A stretch of DNA of 64,000 nt from positions 3,125,233 through 3,189,232 of the forward strand of contig JACGCM010002394.1 in NCBI GenBank assembly GCA_014058105.1. Direction: 5' to 3'. The notes below the pieces were generated by a model. That model worked only from the letters and a program-made list of their open reading frames with translations, did no database searches and had not been told where the DNA came from. Of the stretch, positions 1-64,000 are shown one piece after another. Origin of the DNA: Kingdonia uniflora (Eukaryota > Streptophyta > Magnoliopsida > Ranunculales > Circaeasteraceae). Within the stretch, counting starts at the first letter, position 1. Every line of letters starts with the position of its first letter. A program made the position numbers and the translations under genes.

Positions 1-2000
1 ACCCCAGCCTTGTTCATGGGGTTTCATGTTCAACTTTTTCATGTAGAAATTCCCTGGTATGAATATGAGGAAGAGAATTTTGATGGCCTTTAATATACTC
101 AATAAATAAATCAAAAGCAGATAGTTCAGATTGCCATCAGGCAAATATCTGTTTAGATACAAGATTTTTGACATCTTTCTTAATGATGTCTTTGGCAGAG
201 CTGCAATCAATTCTGAGTAAAAATGTTTAATTTAATAAATTATCTTGAAATTTAGAAATACCTTTGACAATAGCAAGCATTTCTTTTTTAATAGTGGAAT
301 AGTTCTTTTGATCTGTTTTCCACTTTCCAGATGTAAAACAAAGTAATTCTTCTTTCTGTGAAGAAGGATTCCTTTGTTTTAATATTCCTCCAAATCCTAA
401 GTCAGAGGCATCTGTTTTTACAATCTTAGGCCAGTGGGGATTAGCAAGACCTAAGCAAGGGAGCTGTTTAATACGTAGTTTAATACGTTGAACAACTTGG
501 GTATGTTCAGGGGGTAGGAGTCTTAGTGAGTCTATTGTATAAGATCGAACTATCATGGGCAAGATTTTGATAATAGTCTGCAATATAATTGAGACTGCCA
601 AGAAATCATTATAATTGGGTTTTCTCCATAATTTAGTCTGGAAAATTAGAAACAAACTCAATACTTCTGTCAATGGGGATAATTTGTCCTTTTGAAATGT
701 TATGTCCTAAGAATCTTACTGTTAATTGGAACAGTTTGATTTTGGGGGCAGACAGGACCAAACCATTTCGACGGATAACATCCTTAAGGATTTTAAGGTG
801 TTTAAAGTGTTGATCAATAATATTGGAAAATAAAATAATATCATCAATATATACAATACATAAATCAGAATAAGGGATGAAAATATCATTCATAATATTC
901 TGAAATTCAGATGGGGAATTTTTTAATCCAAAAGGCATGACATTCCATTTAAAATGGGAAAATGGTACTGTAAAGGCTGTTTTATATTTATCTTCCTCAC
1001 TAATCTGGATTTGCCAATATCCTAATTTTAAGTCAAATTTGGGGAAGATAACAGCATTATAAAGACGATTCAAAAGGTCTTTTTTACTCGGGATTGGGTA
1101 ACGGATCCATTTGATAGAGTCGTTGAGAGGCTTATAGTTAACTACAAGTCTGGGAACACCTCTTTCCTTCTCAGTATTCTTGTTAACATTGAAGGTTGTA
1201 CAACTCCAAGGAGAGTAACTCTTACAGATAAGGTTTTTATCAAGAAGATCCTAAATTTCTATTTTTACATAGTATAAGATATTCAAAATTCATTTTACTA
1301 GGCCTAGCTTAAGTAGGTATTTGGGTTTTTTTGTCAAAATTCTGTTTATACGGTAAGGAAACAACATGTTGTTTTCGATCCCATAAAGTATTAGGAATGT
1401 TGCTATAGAATTCACTAATGAATTGATATTTAATAGTCTTAATTTTGGTTTTGACGTCAGAGGACTGAAGCCTATGAGAAATGTCCATAACATGACATTC
1501 TTCTTGCATAAAATTCAGTTGGTTTATTTAGAATCAATAATAGTTTTAAGTTCATTAATTATCTTGACTTCAGGACTTCTAATGAATTCAAAACTAATTT
1601 ATTGGCCTTCATAATTATAACATATCCCTTTCTGATCAACCTTATGTAAAGGCATGAGGAGACTAAGGAAAAGAGTGCCAAAAATAATTTGTTACTGAAG
1701 GTCGCGAACCAAAAGAAAGGTAGAAGGAATACAAGCACCTTTGTTACAGATCAAAGCTTCAGGAAGCTTATAATGGATTTGTAGTGTATTACCACTAGCA
1801 AAGATAAGAGATTGGATAGTTTTTTCAAAGTATTTGGTAAGAACCAATCCTTCTTGAATACAGTTAAGGTCAACGCCACTATCTATAAGAGAAATAGTAT
1901 TTTGGATGGTAAATTCATTGTGAATGACAATGGTAACTTGGATATACCATTTCTAGGCAATAACTTTATGAATAGAGTTTAGACAAAGGTTATCTTCTTC
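1..2000 (-). pseudogene. Pararetroviral protease / reverse transcriptase / RNase H remnant
   Basis: The minus strand reads, in fragments, an aspartic protease (about 1640-1960, with an IDSG active-site tetrapeptide), a reverse transcriptase (about 633-1240, with the catalytic motif YIDDI and the downstream FLGH motif) and an RNase H (about 200-470, containing KTDASDLGFGG). In the family these domains form one polyprotein that copies the viral RNA into DNA. Here the RT and RNase H parts lie in different frames (overlap at 633-673), and the protease-RT link contains stops. Assignment is by motif only. A Ty3/gypsy origin is less likely because the motif context around the RT active site and RNase H is of the pararetrovirus kind. 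Confidence 0.75.
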
Positions 2001-2075
2001 TTGAGGATGACCAGTCTTTTCTGATAGGATCTTTTGTCTGTTCTTCTGAAAAATATTGTAGATGGTAAATGTTAG
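1..2075 (-). mobile_element. Integrated pararetrovirus fragment (Caulimoviridae-type), lineage 1
   Basis: A decayed piece of plant pararetrovirus pol read on the minus strand. Going down in coordinate the order is protease, reverse transcriptase, RNase H, and the left end runs off the window. It is broken by several frameshifts and stops, so it is a fossil. Its reverse transcriptase differs clearly from that of the larger pararetroviral locus at 47-59 kb, so two lineages are present. The right limit is approximate: viral similarity fades near 2075. Confidence 0.8.
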
Positions 2076-2319
2076 AACCCGATGTTATATATATAAAAGA
2101 GATCAACAAAACTTAGCAATCTAAGATAACCAATAGAAATCCATAATCTAAGAACACCAAAAGAAATCAGCAATCAAAGAGCAACAATAGATCGAAGAGC
2201 ACCAACAGATAGCAATAAAGATTTATTTTATTTTATTTTTGATGAAAGAACGCATAAATTTTAATGGCATTTCATTCAAGTCCCAATTGGAGAAAAAAAA
2301 TTACCAATTTAAAATCTGA
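2076..2319. other. Unassigned A-rich spacer
   Basis: This stretch is rich in short A-rich repeats of the kind caa/aga/atc (2100-2220), followed by a T-rich run. No reading frame or structure could be assigned. It may belong to the CACTA element on its right or be a filler at the pararetrovirus junction. Confidence 0.4.
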
Positions 2320-2816
2320 AAATTGTGGTTTATAAGTAAAATGAGATGAAAGAGAGGGTCGAAGTAATAATGTTTATTAATTTACCTTTAAAAATTAAGG
2401 TTCGTGAAAGGTTGAACTTGGCATCATTGATTGATAGATGGAAATGAATTTGGGCTTTAGGCTTAGGGTTTCTGATCGGGTATTGGGGTTTTGGGTAGTC
2501 GCAAAGAGTTGAGTAGAAGGATTGTGTGAAAGAGATTTGACTTAAAACTGTGTTTTCGTTAGTGTTTTTGTACAACAGTCCCTAAAATTATACTATTAGA
2601 GACGACCATGTCTTGGAGTCCCTAAACTTATACAATTAGAGACGATCAGGTTAAGCAGTCCCTAAACTTATACTATTAAGAATGGGGTGATTTTATCTGT
2701 CCTATAAATAAAAATATAAGAGACTAACTCAAAACCGTCCTAAATGTTTAGTTATCAGAGACAAATTTTAATTTGTCTATAATATCTGGTCTCTAATAAT
2801 AATTTTTTTTGTAGTG
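2320..2816. mobile_element. Terminal part of a CACTA-type DNA transposon
   Basis: The segment ends at 2811-2816 with gtagtg preceded by a T run, which is the reverse complement of the CACTACAAAAA terminus typical of CACTA (En/Spm) transposons. Just inside are repeated subterminal units of the form 'agtccctaaacttatac..attagagac' (about 2577-2800), also typical of the family. The partner end is not in the window. It interrupts the Tat-1 LTR: sequence matching the 16.95-17.06 kb LTR resumes immediately after 2816. The left limit is a guess. Confidence 0.65.
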
Positions 2817-2936
2817 CATAGAATATGTGGCGATACTGACTGGAGAAGTCATGTGGAGAATGCGTGAGTTTGACATAAAGGTAATTCGAACTAGTCATAG
2901 CTCGATTTAGGTAAGATTGAGGGGTAGGCCCCTACA
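2817..2936 (-). repeat. Tat-1 3' LTR, first ~120 bp only
   Basis: Minus-strand LTR start TGTAGGGGCCTACCCC at 2936, matching the 5' LTR start at 17063 with scattered substitutions over about 115 bp. The rest of the LTR is displaced to the left of the window by the CACTA-type insertion ending at 2816. Confidence 0.85.
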
Positions 2937-2950
2937 ATCGCCCCCTCGCA
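2937..2950 (-). other. Tat-1 polypurine tract
   Basis: Minus strand gcgagggggcgat lies directly before the 3' LTR start. The same tract occurs before the 3' LTRs of Tat-2 (gcgagggggcaat) and Tat-3 (gagagggggcaat). It is the expected primer for plus-strand DNA synthesis. Confidence 0.75.
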
Positions 2951-3186
2951 GCCGAAGTCATGAGTGGCTTGAGTTGAGAAAGAATTTTTGAGATATGTGC
3001 TAGAAATTTGAATGAGGAAGGAAGTAATGGTGGCGTTTGATTGTATAAAGATACGCATGTCAAGGGGAAAGTACGTGCATTTATTGTTGATAGGAATATT
3101 AATGTATGTGATGGCTAGGGTATGAAGAGTTTCTTCATATTGAATGATGATGCTTGGGAAAATGTACCTGCACAATAAATGTAAGG

Positions 3187-3197
3187 TTATATAAATT
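3187..3197 (+). promoter_or_regulatory. TATA box of antisense small gene B1 (Tat-1)
   Basis: ttatataaatt on the plus strand, about 70 bp before ATG GTG AAG ACT at 3265. TATA boxes at a similar distance from a matching start codon occur on the minus strand of Tat-2 (28470-28480) and Tat-3 (36979-36986). Conservation in three element copies supports a real core promoter pointing inward from the 3' LTR, against gag-pol. Confidence 0.55.
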
Positions 3198-3264
3198 GTA
3201 CCTGTACCGAGGTTGGTGGTTAAGTACGCTTGTTCTGATACAAAATCTTTTGCATGTGGTGAAG

Positions 3265-3460
3265 ATGGTGAAGACTCGTAAGATGGTCTTGAAGAGAGAA
3301 TCGCTTCTAAAATGTAGAGGTTGAAGTTGAATTTTTTTGGAGATCAGTCCTTCGAGAATCCGACTCCTGTTCCTGTTCCTCCCACGTATCAAGGAATGCT
3401 AAAAATTAAGTGACTGAAGCTGAGGAGGATTTTTACTATAGATGGAGGTTTCACCACGTT
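3265..3460 (+). pseudogene. Antisense small gene B1 of Tat-1 (broken)
   Basis: The frame starts MVKTRKMVLKRES at 3265 and soon meets a stop (GGT TGA near 3322), but homology to the Tat-2 and Tat-3 versions continues: a region coding about PTPIL..P.TYHGM in those copies is recognisable as a shifted 'actcctgttcctgttcctcccacgtatcaagga' stretch here. The product of the intact family would be a small protein of 57-71 residues or the first exon of a longer one. Function is unknown and no known domain was recognised. Confidence 0.5.
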
Positions 3461-4483
3461 GTCTTGACATGTGAGCAACGCTGGGTTTATCTCCGCATCC
3501 TTGCGGAAGACAAGGTTGGGGGGACAGATGTAGGGATTGGCATAATTGCGGCATAGTTACGCTGATGTTTTACGTCGCAGCAGATTCTAAAGTCGGGCCC
3601 TTTCCATCTCTACCAACTCAGCGGGGCTGGTGGGCATTGGGGAGGCGGTGATGGTAGTAGAGGAGGTAGACGGAGAATGGAAGTCTGCTTCCGCATTTCC
3701 ATCACTACTTTGCGCTGAGAAGGCCTTCGATTTAAAGGGTTAGTTCAGGCACAGAATCTCATGTTCTCATAGTTTCCATTTTAAGTTTGTCTAGAGTTTG
3801 ACCAAACTCAAGGGAGGGAGGATCTTCGTTGTGTCCAATGTCTGCTTTGCATCAGGTGAAAAATTACTAAAGCAGGACGAACTGAAGGATTTGAAACTTC
3901 AGAGTACCTGAAAGACATGTTAGCTGTAAAAGCACTGAAAAACTTGTTATCTGTAAATTACCTGAAGCTGAGTATTGGACAGAACTTCATCTGTAAAGTA
4001 CCTGTTGTTGAGTACTTGAAAGACTTGTAATCTGTAAAAGCGCTTGTAATATGTTTCAAGATGAATAAAATTTGTTATCCAAATTTGTGTTGATATAAAA
4101 ATAGAATAACTCTAGAAGCCGAGCTGCATGAAGAGTTTAGAATATTGTATGAAATTAAATATATGAGTGCAAAAGGTAAAATACTTGTAATAATTGAACT
4201 GGTATATATGGGAGAGGAAAAAAATTGTAGGAGCTTTAGAATGGAGAATTGATCTTGAAAGGTCATTTTTTAGAAAATTAGATCCGGAAATAATAAGTTT
4301 GATTGGTAACAGTCCAGGATTACTGAGCTTGATAGGAAGAGATACGTTCAAATAATTTCTCACAAGATAAGGGGAATTTGTTACGAGATAAAAGGAAAAT
4401 AGTATGATTTGCGTAAAATTGATAGTAAAAATAGATAAATAAGGGTAAAATGATTTCAAAATTTGGGGAAAAAGATTAGAGCG
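3461..4483. other. Tat-1 antisense block: non-coding spacer between B1 and B2
   Basis: No convincing reading frame on either strand. It contains repeated short phrases of the form 'aaagacttgtaatctgtaaaag..acctgaagctgagta' (about 3890-4050), also present in diverged form in Tat-2 near 27660-27760. The spacer therefore belongs to the element and is not host DNA. Confidence 0.5.
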
Positions 4484-4834
4484 ATGTGGACTCGAGCCCA
4501 GGGAATCTGTTACGCCGCTAAAGGACGATTGGCAATAAAGATCGCTGAAGTGCGGGAGAAATTTTTTGGACTGTTGGGTTATGATGCTAAGTTGCCAGTA
4601 AGGGAGTGTCAGTTTGAAGGATTATATTCAATGGGAAGGGAGCTTGAGTTTTCCCATTTTTTCTTTGAGAGATTTTTTTGTAAACTGGTAAGGGATCCTG
4701 TAGATCTAGAAGAGGTGGTGGGATTGATTGCTAAGGTAGAAATCGAATTTGAGGATGCGGGGATCGCTATAGGTTTACCTGTTGGTTGTGGTTTTTTAGG
4801 TCATCAAGGCTACTTTAGATGTAATTATATGTGA
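4484..4834 (+). CDS. Antisense small gene B2 of Tat-1, ~116 aa, unknown function
   Basis: An open frame on the plus strand, opposite to gag-pol. The start chosen at 4484 gives MWTRAQGICYAAKGRLAIK, which aligns with the Tat-2 start MVRTQSVRVCQAAKGRLVI at 27135 (minus). The open frame extends 21 codons further up to 4463, but that part is not conserved. The middle and end (LVRDPVDLEEVVGLIAKVEIEFEDAGIA) are shared with Tat-2. The protein is acidic toward the C terminus with no recognised domain. The MV(R/K)T beginning resembles small gene B1, suggesting an old tandem duplication. This copy is open while the Tat-2 copy has three in-frame stops. Confidence 0.5.
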   Translation: MWTRAQGICYAAKGRLAIKIAEVREKFFGLLGYDAKLPVRECQFEGLYSMGRELEFSHFFFERFFCKLVRDPVDLEEVVGLIAKVEIEFEDAGIAIGLPVGCGFLGHQGYFRCNYM

Positions 4835-5228
4835 GGTGAAGAGAATGAATATAAAATAGGTGTGACAGAGTATAACTATTTTAAGTTTGAATAATTTAAA
4901 AGAAATTGTTGTTGAATAGATCCTCTATTTTGGTGAATATTATTTGTGATTGTTGTGTAAAAGATGAATTTAAATTTTTTTGAATTTTTCTTATGGGAGC
5001 TTTGGAAATGATGTCAGTGTTGCTATAAGAGTAGAAAAAGAAGCATGTAGGGAGCTTTTGAATTTGTCTCTTGTGGAAAAGTTGTAAAAATTCGATTACG
5101 TGTAAAAGTGAGTCAAAATGAGGGTGGTGAGGTCAGAAGGAGAGTTGGAAAAGAGAGATTAAAATATATTAAAATATAAGGGAAAGGGCAATAATGGGAA
5201 GGATTTTTTGCCGAAAAGATGCAAGACG
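4835..5228. other. Tat-1 antisense block: spacer before long antisense gene
   Basis: No frame or structure recognised, AT-rich. The equivalent part of Tat-2 (26550-26800) is similarly uninformative. Confidence 0.4.
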
Positions 5229-5242
5229 TTTGACATGGATAG

Positions 5243-5320
5243 TGGAAGGGATGTCTTGGTTCCAAAACCGAGGACGGCTCATGGAAGGGATGTCTTGGTT
5301 CCAAAACCGAGGACGGCTCG
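5243..5320 (+). repeat. 39-bp direct duplication upstream of the antisense promoter
   Basis: Two near-perfect copies of a 39-bp unit beginning tggaagggatgtcttggtt (5243 and 5282) lie about 40 bp upstream of the TATA box at 5360. Tat-2 has only one copy of the core (ttccaaaaccgagg) at the same place. The duplication arose in the Tat-1 lineage in a likely promoter-proximal region. Confidence 0.75.
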
Positions 5321-5359
5321 TGCGAGGCTCAATAACTACCAACAGTTAGAAAGAGAAAA

Positions 5360-5367
5360 TATAAATA
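5360..5367 (+). promoter_or_regulatory. TATA box of long antisense gene (Tat-1)
   Basis: tataaata in a block (cagttagaaagagaaaatataaat..cttcatc, split here) shared with Tat-2 on the minus strand at 26400-26450. It lies about 190 bp before the proposed first ATG at 5549. Shared upstream blocks in two diverged elements support a core promoter. Confidence 0.6.
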
Positions 5368-5548
5368 CTGCTTCATCTTCGTCAATCAGACATTTTTCCA
5401 CTTTTGAAAACTTGAAGAGCAGTGAGAGAAGAAGGAAGAAGAGAGGCAAAAATGGCACAACACTTGTAGATTTTTAAGCGAAAGGGATCATCAGTCAAAG
5501 CTCGAAAGAGTTACTGAATCAGAATCGCAAAGGTAGTTATACAGTAGC

Positions 5549-8500
5549 ATGGTGAGGGAAGGATACGGCGCTGCCTCGGATTCACATTCTGATATAGAAG
5601 GTTAGTAGATATATGTGATGCGTGTATGCGATTTTCAAGATCAATTTTTATTGTTAGGAAAAACGGTAAATTACTATTTATAGTAATCTAAGAAAATCAA
5701 CTTGTTTATTTGTGATATAAAAGATATTTGAATGTGGTTGACGAATATATATAAAAATAACCATAGATACCTGGACCTTTGTGTAGGTCGGTCGTAAGGA
5801 GTGTTGTCTAGGATAAAAATCATTTCCTGTAGCTGATATAAGGAATTCCCCTGTAAATTAGGCATCGACCTCTGGTCGGCTAACTGAGTCTGAGATTAGA
5901 ACGTCTGGAAGTAAGGAAGAAGTAGGTGTTGATCATTTTCCAGATTTCCCTAGAAGATTGATGTTCTATTCTCCTCACTCAGATGTATTCAAAGAGTTTT
6001 GTAAAGCCAAGGCTTCTATAGGAGGTAGATGGGGAAATTGTATCGATTATGTCGGTAGACAATTTAGGGGTTGCACTGTAACAACGGGAGAAGAATATTT
6101 TTATCTGTTGGCCAATTTGGAGAAGGAAAAAAGGGATAGAGGAATAGAGGAATCGATCTCTGTAGAGTATTATGATGAGAATGTTCATAATAAACTTTCT
6201 GATGGTTTTTTATGTTACCTGTCTCAGTTGAAGTACGGGTTGAGTCTTCCCCTTAGCAATCTGGCTAAAGGGATTATAAATCTTATCGGTGCATGTCCCG
6301 TTCATATAAATGGGAACATGTGGGAGGTGATAAGTGTTTGCAAAGCTTTGAATATACGGTGGGAAGGAGAGAGTTGAAAGAGGAGGATATCCTCTAAGGA
6401 TGTGTTATAGTTTTACGGTGTAAAAAAATTATAGTGCAAGTGAAAGGGCTTATTTATGTGTAAAAGCAACTCGATTTTGCTTCATCGATCTGAACTCAGC
6501 AGGTCGACCTTGGAACGATAATATGATATTGGTGAAGGGTGACTGCCTTCAGAGAGATGATGAAGAACCCATAGAACTTCTGTTTAGAACTGTAAAACAA
6601 CGTAAGTATAACAATGTATAATGTATTAGATTGATAGTAGAAATTGTACGATGCCCGTTGATGTTGGTGTTTTGTGTATAACAAGTCCTAGGTCGCAGGC
6701 GACGAGGAAAGATTCATTGTTGAATAAAGTTCCTCAAGCGGAGACAGAACTCGAGGCTGAACTAGAAGATCTCGGCATTAGTAGGAAGAAGCGTGTTAAC
6801 AGCCGAGTTGAAAAGGTTCTAAAATCTCATTCGACAAGGCTAATGAAGAGTGTTGACGGTAGCAAAAGTAAGGGGGCTGATGGGAAAAGGTGAGCAAACT
6901 TGCCTAAGGCCCCTAGAGTGGACACAGGATTACCGGAGTCCATTACGTCGAGCAAATTAGCTCAAACGTTCCCCAAAAGGCAAATGCTAAAGCGTCATGT
7001 AGCATTGAGGACCACGGGAAGTGGTGAGGCTACAGAAAAGGTGAAAAAGAGAAGGGTCGAACCTTCTGAATTGTTGGGGGGGGGGGGAGGAAGGTCGTAG
7101 AAGATCGACCCGATGTTGAGGACAATTGGAAAAGGTGGAGGAAAAGGCCAGGTTGGCGACTCTCCACGGGGAGGAGGAGATGAGTAAAATGGTAAGTTTA
7201 TATGCTCGAATAAATTTAATTTTGTATTATGATTCAAGCTAATTAATAAGGTCGACTTTGCTTGATTTTTGTAGGTCGCTTTGCTAATGAAGGGATATGC
7301 CTCGTGGTCGAAGAGGAGAGAGCTGAGCTGAAGATGAGGAATTTCAAACTCGAAAGGAGCATAGATCGATTAAAGTCAAATTTGAGCAAGGAGGGAAGCG
7401 GCTGGAGGCCCTGAAGGCTTCCCAAGTTGTAGAGATCAAAAAGCTGGGGACGGAGGCAAGGGTGGATTTGGATGAGGCGGTAGATGAGCGTGACAGGCTC
7501 GGGCGGCACCTTATGTCTAAGGGATACTCTGAAGACGAGGTGGAGGCCATTAGGATTGGCATCTACGTGGAGGAGGAGGTTGAAGATGATGTTGTTGGGG
7601 TTGTTGATGGGTTGGATGGTATGTCTCCTCAGACGGTGAGAGACAACCAAGGGGATGACGATGAATACCCAGAGGTGGAAACTGAGAAGGTAGGATAGTG
7701 TGATGGCACTGTTATTTGTATGAATGTTATGGAATGTTGTAAACTGATTAGATATATTTTGAATAGAATTATACTGGCTAAGTTGCCTTTGTAAATATTA
7801 TTATAGGGACTTAAGGACATACGCCTCAGAAAAAAGGATTTATAGGTGGAGCTTGCTGAAGAGAGAGAAACCTCAGCGTCCATGTTGTCTTCTCAAGCGG
7901 AGCTGCAGGTTAGAATAGAACAAGACATATTTGATTTGTATGCTTCATTTATATAGAAGCACAAAGTAATTGATAGAGTGTAGAGACGGACCAAAAACTC
8001 GTTAGCTGTTTATGTGCAAATGGCCCTGGAATGGTGCGCATAAAAGATGTTAGTCTTTGGCAAACAAAAATATAGAGAATGTGTACCTTAGACTTGGAAG
8101 TATATGTAATGGAGCATTCATCCGAGATTATACTTTGATCTTATGTTTAGAAATAGCTTTGCACAGTAGATGTCAAAAAATGGATATATTGTTTGAAGTG
8201 AGTCAGATGCAGTGATTGAGTGTTCTGAATCGAGCTTGATATAATATAACTGCTATGTACAGGTCGAATTGGAGTTAACTCACTTACGCGAAGATGAAGC
8301 TTTTCAATATAACCAAGAATTTGTAGAGGAATTTGATAAGATTAGAGAGGTGAATGAAGATAGAGAAGATTAACATGTGAAGGTGCACTTTAAGTTTATT
8401 GAGGCAACACAAACTGTTGTCGACCTGACTTGGCAGATCGAGGAGAAGGATGCCAAAATTAAGAAAGGGCAGAAAGAGCTCGAGGAGTTAAAAGAACATG

Positions 8501-9627
8501 CAGTGAAACTCAGAAGCCAGAATGATGCATTGGTGGTAAAGAGCAGAGAAGCTGACATGGCTCGTTACTGTATACATGCTCTAGAAAGATCAGAGGAAGA
8601 TTTAAATCGGTCGATGGCTGGTTTGAGAAATGATCTGGCCAGGAAAACTCATGACCAAAAAAAAATTTGATCTGATCTGGCGAATAGCAGGTGCGAGCTG
8701 AGGCGATTGAAGAAGAAATTAACTGATAAAGATAACTAGCTAAAGGGAGCTCGAGACGATTTGTCTGCGTCTGAAGTTGCAGTCGAACAACTGACTATAG
8801 TTTTCTCTATAAAAGATATGGAGTTCAGGATCATACAACGCAAGTGTAATAAGTTGAATAAGAGAGTGGTTTAATTAAAAACCGATCTGGCGCAGGCCAA
8901 TTCGCATGTCAGAAGCATCGAGGCTGGCTAGAGCTCGAAGAAGAATAAAAAAGATGCCAGAGTTTCTCTTGTTCAAGGTGATATCGTTAGTCTGTCAGCT
9001 CAAATAAGAGAATTGGAGGGGGACGTTGCTCGAATTCAAGGGCATGTGTATAAAGGAGTTGAGCAGTTACGGGAGTGTCAAATAAAGCTGGACTATGCTC
9101 TTGTCAGGGAAAAAGGTTTAGAGCGTATTATCCGAGGGAAGGAGATTGTTATAAAGGATAAAGAGGAATTGTTAAAGAAAATTCTAGATGTGGAAGAACT
9201 GAACAAAAAGATCGAGATACTTAGTGCTCAGGTGGTTAATTTAGAGGTGATTAATCGAGCTAAATCAGCTAAAGCTGATGAAAAATCTGTAGAGAACATA
9301 GCTTTAATAGATTGAATAGACAGAGAAATAGAGAGTCAGAAAGCACGGTACAAGAGGTTAGAAGATCGCCTTCAGAGGTTAAGGACGGTGTTCTCTCACT
9401 TAGTTATAACTCAGGCCCGGCATTCAGAATTGCTAAAGTCGGTGATTGCTTATTTTGTAGATGAAGTAAAAAGAATTGAGTTAGAGAGAGATACCTTGTT
9501 CGACTGTATGTCAGAAAAGGGATGTTTCTGCAAGGTTGATATAGATCGAGGAGATTACACGAGCTCCATGGGAATAGATTTGGGCCCTCGATCTGCTAAA
9601 TTGATAGAGGGGGTAGGATTGCTGTAA
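5549..9627 (+). pseudogene. Long spliced antisense gene of Tat-1 (transposon-type N domain + coiled coil)
   Basis: Opposite strand to gag-pol, between the 3' LTR and integrase. Proposed exon 1 at 5549-5600, then exons separated by introns at about 5601-5870, 6602-6685, 7192-7274, 7690-7806 and 7909-8262, all but the first matched in Tat-2. The N part (5958-6377) contains LSDGFLCYLSQLKYGLSLPLS and CPVHINGNMWEVISVCKALN, resembling the plant 'putative gypsy-type transposon' domain (PF04195-like). Later exons are charged and heptad-rich (8377-9315), i.e. a long coiled coil, ending in a conserved tail VIAYFVDEVKRIELERDTL..GCFCKVDIDRG before the stop at 9627. Stops near 6377, 8350, 8670, 8740, 8880 and 9315 break this copy. 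Function unknown; a role in element biology is inference. Confidence 0.7.
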
Positions 9628-9739
9628 TTGCTCGAGCTCAAGAATTCATGGCTAGTCAATCTTCTGTTGTAAGGGTAAGCGAAACTGACATCCCCACAGT
9701 AGAACAGACTCCATTGTAGTGGCTGTATATAACCTGAAA

Positions 9740-10560
9740 AGATATAATATGTGTCGCAGACATGTTGAGAGATGAAAGCTAGTTTTACCTTTGTTTTATC
9801 CTATGTCTGGTTGAGCTCTTTGATTGAAAACTAGTATCACCTTTGTTTTAACCTCGGAGTTGATTAGATTTAGTTAAACTAGGTATAACCTGAATTAAAC
9901 TGGTAGAATGTCACAGACATATTGAAAGAGATAAAAGTTAGTTTTACATTTGCTTTATCTTATGTCTGGTAGAGTCCGTTGATTGAAAACAAGTTCTACC
10001 TTGTTCTAACCTTATAGATTTAGTAGAGTCAGCCAAACCAAGTGTATTCTTGATTTAACTGGTATGATGTCGCAGACATATTGAAAGAGATGAAAGCTAG
10101 TTTTGCTTTTACTTTATCTTATGTCTGGTAGAGTCCATTGATTGAAAACAAGTTCTACCTTGTTCTAACCGCAGAAGATTTAGTAGAATCAGCCAAACTA
10201 AGTGTATTCTTGATTTAACTGGTATGATATCATAGACATATTGAAAGAGATGAAAGCTAGTTTTACCTTTACTTTATCTTATGTCTGGTAGAGTCTATTG
10301 ATTGAAAACAAGTTCTACCTTGTTCTAACCGCATGAGATTTAGTAGAGTAAGCCAAACCAAGTATATTCTTGATTTAACTGGTATGATGTTGCAAACATA
10401 TTGAAAGTGATGAAAGCTAGTTTTACTTTTGCTTTATCTTATGTCTGGTAGAGTCTATTGATTGAAAAATAAGTTCTACCTTATTCTAACCGCAGAAGAT
10501 TTAGTAGAGTCGGCCAAACCAAGTGTATTCTTGATTTTAACTGGAATGATGTCGATTGAA
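9740..10560. repeat. Tandem array, period 160 bp, about 5 copies (Tat-1)
   Basis: Units recur at 9741, 9901, 10061, 10221 and 10381, each holding 'gacatattgaaagagatgaaagctagtttt', 'cttatgtctggtagagtc' and 'ggtatgat' landmarks. The array sits between the end of the antisense gene and the integrase stop. Tat-2 has a related array at the same place (21790-22350). Tandem repeats in the 3' part of Tat-clade elements are known and can seed satellites. Confidence 0.85.
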
Positions 10561-10729
10561 AGCTAGTATTATCTATGCTTTAATTTATGTATTGTCTACA
10601 AAGTAAAAAGATGTATGGAAAAAACTTGCAAGTTTCAATAAATTTTGAGAAAGGATGTATATTGGATGGAGATGAAAATCTTACTTCTGGAATGAAAAAG
10701 CGAGAAACTAAAATGGAGTAGTTATGGAC

Positions 10730-11900
10730 CTAACGATAATATCGTTTTAGTCGCCTAGTGTTCCAAGGACTCAAAATTTGGACGCCCTCTTCTGTCATGA
10801 GATAATATGATCCCAGGCCTGAGAGGCCTGTGATAAGGAATGGACCCTCCCAATTGTCTGCTAGTTTCCCAGCATGAGACTTTTTACGATATTGAGGTAT
10901 CTCAATAAGGATGAGATCATTGATTTGGAAGGTACGGCTTCTGACTCGCTTGTCGTAGGAACTGGCCAGCATATGGTGATATCGACCTAGGTTAGCAATG
11001 GCGTGTTCCCTGGTTTTATCAATCCAATTGAGGTTGCAAGCCAATTCGAACTCATTTTCCTCGTCAGTTAGCTCGTAATCTTTGACTGGGTAATAGAATT
11101 CAAAGGGAATGACAGCCTCAGTGCCATAGGCAAGGAGGAATGGAGTACAGCCTGTCGACTGACATGGAGTGGTATGGTATGCCCATAAGACATGAGAAAG
11201 CTCTGGAACCCAATTCCCTTTTTTTTTAGAGTGTAGCCATTTCTGGAGTCCATCCATGATGATTTTGGGGGTAATTTTGACTTGGTCATTGCCTTGAGGG
11301 TAGTAGGGATCGGATGGTGTGTAAATGATGTTGTGTTGGTTGAGGAAAGCTACAAATTTTTCTCCAACAAATTAGGGACCATTATTGATACGAATTAGGT
11401 GGGGGAACCCAAACCGAGTGATGATGTGTTCTTAGATAAAAGTGATGACCTCTTCTTCTCTGGTTCGACAAAGTGGAATTGCTAATACCAGCTTTATAAA
11501 ATAATCAATAGCTACAAAGAGGTAGCGGCAGTTACCTGGAGAATTAAGAAATTTGCCGATAAGATCGAGTGCCCATATCTTGAATGGCCAAAACACTTAG
11601 CTTATATGAAGTTCGAGCGCAGGGGCGCACATCATATTTCTATGTCGTTGATATGCGCTAAATTTTCTTGAGTACTCTTCTTCTTACTTACGCATGCCGG
11701 ACACAATAATCCTTGTGTAATGGCTCTGCTTGCCAGTGATCGACCTGCGACATGGAAGCCACAAGTCCCTTCATGTAAATCGCAGAGCATCTCGTCCGCT
11801 TTCTATTTGGAGAGGCACTTGAGGTATGGCCCGTGACTGAGCCGTGTACAAGGTACCATTTTGATTGGTGTAGCGCTTTGGGTTGTCTATCAGCTGTAGG
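10730..11900 (-). pseudogene. Tat-1 integrase (broken)
   Basis: An open C-terminal stretch at 10730-11257 ends RLKRYYR-stop, preceded by the core in other frames. The core has a first catalytic Asp (ALDL), but the second site reads IRINNG where DNG is expected and the third reads QVKI where E is expected, so two of the three acidic residues look lost. A C-terminal chromodomain was not seen. The family inserts element DNA into chromosomes. Minus strand, downstream of the second RNase H. Confidence 0.75.
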
Positions 11901-11929
11901 CGCTCCTTCGGATCTGCTGGAAGTGGTCC

Positions 11930-12540
11930 TTCATATTTATTGTTGATACCAAGATAAACTAAGAAAGGCTTTTGCCAATCGTCATCTCCCCCTTTATCGC
12001 CCCCAGTTTTGATCGTGCATACAAAAATACAATCAATGTTGGGGGCTGAAATTACTTTGATCTGGAGATATCAAGCTTCTGTACCTAAGACCCCGGCTAG
12101 ATATGCCAAGGAATCGGTGTGTCCATTTTTTCCTCAGAGAAGATAATCGAGAGTTGCTTGCGCAAACTTGCTCATCCTATCTGCAATGAGGGTTGCGTAT
12201 TCAATCATCTTGCCATTCTTCTTGTACTATTCAGAGTAATGGCGAATGATGAGTAGTGAATCTGTGTAAACTGAGAGCTCGAGGACGCCGAGCTCAAGAG
12301 CGAGATCTAGTTCGTGAATGAGAGCTTTGTACTCGGTAACATTGTTTAAGGCCTCAAAATTCAAACGGATTGATTTCTCAATTCTGTCGCTGGAAGGGGT
12401 AATTAATATGATTCAAATTCCTGACCCTGCGAGTCCTTTTGATCTATCTGTAAGAAGTTTCTACCCATTCCTCGTTATCCATTCAGTTGGTTCATCAAAT
12501 ACTTTGTGGGGTGGATCTTCTGTAACATCCTCTTTAAGGT
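11930..12540 (-). pseudogene. Tat-1 second (archaeal-like) RNase H
   Basis: By alignment with the open Tat-2 version (20017-20360), the minus strand here codes the extra RNase H found in Tat-clade elements between the ordinary RNase H and integrase. Recognisable parts are the NNVTEYKAL-type helix (near 12330) and the end with an ADSLAYL-like motif near 12110. Several stops interrupt it. Confidence 0.6.
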
Positions 12541-12556
12541 CAGGATCGTATTCCTC

Positions 12557-13900
12557 TCACTCGGGGTCTTCCACTGGAAAATTTGTGAGGAAATTGGCAA
12601 TGGTCTGGCCCTTTTCGGAATGACATTGTTCGAACTTGATATCAAGTTCTCCCAAACTGACTGACCATTGTTGCACTCTCCTTGATTTTTCTTTCTTGGA
12701 TAGAACCTCCCAAAGTGGGTAGTTCATCATGACTTTGACTAAATGAGCTTGGAAGTAGTGTTTGAGCTTCTGTGAGGTATAAACAACGGTGAGAAGAAGT
12801 TTCTCAATTTTAGAGTACCTTGTTTCCACTAGAGTAAGAGTTTAGCTGATAAAGTAGATTGGCTTCTTGATTTTCCCTTCAAGTCGAATGAGAACCGAGC
12901 TGAATGAAGTATCTGTAACTGCTAGGTAAATAATTTGTTCCTCATTATCTATTGGGGTGCTCATGGTAGGAGACTTCCCCAAGTAGGTTTTGAGGTCCTG
13001 AAAAGCTGTTACGTATTCTGAAGTCCATTAAATCTCTGTATTTGGCTGTACTAATCCTTGTTTGGTACAACCACAGAGTAATAGAAACAACCAACAATAA
13101 CGACCTAAAGATTTTGAAAAGAAACGGTTGATGGCGGCAATCTTGTTGGCAAGTTTTTGAAAGTCTTTTATTGTGTTTGGAGATCGCATGTCGAGGAGAG
13201 CCCGAATCTGATATGGATCGGCCTCAATCCCCTTCTTGCTGATGAGGTGGCCTAGAAATCGACCTGAATGTACTTCAAATTGACACTTATCAGGATTGAG
13301 AAGCATCCTATAAGATTGAAGAATGTTGAATATTATGTTAAGATCTGAAATGTGGTTAATGGACTGTATGCTTTTGCATAAGAGATCATCAATGCAAACT
13401 TAAACGACTTTCCCGAGTTGTGCTTTGAACATAGTATTCATTAAGCGTTGATAAGTTGTACCTACATTTTTTAGTCCAAAGGGCATGACTTTGTAACAAT
13501 AAATCCCTCTTTCAGAAATGAAAGTGGTATTTTCTTGATCCTCATCCAAGAGTAGAATCTAATTGTATCCCGAAGCAGCGTTCATCATAGATAGGAGTTC
13601 ATGACTTGTTGTGGAATCAGGGACCTGATAAATATTAGGAAGAGGGAAACTGTCCTTTAGATTATGTTTGTTGAGATCAGTCAAATCCACACAAACTCAG
13701 ACTTTCCCATTCTTCTTTAAGATAGCGATGATGTTGGATATCTAATCTGGATATTTGGCTTCTCAAATAAATCCCACTTTGATCAATTTCACGATCTCCA
13801 TGTTACATTTATCTCAAAGTTGTGGTGACAGGTGATACTATTTCTTTTTTACTACTGTGGCGTTGATGTTAATGGCCAATTTGTGACATGCCTTGGCTGG
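12557..13900 (-). pseudogene. Tat-1 reverse transcriptase and RNase H (broken)
   Basis: RT lies at about 13020-13900 and RNase H at 12557-12960, minus strand. The RT active site reads VCIDDLL (near 13380-13400), so both aspartates are kept. The thumb part LNPDKCQFEVHSGRFLGHLIS is open at 13230-13306. RNase H keeps KLKHYFQAHLVKVM. In-frame stops (e.g. in the palm around 13700 and 13900) disable it. It copies element RNA into DNA in intact relatives. Confidence 0.8.
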
Positions 13901-14098
13901 ATCAACCCTAGGTATCTCTTCGAAAGACCACACAAAAACATTTCGATTTAATTGTAAGAACTGAATGAGAATGTCTTTTTCATGTTGAACCAGCTTAGTA
14001 CCAATGAAAGTACCTTTGTTAGGTTCAGCAATGTTGATGTATTCGGTAGGCTCCTTCCTGGAAGGTTGATCATCGGGGTGATCAGCTTTCTACAATTT

Positions 14099-14527
14099 CT
14101 ATGCAGCATATCTGTCTAAGGTATCTAGAATAACAGAGACGGTATTTTTGCAAGCTCGAGAAAGCTTTTGACTACCCCTGATCTCATAAATACCATCGTT
14201 AGGTTTGAAGCGGAGAGCTTGATGATAGGTAGAAGCGATTGCTTCCATGTTATGAATCCTGCAACGACCCATAATCCCGAGATAATGAGACTTGGCATTG
14301 ATCACATAAAAGATGCCACCGATTGTGGCTGGTCCGCTGGTAATAGGCAAGATGATCTTCCCTACTCGTTCTTCCTTAGAACCATTGAACCAACTAATAT
14401 CGGTGCAGCTTTGAATGACTTGATCGACTAAACCCATTTGGTCGATAGTACTCTGAAAGAAAATCTCAATATCGCTGCCAGTATCGATCATCATCATATG
14501 CATGACAAACTTCTTCATCTTGAGCAT
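14099..14527 (-). pseudogene. Tat-1 aspartic protease domain
   Basis: A 142-residue open stretch with the active site MIDTGSDIEIFF near residue 15 and the later motif YLGIMGRCRIHNMEAIASTYHQ, typical of Ty3/gypsy protease regions. It processes the Gag-Pol polyprotein in intact elements. The DTG triad is intact here but altered in Tat-2 (DIG) and Tat-3 (DTS). It is open only as a segment of the polyprotein. Confidence 0.8.
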
Positions 14528-14799
14528 TATGACTAATGCATCATGATGTAGGAATTTGACATGACTAGTATCGCAATCTTTGAATGATGTCCCAAGTCGG
14601 CGATTGCTCGACTCAGGCAGAAGTTTGGCTTCTTTGTCTTGAGGTGTGAGATCGCAGCATTCTAATAATCTCCTTCCCTTGAATCTGTTAGAGTTGGTGA
14701 TCTGATTGATCTTGATTATATTGTTGAGATGTATATGGTAGAGATGCTTCTCCTCAGCCTGATCTTCAACCTGGAAAAAATAGCTACTTCTTATAGCTG

Positions 14800-16372
14800 C
14801 CCTCCTTGTATGATTTCAGGTCAAAAATATATTTGAACATTCATCCCTCCTTGAAAATATACTCGGGAAACCTCTGTAAAGCATAGCAATTGTGAGTAGA
14901 ATGATATTTTACCTTATAATGCATGCAATACAGCCAGCTCTCGATTGATTCAAATAGCTGGGAGTGACGGTAGAGCTTATCCTTTACGAGGATTAGAAAA
15001 ATCGTAGATATTCAAACATTCATCTTTGGGAGGACTGGTTTGACTTGTGATCTGCCTTTCTGAGGGTTACCGGTGTTTCCCTTGGCATGCTTTTGGTTAC
15101 CCTACTCCTCCTTTGGTTCAGTGGTTTGATCTGTAGATGAACCTTTCATAGAAAGGACGGATTTAGTAGATTTATGCTTTTCAGACGTCATCCTTTCCTG
15201 GTTGACATAACTATTGACCCTGGTAATCATATCCTCTATGGTCACAAATTTGTTGAGAAAGAGGTGCTTTTTAGCTTTGCAGTCAAGTTGTATCACGTTG
15301 GTGAAAGCAGTAACAACTATTTTCTGATCGAGGTTGTCCACTTTACGTGTGAGCTCCAAGAACTTCTTTGCAAATGCCTTAAGCATTTCTCTGTGGGATT
15401 TTTTAAGATTGATAAGAGAGTATACATTTTCTTCTTTGTCTCTGTTGTAAGCATACGTCTTGATGAATTGTTTCTGCAGTTGGTCGAATTTGTATATGGA
15501 GTCTCCCGGTAGAGAGTAAAACCATCAGAGTGGTTCCTCCTTTAGACTTTTGGCAAACAGATGGCAGAGAATGTGGTTAAGATTGGAGTACAACCCCAAT
15601 GTATCACGGTATTGTTGAATGTGTTCCTTTGGATCGGTACCCTTGTATTTACGAATTTTCGGAGTATGAAAGCCTTTCAAAATATTCATATCAAATAGTT
15701 ATTTGGCAATCGGGCTTCCTTGTAGCTTGGTAAGGTCGCTGGTAGCGCCCAGAACTTGTGCTTTGATCAACTCCTTAATACGCTGGTCCATATGCTCTTG
15801 TGTGGCGTAGTAACGTGTCGGTTGAGTGGCTTGAAGAGGAGTTGCGGATTATGAGTACCGGTGCCTTCATTCAAACGATCTTGTGCTAAAACTCGAAGCT
15901 GAGGTCTTTGTTACTCCTCTTGACGTACTGAACATCGGTGACCTCGGCTAATCTCAGACTGAAGCTTATCCCTCAAATGAATGGAAGGTTGGGGATCATT
16001 AAAAACATTCCTGGAAATAGCTTTGCTGGTGGCCCCTTGAGGTCCCAATCTTTCAGGTGCTAAGACCTGAGAGGCTTCTGGTACCTAATTGCGGTCTCGT
16101 ATTCGAAGAGCCTGGTAAATATTCTATAGAGCTTGTAGGGTAGTCTGCATTGTTGTCATTTAATCTTCATGTCGTTTGAGTGTTATCAAACAAGCTTGTC
16201 ATTCGACGTCAAGCTCCTTCACACGGGGCTCTCTGTCATGAGTTAATTGTGGTTCGAGCTCGTTGCATTTTTTCGTTTCAGTATTGAAATTCGCCAGTAG
16301 CTCTGTAAGTTGTTATGGCTCAACTGAGGGATCGAGCTGGATTTCAGTTGCTGGTCGTCTAGATGTGACCAT
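14800..16372 (-). pseudogene. Tat-1 gag (broken)
   Basis: Begins at ATG 16372-16370 (MVTSRRPATEIQLD), 57 bp after the primer site, with early in-frame stops. A well-kept block at 15102-15386 (FAKKFLELTRKVDNLDQKIV) is shared with Tat-2 and Tat-3. A C-x-x-H...C knuckle-like motif (YCMHYKVKYHSTHNCYAL) occurs near 14880-14940. Gag packages element RNA. Confidence 0.75.
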
Positions 16373-16428
16373 GATTGATATTTGTTGTAGAATGACTGAA
16401 TGCCTTAGGATATCGTGGAAAAGATTTT

Positions 16429-16448
16429 CTTTCCCACAGACGGCGCCA
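16429..16448 (-). other. Tat-1 primer binding site
   Basis: Minus strand TGGCGCCGTCTGTGGGAAAG, two bases after the 5' LTR end. Sequences of this type are common primer sites in plant Ty3/gypsy elements. The tRNA identity was not determined. Confidence 0.8.
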
Positions 16449-16450
16449 AA

Positions 16451-17063
16451 TGTAATGGCCTAATTCCGTGAGCTCGAAGTTGTCTAGAATTAGTCCTTAC
16501 ACTAATGTACCTGTGACAAAAATCTAATAGACAAGAAATGTGTTTAGCGTGGAAAACCTATGAATAGGTAAAAAAACCACAATCTCGTATTGAGGGTTTT
16601 TGTAATAGTGACGTTTATTGCTTGAGGCTGATGATATCTTATTACAAGTTATTTCTAGATTTAGAAATGATTGACCTTGTAAATAAGAATTTTGGAGCTT
16701 TGAGAATCTTTAGAAAATATAGTTTTCTTGGTGATTTCTCTTGTAATTTTTTGGTCCCTATTTCTTCTGGAAAATTTTCTTTATATAGGTCTCTTCCGCA
16801 ACTCTTCTTCATGCTGAAGCACGTTCTTCGAATAATGTGGTTAGTGGCTATTTGACTGAGTAACTGCTGAGTTCGTGAGAAATAGGTGGCTTTGACTTGT
16901 TTAAGTTTTTCGGTTTGAGCTCGACTTACATTTCTTATCAGTTCCGGGAGTATGTGGTGATGTTGACAGGAGAAGACGCGTGGAAAATATGTGAGTCTGA
17001 CATAGAGGTAATTCGAACTAGTGACAACTCGATTTAGGTAAGATCGAGGGGTAGGCCCCTACA
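16451..17063 (-). repeat. Tat-1 5' LTR (613 bp)
   Basis: Minus strand from TGTAGGGGCC (17063) to ATTACA (16451). It contains a TATA-like tatataaag (near 16785-16793, minus) and an AATAAA-like signal (near 16611-16621). Its end resembles the ends of the Tat-2 and Tat-3 LTRs (aggccattaca / aggtcattata / aggcccttaca). Confidence 0.85.
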
Positions 17064-17700
17064 AATCTTAACCACATTCTTTGTCATCTATTCGTAACAA
17101 GTCTACAGGGAGAACCGCTCCGGTGGTTCCACTCTCTTTACCTGAAGATTCCATCTTCACATTCAATTAGCTACAGAAGCAATTCCTCAAGACATATGCT
17201 CACAATAAAGACAAGGAGGAGAATTTATATTCTCTTATTAGTCTTAAACAATTACAAGGAGAGAAGCTCGAGGTGTTTGCCAAGAAATTTTTGGAGCTTG
17301 CGGGAAAAGTAGATAATCTTGATCAGAAAATAGTTGTTACTGTTTTCACCAATGCGTTCCAACTCGACTACAAGGCCAAAGAGCACCTCTTCCTCAACAA
17401 ACCCGCGACCTTGGAGGATATGATAACCAAGGTTAATAGGTATGTCAACCTGGAAAGGATGATGTCCCAAATGTATAAATATACTAAATCCGTTCATCTC
17501 AACCATTGGATCCAATTGAAAGCCGCCCGTACTGAATGTATCACAAGGTAAATCATCATGCTACTGACAATTTCTATGCTTTACAGAGGTTGTTGGAATT
17601 CATTTTCAAAGAGGCGGATGTACAAATATATTATCGACCTGGAATCATATAAGGATGGCAGCTATAAGAAGTAGGTCGAAGATCAAGCTGAGGAGAAACA
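17064..17700 (+). pseudogene. Tat-2 gag, interrupted by Tat-1
   Basis: Contains the conserved FAKKFLELAGKVDNLDQKIV (17276-17335) and LNKPATLEDMITKVNRYVNL blocks shared with Tat-1 and Tat-3. The Cys-His knuckle region (near 17550-17590) has lost its first cysteine area. The upstream half lies to the left of Tat-1, outside the window. Confidence 0.75.
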
Positions 17701-17710
17701 TCTCTACCTT

Positions 17711-18202
17711 ATGTACCACAATAATATGATCGAGATTCATCAGATCAATAACTCTTGGAGATTCAAGCGCAGGAGATTATTGGAATGTTGTGACCTCACA
17801 CCTCAAGATAAAGAGGCCAAGCTTCTACTTGAGTCGAGCAATCGCCAGCTTGGGATCTCATTCAAAGATTGCGACATTAGTCATGCAAAATTTCCACATC
17901 ATGATGCATTAGTCATAATGTTCAAGATGAAGAAGTTTGTCATGCATACAATGATGATTGATATTGGAAGCGGTATTGAGATTCTCTTTCAAAGCACTAT
18001 CGACCAAATGGGATTGGCTGATCAAGTTATCCCGAGCGATACCGATATTAGTAGATTTAATGGTTCTAAAGAAGAACGAGTAGAAAAGATCATATTACGT
18101 ATCCCCGCTGGACCAGCCACAATCGGTATCGTCTTCTACGTTATCAACGCCAAATCTCGTTATCTCATAATTATGGGCCACTGTTGGATTCACAACATAT
18201 AA
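17711..18202 (+). pseudogene. Tat-2 aspartic protease
   Basis: A 163-residue open stretch homologous to the Tat-1 protease. The active site reads MIDIGSGIEILF, so the expected DTG is DIG. It ends at a TAA (18200-18202) before the conserved STYHQ part, which continues in the next bases. It is therefore both mutated and truncated. Confidence 0.75.
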
Positions 18203-18599
18203 GCAATCGCTTCTACTTATCATCAAGTACTCCGCTTTAAACATAATGATGGTATCTATGAGATCAAGGGCAGTCAAAAGCTTTCCAGAGCTTGCAAAAA
18301 TACTGTCTCTGCCATTCTAAATACCCCAGAAAGATATGTTGCATAACAATTAAAAAAACTTGGTCACATCATTGACCTGCCTTCCACAGAAGAACTAACA
18401 GAATATATCGACATTGATGGACCTAGCAGAGGTACCTTCATCAGTACCAAGCTGGTCCAGCACGGTAAGGATGCTCTCATTCAATTTTTATGACTGAATC
18501 GAGACGTCTTTGTGTGGACTTTCGAAGATATGCCTAGGGCCGATCCGACCAAGGCATGCCACAAATTGGCCATCAACATCAACGCAACGGCGGTCAAAC

Positions 18600-19880
18600 A
18601 GAAATAATGATGTCTCTCACTTCATCTTCGAGATGAAGTTAACATTAAGATCAAGAAATTGATCAAAGTGGGATTCATTCGAGAAGCCAGATTGGATATT
18701 GAACATCGTCGTTGTTTCAAAGGAGAATAGAAAGGTCCGAGTTTGTGTAGATTACATCGATCTAAACAAATACATTGTAAAGGACAGTTTCCCTCTTCCC
18801 ATCATCAATCAAATTCTTGATTCTATGGCAGGTTATGAATTCCTATCTGTAATAGACACTGCTTCTGGATACAATCAAATTCCTCTCTTGGAAGAAGATC
18901 AAGAAAAAAATACTTTCATCACTGAAAGAGAAGTTTGCTACTACAAAGTCATACCCTTCAGACTAAAAAATGCAGGCACGACTTATCAATGATTGATGAT
19001 TACTATGTTTAAAGCACATCTTAGGAAAATCGTGGAAGTCAACATTGATGATTTCTTGTGCAAGAGCATACAGTCAAACACATCATAGATATCACCACAA
19101 TATTCAACATTCTTCAATCTTACAGGATGTGACCCAATCCTGATAAGTGTCAATTCAGAGTACATTCAGGCCAATTCCTCGGCCATCTCATCAATAAGAA
19201 GGGGATTAAGGCCGATCTAAATCAAATTCGAGCTCTCCACAATATGCCATCTCCAGCAACAACAAAGGACGTACAAAAACTTGCAGGTAAGGTCACCGTT
19301 ATCAGCCGATTCATTTCTAAATCTTCATATTGTTGTCATTGGCTACTTTTAGTACTCTGAGGTTGTACCAAACGAGGAAAAGTTCAACACAATGTAGAGA
19401 TCCAATGGACATCAAAATGCGAGGCAGCTTTTCAGGAACTCAAAACCTATTTGGGGATGTCTCCCATCATGAGCATCCCAGTAGATAGTGAAGAACTGGT
19501 CATCTACGTGGAAGTTACAGACACTTCTATTAGTTTGGTTCTCATTTGACTTAAAGGAAAGATCGAAAAGCCAGTCTATTTCATCAGCAAAGCCCTCACT
19601 CTAGTAGAAACGAGGTATTCTAAAATCGAGAGACTCCTTCTAATTCTTGTTTATACTTCACATAAACTTAAGCACTACTTCCAAGCTCATTCAGTCAAAG
19701 TCATGACAAACTACCCATTCCGAGAAGTGTTGTTCAAAAAAGAAAAATCCAGACAAGTGCAATAATAGTCAGTAAGTTTGGGAGAACATAATATCAAGTT
19801 CGAACAACGACATTTTGAAAAGGGTTAGGCTGTTACCAATTTTCACGCATATTTTCCAGTGGAAGATCCCAAGTAGGAGG
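18600..19880 (+). pseudogene. Tat-2 reverse transcriptase and RNase H (broken)
   Basis: RT fingers/palm are open at 18699-18992 (VRVCVDYIDLNKYIVKDSFP), and the active site reads VNIDDFLC near 19035-19060. RNase H (about 19430-19830) keeps KPVYFISKALT and KLKHYFQAHSVKVMT. Stops of the TGG-to-TAG and CAA-to-TAA kind (e.g. 19764-19768) interrupt it compared with Tat-1. Confidence 0.75.
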
Positions 19881-19929
19881 AACACGATCCTGACCTTACA
19901 GAAGAAATTACAGAAAATTCTTCCACTAG

Positions 19930-20500
19930 CAGAGCACTGAATGGGCTACAAGGAAAAGGTGGAGACTTCTTACAGATAGTTCAGCAGAACCCGTAGGCTC
20001 AGGAATTGGAATCCTATTGATTACCCATTCCAACGACAGAATCAAAAAATCAATCCGCTTGGAATTTGAAGCCTCCAACAATGTCACCGAATACGAAGCT
20101 CTCATTCATGAACAGGACCTTGCACTCGAGCTTGGTGTTCGAGAGCTTTCAGTCTATACCAATTCTCTTCTCGTCGTCTACCATTACTCTGAACTGTACA
20201 AGAAGAATAACAAGATGATAGAATATGAAGCCCTCATTGCAGATAGGATAAGCAAGTTTACGAAAGCAACTCTCGATTATCTTCCCCAAGGTGAAAACAA
20301 ACACGCCGATTCCTTGACTTATCTAGCCGAGGTCTTCAGTACAGAACCCAGATATTTACAGATCGAAATGATATCAACCCCCAACATTAATCCACATTCT
20401 GTATGCACGATCAACACTGGGGGCGATGAAGAGGAGGACGACGATTGGCGAAATCCCTTCATTGCCTATCTTGGCCCCAATAACAAATATAAAGGGCCCC
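19930..20500 (+). pseudogene. Tat-2 second (archaeal-like) RNase H
   Basis: The open part from 20017 codes FEASNNVTEYEALIHEQDLA, followed by VYTNSLLVVYH (an Asp of the usual SDSQLV motif is Asn here) and HADSLTYLAEV. This extra RNase H between the ordinary one and integrase is the best evidence for the Tat clade. The following acidic linker (GGDEEEDDDWRNPF) joins it to integrase. Confidence 0.75.
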
Positions 20501-21648
20501 ATCCAACAGATCCGAAAGGGCACCGACAGTTGATCGAAAACTCGAAGCGCTACACAGTTCAGAAAGGTTTTTATATCGTCGTTCAGCCACGTGGCCTTAC
20601 CTCAAGTGCCTCTCCAGGAAGAAAGCATACAGAATGCTCACAGATTTACATGAAGGGACTTGTGGCTCCCATGCCACAGGTAGATTACTCGCTAACAGAG
20701 AAAATACGTAAGGAGTATTCTGGCAAGGCATACGCAGACAAGCAGAAGAGTGCTTACACAAATGTGACACATGTCCATGACATGGACACATGATCTGCGC
20801 CCCTGCGCTCGAGCTATATGCAAGCAAGGTGTTCTGGCCATTCAAGCGGTGGGCTCTCGATCTCGTCGAAAAATTTCCTAATACTCTAGGTAACCGACGA
20901 TACATACTCGTAGCAATAGATTATTTTTCAAAATGGGTGGAAGCAGTTCCACTCTGTCGAACTAGAGAAGAGGAGGTCATCTCTTTTATCTGGGAACACA
21001 TCATCACACAGTTTGGATGCCCTCACCTGATTCGGATCAACAAACACAACATCATCCACTCACTATTTAATCCCTACTACCCTCAAGGCAATGGCCAAGC
21101 CGAAATCACTAACAAAACCATTGTGGATGGACTCAAGAAAAGTCTTCAATAAAAAAAAAAGGAAACTAGATACGAGAGCCTCCTCATGTCTTATGGGTAT
21201 ATCGCACCACTCCACGTCAGTAACCCGGCTGTATCTCATTCCTTCTCGCCTATGGCATAGAAGCCGTCATTCCAACAGAATGCCACCATTCAGTCAAAGA
21301 TCACGAGCTTACAGACAAAGAAAATGAGTTTGAATTGGCCTACAGTATGAATTGGATTAATGAAACTAAAGAACGCATTATTGCTAACCTAGATCGATAT
21401 CACCATATGCTAACCAGCTCGTACTACAGAAGATTCCAAAACTGAACATTCCAAATCGACGATCTCATCTTCAGATAAATCCCTCAACACAGAAAAAGGC
21501 ACATGCCGGGAAACTGACAAAAAATTAGGAACGTTCATTTCTAATCATTGGTCAAACTAGTCTGGGATCATATTATCTCATGACGAAGCAAGGAGTTGGA
21601 ATACCAAATCCATGGAACACTAGATGACTGAAAGGGTACTATCGTTAA
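20500..21648 (+). pseudogene. Tat-2 integrase (broken)
   Basis: The core at 20790-21152 begins with RWALDLVEKFPNT and holds AIDYFSKWVEAVPL. It lacks the block with the second catalytic Asp: GCPHLIRINKHN jumps straight to the segment before the Glu, which is present (GNGQAEITN). The C-terminal part ends GYYR-stop at 21646-21648, as in Tat-1 and Tat-3. Several frameshifts occur. Confidence 0.75.
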
Positions 21649-21789
21649 GTCTCACTCTTCTCTATTTCAAAAAATTTGTTCTTTCTATTCCAAAAGTAAG
21701 ATTTCATCTCCATACAGTGTGCATTCTATTCTATTCAATGAAAACTTCTAAGTTTATCCCCACATTACTCTCTACATTACATAGATTAA

Positions 21790-22350
21790 AGCAAATGGTA
21801 ATACTAGCTTTCAATTGACCTCTATACAGATTAAGGCATATGTAATACTAGGCTTCAATCGAACTCTATACATAATCTGTGATTAAAGCAAAGGTAATAC
21901 TAGTTTTCAATCAAAGATTTCTACCAAACATAAGATAAAGCAAAGGTAAAGCTAGTTTTCATCTCTCAATATGTCTGCAACTACAAATTAAAGCAAATGT
22001 CAAACTAGCTTTCAATCACCCATTTATACATAATCTGCGATTAAAACAAAGGTAATACTAGTTTTCAATCACAGATTTCTACCTGACATAAGATAAGGCA
22101 AAGGTCAAACTAGCTTTCATCTCTCAATATGTCTGTAACTACAAATTAAGGCATAGGAAATACTAGCCTTCAATCGAGCTCTATATACAGATTAAGGCAT
22201 AGATAATACTAGCCTTCAATTAACCTCTATACATACTCTGCGATTAAAATGAAGGTAATACTAGTTTTCAATCAAAGAACTCTACCAGATATAAGATAAA
22301 GCAAAGGTAAAACTAGCTTTCATCTCTCAATATGTCTACGACAGATACTT
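21790..22350. repeat. Tandem array in the 3' region of Tat-2 (period ~160 bp with partial units)
   Basis: Alternating blocks 'gattaaagcaaaggtaatactagttttcaatc' and 'cataagataaagcaaaggtaaa..ctagctttcatctctcaatatgtct' recur at about 21870, 22030 and 22234, with extra half units around 21780, 21840 and 22150. It lies at the same place as the Tat-1 array and is its diverged counterpart on the opposite strand. Confidence 0.8.
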
Positions 22351-22439
22351 TTATAGGTTACATCTACAAGCCACTTCTAAGGATTCTTCTCTGTTAGTGG
22401 GAGTTCATCTATACTTTCCCCTATAACAGGAGGGCGATC

Positions 22440-25400
22440 AACCATAAAATCTTAAGCTCGAGTAGCTACAGTAATCTTGCCTCGCTCTACTAATTCAGCA
22501 GGTTGAGAACCTAACTCCATTTCCATGGCGTTTATACAGTTTCCTCGATCTACATCAGCTCTACAAATACATCATCTACCCGACAAATAATCATGCAAGG
22601 TATCCCTCTCTAACTCAAGTCTTCTCACTTTTTCCACAAAATAGGCAATAACAGTCGTTAACATCTGTGAGCGCGTTACCTCGGGAATAACTGCATTGGA
22701 AAAATTATCTCTCACTTTCTGATGACGCTCTTGCAACTTTTTATACCATGCGTCTTGCCATTCCATGCGACTATCTGCCATTACATCATCTTTAACAATG
22801 GAGACCCCAGCACCACCTTTATTCTTCCTCAAGCACTCTCCAGCCTCAGCCTTCTTAACACACGAATTGGCCATATCCAAATCGGCCTTCAATTAGGCCA
22901 CCCTCTCATTCAATTCATTACATCGCCTTTGAACCAACCGGAACTCTATATCTTTAGCAGGTAATACTGCACTCAACTGCTCAACTGTAATTTCAAAGAT
23001 GGATAGGTCACCTCGAGCTCATTTTAGCTCGCTCTCTTTCTCAATTATTTTACTTTTTAATCGCTCAAGTTCACTTTTGGAACCCACTAAATCAGCTCGA
23101 GTCCGCTCTTGCTCATTCATTTGGCTGATCATTTGGCCCTTCAGAATGGCCACAGATCTGCGTAACTCGTTCTCTTTCGTTTCAAATGACAGAATACAGT
23201 ATCGAGCCATGTCCGCCTCCTTACTCTTTACCATCAACGCATCATTCTGGCTTTTGAGCTTCGTTATCTCTTCCTTCGCTTCCGCGAGCTCTTTTTGCCC
23301 CATGTTAATTTCAACATCTTTTTCCTTGATCTTCCGAGTCAGATCTTCAGTAATTAGTATTGCCACGACAAATTTGAGATAAACTTTGACATGTTTATCC
23401 ACCCTATGTTCAGTTACCTCTTTCATCATATCAAACTCTGTCGTAAACTCTTGGTTATATTGGAGTGTCTCTTGCTCACTCAAGCGAGCTGATTCCAGTT
23501 CTACCTACATCACAGATACAATACATCAAGTTCGATTCAAGAACATCCAACCAATACATTCAATCATGATACAAGAATCATATTTCTAACAATTTTCTAT
23601 TTTTTGGCATCTATTGTTGTAAAACTGCTTCTAAACTTAAGGTCGAAGTATGATCCCAGTTCGATGACAATAACATGTACATCCAATTTCAAGGTACACA
23701 CTTTCTATGTTCTAACTTTCTCATCATTTTGGTATTATCTGGCCACATTTGATTACCATTGCCCCTAAACTGTTAACACATTTTTAATCTATCTTTAGAC
23801 TCTAATTTTTACTTTGTAGCTCTAAAGTACTGCGTCATACAAGTAAAATATTTCTTTTTCTTCTCTAACTTGAAACTCCGCTTGTAAAGGCAATAAGGAT
23901 GCTGAGGCGCCTATCTCCTTAGCAAGCTCATTCTCTAACTCCTTAATTCTGAGGCGCGTATCCTTCAGTTCCTACAAACAATTTTTACAAACATCTCTTA
24001 GCCTACAGAAGTAATCCAACAAAACAATATCCCATACAATTACAATTCTTAAACCCCACAAATCACACAGCCATAAAGTCAACAATTCTACTATACATTC
24101 TCGTTATCATTCTCTAGATTTTCATTGTCATCCCCTTGGTTCTCTAGCTCAGTTTGGGGAAAAACACCATCCAACCCTCCTACCACTCCAGCAACATCAT
24201 CTTATACCTCGTCCTCTTCGATGTTGGTACCCTCCATGATGGTTGTAACCTCAGCTTTAGAGTACCCCGCTTTAAGAGTTGATGTTCGAGTCTATCACGC
24301 TGGACTACCACCTCATCCAGGCTTTTCTGCGCTTCTTCTATCAGCTCGCTAATCTCCACCCCTGAGCAGCCTTCAAAGAATCCAATCGCTTCCCCTCCTG
24401 AACAAAATCAGACTTCAATCGAGCCAACTCCTTCTCAAGCTCTACCTTCCCATTCTCGAACTCAGCTTTTTCATCATCAATCCCGAGGCAGATCCCCTTC
24501 ATCAAGCGAGTAGCCTACTAAAAGATATCGAACATATTTTTAGCCCGAATCACAATACAGAAGTCAAACAAATACAAATCACCAAAATTTACCACTTTGC
24601 TCATTTCCTCAACACCCTTGCAAGCTGCAAGCTTCACCCTATCCTCCATAGCTCCCAGCTTGTCTTCTTCTATAGGTCAATTTTTCACGACCTTCCCCCT
24701 AGTCACTCCAGTAGGAGGATCTACCCACCTCTTCTTTGCATCTCCCTCGACCTCACCACTCCCCGTGGTTCCAGAGGCCGAGCCACGCTTCAGATTCCTC
24801 TTCTTTGGAAACTTCTAATCTAACTTACTTAAAGTAGTAGATTCTGGAACATCCGCAAAATCTAACACAGTAGCCTTGGGCAAAGCCACTCACTTCTCTC
24901 CGTCAGTCCCTCTTTTCTTACCGACTCTAACTCCCGTCATCAGTCTCGTCACTTGAGACTTTTAAACCTTCTCAGACCTGTTTTTAGCACATTTATTCCT
25001 ATTAATACCGAGGTCTTCCAGTACCACCTCAAGATCCACCCCTTCTTGAGCAACAATATCTAACAGGGACTCCTTCTTAACCTTCAACTGAGGACCTGTA
25101 AACCAAAAACAACACATTATTAGTAACATAACAACATTCAACTACAACAGTTTGACATTATATTCTTTTACACTTACTTTTCTTCACAGTTCTATACAGA
25201 AGTTCTATGGGTTTCTCATCTCCTCTCTGAAGGCAATCACCTTTCATACAAATCACATTATCATTCCACATTTGACATGCTGAATTCAGATCGAAGAAAA
25301 GCGGTCGAGACGAGCTCGTAAAGAAATATGCCCCCCACTGGCAGAATAATTTTTCACACCATAAAACTGCAAAACATCTTCAGGGAGATATTCTCCTCTC

Positions 25401-25950
25401 CACCTCATTCTCCTCCCACAACCTATTCAAACTCTTACAAACATTAATCACCTCCCACATGTTTCTGTTTAACTGGGCAAGACATCCCCCTATGGTATTT
25501 ATTATCCATTTCACAAGATTGCTAAGGGGCAAACTCAACCCGTACTCCAACTAAGACAGGTAACACAAAAATCCATCTTTCAGGTCGCCCTAGACATTTC
25601 TATCATAATACTCCAAGGAGATCGATTTGTCTACTCCCCTATCCGATTTCTCCTTCTCTAAATCAGGCAACAAAAGAAAAAAAAATATTCCTCCCCAAAT
25701 TCTGCAAGGCAACTTCTAAACTACCTACCAGCGTGTTCTAAAACATTGTCTTATTTTCCCCCAATAAGAGCTTTGGATTTACAAAACTCTCTAAACACAT
25801 CAGAGTTCGGAGGGTATGATAACAATTATCCAGAGAAATCTGGAAATTAAACAACTCCTACTTCGTCCACCCTATCAGATACTTAATTCTCATACTCAGC
25901 CGAACGACCAGAGGTCGACGTCTCCATAGCACGTGAAGTCTCCATCTCAA
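22440..25950 (-). pseudogene. Long spliced antisense gene of Tat-2
   Basis: Homologue of the Tat-1 antisense gene, minus strand, from a likely start METSRAMETSTSG (near 25945) to the tail VIAYFVEKVRRLELERDTLHDYLSGR and a further conserved Cys/Asp-rich end near 22480-22570. Matched introns are 25096-25177, 24515-24592, 23972-24096 and 23505-23869. The exon before the first of these codes FYGVKNYSASGG and ACQMWNDNVICMKGDCLQRG, a part damaged in Tat-1. The coiled-coil exon at 23019-23483 is open for 154 residues and matches Tat-1 8290-8700. Stops elsewhere (e.g. near 25870) break it. Confidence 0.7.
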
Positions 25951-26411
25951 CTACAAGTCTAAGAATGAGGTTTAATTCTACACAGGTATTCCTCACGCTC
26001 GACCTACATATAGGTCTAGTTATTTTAACATTATCTTTTACACATCCATCATACATATACATATATCATAGCATATCTCTTTTTCACACATAAACCAAAC
26101 AGATTTTTATAGCTTACTATAAATAGTAATTTTTCGAAATTTGAAAACCACATAAATCTTCCAAACACACATTAACAATATCACAAATCATCTACTGGCC
26201 TTTAACGTCTGAAAACAAATCTGAAACAACGCTAAATCCTTCCTTCAAAACGTTATTATACAACCACCATCGTGACTCAGTCTCTACAACTTTCTCTTGC
26301 CTTGCCTATTAATCATTCTCGTCTAATCTCTGTTATTTTTTCTTTTTCCTCTCTCATTGTTCTTTAATTTTTTAGAAGTTGGTAAACGTTTGAATGAGAA
26401 AGATGAAGTAT

Positions 26412-26419
26412 TATTTATA
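26412..26419 (-). promoter_or_regulatory. TATA box of long antisense gene (Tat-2)
   Basis: Minus strand tataaata preceded by cagcagttagagagaa, matching the Tat-1 promoter block around 5336-5367. The downstream leader (cttcatctttctcatt) is also shared. Confidence 0.6.
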
Positions 26420-26805
26420 GTTATTCTCTCTAACTGCTGGTAGTTATTAGGCCTCACACGAGCCACCCTCGGTTTTGGAATCGATGCCCTATATTTTAAT
26501 ATATTCTCATCTCTCATACCCAAATGTCCCTCTGACCTCCCCACACTCATGATGACTCAACACATACACGCAATCAAACTTTCCCTGTACTAACACTAGA
26601 GACAAAAATCAAAGCTACCTATTTTTTCTATTCTTGCTTCTACTACTTATAGAACTGCTGACGTCATTTACAAAGCACTCCTTTTCAAATTCACAACATT
26701 TGCAACAAAAAAGGACAGATTCAAAACATCATTTTAACTACATTTTCATTACTGTTATTCGACCTCATACATTCCACTCCTTCACATATAATTACACATA
26801 AAACA

Positions 26806-27135
26806 TCATAGATGTCCTGGGGGGTCACACCTAATCAATTTGCCTCCAGCAATCCTCACATCTTCCAACTCGATCTCTTCCTCAGCAATTTGCCTCACAA
26901 CCTCTTTTTGAGCTGAAGGCTCCATAATCACTTTCTGGAATAGCTCCTCGTAAAAGCGTTATCCTAACAAAAGTTCCCTAGCCCTCAAATTTAAACCTTC
27001 AAACTAATATTCAGACTCTGACAAGTTAGAATCATAATCTAGCAACCCAAAAATCCTCTCTCAAACTTTTGCTATCTTTATCACCAACCGTCCTTTAGCA
27101 GCTTGACAAACTCTCACAGATTGAGTCCTCACCAT
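26806..27135 (-). pseudogene. Antisense small gene B2 of Tat-2
   Basis: Starts MVRTQSVRVCQAAKGRLVIK at 27135 and aligns with Tat-1 4484-4834 through the acidic C-terminal part (QKEVVRQIAEEEIELEDVRIA). Three in-frame stops interrupt it. Function unknown. It lies between the long antisense gene and B1, in the same order as in Tat-1. Confidence 0.55.
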
Positions 27136-28227
27136 ATTCTCTTTCTTCCTCCTCTTTAAGTCACATTTCCTCATATTTTTGCAATTTTCTAGATCACTTC
27201 AAATCCCCCACATTTCATATATATATATTATGTATTTTCATAACAGAAACCCAAAGATCCTGATAAGAAAGTTATTTGAACTAATCTATCCACATCGGCC
27301 TCTTGAATTCATCTTATCTCATTTCAAACTTATCTGCCCCCCAATACAACATTTCTAGGTAGATCAACCTAAGCCCGAATTTCCAATTCTTGCAAATTCT
27401 ATATCTTCTACAATATTTTCCTCCCATAACTCTAAGTTATTCAGTTCAAAACATATTTTTTATGCATCTTCTATTTGCACAGACACATTTTTTATATAAA
27501 GCTCAATTGTTGAAGATACTTTCAAATTCGATCTCCAATATTACATTTCGTCCTCTAATCATACATATTTGTATTTCTTAAAGCTCTATTTCAATCACAA
27601 GAGCTAATTTTATCTATCGACACAGAGTTTGAATAAATATTTTTATTTAACTTAAATATCAATTACAGGTACGCTATAGATAGTAAGTCTTTCAGGTACT
27701 TTACAGATAACAAGTTTTTCATGTCGCTAGAGATAACAAATACTTCAGTTCATTCTCAAAATCATATCAGCTTTCAGTGATGTTTCACTCCGAGAATCTT
27801 CTGAAGCAAAGTAGGAACTAGAAATCAGTGAGCATCTAACTTCTTCACGTCATTTTTCTTCGACAAAAAATAAAGATTGGTCAAAGTCTAAACATGGAAG
27901 CAAGAACGTCAGTGCTTGAACCAACTCTTCAAACAAAAGGTCTTCTTAGCGCCAAGAAACAATGATTACACAGGGGCAGACTTCCAATCACCACCTCCCT
28001 CCTACACCACCATTGCCTCCTCCTCCGTAACCCCCATCAACACAGAGTTGATTAAGACGAAACAGAGTCTTACATTAGAATCCATTCCTTTGCAGGATAC
28101 CGGCGATACTGCCTCACAGTTATACTGGCCCCCACATCTGTCTCCTCAACCTTGTCCTCCACAAGGATGTGAGATACCTCTAACGTGCCTCACCTGTCAA
28201 GACCACGTAATGAAATCTCCACATACA
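27136..28227. other. Tat-2 antisense block: spacer between B2 and B1
   Basis: No coding frame recognised. Around 27660-27780 it shares repeated short phrases (acttta cagataacaagtttttcatg type, minus-strand aaagtacctgta) with the Tat-1 spacer at 3890-4050, so it is element sequence. Confidence 0.45.
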
Positions 28228-28401
28228 TTAATAGTCTTCCTCAGATTCAATCGCTTCTTCTTTTGACATACCGTGATACGTCGGTGGAATGAGAATTGGG
28301 GTGGGCATCTCTACAAATTGATCCCCAAAATATCTCAGTTTGAATCTTTGCATTTCAGCAACAACTCTCTCTTCATACACCATCCTCTGGGTCTTCACCA
28401 T
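28228..28401 (-). CDS. Antisense small gene B1 of Tat-2, 57 codons, unknown function
   Basis: Open minus-strand frame MVKTQRMVYEERVVAEMQRF..., ending EEAIESEEDY-stop, with a central MPTPILIPPTYHGM. The Tat-3 version (36699-36914) is 71 residues and shares MV.T...VYE.RV..., PTPIL and TYHGM..EEA. Shared amino-acid residues with many silent differences suggest past selection on the protein. It may be a complete small protein or a first exon. A TATA box lies about 70 bp upstream (28470-28480, minus). Confidence 0.5.
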   Translation of the reverse strand: MVKTQRMVYEERVVAEMQRFKLRYFGDQFVEMPTPILIPPTYHGMSKEEAIESEEDY

Positions 28402-28469
28402 TATCACTTGAGAATTTTAGAGGATTTTTCAAAAATAGCGTACTTTTCCCGAATCTACAGAATAGGTAC

Positions 28470-28480
28470 TATATATATAA
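28470..28480 (-). promoter_or_regulatory. TATA box of antisense gene B1 (Tat-2)
   Basis: Minus strand tatatatatag, about 70 bp before the B1 ATG at 28401; same spacing as in Tat-1 and Tat-3. Confidence 0.5.
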
Positions 28481-28730
28481 CCCTCTTATTTAATGTGCAG
28501 GTACATTTCCAAAGCAGCCATCATCAAAATAGACCCACTCTCAGAACCCCAAGCTTCTATTACATCAATACCTTCTATCATCATTCAATTCAGATACATC
28601 CCTCCATACAAAACAAATACCCATTTCCATACCAGTCAAATCAACATTAAATACGTAAAAAAAATTTCAACTTCTAACACGCAAATACACAGGGTTTTTC
28701 TCAACCAAAGCCACTCGTGCCATCAGTTGC

Positions 28731-28741
28731 GAGGGGGCAAT
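28731..28741 (+). other. Tat-2 polypurine tract
   Basis: gagggggcaat directly before the LTR start TGCAGAGACTTATCC at 28742. Confidence 0.7.
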
Positions 28742-29045
28742 TGCAGAGACTTATCCCTCGAGCTGGCCCAATTTGAGCTACTTCCATGTTAGTCTCACGC
28801 ATTTTATACATGATATAAATAGTCAGTATTGGCACCTATTCCACGAACTGAAAAAGAACGTGGATCGAGCACAATAGAAGAACATGAATAAGTCAAAGAC
28901 ACTTGTCTCCCACAAACTCAATAGTTACTCAGCCAACCACCACTTACCTCATTGTTCAGAAAATGTGCTTCAGCACGATAATAAGCTGCGGGTAAGGCCT
29001 ATATAAAGAAAAAGTTCCAGAAGAGACAGGGACGAGAAAAAAAAC
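28742..29045 (+). repeat. Tat-2 3' LTR, first part
   Basis: Begins TGCAGAGACTTATCCCTCG, like the Tat-3 LTR start at 37247. It contains the LTR promoter-like tatataaag (near 29000-29010). It is interrupted at 29045 by the small LTR element and continues at 31871. Confidence 0.8.
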
Positions 29046-29640
29046 TGATAGGCATGAAAAATGCTTATTTTTGTCTTTGAATTTACATGATTTATAACCT
29101 TATTTATTTTTTTACTGGGGCTAATTAAAGTATGTTTTTACTATTACAGGTAAAGAGATATTTGTGACCAAGCCCTTCTTCAAGCCCAACTCTTACAAGC
29201 TAAAGAGCTGTTGGAGATGATCAGTTGTTAAGAGCTGCTGGAGTTGATCAATTGTCAAGAGCTACTGGAGATGATTAGTGTCAGGAGCTACTGGATACTT
29301 AGTATTCAAACCTAGCTAAAATATCTCTACAAAATCTGGGTGGTTAAGAGAGAGTAGGACTTTTGTTAGGGGATAAAGATAGAGTTGTAGAGAGGAAAGG
29401 AGATCATATTTTTCTCTCTGGAACCACCGTAGCTTTATTCTTCCAGAGAATTATAATATTTTATGGAATATCTTGGGAAATCAATTGGAATCAATCTCTC
29501 TAAGTATTTTCATCAATAGTTCTTCTTTATAATTTACATTTTATTAAATTTGATAATATGAACCATGATTTGATCTATGCATTGCGGAAGAACGACAACC
29601 CTAACCTATACAACAACACCCAATTTGATACGGCCCATCA
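29046..29640 (+). repeat. 5' LTR of the small non-autonomous element
   Basis: 595 bp, TG..CA ends. Its last ~250 bp (29390-29640) match 31615-31870 at clearly high identity, e.g. ctctctggaaccac and tatggaatatcttgggaaat. Confidence 0.8.
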
Positions 29641-29642
29641 AA

Positions 29643-29662
29643 TGGCGTCGTTGTCGGGGATG
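29643..29662 (+). other. Primer binding site of the small element
   Basis: tggcgtcgttgtcggggatg directly after the 5' LTR; it resembles the TGGCGCCGTTGCCGGGG-type sites of plant Ty3/gypsy elements with a few changes. Confidence 0.7.
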
Positions 29663-31370
29663 CAATCGATTTTAAAATCGTGTTTTTGCTATTGAATTAT
29701 TATTCCATTTGACAAAAAATTTGTTATTTTTATTAGTGATTTTTCTTCTGTGTTGCTCTGCTTGAGGTATGTGTTTGACGTGTTGTGCGTAAGAAAAGTA
29801 CGAAGGCAGTTCTAAATTTAAACTAGAACTCAGCAGCCAACAGGGTCAAAAACTGACAGCCTTGTTTCGTCCAATTGATCTGCAACATCATAGAACAATC
29901 TCTCTAAAAGCTGACCCTCTCACTCAAAATAGTCTCTCTCAAAATAGACTTTCACACTCTCACTCTCTCAAATCACCGATCTCCCATAAAATCCTCCATC
30001 TCTCTCTCTCTCTCAAAATATAGACTTTAAATTACAAACCCAAAATGTCTCTCTCTCAAAACACCAGCTTCCTCTATACTTCTGCTCACAAACTCGATCA
30101 TTTTTGCTCTTGATTGGAAGGGGTTTTCTGCGTTTGATCTTTCCATTTGCTCCTCCTCTTCAATTCTAAAGCTTGACGTTCCAAATTGGTGTATTGCTCT
30201 CGGCAGATTCATTCTAGAGTTATCATTTTCTTCAATAGCTCTCGTCCTCTCCACCACTGATCACGTTTCTTCTCAACAATCGACAGTTTCAGTCCCAGAT
30301 TATGCACTCAAACTTCAATGTTTGCGCTTGGGTTTACAAGATCTCACTAAAACCTCTCTCTGATTTAGGGGTTTTAAGTTTCTGATTTCCTCTGATTTTC
30401 CTTCTGATTGTTGCTCAATTACCAAAGGGTTTGTTTGTAATTGTTCAATTCCCTACGTTTGGGTTCTAATTTTGTAAGTTTGGCTTCCAATTTCACACCT
30501 TGCTCACGGTAGTTTTTGACCTAGGGTTTGTCAGTTTTCAACTTGTGGTGTTGTGATTGAGGTTTGCAGGTGGTAATTGGTTTTTGTTTGTTGATTGTTA
30601 GACTGTGGTGTCTATGTCTTTGTCTTGGTGAAGATTGGGGCTTTGTTGTTTGCAGTGAGTGATTCTGGGGTTTCTACTGGTTTGGGGGACTCTATGATTA
30701 GTAATTGATTGGGTTCAGCTGTTAATTGATTTGGGTTCAACTGTTGATTTGCCTCCCAAATATCTGTTGAATCTTTGAAGCTCGGTAACTGTGATTCTAA
30801 TTGTATTTGTGACGGGTAAATCGTATCACAATTTCATGGTTTTTACTTTTGTTTACTCTACGACTACAGTAGTTTACTTTGTATCTGGGTTTTTGTTTTT
30901 GATTAATTTTATTAAAATTAAGTTAAAGTTTGAATTGTGTTTGGTATTTGATCAGAGGTTGCTATCGTAATCTTCGTCGCCTAACAGTTTCTTTTGTATA
31001 ACTTTGTTCATAACCACCAAGTATTTTAGAGCTTGTCCTTGTGAAGAACAAGTCTGGTCAAATAATTGTCACTTAAAAGCTCTACCTATGTATTCCTCTT
31101 GTATGAACGACGGTATCTTTTGCTCAATCTAGACAGTTGGGTAGCATTTATGCTACATACTTGGTTCACAAACACAGACACACATAAGTAGTATTTTTCA
31201 AGTTATTGAAGGAGATGGGCATGGTTGATTAAAGTAAAGCGACAAAGCCAAGAAGACTTTTAGTTGTTTAAATTTTTATATACTTTTAGTATTATAAGGA
31301 TTAAGAAAATGTTGTGTAAAGTTTAATGAATGACGCTCTGTAAGGTGAAGAAATTGTACTTTGCTGCAGG

Positions 31371-31494
31371 TACAGCTTCGGAACCCCTACTCAGGCTAGA
31401 AATTGTTTCAACGCGTACTTCGCAAACAATCCTGAGTGGGCCTTCCCAACGGTTTCACCAGGGTAACCAAACATGCCCCTAAAAAAGTCTCCCT
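31371..31494 (+). other. Exon-like segment inside the small element
   Basis: A GC-richer island bounded by an acceptor-like ttgctgcag and a donor-like gtaagt. One frame reads RTSQTILSGPSQRFHQGN, faintly like the NPGRRF part of plant GRF zinc fingers. It is probably a piece of host gene captured by the element. The zinc-finger reading is weak because the cysteines are not all visible. Confidence 0.3.
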
Positions 31495-31614
31495 GTAAGT
31501 AATCATCTTTTCATCGTACCCTCCATGTCGCGGTACATCGTTGTTCAACTATTGTTTGATTGAGTAAATGTTTAAGCATTGTGTGATTAACATTCTTATT
31601 CCTATTCTTACTTT

Positions 31615-31870
31615 GTAGAGAGGGAGGGAAGATCATCTTTTTCTCTCTGGAACCACTGTAGTATTATTCTTCCAGAGAATTGTAATATTTTATGGAATAT
31701 CTTGGGAAATTTATTGGAATCAATCTCTGTAAGTGCTTTTATCAATAATTCTTCTTTATAATTTATATTTTATTTGATATGATAATAAGGAACCACGATT
31801 TGATCTATGCATCCCTGAAGAATAACAACCCTAACCTATACAACAACACCCGATTTGATACAGTCTATTA
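31615..31870 (+). repeat. 3' LTR of the small element, 5'-truncated
   Basis: Matches 29390-29640 but lacks the first ~345 bp of the LTR; the break falls at a short agagag stretch. It is followed by target duplication aaaac. Confidence 0.75.
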
Positions 31871-32135
31871 AAAACCACAAAGAAAAACTTATTATTTACA
31901 AGATTAAGTATTTTTAGTTCGAGAGATCACTTGTAATAAGATATCAACCTCAAGCAATAAAAGATACTGTTACAAAAACTCTCAACTCGAGGCCATGATT
32001 TTTTTACCTATTCAAAGGTTTTCCATGCCAAAACACCTGTGTCATTTTCTTCCTTTACATTAGTTTTTGTCACAGGTACATTGGTGTAAGAGCTAATTCC
32101 GAGCCATTTCGAGCTAACAGGATTAGGTCATTATA
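31871..32135 (+). repeat. Tat-2 3' LTR, second part
   Basis: Resumes the LTR after the insertion (aacttattatttacaag..gtaataagatatcaacctcaagcaataaa) and ends aggtcattata at 32135, the counterpart of aggccattaca in Tat-1. Mid-gag of Tat-3 follows. Confidence 0.75.
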
Positions 32136-32942
32136 CTACAGATCGATTGTAAAGCGAAAGAACGCATGTTCTTGAACAAACCCTCAACATTGGAAGATAT
32201 GATTACCAAGGTCAATGGGTACGTCGACCTGGAAAGAATGATGACCGAAAGACATAAATCTACTAAAAACATCATAACCATGAAATGTCAAAACGCAGAT
32301 AGAAACAGTTAACAAAAGAATGACCAGGGTGATAAAAGAAAGTGGCTTAAAGCAAATACTGGCAAATCTCGAAAAGGCAATTTATTACCCAAACCAGTCC
32401 TTCCAAAGATGAATGCCAGGATCTCAAGGATCTATCCTATACTGGAGAAAAACAAAATCTACTGTGTATCTCAGCCTCTGAAACTAATCGAAGGCAGACA
32501 GTATTGTTTACACCACAAAGTAACTTATCATGAAACTGATAACTGTTACGCTTTACAGAGATTGCTGGAGTACATTTTCAAAGATGGGAGAATGAACGAG
32601 TACATTATCGACCTGGAGGGATACAAGAATAGAAGCTATAAGACGCAAGTAGAAGTAGTTCAGGTCGAAGATCAATCAGAGGAAAAATACTTGAACCACA
32701 TCTACCATAGTCACATGATCGAGATCCGCCAGATCAACAGTTCTACTAGATTCAAGAGGAGAAGGTTAACGGAATACTGCGACCTCGCAGTTCAAGATAA
32801 AGAAGCTAAACTCCTACCTGAATCGAGCAATCGACGAACTGGGATTTCATTTGAAGATTGCGACATCGGTCATGTCAAGTTTCTACATCATGACACTCTG
32901 GTTATTATGCTTAAGATGAAAAAAATTTCCATGCCACCATGA
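32136..32942 (+). pseudogene. Tat-3 gag, interrupted by Tat-2
   Basis: Keeps LNKPSTLEDMITKVNGYVDL and, in an open stretch from 32409, the Cys-His knuckle-like YCLHHKVTYHETDNCYALQR and RRTGISFEDCDIGHVKFLHH. It runs into a frameshift at the protease active site (about 32930). Confidence 0.75.
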
Positions 32943-33420
32943 TGATCGATACCAGCAGTGGTATTGAGATCCTTTTTCATAGCACAATCAACCAAATGGA
33001 ACTAGTAGACTAAGTTGTACCAAGCAATATCAATATCAATGGTTTTAATGGCTCTAAAAAAACGAGTAGGAAAGATCATCCTACCCATCACCGCAAGACC
33101 CATCAGTATTAACGTTATTTTCTACATCATCAATGCCAAATCCCGCTACCTGGGGATCATGGACCACTGTTGGTTACACAACATGGAAGAAATTTCGTCC
33201 ACCTACCATCAAGCACTTCGTTTCAAGTACAACGATGACATCTATGAGATCAAAGGAATTCAAAAGTTCTTATGAGCTTGTGAAAATAACGTATCTGCCA
33301 TACTTGATACATTTGAAAGATTTATTTCATATCAATTATAGAAAGCTGATCACACCGATGATTAGCCTTCCACAGTAGAACCTACAAAGTACATTGAGAT
33401 CGATAGACCTAGCAGGGATA
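32930..33420 (+). pseudogene. Tat-3 aspartic protease
   Basis: Spread over two frames. The active site reads MIDTSSGIEI (DTG changed to DTS), and the later part is open at 33015-33275 with YLGIMDHCWLHNMEEISSTYHQ. Non-functional. Confidence 0.7.
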
Positions 33421-33619
33421 CTTATATTAGTACCAAGCAAGTTCAACAGGAGAAATAAGCTCTTATACATTTTCTATAGATAGACTGAGATGTATTCGCT
33501 TGGACTTTCAAAGAAATATTGGGAGTTGACCCAACCAAGGTATGTCACACATTGAGTATCACAGATAAAGCTACAGCAATGAAACAAAAACAGAGAAGGC
33601 TCTTACCTCGTCTCAGATA

Positions 33620-34780
33620 TAAAATCAACATCGAAATCGATATATTGATCGAGGTCCAAGAAGCCAAGTACCCAGAATAGATCTTGAACATTGTAGTAGT
33701 TCCAAAGAAGAATGGGAAAGTCAGAGTTTGTGTATATTTTATAAATTTAAACAAATTTACACCGAAATACAGTTTTCCTCTTCCCATTATTTATCAAATC
33801 CTTGATTCTATAGCAGGTCACGAGCTACTATCTATGATGGACGTTGTTTCATGGTACAACCAAATACCCTTCTTAAACGCCGATTAAGAAAAGGCAACCT
33901 TCATCACGGAAATAAGGCTCTATTATTACTAAGTCATGCCTTTCGAACTGAAGAATACTAGAGCAACCTATCAAAGATTAGTGACGAGCATGCTCAAAGA
34001 ACACTTGGGGAAGATCGTTGAAGTATATATTAACGATCTACTCTGCAAAAGCTTACATAAGAAAGATCATATCACACATCTCGATACAGTCTTCAACATA
34101 TTACGGTCATACCGCATAAAACTCAATCTAGATAAATGTCAATTTGGAGTGCACTCTAACAAGTTGTTGGGACATCTCATCAGCAAGAAAGGAATCGAAG
34201 CGGATCCAGATCAGATTCGAGCTCTAATCTCCATGCCATCACCACAGACAAAAAAAATGTGCAGAAGCTCGCTGGCAAGATTGTAACTATCAACAGATTC
34301 ATCTTCAAGTCTTTAAATTGATGTCGATGGTTGTTCTTGCTACTTTGTGGATCCACTTGAAGGGGCAAAGGATGACAAACTGAAGAGGTCGATTGGACAA
34401 CAAAATGTGAAGCAACTTTTTAAGAAGTCAAAATTTATCTAGGGAAATCTCTCAAAATGAGTACCCCGATAGATAATGAGGAATTGATCATCTACCTTGC
34501 AATTGCAAATAACTCTCTCAACTCGATTCTCATTCGGCTCGAAAGAAAAATTGAGAAGCCAGTGTATTTTATAAGAAAAACCCTCACACCGACAAAAACA
34601 CGATATTCTAAGATCAAGCAACTACTCCGCACACTCGTCTACACATCACATAAGCTCAAGTACTATTTTCAAGCACATTCAGTCAAGGTTATGACAAATT
34701 ATCCCCTTCGAGAAGTACTATCTAAGAAGGAGAAATCGTGTAGAGTGTAACAATTGTTCATCGCTTTGGGAGAACATAAG
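33620..34780 (+). pseudogene. Tat-3 reverse transcriptase and RNase H (broken)
   Basis: RT is open at 33684-33887 and 33936-34286. The active site reads VYINDLL (about 34023-34045), so the first catalytic Asp is Asn, which should abolish activity. The part LNLDKCQFGVHSNKLLGHLIS is kept. RNase H is open at 34457-34750 and stops at the deletion join. Confidence 0.8.
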
Positions 34781-34784
34781 ACCA

Positions 34785-35099
34785 ATTAGCTTGCAATATA
34801 AACTGGATCGATGAAACACGGGCTCCAGCTATTGCCAACTAAGTCGATATCATCATATGCTAGCTAATTCATACAACATAAGAGTTCGAAGTCCCGAGTT
34901 TGAAATAGATGACCTAGTCCTTCGAGAGATCCCCAAGAACATAAAAGAGTTAAATACTAGGAAGCTCGCGGAAAACTAGGAAGGTCCGTTTTTGGTTGTA
35001 GGACGAACAGGTTTTGGATCCTACTACCTCATGACAAAGGACGGCATCAGAATACCAAACCCTTGGAATACTAAGAAATTGAAGCGATATTATCGTTAA
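34785..35099 (+). pseudogene. Tat-3 integrase C-terminal part after internal deletion
   Basis: Just after RNase H (ttgggagaacataagacc) the sequence continues as the far C-terminal integrase region (tgcaatataaactggatcgatgaa), which in Tat-2 lies about 1.5 kb further on. It ends LKRYYR-stop at 35097-35099. The second RNase H and the integrase core are missing. Confidence 0.75.
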
Positions 35100-35269
35100 A
35101 TCCCTAATTTTCCAAACACATGATACATATACTATTTTTCCTTACATTCCAAAAGTGAGATTTCAATCTCCAACAGTATGTACATTTTTTTCTCATTAAT
35201 AAAAACTTCTTAGTTTTTTCTCCCACATTACTCTCTACAATCATATATATATTTATCTACTAAATCTCA

Positions 35270-35430
35270 AACGATTAAAGCAAAGGTAATACTAGCTTTC
35301 AATCAATACACATCTACTATCTCTAACGATTAAAGCAAAAGTAATACTAGTTTTTAATCAATACACATCTACTATTTCTAATGATAAAGCAAAGGTAAAA
35401 CTAGTTTTCATCTATCTAACGTCTACAATA
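35270..35430. repeat. Short tandem array of Tat-3 (~62-bp units)
   Basis: Two to three units of gattaaagcaaaggtaatactag + ttcaatcaatacacatctact at about 35275, 35337 and 35390. This is the reduced counterpart of the 160-bp arrays of Tat-1 and Tat-2. Confidence 0.7.
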
Positions 35431-35455
35431 TAGAAACGAAAAACAGTTTACAACT

Positions 35456-35945
35456 TTGGAGCTCTATAAGACAACCGGTTTCCACCCATTCCTACAACTT
35501 TGGAGCAAAGGCAACTACTTATCTGCCTCTCTCCACCCATTCCTCCGTAATGGGACCAATACCGGTTTCCATAAGGTTCAAACATTTACTTCGATCTACG
35601 TCAACCTTACAGATACAACCCTTCAACACCAGACAGTCATGTAACATGTCCCTTTCCATCTCAAGCCTCTTCACTTCCTCCACAAAATAGGCAATTATTG
35701 TTATTATCTCCCTCGAATGCACCTCGTCCAAGGAAAGTTGGCTTCGAAGCGTCAACTTTTGTTGATCTGGTATGGCCAGGTCAACAAAATTCTCACGCAT
35801 AATCTGATAATGTTTATTCAACTTTGTGTAGTGAGCCTTAGCACTTTCCAAGCGTCCCTCCAAATCTGCTACAAGACCATTCAATACCTTCAGGGATTTC
35901 ACAGATTTACCCCATTCGACCTTGTTTTTTACTTTCTATTCATTT
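35456..35945 (-). pseudogene. Tat-3 long antisense gene, last exon only
   Basis: The minus-strand open stretch at 35519-35902 codes a coiled-coil segment and the conserved tail IIAYFVEEVKRLEMERDMLHDC, then GCICKVDVDRSKC, matching Tat-1 (9420-9560) and Tat-2 (22560-22660). The rest of the gene is deleted or unrecognisable (35950-36600). Confidence 0.7.
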
Positions 35946-36600
35946 AAAACCTGTACTTCCCTTCGTACCTGATAAACATCATAGCTATCATAGTTATCCA
36001 CCCTAACAAACCGATATTTATCTCTCAGCCTCAACTCGCAAAATACATACTGGGTAAAAATAAATCCCATTTATTTTTCAAACTATACTTTTATTAAATC
36101 ACTTCGAGCACGCTTATTTCTATCATACATGTTTACTCAGTTTGATAATCAGATTTGCAACATTCAACACATACATAATCCAAATGAACTGCCCTTTATA
36201 GTTTGGTAAACAATTCATATTTTGATCTACCATATTATATTCTACAGTTCGATATCATCATTTTCATCTACTAATCCCGAGTTTCAGACATTTGATATCA
36301 CAACAACCTTTTTCATTAGCTCGAAACTGCAGGTTATAGATTACTTTACAGGAAATAGTAAATTACACATACTTCCTACAAATTGTTCTACAAATTGCAA
36401 TCACTATCCAATATCGTCAAGATTTTCAAGTACGAACACCAACAGCTTCGTCCACCTCTGAGACCACTACTTCTTCAAGAAAACGAAGATGGTGGTAACA
36501 GAAGTCTTCCACCTCTAAAACCACCACTTCTATAAGAAAATGAAGATGGTTGTAACAAAAGCATATTTCTACCACTGCCTCCTCCTACAGGGCCCAATCA
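35946..36600. other. Tat-3 antisense block remnant without clear genes
   Basis: Low-complexity AT-rich sequence with no matching exon of the long antisense gene. A ~75-bp direct repeat occurs at about 36445-36590 (ccacctctgagaccactacttct / ccacctctaaaaccaccacttct). Confidence 0.5.
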
Positions 36601-36698
36601 ATCGCAGCATAATGGCGAGACTTTCTAGCACGGACTCTAGCAGCCTTATCATCCTCAGTTATGGAATCCTCTGCAAGAAGATGAAGAAACACCCTGCG

Positions 36699-36914
36699 CT
36701 ACTCCCCCTCTACCACCAAATAATACAACCGCCCTATCTGGTAGTAGTCATTATCCGCCTCCACTGCCTCCTCATATGTCATACCGTGATAGGTAAGCTG
36801 CACTAGAATGGGAGTAGGAATATCTAAGGACTGCGTCCCAAAGTAGTGAAATTGGAGTTCCTGCACTTTGGCAAGAACCCTAGATTCATAAACTTGATGT
36901 CTGGTTCTCACCAT
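36699..36914 (-). CDS. Antisense small gene B1 of Tat-3, 71 aa, unknown function
   Basis: Open minus-strand frame from ATG 36914: MVRTRHQVYESRVLAKVQEL..., with PTPILVQLTYHGMTYEEAVE in the middle and stop at 36699-36701. It shares start, centre and spacing to the TATA box with Tat-2 B1. Start chosen by that alignment; the frame is open further upstream but not conserved there. No known domain. Confidence 0.55.
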   Translation of the reverse strand: MVRTRHQVYESRVLAKVQELQFHYFGTQSLDIPTPILVQLTYHGMTYEEAVEADNDYYQIGRLYYLVVEGE

Positions 36915-36978
36915 TATCAGTACAAAAGATTTGAAGAGACAGAAACTTGCAGAAGAATAACAAGCAGTACAACAACAG

Positions 36979-36986
36979 TATTTATA
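36979..36986 (-). promoter_or_regulatory. TATA box of antisense gene B1 (Tat-3)
   Basis: Minus strand tataaata, about 65 bp upstream of the B1 ATG. Third independent copy of this arrangement. Confidence 0.55.
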
Positions 36987-37233
36987 CAGAGACATACATT
37001 CAATGCAGGGAAGATTTCCAAAGCAGTCATCATTCAAAGAATACTTATGGGAAACCCAACAACCAATGAAACACAATCACCATCCTAAACAACATTCCAA
37101 TTCCCAACAATCCCTTACACTTCTAAGACAAAATTTCACGTACCAAATCCACCGTTTTCATGTCAAACAACTTCATATCTCCATACTGAGCTCGATTGAA
37201 CCTTCTCAACTTCAGACACACGTGCCTTCAGTT

Positions 37234-37246
37234 GAGAGGGGGCAAT
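37234..37246 (+). other. Tat-3 polypurine tract
   Basis: gagagggggcaat directly before the LTR start TGTAAGAACTTATCC. Confidence 0.75.
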
Positions 37247-37743
37247 TGTAAGAACTTATCCCTCGAGCTGGGATATCATCAAACTAATACTATACACGTG
37301 ACATACGCTATCAACAATGACACCTAGACTACCAACTGTAGAAGAACGTAGCTCGAGCACTCTAACTAAAAGAGAACAAGTCAAGGACACCTGTCTCTCA
37401 CAAACTGACAGTTACAAAGATAACTTCCATTCTTCCCCCAATTCAGAAGAACGTGTTTATACACGTAAATGAACCGAGACTAAGGTCTATAAAAGGGACA
37501 TAACACAAAAGAAGAAGGGGACCAAGTTTTTCTAGCTCAAGAGATCATAACTTGTAATCAAAATATCAGTCTTAAGCAATAAAGTTACAGTTACTAAAAT
37601 CCTCAAGTCGAGGTCGTAGTTTTTACCTATTCAGAGGTTTCTACGCTAAACATTGTGTCAATTTCTATTATTTATTCTATTTGTTGTCACATGTACATTT
37701 GGTGTAAGAGCCTTCAGAGCTATTACGAAACTAGGCCCTTACA
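37247..37743 (+). repeat. Tat-3 3' LTR (497 bp)
   Basis: TGTAAGAACTT..CCCTTACA. Contains a TATA-like tctataaaag (near 37488-37498) and caataaag (near 37577). Host-type flank follows; the expected 5-bp target duplication partner (gtaac) would be left of the window. Confidence 0.85.
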
Positions 37744-38196
37744 GTAACCACTGACCAAATCAAAATGTGGTAGTTCGTTTTTCTTCCTTTGACATCCTCT
37801 TTCAAAGAGTTGAATTTTTCATTTAACAAGGGAAATGATAATGATAATTGCTATATTGAAGAATGAAACCCAATTACTACCAACAACAACAAAAAAGTCA
37901 AGTTATTGAGAATGCAAAAACGTCATAAATATTTTTCTTTTGATTTTCTTTGAAAGTGAACAAAACTCTGTGCAAGGAGTCCAACAACGTAATGAACCAT
38001 ATGGGAGTCTTTAGGAATTTCTTCAAACTCTAAAAGATGGAAGGAAACTACTTTTCAAAAATTATATGTAGTAAAAATAATTATAATCTCGCATCTAGAA
38101 GAGGTACTCATTGTTCAGTATTTGACAATCAATAGCAGTTAAGTCCATCGAGCAAAATAACCATATCTGTGGCAAGTTGATCTTTGCAAGTGTTTA
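37744..38196. other. Intergenic DNA between Tat-3 and the MITE
   Basis: AT-rich sequence without a recognised gene or repeat. It is the start of the gene island on this side. Confidence 0.5.
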
Positions 38197-38206
38197 TTTA
38201 AAATTC

Positions 38207-38689
38207 GGGTGAATTTGACATATACCTTAATATTTTATGACATATTTGACTTACACTCCACAGTTTGCAAAATATTTGACATACACCCCACATTTACAGT
38301 TTGACTACAGTTGACCAACATTTGAATTGTGGAAGTATATTCATTGTCGAAACTATCCTTAGGGGGAACACGTGATCTTTTATTCAAACTTGCAAAATAA
38401 ATAAATAAAAATAACGTTTCAATCATCCATTGGTTAAAGGTCGAATAATCCAACGTTCGTTCAGGATGTGAGTATCTCGAGGAGTTTTTGAATTTATTTC
38501 AAAAGAGTAGTTTTGTCTTTAAAAAAAATAGAGTTAGGTTGACTAAAGTCAGAGATAGTCAACTGCAGTTGCAGTTAACCGCAGTCAAGCTGCAAATGTG
38601 GGGTGTATGCCAAATATTTTGCAAACCGTGGGGTGTAAGTCAAATATGCCATAAAACTAAAAGCATCAGGGTATATTTCAAATTCACCC
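38207..38689. mobile_element. Mutator-like MITE with ~150-bp inverted ends
   Basis: Starts gggtgaatttgacatatacc and ends with its inverted counterpart (aatttcaaattcaccc); the inverted arms align over about 150 bp, including tttgcaaaatatttgacatacaccccacattt. A perfect 10-bp target duplication tttaaaattc flanks it (38197-38206 and 38690-38699). Long inverted ends with a 9-10-bp duplication are typical of Mutator-type elements. It has no transposase. It lies 80 bp beyond the DUF4079 stop codon, probably within or just past the 3' UTR. Confidence 0.9.
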
Positions 38690-38769
38690 TTTAAAATTCT
38701 CAGTGAGCAATCAATATCAACGTTACCCACTTAAAGAAATTACATAAGTTGCATCTTGGTAAAGATTAC

Positions 38770-41290
38770 TCAAGTGCTGAGGCCTAATTGAAGCCCAAGT
38801 GCAGAGTGGATAAGAAATAGAGCCATGATTCCACTTCCTAATATTCCGTGGACGCTGCGAAGCTCAGGCCTTCCCTACAAATTTGAACAAAATGATACTA
38901 GTTATAGAGAATACAGGAAATGCAGCCAAACTATGTCCCTGCAAATACTATTGGAGGAACTTTTCACTGAAACTTTGTATTTAAAATCATTTCATTTGTA
39001 ATTACCTCAAATAATGTAGGCAAAATGGTTTGTATAGTCAGAAGAGAAAGTCCAATTAGACCTGTAATAGCATGAGGACTGCAAGCAAAAATATACATAC
39101 CGTTAGTCGACTTAGTTCTAAGATCTCAAATAAAAAGTAAGAAAAGATCAAAGATGGGCAGAAAACGAAATTCATACTTAGATTCTTGCAAAGCTGGGAA
39201 TATGAACTCGAAGAACATAAGATGATGAAAACTAAGTTTTAGGAGTACCTCTCAAGGATAGGTTTATCAGAAGTAAGCAGAGATGTAATTCCACCAGTTG
39301 CCCCAAGGGCAAAGAAGAAAAACATTCCAGCCAAAAGCTTTGGATGCAGGTCTTTGGCCTTCGCCTTCTCCTCCTGAAATCGTAGTAAAGAAGAATATGT
39401 GCACAAGTTAATGAGATACTACTTGAAATTAATACGGGGTGAATTCCAAATATGATCATTGGTTTTAGACGATTCTTCAAAAAATTTGATAAATATGGAT
39501 AGTGCGTTACCACTTACCACATCATCGGAGTACCGTATGCGGAAACCTAAGTATGTTCCATAACCTCCCATGGCAAAGAGCACAACAACCTAAAAAACAC
39601 AGATAGAACCAGTTAACTATTGGAGTATATAATAAAATTTCTGAAGCTATAATCCCGTAGATAAATACCATGTTCCCAGGATGACCCCAATGCACAAGCC
39701 ATTCAGGAAGATTCAATGTCTTCACAATCTCAACAAAAGGTGCAAATGCAGACCTCACAGTCGCCGCTGTTAAGTCCCCATGTTCGGCAAATAAGTTTTC
39801 ATCATTAACTAATCTTACAGACATGGAGGACTACAAAGAATAGACGTGAAGAAAATAAATCCAGAAACTGGACTAACAGAATGAGTGACACATTTGATCA
39901 AGTATTCTTTACGAGAACATTGGTACTAATATTTTCATGATACTCTTAAATCAAATTCTTCATTATACCATACAATTTTAAGAAAAATATCAGTTGTGCC
40001 AAGATTGTATTTTCCTGATAAGGATCATACTGCTGGGGTTTACGGCCCAAAAAAAAAATTAGTTCCCGTTCGAACTGACTGTTCAAACAGAAGGAGTCAG
40101 AACTTTATCTGTCTACATAGTTCGAACTGGTTGTTCGAACAGAGATCGGCAGTAACTTATTTTTGGTGGTTTAAAGCGCATTGTGATGTGTATTTCGGGA
40201 TTAGTTTCATGGGATGTCTATTATAAAGCTAGGGTTTTATTTAGAAACCTCCATTGGTGAGATCTAAGACAGGTAGAGAAGAAGAGATTGAGGTTTTCGG
40301 TGAGTTTCTTTGGTTTTCTCTTGGGATTTCTTAGGGTTTCTTGTTGTGGGATTATTAGTCTTGAAAGGAGAGTGGGTAAGGTTAAGAGATCTTTGTAAAT
40401 TATTGTAACCCTTTGGGAAGATTGATAATAAAATTCATCGTGCTTGTCGAGGGGAGGGGGGTATTTGATCCTTTTGGGTTTCCACCTCTATTGAAATCGT
40501 GTGTGCGTTATTGCTTTGTGGTTTGAACTTTCTAGGGTTAAAGTCAGCGATCTTCAAGTTCTTGCTTGCTATATTTTGTGCTTACACGTTCAATTAATTT
40601 ACCCATAGTTTCCTAACACATACGATAATTGACAATGGAACTCAATGGGAATATTTTGAGAGAGCCCTTACAATGAGGCCAAATTTTTATTTTATTTTGC
40701 TTTATACTATTCTAGAAACACAAGCGAACACATATTAGCTTCAAAATTAGGTGCTGTGTATAAGCGCCTTTTTCTGTAGTGTTCCACTTGGTTTTTCAAG
40801 TGGCTCACTTTCTTAGTAATGCTCTTAGCTCTCTCTGGTTGGTAGGGAGATAATTCTCGCTAAAAATAAATTTCAATGCTATTAATCATTAATATCCATT
40901 TTTTTTGCAAAAATTCCAACTATCTAGATTTTTTTATATGAAATAGCAAAATGTACATTACTAGATTAACAGTAGTGTACCTCCGGGGAGAGCCGCAACG
41001 AATACCAAAGGCAAAGGGGCAAAGGAGTACAACACACTCTCACTACTGCTGAGCTCAATCTTAAGATCCCCCTCAACACATTTTTCATCTATCTCTAAAT
41101 CCTCAATGCACCCCACATTCTTCACTGCAGCGCAATAACTAAGACTAGCCCTGGTACTACTGATGGTTGAGTGTCCACAATGTAACAACCCAGCGGGTAT
41201 TTTGGTGAAAGAGATTTGAGAATCAGGTGAGAAAGAGAGAGGAGAGATTTGTGGTTGAAGAATGGTAGAAACACTAAACATTGTTGCCAT
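38770..41290 (-). CDS. Chloroplast DUF4079 family membrane protein, 260 aa, six exons
   Basis: Exons: 40981-41290, 39669-39766, 39518-39589, 39249-39373, 39006-39078, 38770-38874; all introns have GT..AG ends and phases join without a stop. Start at ATG 41290 (MATMFSVSTILQPQ) gives a Ser-rich N terminus expected of a plastid transit peptide. The mature part begins after ALPGAATVRSAFAPF and holds LPEWLVHWGHPGN, MGGYGTYLGFRIRYSDDV, KDLHPKLLAGMFFFFALGA and a last hydrophobic segment ending GLQLGLST, i.e. about four membrane helices. The family is a conserved, poorly characterised membrane protein of cyanobacteria and plastids, with an Arabidopsis homologue remembered as At3g61870. The gene is intact. 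Function unknown; thylakoid or envelope location is inference. Confidence 0.9.
39993..40620 (+). repeat. Copia-type LTR-like sequence in intron 1 of the DUF4079 gene
   Basis: Within the 1.2-kb first intron (39767-40980) and antisense to the gene. Features of a plant copia LTR are ggggtttacggccc, a leader-like agggttttatttagaaacctcc, tgtaaattattgtaaccctttggg and an end cccatagtttcctaaca. The start is uncertain and no clear target duplication was found, so it may be a decayed solo LTR. Confidence 0.5.
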
Positions 41291-41958
41291 TTGGAATGAT
41301 AACAATGAGCTCTCTAGTGAGGAAGATAATAAAATGGTGAGGAGACTTGGGAGAAGAAAGGCAAAGCCAGTAGATATTAAAATCAGTTCACGTGGTGTCA
41401 ACACTCCCTCCCATATTAACCTTCTTTCTTTCTTTTTGTATTTTCATGAGGTATCCTAGAAGCATCACACATATCTCAATCAGTACGGCTTGGAGAAGGT
41501 GTGCAAAACTGTGAGAAAATGTGGTAATGCTGGTTACAGCTCGAAAAAGGCAGAGCTGTGTAAGAAATGGTGGTCTCCCACCGTAACAGGATTTAAGCAA
41601 GCAAGATCATAGATACATAAGAAACAATGAAAACTGAGACAACAATATTGGAGCTTCTCATTACTTGATCAGTAAAAATCAGATTTCAGGTTCAAGGAAA
41701 AGTTAAATGTACAATGAGTATACCCCATTTGCATTAGCATAGGGTAAAAAAATTCTTTGACAGAGTTTACTGATTTACTCTTACAATATAATCGACAGGC
41801 GCCTCTGGCATCCTAGGGTTAATTACACAACTTTTTCCTTACTCCTCTACACCACTGAACGGGAATAAGTCTCTACTCGTTGGTAATCTTTCGAATGGCC
41901 TGAACTTCCTCATGTAGCTGTTTTGTCTGGGTCTTTATGGGTTTACCAAAACCAAGAC
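41291..41958. other. Intergenic region: DUF4079 promoter and FLD 3' flank
   Basis: Short spacing (668 bp) between two genes on the same strand. It holds the DUF4079 5' UTR/promoter (minus strand) and the FLD 3' UTR. A CT-rich run (cttctttctttctttttg, 41420-41440) lies in the promoter side. No separate gene seen. Confidence 0.5.
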
Positions 41959-44900
41959 TTAGCGGCGTTCTGCAGATCTTCTTATGGGTTTAACGAAGAA
42001 AGATTTGACCTGAAAGAATAATAATCATGTTGATTACTACTATAAATAGGAGCCTTTCAATAAAAGGCTATTGAATTAGACTTACTCCCCACCCATAAAA
42101 AATGATTTAAGTAAAGTTTATGTTTAAGTGAAATATTGAGGGGTACTTATGATAAAATGGGAGACTCGGAAGTTAATAAAATGAAGAGGAAAAAACAAAT
42201 ATCTTCGAATTCTTACCCAAACAATGCAGCAATGGATGTATTCCTTAATGTTTGTGCTGCTTTTCCAGGAAGTAGTATCAGATATCAAATGGTCGGAGCC
42301 GCTGAATCATTATCCTTGATCACTTTCACTGAATTACTTACCTTGCTGACTTCTGCTAAATTGTTTACCTTGCTCATGTCCACTGAATCGTTTACCTTGC
42401 TCGCTTCCGCTGAATTGTTTAACTTGCACACTTCCACTGAAGTATTTCCTGTGCTAACTTCCGCTAAATTGTTTACCTTGCTCACTTCCGCTGAATTATT
42501 TACCATGCTCACTTCCGCTAAACTTTTTACCTTGCTTACTTCCGCTAAACTATTTAGGTTGCTTACTTCCACTAAAATATTTCCCTTGCTCACTTCCGCT
42601 AAATTGTTTACCTTGCTCACTTCCGCTGAATTGTTTACCATGCTCACTTCCACTAAACTTTCTACCTTGCTTACTTCTGCTAAACTTTTTACCTTGCTTA
42701 CTTCCGCTGAATTATTTCCATTGCTCACTTCTGCCAAATTATTTACCTTGTTCACTTCCGCCAAATTATTTGCCTTGCTCACTTCCGCTGAATTGTTGTC
42801 CTTGCTCACTTCGGTTGAACTCTTTGCCTTGCTCACTTCGGCTGAACTCTTTGCCTTGCTCACTTCCACTGAATTGTTGTCTTTGCTCACTTCCACTGAA
42901 TTGTTTACCTTGCCAACTGCGACTGTAATATTGCCCTTGCGCACTGCTTTCACTCTTCTACAGTGAAAAACCTTAGATTATAGAAGAGCATCTGAAAGAG
43001 AGCATCTACTTAAACAGAAGAATTTTACTCAGATTTACCTGATGTTTGTGTACTTGGAAGAGTTCACTTTCCGCTTTAACGTTCCTGTTTTACAAAACCC
43101 AGTTAAATTCTTACAAGTTACTCTCACCTCTTATCAAGACCATAGTCCAAAAAACTGACACACTGGCAATATCACAATATTTATCATAAATTTGTAGTAA
43201 CTATGTTCATATCAATGTAAATCAGTATACTATATGGGTTTTTTTCTTGCAAAACTGCGATATATAGATATATCTTCATAACATTTTCAACAGCAATGTA
43301 TCGTGTAATACAGGTTACATATTGCCCATACATCCCATATCGCTGAAGTATAAAGATTGAGGAACAAAAGGGATGATCTTAAATGCATGATGTATTGCAC
43401 AATAGACCACAATGTGCCCTAAATTAAAACGAACAATATGTGGTTACTTGACTTTTAAATCAAGATTCGGAATATCTGCTGAGACTTGTGATCCTAGAGC
43501 TTTTAATTTGCCAGAGAATGGATTACTCACCTGATCTCATAGCCGACGAAGTCAGAGTGGATTTATGTCTTCCTCTCTCGGCCTTAATGGAAGCAATAAC
43601 AGAATCAGCAGCAGGACCTAAGCCTTTCCTCCCCACCAACTTCACCCCAATCTTTTCGGATAAGTGATGCAACCTCATTTCATCACCCCCTCTCACCTCT
43701 CTTAGTTCAAGAGCTTGTTGCCTTGATAACAAAGTGTAAACATGGAGCTGTTGTTGCTGGTTAAAATGTGACTGGAGCTGCTGAAAAAGCAACTTATTTG
43801 AGTGTTGTTGATCTGTCTTTGATCCATCAGTACCCTTCTTTCGAGACCCATTAAATGTGACCCTTAAGACAGCCATAGATTTAGGATCAGAATTTGTACG
43901 AGCAAAAATAACAGAAAAACTCCCAAATTCTAGATCGGGATCTCTGAATAAGTCGGCAAGAATGGCAGCACAAGAGTGAGTGTTTGTTGATGGACTCCGC
44001 TCAATTCTCTTCCTTGAGGCTCGAGAATTAGCATGGCGGGCCATACTTGCGGCTTCTCTCAATCCAGTCAAAAAAGCACCATGCATAGTTGCAGGGTATC
44101 GTCTAGTGGTAGCCTCCCCTGCGAAGAATAGCCTCCCGTCTCCAACATTTTCAGCTAAGATGTCATAGTCATCTCCTGATGCCCCAACTGCAACATTGGA
44201 ATACGAGCCCAGACTGAATGGGTCACCACCCCACCTAGTACAAACAGTTTGGATAGGCTCGGGCACTTCGATTCCTTGTGGCAGATAAATACCTATACAA
44301 ATTAGTTCAAGAATCAATATACATGTTGTTGTTTTTTTGTATAAAACGTAATAGTGTATTAATTGCATGATAAAAGGATTGTAAGCCCTAAATAAGGAAT
44401 AGCATGTGAGCAGATTTGGAATTCGAAGAAACTGAGTAAAAAGAATATCCGCAAGGATTTATAATTGCATAAGCCTTTCAAACTGATGGTAAGGCCGTCA
44501 TTAAGCCTCGCTTAAAAAGGCCACATCTGTAGAAGCCCATTATCACATACTAGTTACTACAGTTTAAAAGTAAATGCAGAAGTGTTTCATTCGGTGGTAC
44601 TTCTAAAGCAAAGTTTTATACAAAACAAAAACAAACAAAAAAACAAAAGAAAGAAGAGATAGGACCTACTTGTATCATTGATTAAAAAATGTTTCATAAG
44701 TTAGTGCATATAAGTCGAAAATTAAAAGAAGTGATCATTATCTCTCGGTACACCTAAAACATGCATGTTACAAATAGTACTGCTTAATGTGTCACAATGA
44801 ACCACGTACTGAATGTTTTATTCTTGAGACATTTATTGTCACTACGTACTCTTACACTTTCACTTGAGAAGTTGCACCAATTAGTACCAATGAGGTTCCG

Positions 44901-46990
44901 TGTTGAGTATAACGGTGAAAGTTAAATAGGAACAACCAAAATATATTAATTATGAAGTTCACACTGGTATCAAGTGTCCTACAAATGGTTACTGGAGATT
45001 TACGTGTAGATGTGCGCAAAGAACGCATATACACGTAATAAATATATGCAATGCAAGTGCACACCAGGTAACCCTTTATAAAGTATATATAGAATATAGA
45101 ACAAAAACCAATGTAGAGGGAAAATGGCATGAGACTGAAATGCAATAAAAAAAAACTTTACAGCTATCTTCGTCGACACAGTGATAAGTTTTGCAACTAT
45201 CTTTTTGTGCTTTATAGTCTTCGTAGTAATGCCCAATGCCAAGACACCAACACCAAAATCTAGCCTACTCGTACATAATTTAGTATGCATTTCTTTTCCC
45301 GCAAGCAATGCAGATAAATACATGAGAAACATAGGAAAGTACCTTTAAGAATCTGCAGAACTCGAGACACGGCATCAGTTGGGGGCATGCTCTCAAACTT
45401 ATGAGCAGCTTCTCCTGCAACTAGAGCAATCAATAAAGGGCCTCCAGCCACAGTCGCATAGCTATAAAACAAAAAGAACTCCCCTCTACGGCTCGAGTCA
45501 TCGCAGAGATGCCCAAATGTATCAAGATCCGTGCCCCAGAACACATGGGGAAATAGCATTGCAACCTTATTTAACAACCCAAACCCCATTCTTTTTATTC
45601 CATCAAGCTTCCTCTGCGGCAACTCTGGTATGAACTTAATGGAACCACTCTTAAGAACCCCAAGTGGAACTGTACATAGTGCCATATCGCCTTCAAAGAC
45701 CTGTCCCCCGGAAATAACTTGCACGCCGTCCCCACCATACCGAATAGTGTGAACGGTCTTCTCATACAAGATAGGTAAGTTCTCTGCCAAAGCTTGAACT
45801 AACTTCCCATTCCCTCCAGGCACAAAACAATGATCTCCTCCCATATCATACGGATCATCCTGGTCCCAAAATGCAAGTGATAGTTTAGAGAGTAAACCTG
45901 CATTAGCATACTCCAAGTTTGCGAGATGCCAATTAAACAAATTGGCCTCCTCGGGTGTCACTTCTTGAAAGGTGTCCAACGCAGCCCCAAGAGAAACATC
46001 CACTGACACCTCCCCCATTAGTTGTCTGAGTCGACTCACCTTGTCCAATAACCGGTTAAAACCTATCTCCACTTTCGAATCCATATCGGGATCTACTATA
46101 TTTCCTTCAGGACTATAAAGAGGGCATTTATCTCTCACCTTATGCATAGGATACGACAATTGCCGCGCTAAAATTGCAAGTGGATTCCCTAAAGTACCCG
46201 TCAATACACTCCCCCCTAAATCCGCCTCCGCAGTCGTAAACCCACCCTCCATTTTCTTGGTATAAACCCGTCCTCCAGCCCTCTTCCTACCTTCCAAAAT
46301 AACAACTTTAAACCCAAACGATATTAACTGCCTGGCAGCGGCTAAACCCGCTAACCCCGCCCCAACCACAATCACCTTCGCCTTACTCCCCTCTGCCGTT
46401 ATCTTCTCCTTAATCGCCGGGGAAACCCCAAAATTAATATACCCATGAGATAACAAAAACCCATAAGCTGAATTCAAAAGGGTACGACAATGTGGCGGTA
46501 ACAAACCAATAAATGCTTCTTTAGTTAACCAATTCAATACATTTTCCTTCCACCTCATAATTATATGATTCCTAATCAAAATATAATTAACTTGTTCAAT
46601 CCCACCAACAACTGAAACAACCCCAAAGTCGATTTCCTCTTCCGTAAGCGAATCAGCGGGAAACCCAGTCGATAACGCGATCAAAGCTTCCGCTGTTGCC
46701 TCTTTATTAATAAATATGATCTCTTCGGATACATTAAGAGTAGAATTAGGTAAAAAGTTTGAACTTTCGTTGATATTATTGTTACTCGAAGGGGCAAATC
46801 GTGAGAATACCTGGTTCCGGAGTGAGAGAGATGAGAGTTTCCGCATTGATCGAGCTCTCCTTCGTTTTCGAGGGAATGGTGATGATGTATTGGGGGAAAA
46901 TAGTGGATTAGGGTTAGGATTTTGTTGAGGAAGGTTGATTTGGGAAAGATTTGAAAGATAATTGGGGATTTGAGAGATTTCTTCGGCCAT
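41959..46990 (-). CDS. FLD: FLOWERING LOCUS D: LSD1-type histone demethylase homologue, ~1040 aa, five exons
   Basis: Exons: 45343-46990, 43531-44292, 43039-43084, 42342-42957, 41959-42009; every junction is GT..AG and phases agree. SWIRM domain about residues 95-195 ([29 protein letters not shown]); FAD-binding [15 protein letters not shown] from about 208; amine-oxidase core with [12 protein letters not shown] (catalytic-type Lys 475) and [20 protein letters not shown] in exon 2; then the FLD-specific tail ([35 protein letters not shown]). These match Arabidopsis FLD better than LDL1 or LDL2. In Arabidopsis, FLD acts in the nucleus in the autonomous flowering pathway and represses FLC chromatin. 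Odd: exon 4 codes about 21 nine-residue repeats. Alternative end: if the last intron is retained the frame stops at 42285. No breaks seen. Confidence 0.93.
42300..42905 (-). repeat. 27-bp coding tandem array in FLD exon 4 (9-aa unit NNSAEVSKV)
   Basis: About 21-22 tandem units of 27 bp; on the protein each is a variant of N-N-(S/L)-A-E-V-S-K-V. Some units use [18 protein letters not shown] or [10 protein letters not shown] block of five units (135 bp) is itself repeated (around 42480-42615 and 42615-42750). All units keep the same frame. The opposite strand is also open over the array, which is a side effect of the repeat and not a gene. Confidence 0.9.
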
Positions 46991-47145
46991 TTTAGCTAAT
47001 TAGGGTTTCTTTAACTGAGATTACTGGAGATGCATGCAGTCGAGAAGGGGAGCTCGATGAAATTTGCCCGCCATGGCGTATGTTAGACGACGTCATGACA
47101 CTGATCGTTGTGGACGTGCATATCACGTGTTTCATTGCATTAGCC
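46991..47145 (-). promoter_or_regulatory. FLD 5' UTR and remaining proximal promoter
   Basis: Only about 155 bp separate the FLD start codon from the first LTR-like sequence at 47146. ACGT-core elements are present: gacgtcat at 47088-47095 and a G-box cacgtg at 47124-47129. No clear TATA box was seen. Upstream control DNA has been displaced by more than 11 kb of inserted sequence. Confidence 0.5.
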
Positions 47146-47209
47146 ATTAGGGAGTTGGGTCCACCCCAAGCTAGGAGTCCAACTGGGTTGGGGTGTCCTA
47201 TTGGACTCC
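47146..47209 (+). repeat. Left copy of a ~65-bp copia-LTR start flanking the pararetrovirus
   Basis: attagggagttgggtccac..ttggactcc, nearly identical (few differences) to 59034-59100, where the same sequence continues as a complete LTR. The two copies bracket the viral locus in direct orientation. Confidence 0.85.
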
Positions 47210-47211
47210 CA

Positions 47212-47860
47212 TTTTGACTATGATAGGGCAGGAAATAAGGTTTACCTGCCGGATGGTCGTAGGAATTTGTGCAAAGCTTCCGCGGAAATTGTTAGGTTGT
47301 TTGAAGAACTAGATTGAAAAATAAAGAACTTTTGTTTTTTGACTTAAATAAAGCACTAAAAAGTTTATGAAGAACTTTTTATTGAAACACTTTCGCTCCC
47401 ATGTTTTTCTTGCGAGGCGCTTTATATAGTTATCCTCCTTTACATAGTGGAGGGTCCACTTGACTTTATAATATTACAAATATTAAAGATGATTTGGTGT
47501 CGGCATTACATAATGCATAACATCTATGTTTTTCGGTTGTCTTCACATGGATGTGGACCCATCTTTGTGTCGGCAACTTCTTTGGCACATGGGTGGGGTC
47601 CCTTTCTTATCTTCTTTAGAACTCTTCACCTGGGTAAGGTCCTTCTGGTAAGTGAACAACTTCCTGGGGCAATAAGGACATTTGTGGTCATCTTTTGCCT
47701 GTCTTCTAGCCTCCTTGTAGAATGTTTTTTTGGTGTTATCTTAGACATCCAAAGCGCCTTCATTGAAGGCCTGCTCAAAATTCATTATTTTTGTTTTATC
47801 CTCACTGCTGATCGGCATGAGGAATCTGCTTGTTAGGATGATTTTTGGGGTTTTGTAATA
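47212..47860 (-). pseudogene. Pararetrovirus piece L: promoter region and transactivator C terminus
   Basis: Minus strand. Reads from next to the primer site (47212) through the TATA region (gctttatatagtt on plus, about 47418-47430) into the end of the transactivator-like ORF (to about 47836). It joins the plus-strand piece at about 47860. It duplicates sequence also present in the other two pieces. Confidence 0.75.
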
Positions 47861-47879
47861 TATGTTTTATCACAAAGAT

Positions 47880-48100
47880 TTAAAGTTAGAAGTGATAATA
47901 AGAATTTTGGCTACTTTTTAAGAACCAATATTGCAAGAGATTACAAGCAAGGAAGGTTGTTGCGATGGCAACAATGGTTTAATTATTATCAGTTTGATGT
48001 AGAGCATACTGCAGGGACAAAAAACTGTCTGGCAGATGCTCTTACCAGAGAATTAACTAATATTTCCATGTTCATATTTTCAGGAACACTTAAGGGACGA
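47880..48100 (+). pseudogene. Pararetroviral RNase H C-terminal end (plus piece)
   Basis: Open from 47957: RWQQWFNYYQFDVEHTAG then CLADALTRE, the typical end of a pararetroviral RNase H. The matching segment in the minus piece is at 54780-54900. The upstream RT is absent from this piece because the plus piece begins here. Confidence 0.8.
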
Positions 48101-48109
48101 AATACAAAA

Positions 48110-49710
48110 ATGGATCAAGACTTGGATACTGAGATCCAAGAATTAGAATTACAAATTATGCAAAAAAGGATGAAAATCCTTCAGCTCAAACAAAAGCGAA
48201 AGCTTACATCTTCAGTTACTGAAGAAGAAAGAGATCCGAGAGGATCATATTATGAAGAAATGCTTAACATTTCAAATAGTCTAGAAAGTCAAAGTACTTT
48301 AGGAGAATCAAACCCTCCACATGAGTGTCACAACTCTAAAGAAGACTTCAGCTCTTCACCAAGATGTAATGAGAAATCATCTAACTTAAAACAATATGAG
48401 GATTTGTATATCCAAAATCAGTCTTCACAGGCTTTAGGAGGCATTAAAGCCCTAAAATATTTTGTTATTTTTAACACTAACAATGTAGGGATCTATACAT
48501 CCTGAGCTGAAACTAACACGAAAGTGATTGGAATAAAATGAGTTATACACTAGGCATTCAAATCATGGCAAGAGGCTGACCAGGCTTTCAAAAGCTACAA
48601 TGAAAAAAAGATGAGAGTCCTCTAACCCATCCAGCAACCACCGGATCTATGAGGCCAGTGGACTTAGTAGACAAGTTTGCCAGCAAGAAATGGGCTGACA
48701 TTGTCAAAACGGCTAACGAAGTTACCAAAACCAATAAACCAGGAAAGTTGGCCATCATAGCCCCTGAAAAAGAAGAAAAACCAAACCGGTTCAGCATAGC
48801 AAGAGGCCCAATGCCAAAAATACTAAGCCCATAAATCACACAACCTAACGAAGTTGAATACGAGGTAAGAACAATAACCCCAGCAAAATGGTATTATTGG
48901 TCCAACAAAGCAAGACAAGACGAAGGTCAAGACTACGACCTATTAGGAATTTATTCCATTAATAGGCCGGTTACATGAAGCTAATTCAACGTTTGCAACA
49001 CTGTTGACCCAAAAATGGTATACCAATTATTCCTGTACGGTTTAATTGATTGTTGTTACCCATCAAACAATCTCTTAGAATTAAAATTCTTCCCAGAAAA
49101 TTTTAAGAGAGCAATAAAAAACTTCAAAAGAAAAATCAAGGCAGATGATAGACCCATTTTTCTCAGATTTCACAGCTCAATAACTGACTGGAGAACCAAA
49201 TAAGAAGGGGATAAAACCCCATACCACTTTATCAAGATGGGTTTAGCATCAAATGAAAGAGAAGAACCGAGGCTTTTGGCCCTAAATCGAAGAAAATAAC
49301 AGGTAGAACATCTGCATAAGGAAAGAGCAATGATGCTCAGTCAGATCCTCTTTGAGATCAGAAAAATAAATTGAGAAAATGGGGTAAAATAAATTACAAA
49401 ACCCTAAAAATTATCCTAACAAGCAAATTCCCCATGCCGATCAGCAGTGAGGATAGAACAAAAATAATAAATTTTGAGCAGGCATTCAATGAAGGTGCTT
49501 TAGATGTCTCGGATAACACCAAAAAAACATTATGCAAGGAGGCTAGAAGATAGGCAAAAGAGGACCACAAATGTCATTATTGCCCTAGGAAGGAAGTTGT
49601 TCACTTACCAGAAGGGCCTTACTCAGGTGAAGAGTTCTAAAGAAGATAAGAAAGGGACCCCACCCATGTGCCAAAGAAGTTACCGACACAAATATGGGTC
49701 CACACCCATG
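48110..49710 (+). pseudogene. Transactivator-like ORF (plus piece, broken)
   Basis: Starts at ATG 48110 with a helical, charged N terminus (LDTEIQELELQIMQKRMKIL) and holds KYFVIFNTNNVGIYTS (about 48455-48505), resembling the conserved core of caulimovirus inclusion-body/transactivator proteins (Cauli_VI type). Later segments are open at 48649-48834, 49015-49203 and 49504-49713 but separated by stops. In the family this protein helps reinitiation of translation on viral RNA and forms inclusion bodies. Identity rests on the core motif and on position after RNase H. Confidence 0.6.
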
Positions 49711-49825
49711 TGAAGACAACCGAAAAACATAGATGTCATGCATTATGTAGTGCCGACACCAAATTATCTTTAATATTTGTAATATTATAAAGTCTAGTGG
49801 ACCCTCCACTATGTAAAGGAGGATA

Positions 49826-49840
49826 GCTATATAAAGCGCC
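49826..49840 (+). promoter_or_regulatory. Pararetroviral core promoter (plus piece)
   Basis: TATA box gctatataaagcgcc, about 210 bp upstream of the primer site. The same block occurs on minus at about 47418 and 52995-53010. It faces away from FLD in this piece, but in piece L and the large minus piece it faces toward FLD. Confidence 0.7.
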
Positions 49841-50045
49841 TCACAAGAATAAACAGGGGAGCGAAGGTATATCAATTAAAAGTTCTTCAAAAAAATTTGA
49901 GTGCTTTATTTAAGTCAAGAAACAAAATTTCTTTATTTTTCAATCTAGTTCTTCAAACAGCCTAACAATTTCCGCAAAAACTTTACACAAATTTCTGCGA
50001 CCACCCGACAGGTAAACATTTTTTCCTGCCCTATCATAGTCAAAA

Positions 50046-50058
50046 TGGTATCAGGGCC
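50046..50058 (+). other. Viral tRNA-Met primer binding site
   Basis: tggtatcagggcc, one change from the initiator-Met tRNA complement used by Caulimoviridae (tggtatcagagc). It marks the start of viral minus-strand DNA. The joins of the minus pieces (47212 and 52796) fall at the sequence immediately beside this site. Confidence 0.85.
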
Positions 50059-50059
50059 G

Positions 50060-51517
50060 CGATAAGGATAATCCAGTGCTTACCCACAAGGCCATAGACA
50101 GGAGGTCGCCGGCAAAGTGGTAGTCGCACATTTAACGGGTTTGAGGCCGATAGCTCAGGTATATACACAGGAGGTTGATAGCTCAGGTATATACACACGT
50201 TCGCTCCTATTACTAAGCTATATACACACTTTCGCTCCTATTAGTAAGCTTCTTTAGGAAGTTTGATTTTCCGATACACAAACGATCAAGCACTTGTGAA
50301 TAGTGAATAGTATTTTTTACTATTCATTGAAAACAACTTTTGGTGTCGACAAAAAAAGTTGCAAACATTAAAGCTTTTGGAGGTATTTAACTTAATAACT
50401 TTTGGTAAGTATTAAATGTTGCCAGAATAGTATACGAAAACTTCTTTAAAAAAATTTGTTTAGAGAGGTCTTTTTTGAAGAATAATTCACCGACACATAA
50501 CGACAACATAAATATCTAAGTGAATAGTAAAATAGTAAATATTATTTTTACTATTCATTGAAAATAATTTTTGTGTCATCAGAGTCTTTGTCATAAGGAA
50601 AATTTATGATACGTCTCAGACACATATCAGCTCAGAGAAAGACACGTCTCAGAGAAAAGATAACTACAAAATAGCTTGTGAATAGTAATATTTACTATTC
50701 ATCAAAGAGATATTTGGTGTAGACAAAGTCTTTGTCATAAAAAAAAATTAAGACACGTCTCAGAGAAAATAAATAATTGAGACACACGTCACTTCCCAAA
50801 GAATATTACGAATTGGTTATAAGAGAAGGCACAGAGAGTACTTTACTCATTCTCAACCACTTTTGAACAAAAAAACCATTACCTTCAGGATCCAAAGCCC
50901 TGAACACTCAAGAGTTCTTGCCAAGTGCTCTGTAAGCTATCGAAACACTATTTAATATTGATTAATATAATGTTATTAATTTGTGCTTCGATTATCAATT
51001 GTTAGATATAAATTATCACAATATTAGTTTTATGATAAAAATGGATATGAACCGAAAGTTTACATGACTGAGTGCTAAATTGCACACCTCATCAAGATAA
51101 GAGACGTCGAATCCTACGTCTGGAGTCCACTGATGCGAGACTTAGAGAGGCCAATAGACCTCTTATTAGCAAGAACCCATGTATTCACGACATGCACACA
51201 TACCCATGAGGATGTCTAATGATGCACAACGACGAGATAAAAAGTTTTTTACTCAGTCTCAAGTGTTAAAAAGCACATAGGATTCTATAGAATCCCGGAA
51301 GACTGGAAATGGAACCAGAGACTGAAGCCAGTAATTCTTATGACAACAGTATAAATCCAAAAATGGAATTATATGAAGTTCATGAACAATAAGAAAATTT
51401 CTCAGCTGATTTAATTATCAGAAAAAAGAAAAATTAAATAAAATTATAAAGAAAAAACTCTCTTTGGATAAAAACTAAATATTCAAAGTTTCCAACAATA
51501 TCTCTAAGATTGCAGAA
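50060..51517 (+). other. Viral leader region (plus piece)
   Basis: Non-coding, with short direct repeats (ctcaggtatatacacac, gctcctattactaagct near 50150-50250) and several copies of gaatagta/tactattc that can fold into hairpins (50290-50330, 50520-50570, 50680-50705). Long structured leaders are usual in this family. Mirror copy at 57700-59033. Confidence 0.6.
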
Positions 51518-52130
51518 ATGTTTATTAGAAGAAAAAATTTGGTTTATTTTGGTGTTAGCCATAAAGAATGTAGTCTTGATATAAAAGACACATCAGGACG
51601 CATAAATTTACCTCTTATCACAAGAGAAGAATTAAACCTAAGGATAAATACCATCCCAAAAGATGACAGGAGTAAAATAGGTTATATACATCTAGGAGGA
51701 ATCCAAATTATGATAAAATCTCATTTTCGAGAAGGAATTAATACACCTATCAAAGTAGCAATACTTGATAATCGAATTAATAACCGCAGAGATGCATTAT
51801 TGGGAATGGTTCAAGGGAACCTAAGTTACAAAAAGTTAGTCTTTTAAGTATACCCAAAGTATGCAAAAAGCTTACATGACAAAGATCTAAACAAAACTTT
51901 AAGTTTAGCCCATCATTTTGAAAGGTCTGAACTTGATAAACCAGGAAACATTCCTTTCAGCATCACATATGTGGTGGGATATGTTTTAACTAACTCGCAT
52001 CACAGTGAGTTATTCAAACAAAAAGAAATAATAGAGATAGATGATATCTTCTCTGAAATAGGAAAAATTCACCAGCCTCAGATTGAAGAATTAGATGAAC
52101 TTCCAGAAAACTGGAGCCTAAATATATATT
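51518..52130 (+). pseudogene. Movement protein (plus piece, broken)
   Basis: Open at 51518-51847 with the 30K-superfamily-like core GYIHLGGIQIMIKSHFREG followed by ILDNRINNRRDALLG, typical of caulimovirid movement proteins that widen plasmodesmata. A stop at 51845-51847 interrupts it, and homology continues to about 52130. The 109-residue open part is identical to that in the minus piece (57340-57669), implying a recent duplication or near-identical source genomes. Confidence 0.8.
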
Positions 52131-52795
52131 AAAAAAAACCCTTCTAGGTTATCAAAGATTAAAAGAGGTACAAATACAAAATGGACAAATGGAAGTAAGA
52201 AACTCTTCCAGGTTCTAAATTATAAAAGATATATTAGAAGAAGAACCTGCAAACCAATCCCTTGCAGAAATTAGACGATTATCGGTAAAAATAGATGCTC
52301 TCCAAAGGGCCCTTTTAGACTAATAGACCCAATAAAAAAATGGAGAAAATAAAATTGAGTATCTACAAAGATGTTTTGCTCATCTCTTACCTTAAATTAT
52401 GGAACTCATGACAAGCATAAGAGAGATTCAAACAGATATAAAAGAAATCATAGAGGAAGTCCAGCAGACTCCTCCAAGTAAGATTATTAAAGAGATAAAA
52501 GATTTATCTCTAAATGTAGAAAGCTTAAGTGCAATACAATTAAATAAAATCACTGAGGAAATAAATCTAAGTAATATCTTAAAAGCCAGACCAAACCTAC
52601 CGATAATTATCGAAACAGCATGAAGATTCTTCCCAAAGAATTTGAAACCACCACCAACAATACTAGATGTCAACAAGTATATTAAGGAGAAAATTAAAAG
52701 ACAGGTTTGAAAATCCTGATGAAATAAATCTGGACGCCATCATCAAGTTCATATCTATAGAAGATAAGGAATTTGGAGAAAAAATTATTTTGACT
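52131..52795 (+). pseudogene. Region downstream of movement protein (plus piece), truncated
   Basis: A helical, charged segment is open at 52399-52623 (IREIQTDIKEIIEEVQQ), and a further short frame from 52667 runs out at the join with the minus piece at about 52795. No coat-protein motif is reached. The minus piece matches up to about 56460 and then differs. Confidence 0.6.
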
Positions 52796-52999
52796 ATGAT
52801 AGGGCAGGAAAAAAAATTTACCTGCCGGGTGGTCGCAGGAATTTGTGCAGAGTTTCTACGGAAATTGTTAGGTTGTTTGAAGAACTAGATGGAAAAATAA
52901 AGAACTTCTGTTTCTTGACTTAAATAAAGCGCTCAATTTTTTTTTTGAAATTTTTATTGAAACACTTTCGCTCCCCTGTTTATTCTTGTACGGCGCTTT

Positions 53000-54722
53000 A
53001 TATAGCTATCCTCCTATACATAGTGGAGGGTCCACTAGACTTTATAATATTACAAATATTAAAGATAATTTGGTATCGACACGACATAATGCATGACATC
53101 TATGTTTTTCGGCTGTCTTCACATGGGTGTGGACCCATCATTGTGTCGTTAACATCTTGGCATATGGGTGGGGTCCATTTCTTATCTTCTTTAGAACTCT
53201 TCACCTGGGTAAGGTCCTTCTGGGAAGTGAACAACTTCCCTCCTGGGGAAATAAGGACATTTGTGGTCCTCTTTTGCCTGTCTTCTAGCCTCCTTGCTGA
53301 ATTTTTTTTTGGTGTTATCCGAGACATCCAAAGCGCCTTCATTGAATGCCTGCTCAAAATTCATTATTTTTGTTCAATCCTCACTGCTGATCGGCATGGA
53401 GAATCTGCTTGTTAGGATGATTTTTGAGGTTTTATAATTTATTTTTACCCCACTTTCCCAGTTTATTTTTCTTATCTCAAAGAGGATCTGACTGAGCATC
53501 ATTGCTCTTTCCTTATGTAGATGTTCTACCTGTTCTTTTCTTCGATTTAGGGCCAAAAGCCTCAGTTCTTCTCTTTCATTTGATGCTAAACCCGTCTTGA
53601 TAAAGTGGTATGGGGTTTTATCCCCTTCTTCTTCGGTTCCCCAGTCAGTTATTGAACTGTGAAATTGGAGAAAAATGGGTCTATCATCTCCCTTGATTTT
53701 TCTTATGAAGTTTTTTATTGCCCTCTTAAAATTTCCTGGGAAGAATTTTAATTCTAAGAGATTGCTTGATGGGTAACAACTATTAATTAAACCGCACATA
53801 AATAATTAGTATACCATTTTTGGGTCAGCAAAGCTGCAAACGTTGAATTTGCTTCCTGTAACTGGCCTATTAATGGAATAAATTCCTAATAGGCCGTAGT
53901 CTTGAACTTCGCTGTTTCTTGCTTTACTGGACCAATAATATCATATTACTGGGGTTTTTGTTCCTATCTCGTATTCAAATTTGTTAGGTTGTGTGATTTA
54001 TGCATTTAGTATTTCTGGCATTATGCCTTTTGGTATGCTGAACCGGTTTGGTTTTTCATCTTTTTCAGGGGCTATGATGGCCAACTTTCTTGGTTTATTG
54101 GTTTTGGTAACGTCGTTAGCTGTTTTGACAATGTCAGCCCATTTCTTGCTGGCAAACTTATCTACTAAGTCCACTGGCCTCATAGATCTGGTGGTTGCTG
54201 GTTAGGTTGGAGGACTCTCATTTTTTTTTCATTATTGCTTTTGAAGGCCTGGTCAGCCTCTTGCCATGATTTGAATGCCTGGTGTATAACTCATTTTATT
54301 CTAATCACTTTCATGCTAGTTTCTGCCTAGGATGTATAGATCCCTTCATTGTTAGAGTTAAAAATAACATAATATTTTGGAGCTTTAATGCCTCCTGAAG
54401 CCTGTGAAGACTGATTTTGGATATACAAATCCTCATATTATTTTAAGTTGGATGATTTCTCATTACATCCTGGTGAAGAGCTGAAGTCTTCTTTAAAGTT
54501 GTGACACTCATGTGGAGCGTTTAATTATCCTAAAGTACTTTGACTTTTTGAACTTTTTGAAATTTTAAACATTTCTTCATAATATGATCCTCTCGGATCT
54601 CTTTCTTCTTCAGTAACTGAAGATGTATGATTTCGCTTTTGTATGAGCTGAAGGATTTTCATCCTTTTTTGCATTATTTGTAGTTCTAATTCTTGGATCT
54701 CAGTATCCAAGTCTTGATCCAT
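53000..54722 (-). pseudogene. Transactivator-like ORF (minus piece, broken)
   Basis: Starts at ATG 54722 with the same LDTEIQELELQIMQKRMKIL N terminus as the plus piece. Open segments occur at 54525-54722, 53998-54183, 53374-53799 and 53100-53357. Several differences from the plus piece (for example a stop at 54525 region) show independent decay. Confidence 0.6.
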
Positions 54723-54779
54723 TTTTGTATTTCGTCCCTTAAGTGTTCCTGAAAACATGAATATGGAAATATTAGTTAA

Positions 54780-56120
54780 TTCTCTGGTAAGAGCATCTGC
54801 TAGACAGTTTTTTATCCCTGCAATATGCTCTACATCAAACTGATAATAATTAAACCATTGTTGCCATCGCAACAACCTTCCTTGCTGGTAATCTCTTGAA
54901 ATATTGATTCTTAAAAAGTAGCCAAAATCCTTATTATCACTTCTAACTATAAATCTTTGTGATAAAGCATATATTGATAATTTTTTTGTAGCTTTTTTGA
55001 CAGCTTAAATACTCTTTTTCATTGGAGTGATAATTTAATTCAGGAGTTTGAAAAGAACCAGAAGTATACCTACATATGTATTCTTCCATGCTTCCATTAA
55101 TTGCGATAACCTGGGCTTTGAGTACAGTACCTCAATATTCATTGGATGCGCCTGTTTTAATTACCATTTTATCATTGGGCGAATGATGATAAAGTCCTGG
55201 TAAGTCTTTTATTTGTCTTTTGACTTTTTCTATATAAATAGTGTCTGCTGGTGTCCAATTCCAAGGAACATCTTTTTTGAGTTTAGCTTGGAGTGGCTTC
55301 CTCATTTCTGCCAGCTTGTGGATATATGCTTCTGCATAGGTTAAGCAACCTAAAAATCTTTGTAATTGGTTCTTATCCTTAATTTCACTAGGAAAATGCT
55401 GGATATTATTTAAAATATGAGGTTGGAGACAGTGTTTCCTATCCTCAATTTCTAAACCTAAAAACTTAATTTTTGTCTAGCAAATTACTGTTTTTTTCTC
55501 GGACATTACTAGTCCTTCTTTCTTGCATCTATTGATAATAATATTTAGATGTTCATAATGTTTATCTAGTGTATTACTGAAAATAATGATAACATCTATA
55601 TAAACACAGGAAAACTAAAGTATTTTGCATAAATATCATCCATATGTCTTTAGAAAATCCCTGGTGCTTGTTTTAAACCAAAGGGGACTACCTTCCATTG
55701 GTAGTGACCTTGGGGGCAGCTGAATGCTGCCAATTTTTGTGATTCCTCATCTATTGTAACTTGGTAAAAACTTGATTTACAATCTAATGTGGAGTAATAT
55801 TTCTTACCTCTGATCAGGCTTATTAATTCTTCTTTCTTAGGCATATATTAACTATCATCGATAGTCTCTTGATTAAGGGCTTTGTAATTTACTGCCATTC
55901 GCTTCTTTCATCTTTTTTTTCTTCTGCCGCTTTATTTTCCATAAAAGCAGGTGAACTGTGTGGGGATTTGCTTTTGCAAATTACATGTAAGTCAAGTAGT
56001 TCTTGGATCTGTTTGTCAAATTTTACTCAGTCGTCTGCCGAGTAAATCATAGGTTTAACCCTAATTTTTTTTATCTTTTAGTCTAATCTCAGCTGTGAGC
56101 TTTGATCTTCGCATTTTTGG
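54780..56120 (-). pseudogene. Reverse transcriptase and RNase H (minus piece, broken)
   Basis: RNase H C terminus at about 54780-54900; RT from about 56110 down to 55000. An open stretch at 55650-55844 codes KKYYSTLDCKSSFYQVTIDE and VVPFGLKQAPGIF. The active-site region near 55590 reads YIDV, so the second catalytic Asp is changed. Multiple stops. This RT type differs from the fragment at the window start. Confidence 0.75.
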
Positions 56121-56204
56121 GTCTAAAGGATCTTCAGAACAAATTTCCTTTAATTTTTCTCGAATTTCTTCAAGTTCTCTTATAGATTTAAAGTAAGGAT
56201 TTTC

Positions 56205-57110
56205 TCATGGCATTTCAATACTTAAATCTTCGTAGTTATATTCGTCTTTATTATGAAGAATACTGACATTGTTAACCTGTGGTTTTGTTTGTTTGATTTC
56301 TACACCTCGTTTTTGTTTTTTGTGTTGATCAAGGAATCCTTGGATTCCAACGGTCATTGCATTTCTTACTTTACTCATTACAATCTTATCACCCATTATT
56401 GTTGAGATACTGATGATATCCCAACTAGAAGAAGTCCATTTATCCAAATAATTTCAATCTTATTTCATCAGGATTTTTAAACCTGTCTTCTAATTTTCTC
56501 CTAAATATATTTGTTGACATCTAGTATTGTTGGTGGTGGTTTCAAATTCTTTGGGAAAAATCTTTATGTTGTTTCGATAATTATCGGTAGGTTTGGTCTG
56601 GTTTTTAAGATATTACTTAGATTTATTTCCTCAGTGATTTTATTTAATTGTATTGCACTTAAGCTTTCTACATTTAGAGATAAATCTTTTATCTCTTTAA
56701 TAATCTTACTTGGAGGAGTCTGCTGGACTTCCTCTATGATTTCTTTTATATCTGTTTGAATCTCTCTTATGCTTGTCATGAGTTCCATAATTTAAGGTAA
56801 GAGATGAGCAAAACATCTTTGTAGATACTCAATTTTATTTTCTCCATTTTTTTATTGGGTCTATTAGTCTAAAAGGGCCCTTTGGAGAGCATCTATTTTT
56901 ACCGATAATCGTCTAATTTCTGCAAGGGATTGGTTTGCAGGTTCTTCTTCTAATATATCTTTTATAATTTAGAACCTGGAAGAGTTTCTTACTTCCATTT
57001 GTCCATTTTGTATTTGTACCTCTTTTAATCTTTGATAACCTAGAAGGGTTTTTTTTAATATATATTTAGGCTCCAGTTTTCTGGAAGTTCATCTAATTCT
57101 TCAATCTGAG
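56205..57110 (-). pseudogene. Inter-domain region with internal deletion (minus piece)
   Basis: Contains the helical segment seen in the plus piece (56564-56788) and an unrelated open stretch at 56205-56447 (SKVRNAMTVGIQGFLDQHKK). Near 56460 the sequence departs from the plus piece. Neither a Cys-rich coat-protein knuckle nor a protease D(T/S)G motif was found before RT, so that part appears deleted. Confidence 0.55.
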
Positions 57111-57669
57111 GCTGGTGAATTTTTCCTATTTCAGAGAAGATATCATCTATCTCTATTATTTCTTTTTGTTTGAATAACTCACTGTGATGCGAGTTAGTTA
57201 AAACATATCCCACCACATATGTGATGCTGAAAGGAATGTTTCCTGGTTTATCAAGTTCAGACCTTTCAAAATGATGGGCTAAACTTAAAGTTTTGTTTAG
57301 ATCTTTGTCATGTAAGCTTTTTGCATACTTTGGGTATACTTAAAAGACTAACTTTTTGTAACTTAGGTTCCCTTGAACCATTCCCAATAATGCATCTCTG
57401 CGGTTATTAATTCGATTATCAAGTATTGCTACTTTGATAGGTGTATTAATTCCTTCTCGAAAATGAGATTTTATCATAATTTGGATTCCTCCTAGATGTA
57501 TATAACCTATTTTACTCCTGTCATCTTTTGGGATGGTATTTATCCTTAGGTTTAATTCTTCTCTTGTGATAAGAGGTAAATTTATGCGTCCTGATGTGTC
57601 TTTTATATCAAGACTACATTCTTTATGGCTAACACCAAAATAAACCAAATTTTTTCTTCTAATAAACAT
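57050..57669 (-). pseudogene. Movement protein (minus piece)
   Basis: Open at 57340-57669 from ATG 57669, identical in protein sequence to the plus-piece segment, with the same early stop. Homology continues downstream to about 57060 in a broken frame. The shared stop means the two pieces descend from the same already-mutated sequence. Confidence 0.8.
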
Positions 57670-59033
57670 TTCTGCAATCTTAGAGATATTGTTGGAAACT
57701 TTGAATATTTAGTTTTTATCCAAAGAGAGTTTTTTCTTTATAATTTTATTTAATTTTTCTTTTTTCTGATAATTAAATCAGCTGAGAAATTTTCTTATTG
57801 TTCATGAACTTCATATAATTCCATTTTTGGATTTATACTGTTGTCATAAGAATTACTGGCTTCAGTCTCTGGTTCCATTTCCAGTCTTCCGGGATTCTAT
57901 AGAATCCTATGTGCTTTTTAACACTTGAGACTGAGTAAAAAACTTTTTATCTCGTCGTTGTGCATCATTAGACATCCTCATGGGTATGTGTGCATGTCGT
58001 GAATACATGGGTTCTTGCTAATAAGAGGTCTATTGGCCTCTCTAAGTCTCGCATCAGTGGACTCCAGACGTAGGATTCGACGTCTCTTATCTTGATGAGG
58101 TGTGCAATTAAGCACTCAGTCATGTAGACTTTAGGTTCATATCCGTTTTTATCATAAAACTAATACTGTGATAATTTATATTTAACAATTGATAATCGAA
58201 CCACAAATTAATAACATGATATTAATTAATATTAAAAAGTATTTCGATAGCTTACAAAGCACTTGACAAAAACTCTAGGGTGTTCACGGCTTTGGTTCCT
58301 GAAGGTAATGGCTTTTTTGTTCAAAATTGGTTGAGAATGAGTAAAGTACTCTCTGACCCTTCTCTTATAACCAATTCGTAATATTCTTTGGGAAGTGACG
58401 TGTGTCTCAATTATTTATTTTCTCTGAGACGTCTCTTAATTTTTTCTTATGACAAAGACTTTGGCTACACCAAATATTGCTTTGATGAATAGTAAAAGTT
58501 ACTATTCACTATTCACAAGATATTTTGTAGTTGTCTTTTTCTCTTAGATGTGTCTTTCTCTGAGCTGATACGTGTCTGAGATGTGTCTTAATTTTTCCTT
58601 ATGACAAAGACTGTGATGACACAAAAATAGTTTTCAATGAATAGTAAAAATATTATTTACTATTTTACTATTCACTTAGATATTTATTTTGTCATTATGT
58701 GTCGGTGAATTATTCTTCAAAAATGACCTCTCTAAACAGAAAAATTTAAAGAAGTTTTCGTATACTATTCTGGCAACATTTAATACTTACCTAAGTATTA
58801 ATTGCTACACTATTCAAACTATTCACAAACAATTTTTCAAATGAAGTTATTAAGTCGAATACCTCCAAAAGCTTTAATTTTTGTAACTTTTTCTGTCGAC
58901 ACCTAAAGTTGTTTTCAATGAATAGTAAAAATTATTATTCACTATTCGTAGGTGCTTGATCGTTTGTGTATCGGAAAATCAAACTTCCTAAAGAAGCTTA
59001 GTAATAAGAGCGAAAGTGTGTATATACTTGAGC

Positions 59034-59245
59034 TATTAGGGAGTTGGGTCCACTCCAAGCTAGGAGCCCAACTGGGTTGGGGTGTCCTATTGGACTCCTA
59101 ACAAGCCCATAAGCCTTTTGGGTTTATGGTGAAAGTTTAAGTAGGATTGGTAACATTTATTGAAGAGTTATCTTCTTTGTAGTATATATAGAGAAACAAC
59201 TCTCAATGTAGAATTGTTGAGTTTAGATTCTATTATTCCTCAACA
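59034..59245 (+). repeat. Copia-type LTR
   Basis: Starts tattagggagttggg, has a TATA region agtatatatagag (59181) and an end attcctcaaca at 59245, followed by cgttatcagcactt, an arrangement often seen at the start of plant copia elements. Its first ~65 bp are repeated at 47146-47209 on the other side of the viral locus. Confidence 0.7.
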
Positions 59246-62110
59246 CGTTATCAGCACTTAAGCTAGTGGATCAAGAGGAGAAGAAAGAACTCTACAATCA
59301 TCGTTTTCAGGGAATTCCTGTGATCAGGAGAGATATTTTAAATATTTTCGAATTTTGATTCAATTTCTCTCTAATCTAGGATTTATGTTATCCAAATATG
59401 GATTATAAGTATGTTTCCCTATTTTCTAATTAAAAATAGCCAATTTCAGTATTTTTTTACCATTGATTAAGAGGGTTATTTTCAAACCAATTTTTTTCTC
59501 TATGGATATCAGATAGAGACAAGACTAATTTTTTTTGGTAGCCTATCCCACGAGCTTTCCAACGGTATATGGTACGTCTCAGAGAGATGTCTCAATCGTC
59601 GGGAAAGTAATGTTGAAACTAGAGAGTTTCACGGCCAAAAACATCGTTTTCAGGTCAGATGACGTCTGCAAATATAAAATATTACTTTTTAAAATTATTT
59701 TATAATTATCTGTTGATGATGTCATCATTATCATGTGCTGATATCAACAGTAACACGTGTCGAGGACACATGGCAGTGGGGTCCAGAGTGTTGGCGTCAT
59801 TAGTATCACGTGTCAAGGACACGTGGCAGGTATATATGGTAATACATGGCAAGCATGTGTGGTGTCACGTGGCAGTCACTGGGGTGTGACACGTGGCAGT
59901 TACCGGACGGCCACCGGAATAATACTTGGCAGTCATGTGTGGGACTCAGTATGAGTCAAGGCCTGGATTGGGTTGACTGCCAAGTGTTATTTTGAGTGAG
60001 ACCGGTCTAGGACCGGTTCATAAACTAAATTGGCTATAAATAGCCCAATTATTTATCAAATAGTCAAATTTTGTTTGAAAAATTCCTATTAATTGGACCT
60101 TCCCCATGGGGGACCTATTTTTATTTTATTTTTATGAAAAATATTTTTTAAATTTTTTTAGAAATTGGTGTCTCGTATAAGAAAATTGTCTCACTTATAT
60201 AGGATATAAGTAAGGGATTAATACTTATTTAAGTATCTTACGATATCAAATAAGATATTAATGGTATGCCCCTAGGATACTAATTATCATGATCAGAGGA
60301 TTACAGATAATACAAAACCAAGACTAATTTAGGATACGAATATGAGTCATATCTAAATTACAGTTAATTGCCAAGGAAAAATAATTATAGCTCAATTGGG
60401 AATTAACTTCGTCTTATTTTTAAAAACTTGGTCTTTTCGTATCTAGGTGAAATTAGATGTTACATGATAATATTTAGAGGTATATAGGCACTGATAGCAG
60501 CCTATAGTACCTAGAATGTTAGTTCAAATAAATGCATAATCAACTTATCTTGTGAACCCAATAGGCTTTGGGGTGAAACCAACTAAACATTTAATGCCCC
60601 TCATATTCCTAGCAAATATGGTCATTTGGCTCGAATATACAGACATTTATAGAACTTGAGGGCTTAGAACAACCTAGTTCTTAAAATAATGAACGTAACA
60701 TCTAGTGGTTTTGAATAACTGTATTGGCTAAGACTCTATTAAAATGCACTTTAAGGTTAAGATCACCATTTTATGAGGTAAAATTGGGATTTGACGCTTA
60801 ATAGGATTTAATAAGTAATAGGATATGAACAAGGTTCACCTAAAAGTAATGATTGGGAATCACTAACTTAAATACTATGAATTGTCTTTATGCAAGGAAT
60901 GTTTATCAAATATTACTGCTAATATTGATCTACATGCATAATAGATGTTAGTGATACTCAGAACATTGAGTACTTCCCATACTACAATTTTTATTTCTGG
61001 TACTAATAAACTTGACCTGTATGGATACTAAAATCTATCTGCTATTATAAAATTTGGAAAAGACTATTATTGAGAACAATGAGTCACTAAATAACAAAGT
61101 AGGAGCTTTGTTTGCGCCCTCGCCTCCATATTCAGGAAGACCTGATAATGGACCACCCTATACGAGTATAATATTATATGACTGCGGCAGAATTTTTATT
61201 TGGCTGTACAACTCCACTATAATCTCACATGGAGAAATAGTTGAGGTAAATAGAGATATTGAGAATGCTCTATTACATTTTTTGAACTTCAAATAGTATG
61301 CTTCTGAGGCAACATTTAATAGATCACTGTGCACACAGATCTAATTCAAGTTTTCCTCATTTATGAGCAAAACAATGACCTATTGATTAGGAACCTCAAG
61401 CTTATGTCTACTAAGAGTAAGCATGTGACAGGGTCGCACAATGGTAGGTCTAGTGACAGATGAAGTTGCAGATAGACTCACAACCGTAGATTGATAAGAG
61501 GTAGCAACAATGGCAGGATTAAATTTCAACCATCAGTAACCTGAGGTAAACGGAACAAGAAGTTCACCAATAGACCAAAATAGAATAGGAATAATTCTAA
61601 AATAGATACGAGATAGTCGGGCACGGGATTGCAAGACACCTCATACGATCCAAAGAGATCAGCCCCAAACTTATCACATGATTGCAGCTACCACAGACCA
61701 CGCTACGGCTGAGTCTACAGCTTTTGATTCCTCTCATGATACCAATGCAGTACTAGATCAAGTTCTTAAAATGAATAGTAGTAAATTCTCAATAGATGAA
61801 TGATGTTACCTAGAGAGCATTGCCAAGTAGTAACTTTACTTGTTGCATAGTAGTAGTTTTGATTTATTAGTTCTATCATTAACTCAGTGGGAACTTTTAG
61901 TGTTTAGTTTAATAGAATGCTTATGGCATGCACTGGTTTGGTATCACATCTATGTGAGATTATTCTTTGATTTTCTTTTGTGAATTTATTGTTTGGGAAG
62001 TAGTTAAATTCTATGTATGATAGTTGATCTACTATATACAACCTGCCTATGGATCTATCTGCTCATTAAGCATGACTGATAATAGATGTGTGACGACACA
62101 TGTCTAAAAG
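59246..62110 (+). mobile_element. Decayed copia-type retrotransposon internal region
   Basis: Follows the LTR. One frame near 61350-61410 reads EQNNDLLIRNLK, like the C-terminal part of plant copia Gag. Further on (61440-61650) is a basic, broken stretch where a zinc-knuckle segment would be expected. No integrase or RT was recognised, so the element is gag-only or heavily deleted. The 3' limit is uncertain. Confidence 0.5.
59754..59895. repeat. Cluster of five CACGTG (G-box) motifs in 142 bp
   Basis: Perfect CACGTG palindromes at 59754, 59807, 59820, 59866 and 59890, several inside a longer word acacgtggcag. Variants cacatggcag (59767) and tacatggcaag (59843) and acttggcag (59922) extend the cluster. 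It lies in the leader region of the copia-type element. Confidence 0.85.
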
Positions 62111-62115
62111 ATATT

Positions 62116-64000
62116 TGTCAAGCCTCAAAATCCAATAATCGGTAAGCTTGACCAATTACTAGATTCAAAGTTGTACAGGTCGGGGAATCCACTTATTCGC
62201 CCCACGAACAACTGAGCCATAGACAAGTTCAGGCTCAGTCATTCACTTAAAGCAATAATCATCAAAGTAAAGAAGGAATAATAAAGCAGAAGCAAATGAT
62301 ATATATACATATCAGACTGAAAACATAATACAATATCTCGAATAAAGTACAACGACATATGCTGAGATCGCATACAAGAATGTCTAAACCAAAGAAGATC
62401 TGCAGCGGCAAAACTAGTTCCAATCAGGCAGAAGCTCACAGCAATCCAAGCTACTCAACCTCTGAAAGGGGGGAACAAAGCAAGAGTGAGCAAAACCACA
62501 GCTCACTAAATACCCAACAAAGCTAAATAACCTACTAATATAACTGGTGCAGAGAAAAGAGTGAGGTGAATGAGATATAGTAAGTTTTAAAGTAAAAGAA
62601 TAGTAACTAAGTAACTATGATCCAGATAAAGAGTTATAAGTATAGAAGAATAGATATAGGAGTTCAGAGAAAAGGAAATAGTGACAAGGAATAATGATAG
62701 TGATGATGATATGATATGACATGATGAACGGGATAATCCCACAATTATCCCAAATGATGTATGCCTTAATGTTTTAAAACGTGTTCACGATCCTATTAAA
62801 ATATTGGTTGATCAACCGCTAGCATGTTTATCTTAAATAGATCTGTTAAGGGGATACAATGGGTACAATTTTTTTCAAGCTCGACCAAGCTAGTGGATAC
62901 TCACTTGATCAAAGTTTCTGCTTTTCAACCACGGAGCCAACGTCCGAACTTTATTTTCATTCCAAGGAATTTTAACCTCACCAAGGATAAGTCTAGCACG
63001 GATTCATACTGTCTCATACCTTCCCACACTCCCGAATGGGTATTAAAGGTATGATAGTGTTCACAACCAGTTCTTCACCATCTATTTTAACCCGATTTAG
63101 GACTCCTGCGATCCTATTGGAGGTTAATTGATGTAGAGTTGTATTATGTATCCAATCTCGTTAAGTTAAAAGAGTTTGACATGATTAGAAGATGTAAAAG
63201 ATCCCAAGGATCACAATACAACAGGTGGTGGTAAAACACCCGGCATGACCATATGGGCGACCACATGTAGAAGAGCATGGCACAATCCAAATATAATGAA
63301 TCCTGACTCCTTTGCACCATCGTAAACCTAGGTGGGGGACAGCAACCCTGACACCGTCACCACAACTAACCAACATCAGTCTCTCTAAGACTGGAAACCA
63401 TCAACAAGACAACAGCTTCTGAGATAATACCACCTACACACTTCTAACTAAGACCCAAAATCCAAAGCAACTATACTAAGTTACATAATAACTCACATAT
63501 ATGTAACAACTTACTAAAAAAAATAATATCTAAACCATAATTAAATCAATGCACCGGGGTCTCTATACACGGAGTAAGCTGGGGACTCTAATCAGGGTCA
63601 TATATGGTAACTTAGTAAAGGGAATTTATAAATGAAGGGGAACTGCCTATATAATCCCGAGTCCTTGCCACAAGAACTAAAACGGAACTCTAACTTGTAC
63701 TGGGGTGGTGGTGACTCCAAACCCCATATCACGCTTTCGGCTTAACAGAACACAAGACAAGCTACACGACACTCCTACTGATAATTAATCAAATAATATA
63801 GGAAACCGATCAATAAAACCCAACCCTATAAATGACCCAACTTGTTCTGAGATTTCGGGTGGTTGGGGCACAAAAAGAACGGAAAGCGAATATGAAATTG
63901 TGCCCACCAAGCAATGAGTCAAATGCCAAAGATCACATGGGTGAGGGCCAAAGAATCGCGAGCGCAGGGAACGGGATTTTATTTCGAATTTGGAAATGGA
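62116..64000. repeat. Probable long LTR or other dispersed repeat (runs off window)
   Basis: Begins tgtcaagcctcaaaatccaat, a TG-type LTR start, and contains long non-coding AC-rich stretches with phrases (gagtgagcaaaaccacagctcactaaat; ggatactcacttgatcaaag) of a type seen in long LTRs of Ty3/gypsy chromoviruses. No coding frame of substance. Assignment is by general resemblance only. Confidence 0.35.

Follow-up and report, generated by a model that had tools for sequence, protein, structure and literature searches.

Can a retrotransposon that encodes gag-pol on one strand maintain a block of protein genes on the other? The question is raised by a 64,000-nucleotide stretch of the Kingdonia uniflora genome (hereafter the window) that contains three related copies, Tat-1, Tat-2 and Tat-3. 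The survey of the Retand lineage of Ty3-gypsy elements (Vicient 2025, PMC11963269) describes antisense ORFs, TRP28 and Smc-like ORFs included; about half of the elements also have tandem arrays, often adjoining pol or the 3' LTR, and antisense accessory genes are nearly universal in recently active elements. Antisense as well as spliced transcripts should be looked for according to PMC7264820. Here we explore the antisense region of the three copies, and we estimate at about 75% the probability that they represent a Tat/Retand-type family with an antisense accessory block of selected, partly intron-bearing protein genes, read from two promoters of the block itself.

Element structure and classification

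Tat-1, a decayed Ty3-gypsy element of Tat/Retand type, encodes gag-pol on the minus strand and has the following backbone.

16451..17063, minus strand: 5' LTR, TG...CA, 613 bp, TG at 17063
10730..16372, minus strand: gag-pol region, broken; candidate gag ATG at 16372, pol stop at 10730-10732
9748..10553, no strand assigned: tandem array of a 160-bp unit (5.1 copies), lying between pol and the long antisense gene, whose 3' ends converge on it
2938..2947, minus strand: polypurine tract GAGGGGGCGA, read from the sequence, directly before the 3' LTR
2821..2936, minus strand: 3' LTR remnant, 116 bp, ended by a CACTA-like end

The first ~117 bp of the 5' LTR match the 3' LTR remnant, and the 5' LTR end CATTACA is followed by a PBS-like TTTGGCGCCGTCTGTGGG. 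Both Tat-2 and Tat-3 carry LTR stretches related to the Tat-1 LTR and counterparts of its polypurine tract, and a unit related to that of the tandem array occurs in Tat-2 (~21.8-22.3 kb) and, more weakly, in Tat-3. Stops, frameshifts or deletions were found in all three copies within the window, and the antisense blocks here are therefore fossils.

Minus-strand ORFs of Tat-1 at 12.5-15.5 kb matched Pfam Retrotrans_gag and RT_RNaseH above the cut-offs (RT_RNaseH at 12560-12841 with 31.9 bits, cut-off 24.8) and RVT_1 below it (24.3 vs 29.6). The last pol ORF (10733-11371) had no Pfam match; we place the putative integrase there by its match to Tat-2, where the counterpart ORF (20781-21149) shows a sub-threshold rve match (26.4, cut-off 32.6). 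Just before the latter, Tat-2 19930-20790 matches RVT_3 (31.8, cut-off 21.6), which in our reading stands for aRNH; Tat-1 11855-12487 and Tat-2 19936-20568 are 79% identical. A dual RNase H, original RNH plus aRNH, is the criterion given for the Tat clade in PMC5348765, and the pair is found here as RT_RNaseH in Tat-1 and RVT_3 before integrase in Tat-2. The antisense ORFs between pol and 3' LTR that characterize Retand elements are likewise present.

Tat-1 shares with the Retand lineage, as described in PMC11963269, a long pol-to-3' LTR region, antisense ORFs and tandem arrays, and its LTR falls within the reported range of 315-1194 bp. Its pol-to-3' LTR region (~7.8 kb vs 2.9-6.6 kb) and internal region (~13.5 kb vs 7.4-12.9 kb) both exceed the ranges given there, to which possible inserts, included in these sizes, may contribute.

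The antisense block

B1, B2 and a long gene are the conserved coding blocks, three in number, that occupy the plus strand of Tat-1 between integrase and the 3' LTR. Their bounds (B1 3264-3754, B2 4484-4834, long gene 5838-9627) were derived from the span 3187-9627 and a remark on Tat-3 in the preliminary description.

3188..3196, plus strand: TATA box of B1, TATATAAAT, kept at the aligned place in Tat-2 (28479)
3264..3754, plus strand: B1, small antisense gene, ~165 aa, ATG at 3264, broken here by frameshifts and stops
4484..4834, plus strand: B2, small antisense ORF, ~116 aa, open in Tat-1
5360..5368, plus strand: TATA box of the long gene, TATAAATAC, kept at the aligned place in Tat-2 (26419)
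5838..6601, plus strand: long gene, first coding exon, TRP28-like stretch, pN/pS 0.43
6602..6684, plus strand: intron with a GTAAGT donor in Tat-1 and Tat-2; the acceptor AG of Tat-1 is displaced by one base
6685..7191, plus strand: long gene exon (number 3 when an untranslated first exon is assumed), pN/pS 0.38, covered by Kingdonia models
7275..7689, plus strand: long gene exon 4, pN/pS 0.48, splice sites aligned with Tat-2
7807..7908, plus strand: long gene exon 5, pN/pS 0.57 (33 codons), splice sites aligned with Tat-2
8263..9627, plus strand: long gene last exon, coiled-coil-like, pN/pS 0.40 (337 codons)

The preliminary description had claimed at least three plus-strand genes opposite the Tat-1 gag-pol, the same three in equal order in Tat-2, and B1 with the last exon of the long gene in Tat-3. 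This is essentially borne out, the frames being conserved and under purifying selection between Tat-1 and Tat-2. The Tat-2 block lies on its minus strand (B1 28401 to ~27910, B2 27135-26782, long gene 25945-22466), and Tat-3 retains B1 (36914-36585) and a counterpart of the end of the last exon (35863-35531).

A protein search with B1 matched a single database relative, Kingdonia protein P0006 (E 2.4e-13). Its amino acid identity between Tat-2 and Tat-3 is 49% over 75 codons, of which 39, 19 and 63% differ at positions 1, 2 and 3. That B1 is part of the LTR was ruled out, because the LTR begins only beyond the polypurine tract, at 2936. The start and stop codons of B2 have counterparts in Tat-2, and a protein search with B2 returned no database relative at E <= 0.01.

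Five coding exons are predicted for the long gene (~5838-9627). Its start codon is ATG in Tat-2 (25945), at the aligned place where Kingdonia models P0002, P0003 and P0004 begin, and its stop is TAA in Tat-1 (9625-9627) and TAG at the equal place in Tat-2. The GT donors of the four introns are aligned in both elements; over the aligned columns GT is present at 8/8 donors and AG at 7/8 acceptors. The start and two of the junctions also appear in Kingdonia gene models, the one over intron 6602-6684 being joined in P0001 and P0005 and, as we read them, in P0002 and P0004. Since these models join the TRP28-like exon to later exons, a separate gene for this exon was ruled out. An additional coding exon upstream of 5838, after the TATA box, was dropped because its frame is not kept in Tat-2, and the poly(A) signal AATAAA at 10637 of Tat-1 was set aside because the Tat-2 counterpart has none.

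The TRP28 of Retand elements is matched weakly in the long gene: the PF04195 match in the first coding exon (ORF residues 118-159) has E 0.027 and 15.1 bits, below the cut-off of 26.2, and neither P0001-P0005 nor the Tat-2 stretch gave a match to the family at E <= 1. The predicted structure of this part was unusable (pLDDT 32.7). The last exon gave weak sub-threshold Pfam matches, many of them, in our judgement, to coiled-coil families.

Promoters and transcription units

The plus strand of Tat-1 contains 14 TATAWAW matches. Three of these, at two places, are conserved in Tat-2, both at gene starts, such that aligned TATA boxes are kept only upstream of B1 and upstream of the long gene. In Tat-3 a TATA box lies 72 nt before the B1 ATG. 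That of the long gene precedes the Tat-2 ATG by 474 nt, a distance that requires a 5' UTR, which may itself contain an intron; a possible 5' UTR splice donor in Tat-1 is not kept in Tat-2. For B2 no TATA box is conserved between Tat-1 and Tat-2.

The earlier claim of three genes with own promoters is too strong as a whole: promoters are likely for B1 and the long gene, but B2 lacks a conserved box, and in P0001, a Kingdonia gene model, the start of B1 is joined to the long gene. A second transcription unit, as proposed for the block in the preliminary description, is partly supported: selection, the two aligned TATA boxes, the aligned splice sites and a layout convergent to pol, with the tandem array between the two 3' ends, point to it, and from these we infer transcription itself.

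P0001 opens with B1 (MVKSRRKV...) and runs on into the TRP28-like exon and later exons, which, like the missing box at B2, would fit B1 and B2 forming the 5' portion of a single long antisense unit, with some mRNAs joining them to the TRP28-like exon by splicing. We consider a single unit unlikely, given that the second TATA box is kept in both Tat-1 and Tat-2, that P0002, P0003 and P0004 begin at the long gene's own ATG, that the B2 stop codon occupies an equal place in both elements, and that P0001 is an automated model which may reflect a deletion in that copy.

The introns and TATA boxes resemble those of ordinary nuclear genes, and plant LTR retrotransposons are known to capture genes (PMC7264820, PMC11963269), as would suit one or more host genes captured in reverse, introns included, by an ancestor of the elements. 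Such a capture is nevertheless improbable: the block is common to diverged elements and located where Retand antisense ORFs sit, and the only proteins matched were Kingdonia hypothetical proteins (five for the TRP28-like exon, one for B1, none for B2) and no named host gene, in a database search that reaches only relatives with shared short exact words.

Selection on the antisense frames

The preliminary description had named dN/dS per antisense gene as a check, and its computation for the Tat-1/Tat-2 pair indicates purifying selection. Corrected values were 0.25 for the long gene (CI 0.20-0.32, 825 codons), 0.29 for B2 (0.10-0.53, 116 codons) and 0.38 for B1 (0.23-0.60, 139 codons); that of gag-pol was 0.32 (0.28-0.37, 1804 codons in 26 HSPs). 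As a permutation control, codon-position structure was destroyed and the observed pN/pS compared with the shuffles, of which 0/600 reached it for the long gene (841 codon pairs), 3/2000 for B2 (120 codon pairs) and 26/2000 for B1 (147 codon pairs). Both B2 computations used 4472-4831. In a first coding test a mis-phased block of B1 had scored pN/pS 0.64 in its named frame, against 0.48 in one of the others; the dN/dS of B1 used the corrected phase. Summed over blocks, the named frames contain 21 stops in Tat-2, and each of the five alternatives contains 38-109; as the limits of the Tat-1 blocks were set by Tat-1's own ORFs, Tat-1 stops at block ends are uncounted. These codon comparisons show that selection preserved the protein products of B1, B2 and the long gene during the divergence of the elements.

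For the antisense transcripts of elements of this kind a role as RNA has been proposed in print (PMC7264820), and selection on the antisense transcript as RNA (through double-stranded RNA, silencing or transcriptional interference), with the frames incidental, would accord with the convergent layout and with intron 7909-8262 being conserved like many exon windows (identity 0.64-0.74). Against it stand the codon-level selection in all three coding blocks and a favoured phase that shifts from exon to exon along with the open frames, and we regard it as very improbable. Frames that are open by chance, or that mirror a coding sense strand, can practically be dismissed: long frames occur on the minus strand too (7246-7797, 184 aa) and the wobble-sharing minus frame comes close in exon 3 (pN/pS 0.40 vs 0.38), but the plus frame has the best amino acid score in 7/7 blocks and, overall though not in every block, the lowest number of Tat-2 stops, and the permutation control speaks against this reading.

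As to the non-coding controls, the lowest pN/pS in any frame was 0.48 for intron 6606-6686 (23 codons, minus strand) and 0.59 for intron 7915-8260 (97 codons, plus strand); non-coding stretches are not all flat in this measure.

Proposed model and comparison with known elements

Under the reading of a selected antisense gene block, Tat-1, Tat-2 and Tat-3 would be decayed members of one Tat/Retand-type Ty3-gypsy family, whose living members would carry gag-pol plus the antisense accessory block from integrase to 3' LTR. Host RNA polymerase II would read the block from the two conserved promoters. The long transcript would be spliced to encode a protein of ~1050 residues, with a TRP28-like N-terminal part and a long coiled coil, and its mRNA would end near the tandem array that separates the long gene from pol; B1 and B2 would be helpers, to which we assign no particular action. 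In genomic RNA the splice sites would lie on the opposite strand, hidden from the spliceosome, and the introns would therefore survive each retrotransposition round; for a gene with introns the antisense orientation would thus be the natural one.

We tentatively go further and suggest a true multi-gene antisense module with at least two promoters, long-gene introns carried through many RNA-copying rounds, and B1 as a new small family, possibly with a helix-on-sheet, cystatin-like fold. More speculatively still, the long protein might be a nuclear DNA- or chromatin-binding regulator of the element's transcription or integration. This proposal is based on analogy with maize Grande gene23 (Gomez-Orte 2013, as told in PMC7264820), an antisense gene between pol and 3' LTR that is transcribed from an upstream promoter and encodes a nuclear protein. 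Compared by description, the Tat-1 block shares this antisense place, whereas the account of Grande gives one gene and Tat-1 has three conserved blocks and introns.

Most of the layout has been published: antisense TRP28/Smc-like ORFs, tandem arrays and a gene23-type own promoter. The introns, the two conserved promoter boxes and the small conserved genes B1 and B2 look new. The long gene is split by introns, whereas the word 'intron' is absent from the Retand survey PMC11963269, as it is from PMC7264820, and searches of an open-licence PMC library gave us no report that antisense genes of elements of this kind contain introns. B1 and B2 are also shorter than the 600-bp ORF threshold stated in that survey. 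If antisense genes are intron-bearing, ORF searches with such a length cut-off catch only pieces and miss B1-like genes; correct proteins for testing would come from spliced gene models. Old introns in a retroelement would further be evidence that the block travels within the sense genomic RNA when the element is copied, and antisense transcription should be recognisable in RNA-seq because a spliced read fixes the strand.

Two further systems are alike by description. ORF2 of PvRetro13 is an antisense ORF with an SMC domain (as reported in PMC7264820). HTLV HBZ and APH-2, as outlined in PMC11963269 and PMC7264820, are antisense accessory regulators opposite gag-pol, a likeness of layout only for which no homology is claimed; unlike the Tat-1 boxes, the HTLV antisense promoter is placed inside the 3' LTR.

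Structure of Tat-1 and conservation of its antisense block

The window consists of plant DNA and contains three Tat/Retand-type Ty3-gypsy elements, Tat-1, Tat-2 and Tat-3, all of which are decayed. The gag-pol of Tat-1 lies on the minus strand.

Features of Tat-1 (window positions)
17063 to 16451, minus strand: 5' LTR, followed by primer-binding-like TTTGGCGCCGTCTGTGGG
2936-2821, minus strand: shortened 3' LTR remnant, adjoined by a CACTA-like end
2938-2947: polypurine tract
6602-6684, plus strand: predicted intron 1 of the long gene, from aligned splice sites
7192-7274, plus strand: predicted intron 2
7690-7806, plus strand: predicted intron 3
7909-8262, plus strand: predicted intron 4

Given the position of the polypurine tract, the stretch of about 7.8 kb between it and the pol stop (10730) is internal to the element. 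The 3' LTR is truncated by a CACTACAAAAAAAA end at 2576-2820, resembling the terminus of a CACTA-type DNA transposon; a 40-bp tandem repeat adjoins it.

The preliminary description had placed at least three genes on the plus strand between integrase and the 3' LTR: B1, B2 and a long spliced gene, taken here as 3264-3754, 4484-4834 and about 5838-9627. All three were recovered as blocks of protein-level similarity between the Tat-1 plus strand and Tat-2, in identical order, with about 67% identity between the elements in the main stretch (5299-8982). Tat-3, which is much shorter in this region, does retain B1 and the last exon of the long gene, as had been proposed. The bulk of the evidence comes from two elements, and comparisons are pairwise. 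Database matches of the first coding exon, the TRP28-like one, were five proteins with 44-72% identity, and B1 had a single match (47% identity across 56% of the query); all are Kingdonia uniflora hypothetical proteins, which makes Kingdonia or a near relation the probable host.

Tat-2 and Tat-3 apparently have one LTR in common (28747-32140 and 37249-37742), interrupted by an insert whose two flanks carry a direct repeat (at least 165 bp; 29394/31623, 88%). This split arrangement seems as though derived from LTR recombination.

Coding capacity and selection

Three signs concur that the plus frames of B1, B2 and the long gene are coding. In most exon windows, mismatches between Tat-1 and Tat-2 are enriched at the third codon position of these frames, and the phase that is favoured shifts between exons in step with the open frames. 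The long gene gave a corrected dN/dS of 0.25 (95% CI 0.20-0.32; 825 of 853 codons), B2 one of 0.29 (0.10-0.53; 116 of 120) and B1 one of 0.38 (0.23-0.60; 139 of 148), the remaining codons being excluded for stops or gaps; gag-pol gave 0.32 for comparison (1804 codons, drawn from HSPs at E <= 1e-4, a sample biased towards conserved parts). Permutation provides the fairer yardstick, since pN/pS averages 0.74-0.76 under the null rather than 1: the observed value was reached in none of 600 shuffles for the long gene, in 3 of 2000 for B2 and in 26 of 2000 for B1, the weakest of the three, whose frame was assembled by hand from four stretches so that some choice enters its figures. Between Tat-2 and Tat-3, 75 codons of B1 show mismatches of 39/19/63% at codon positions 1/2/3 and 49% amino-acid identity. 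In Tat-2 the named frames contain 21 stops and each of the five alternatives 38 to 109; these stops played no part in drawing block boundaries. Against this, isolated non-coding stretches also reached low pN/pS in one frame (0.48 over 23 codons, 0.59 over 97).

Of 204 fourfold-degenerate sites in the antisense block (Tat-1 2937-10730 versus Tat-2), 48.5% differ, compared with 34.2% of 234 in gag-pol (seven ORFs, Tat-1 10733-15524 versus Tat-2). The higher divergence of the block could reflect an exchange of gag-pol among lineages, or additional constraint acting on synonymous sites of gag-pol.

Introns and promoters

In the aligned Tat-1 and Tat-2 columns of the four introns, donors are GT in 8 of 8 cases and acceptors AG in 7 of 8, the sole exception being the first acceptor of Tat-1, where AG lies one base later. 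Automated Kingdonia gene models P0001 and P0005, judged by their matched segments, connect coding exons one and two at the identical place, as do P0002 and P0004 on our reading; P0001 also spans the next junction. P0002, P0003 and P0004 begin at the position of the Tat-2 ATG (25945), the Tat-1 counterpart of which is ATA at 5838; the stop position is common to both elements (TAA at 9625-9627 in Tat-1, TAG in Tat-2). The inferred exons total about 3150 nt, or 1050 residues. Conservation of the last intron (7909-8262) between Tat-1 and Tat-2 is 0.64-0.74 identity, on par with many exon windows, and it may carry signal for either strand.

Intron retention in opposite-strand genes is a consequence of general retrotransposition biology. 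The splice sites of the long gene lie antisense to the genomic RNA, so its introns would be retained during element copying, which accounts for how they could survive while synonymous divergence rose to about 1.2.

The block had been credited with promoters of its own; candidates for these precede B1 and the long gene, and B2 has none conserved. The TATAWAW motif is matched 14 times on the plus strand of Tat-1 (2938 to 10730), and only the matches at 3188/3190, upstream of B1, and 5360, upstream of the long gene, have a Tat-2 match at the aligned place; 2 of the other eleven lack an aligned position in Tat-2, and none upstream of B2 is conserved there. The distance from TATA to the B1 ATG is 74 nt in Tat-1 (from 3190), 76 in Tat-2 and 72 in Tat-3. 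Judged by these motifs, the conserved TATA boxes fit two predicted promoters, not three.

Relation to Retand elements and possible function

A Retand survey describes antisense ORFs between pol and the 3' LTR, Smc-like domains and tandem arrays, with TRP28 in 97% of clusters (PMC11963269); the layout is therefore ordinary for the group. Searches of an open-access library gave no report of introns in Retand-type antisense genes and none of short, conserved antisense genes comparable to B1 and B2, although the survey left out ORFs below 600 bp unless TRP28-bearing (PMC11963269). TRP28 membership of the long gene is not proven: the Tat-1 Pfam match is sub-threshold (15.1 bits, cut-off 26.2), and a match is absent from all six related stretches tested (five Kingdonia proteins, one Tat-2 stretch).

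The long protein would combine a TRP28-resembling stretch with a long probable coiled coil, the last exon having weak, sub-threshold Pfam matches, many to coiled-coil families. DNA binding is predicted for TRP28 (PMC11963269), and a review gives the Grande antisense protein as nuclear and suggests that proteins of this kind are regulatory (PMC7264820). By analogy, the long protein may likewise be nuclear and regulatory, the reading we favour, tentatively, at roughly one chance in three.

Other features of the window

A minus-strand gene at 43526-46999, with SWIRM (E 1.5e-14) and flavin amine oxidase ORFs (E 3e-55, and E 2e-21 for a C-terminal piece), resembles a plant LSD1-type histone demethylase and is probably a host gene. 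Adjoining it, a 27-bp tandem repeat (42218-43027) is open over long frames in either strand, of 283 and 230 aa, with no Pfam match at E <= 0.001. At the left window edge, a good reverse transcriptase domain (636-1250, minus strand; RVT_1, E 1.4e-32) is part of another retroelement or a pararetrovirus-like insert. An inverted pair of 2050 nt (50678-52727 and 56460-58509), 3.7 kb apart and 98% complementary, is perhaps a recent inverted duplication.
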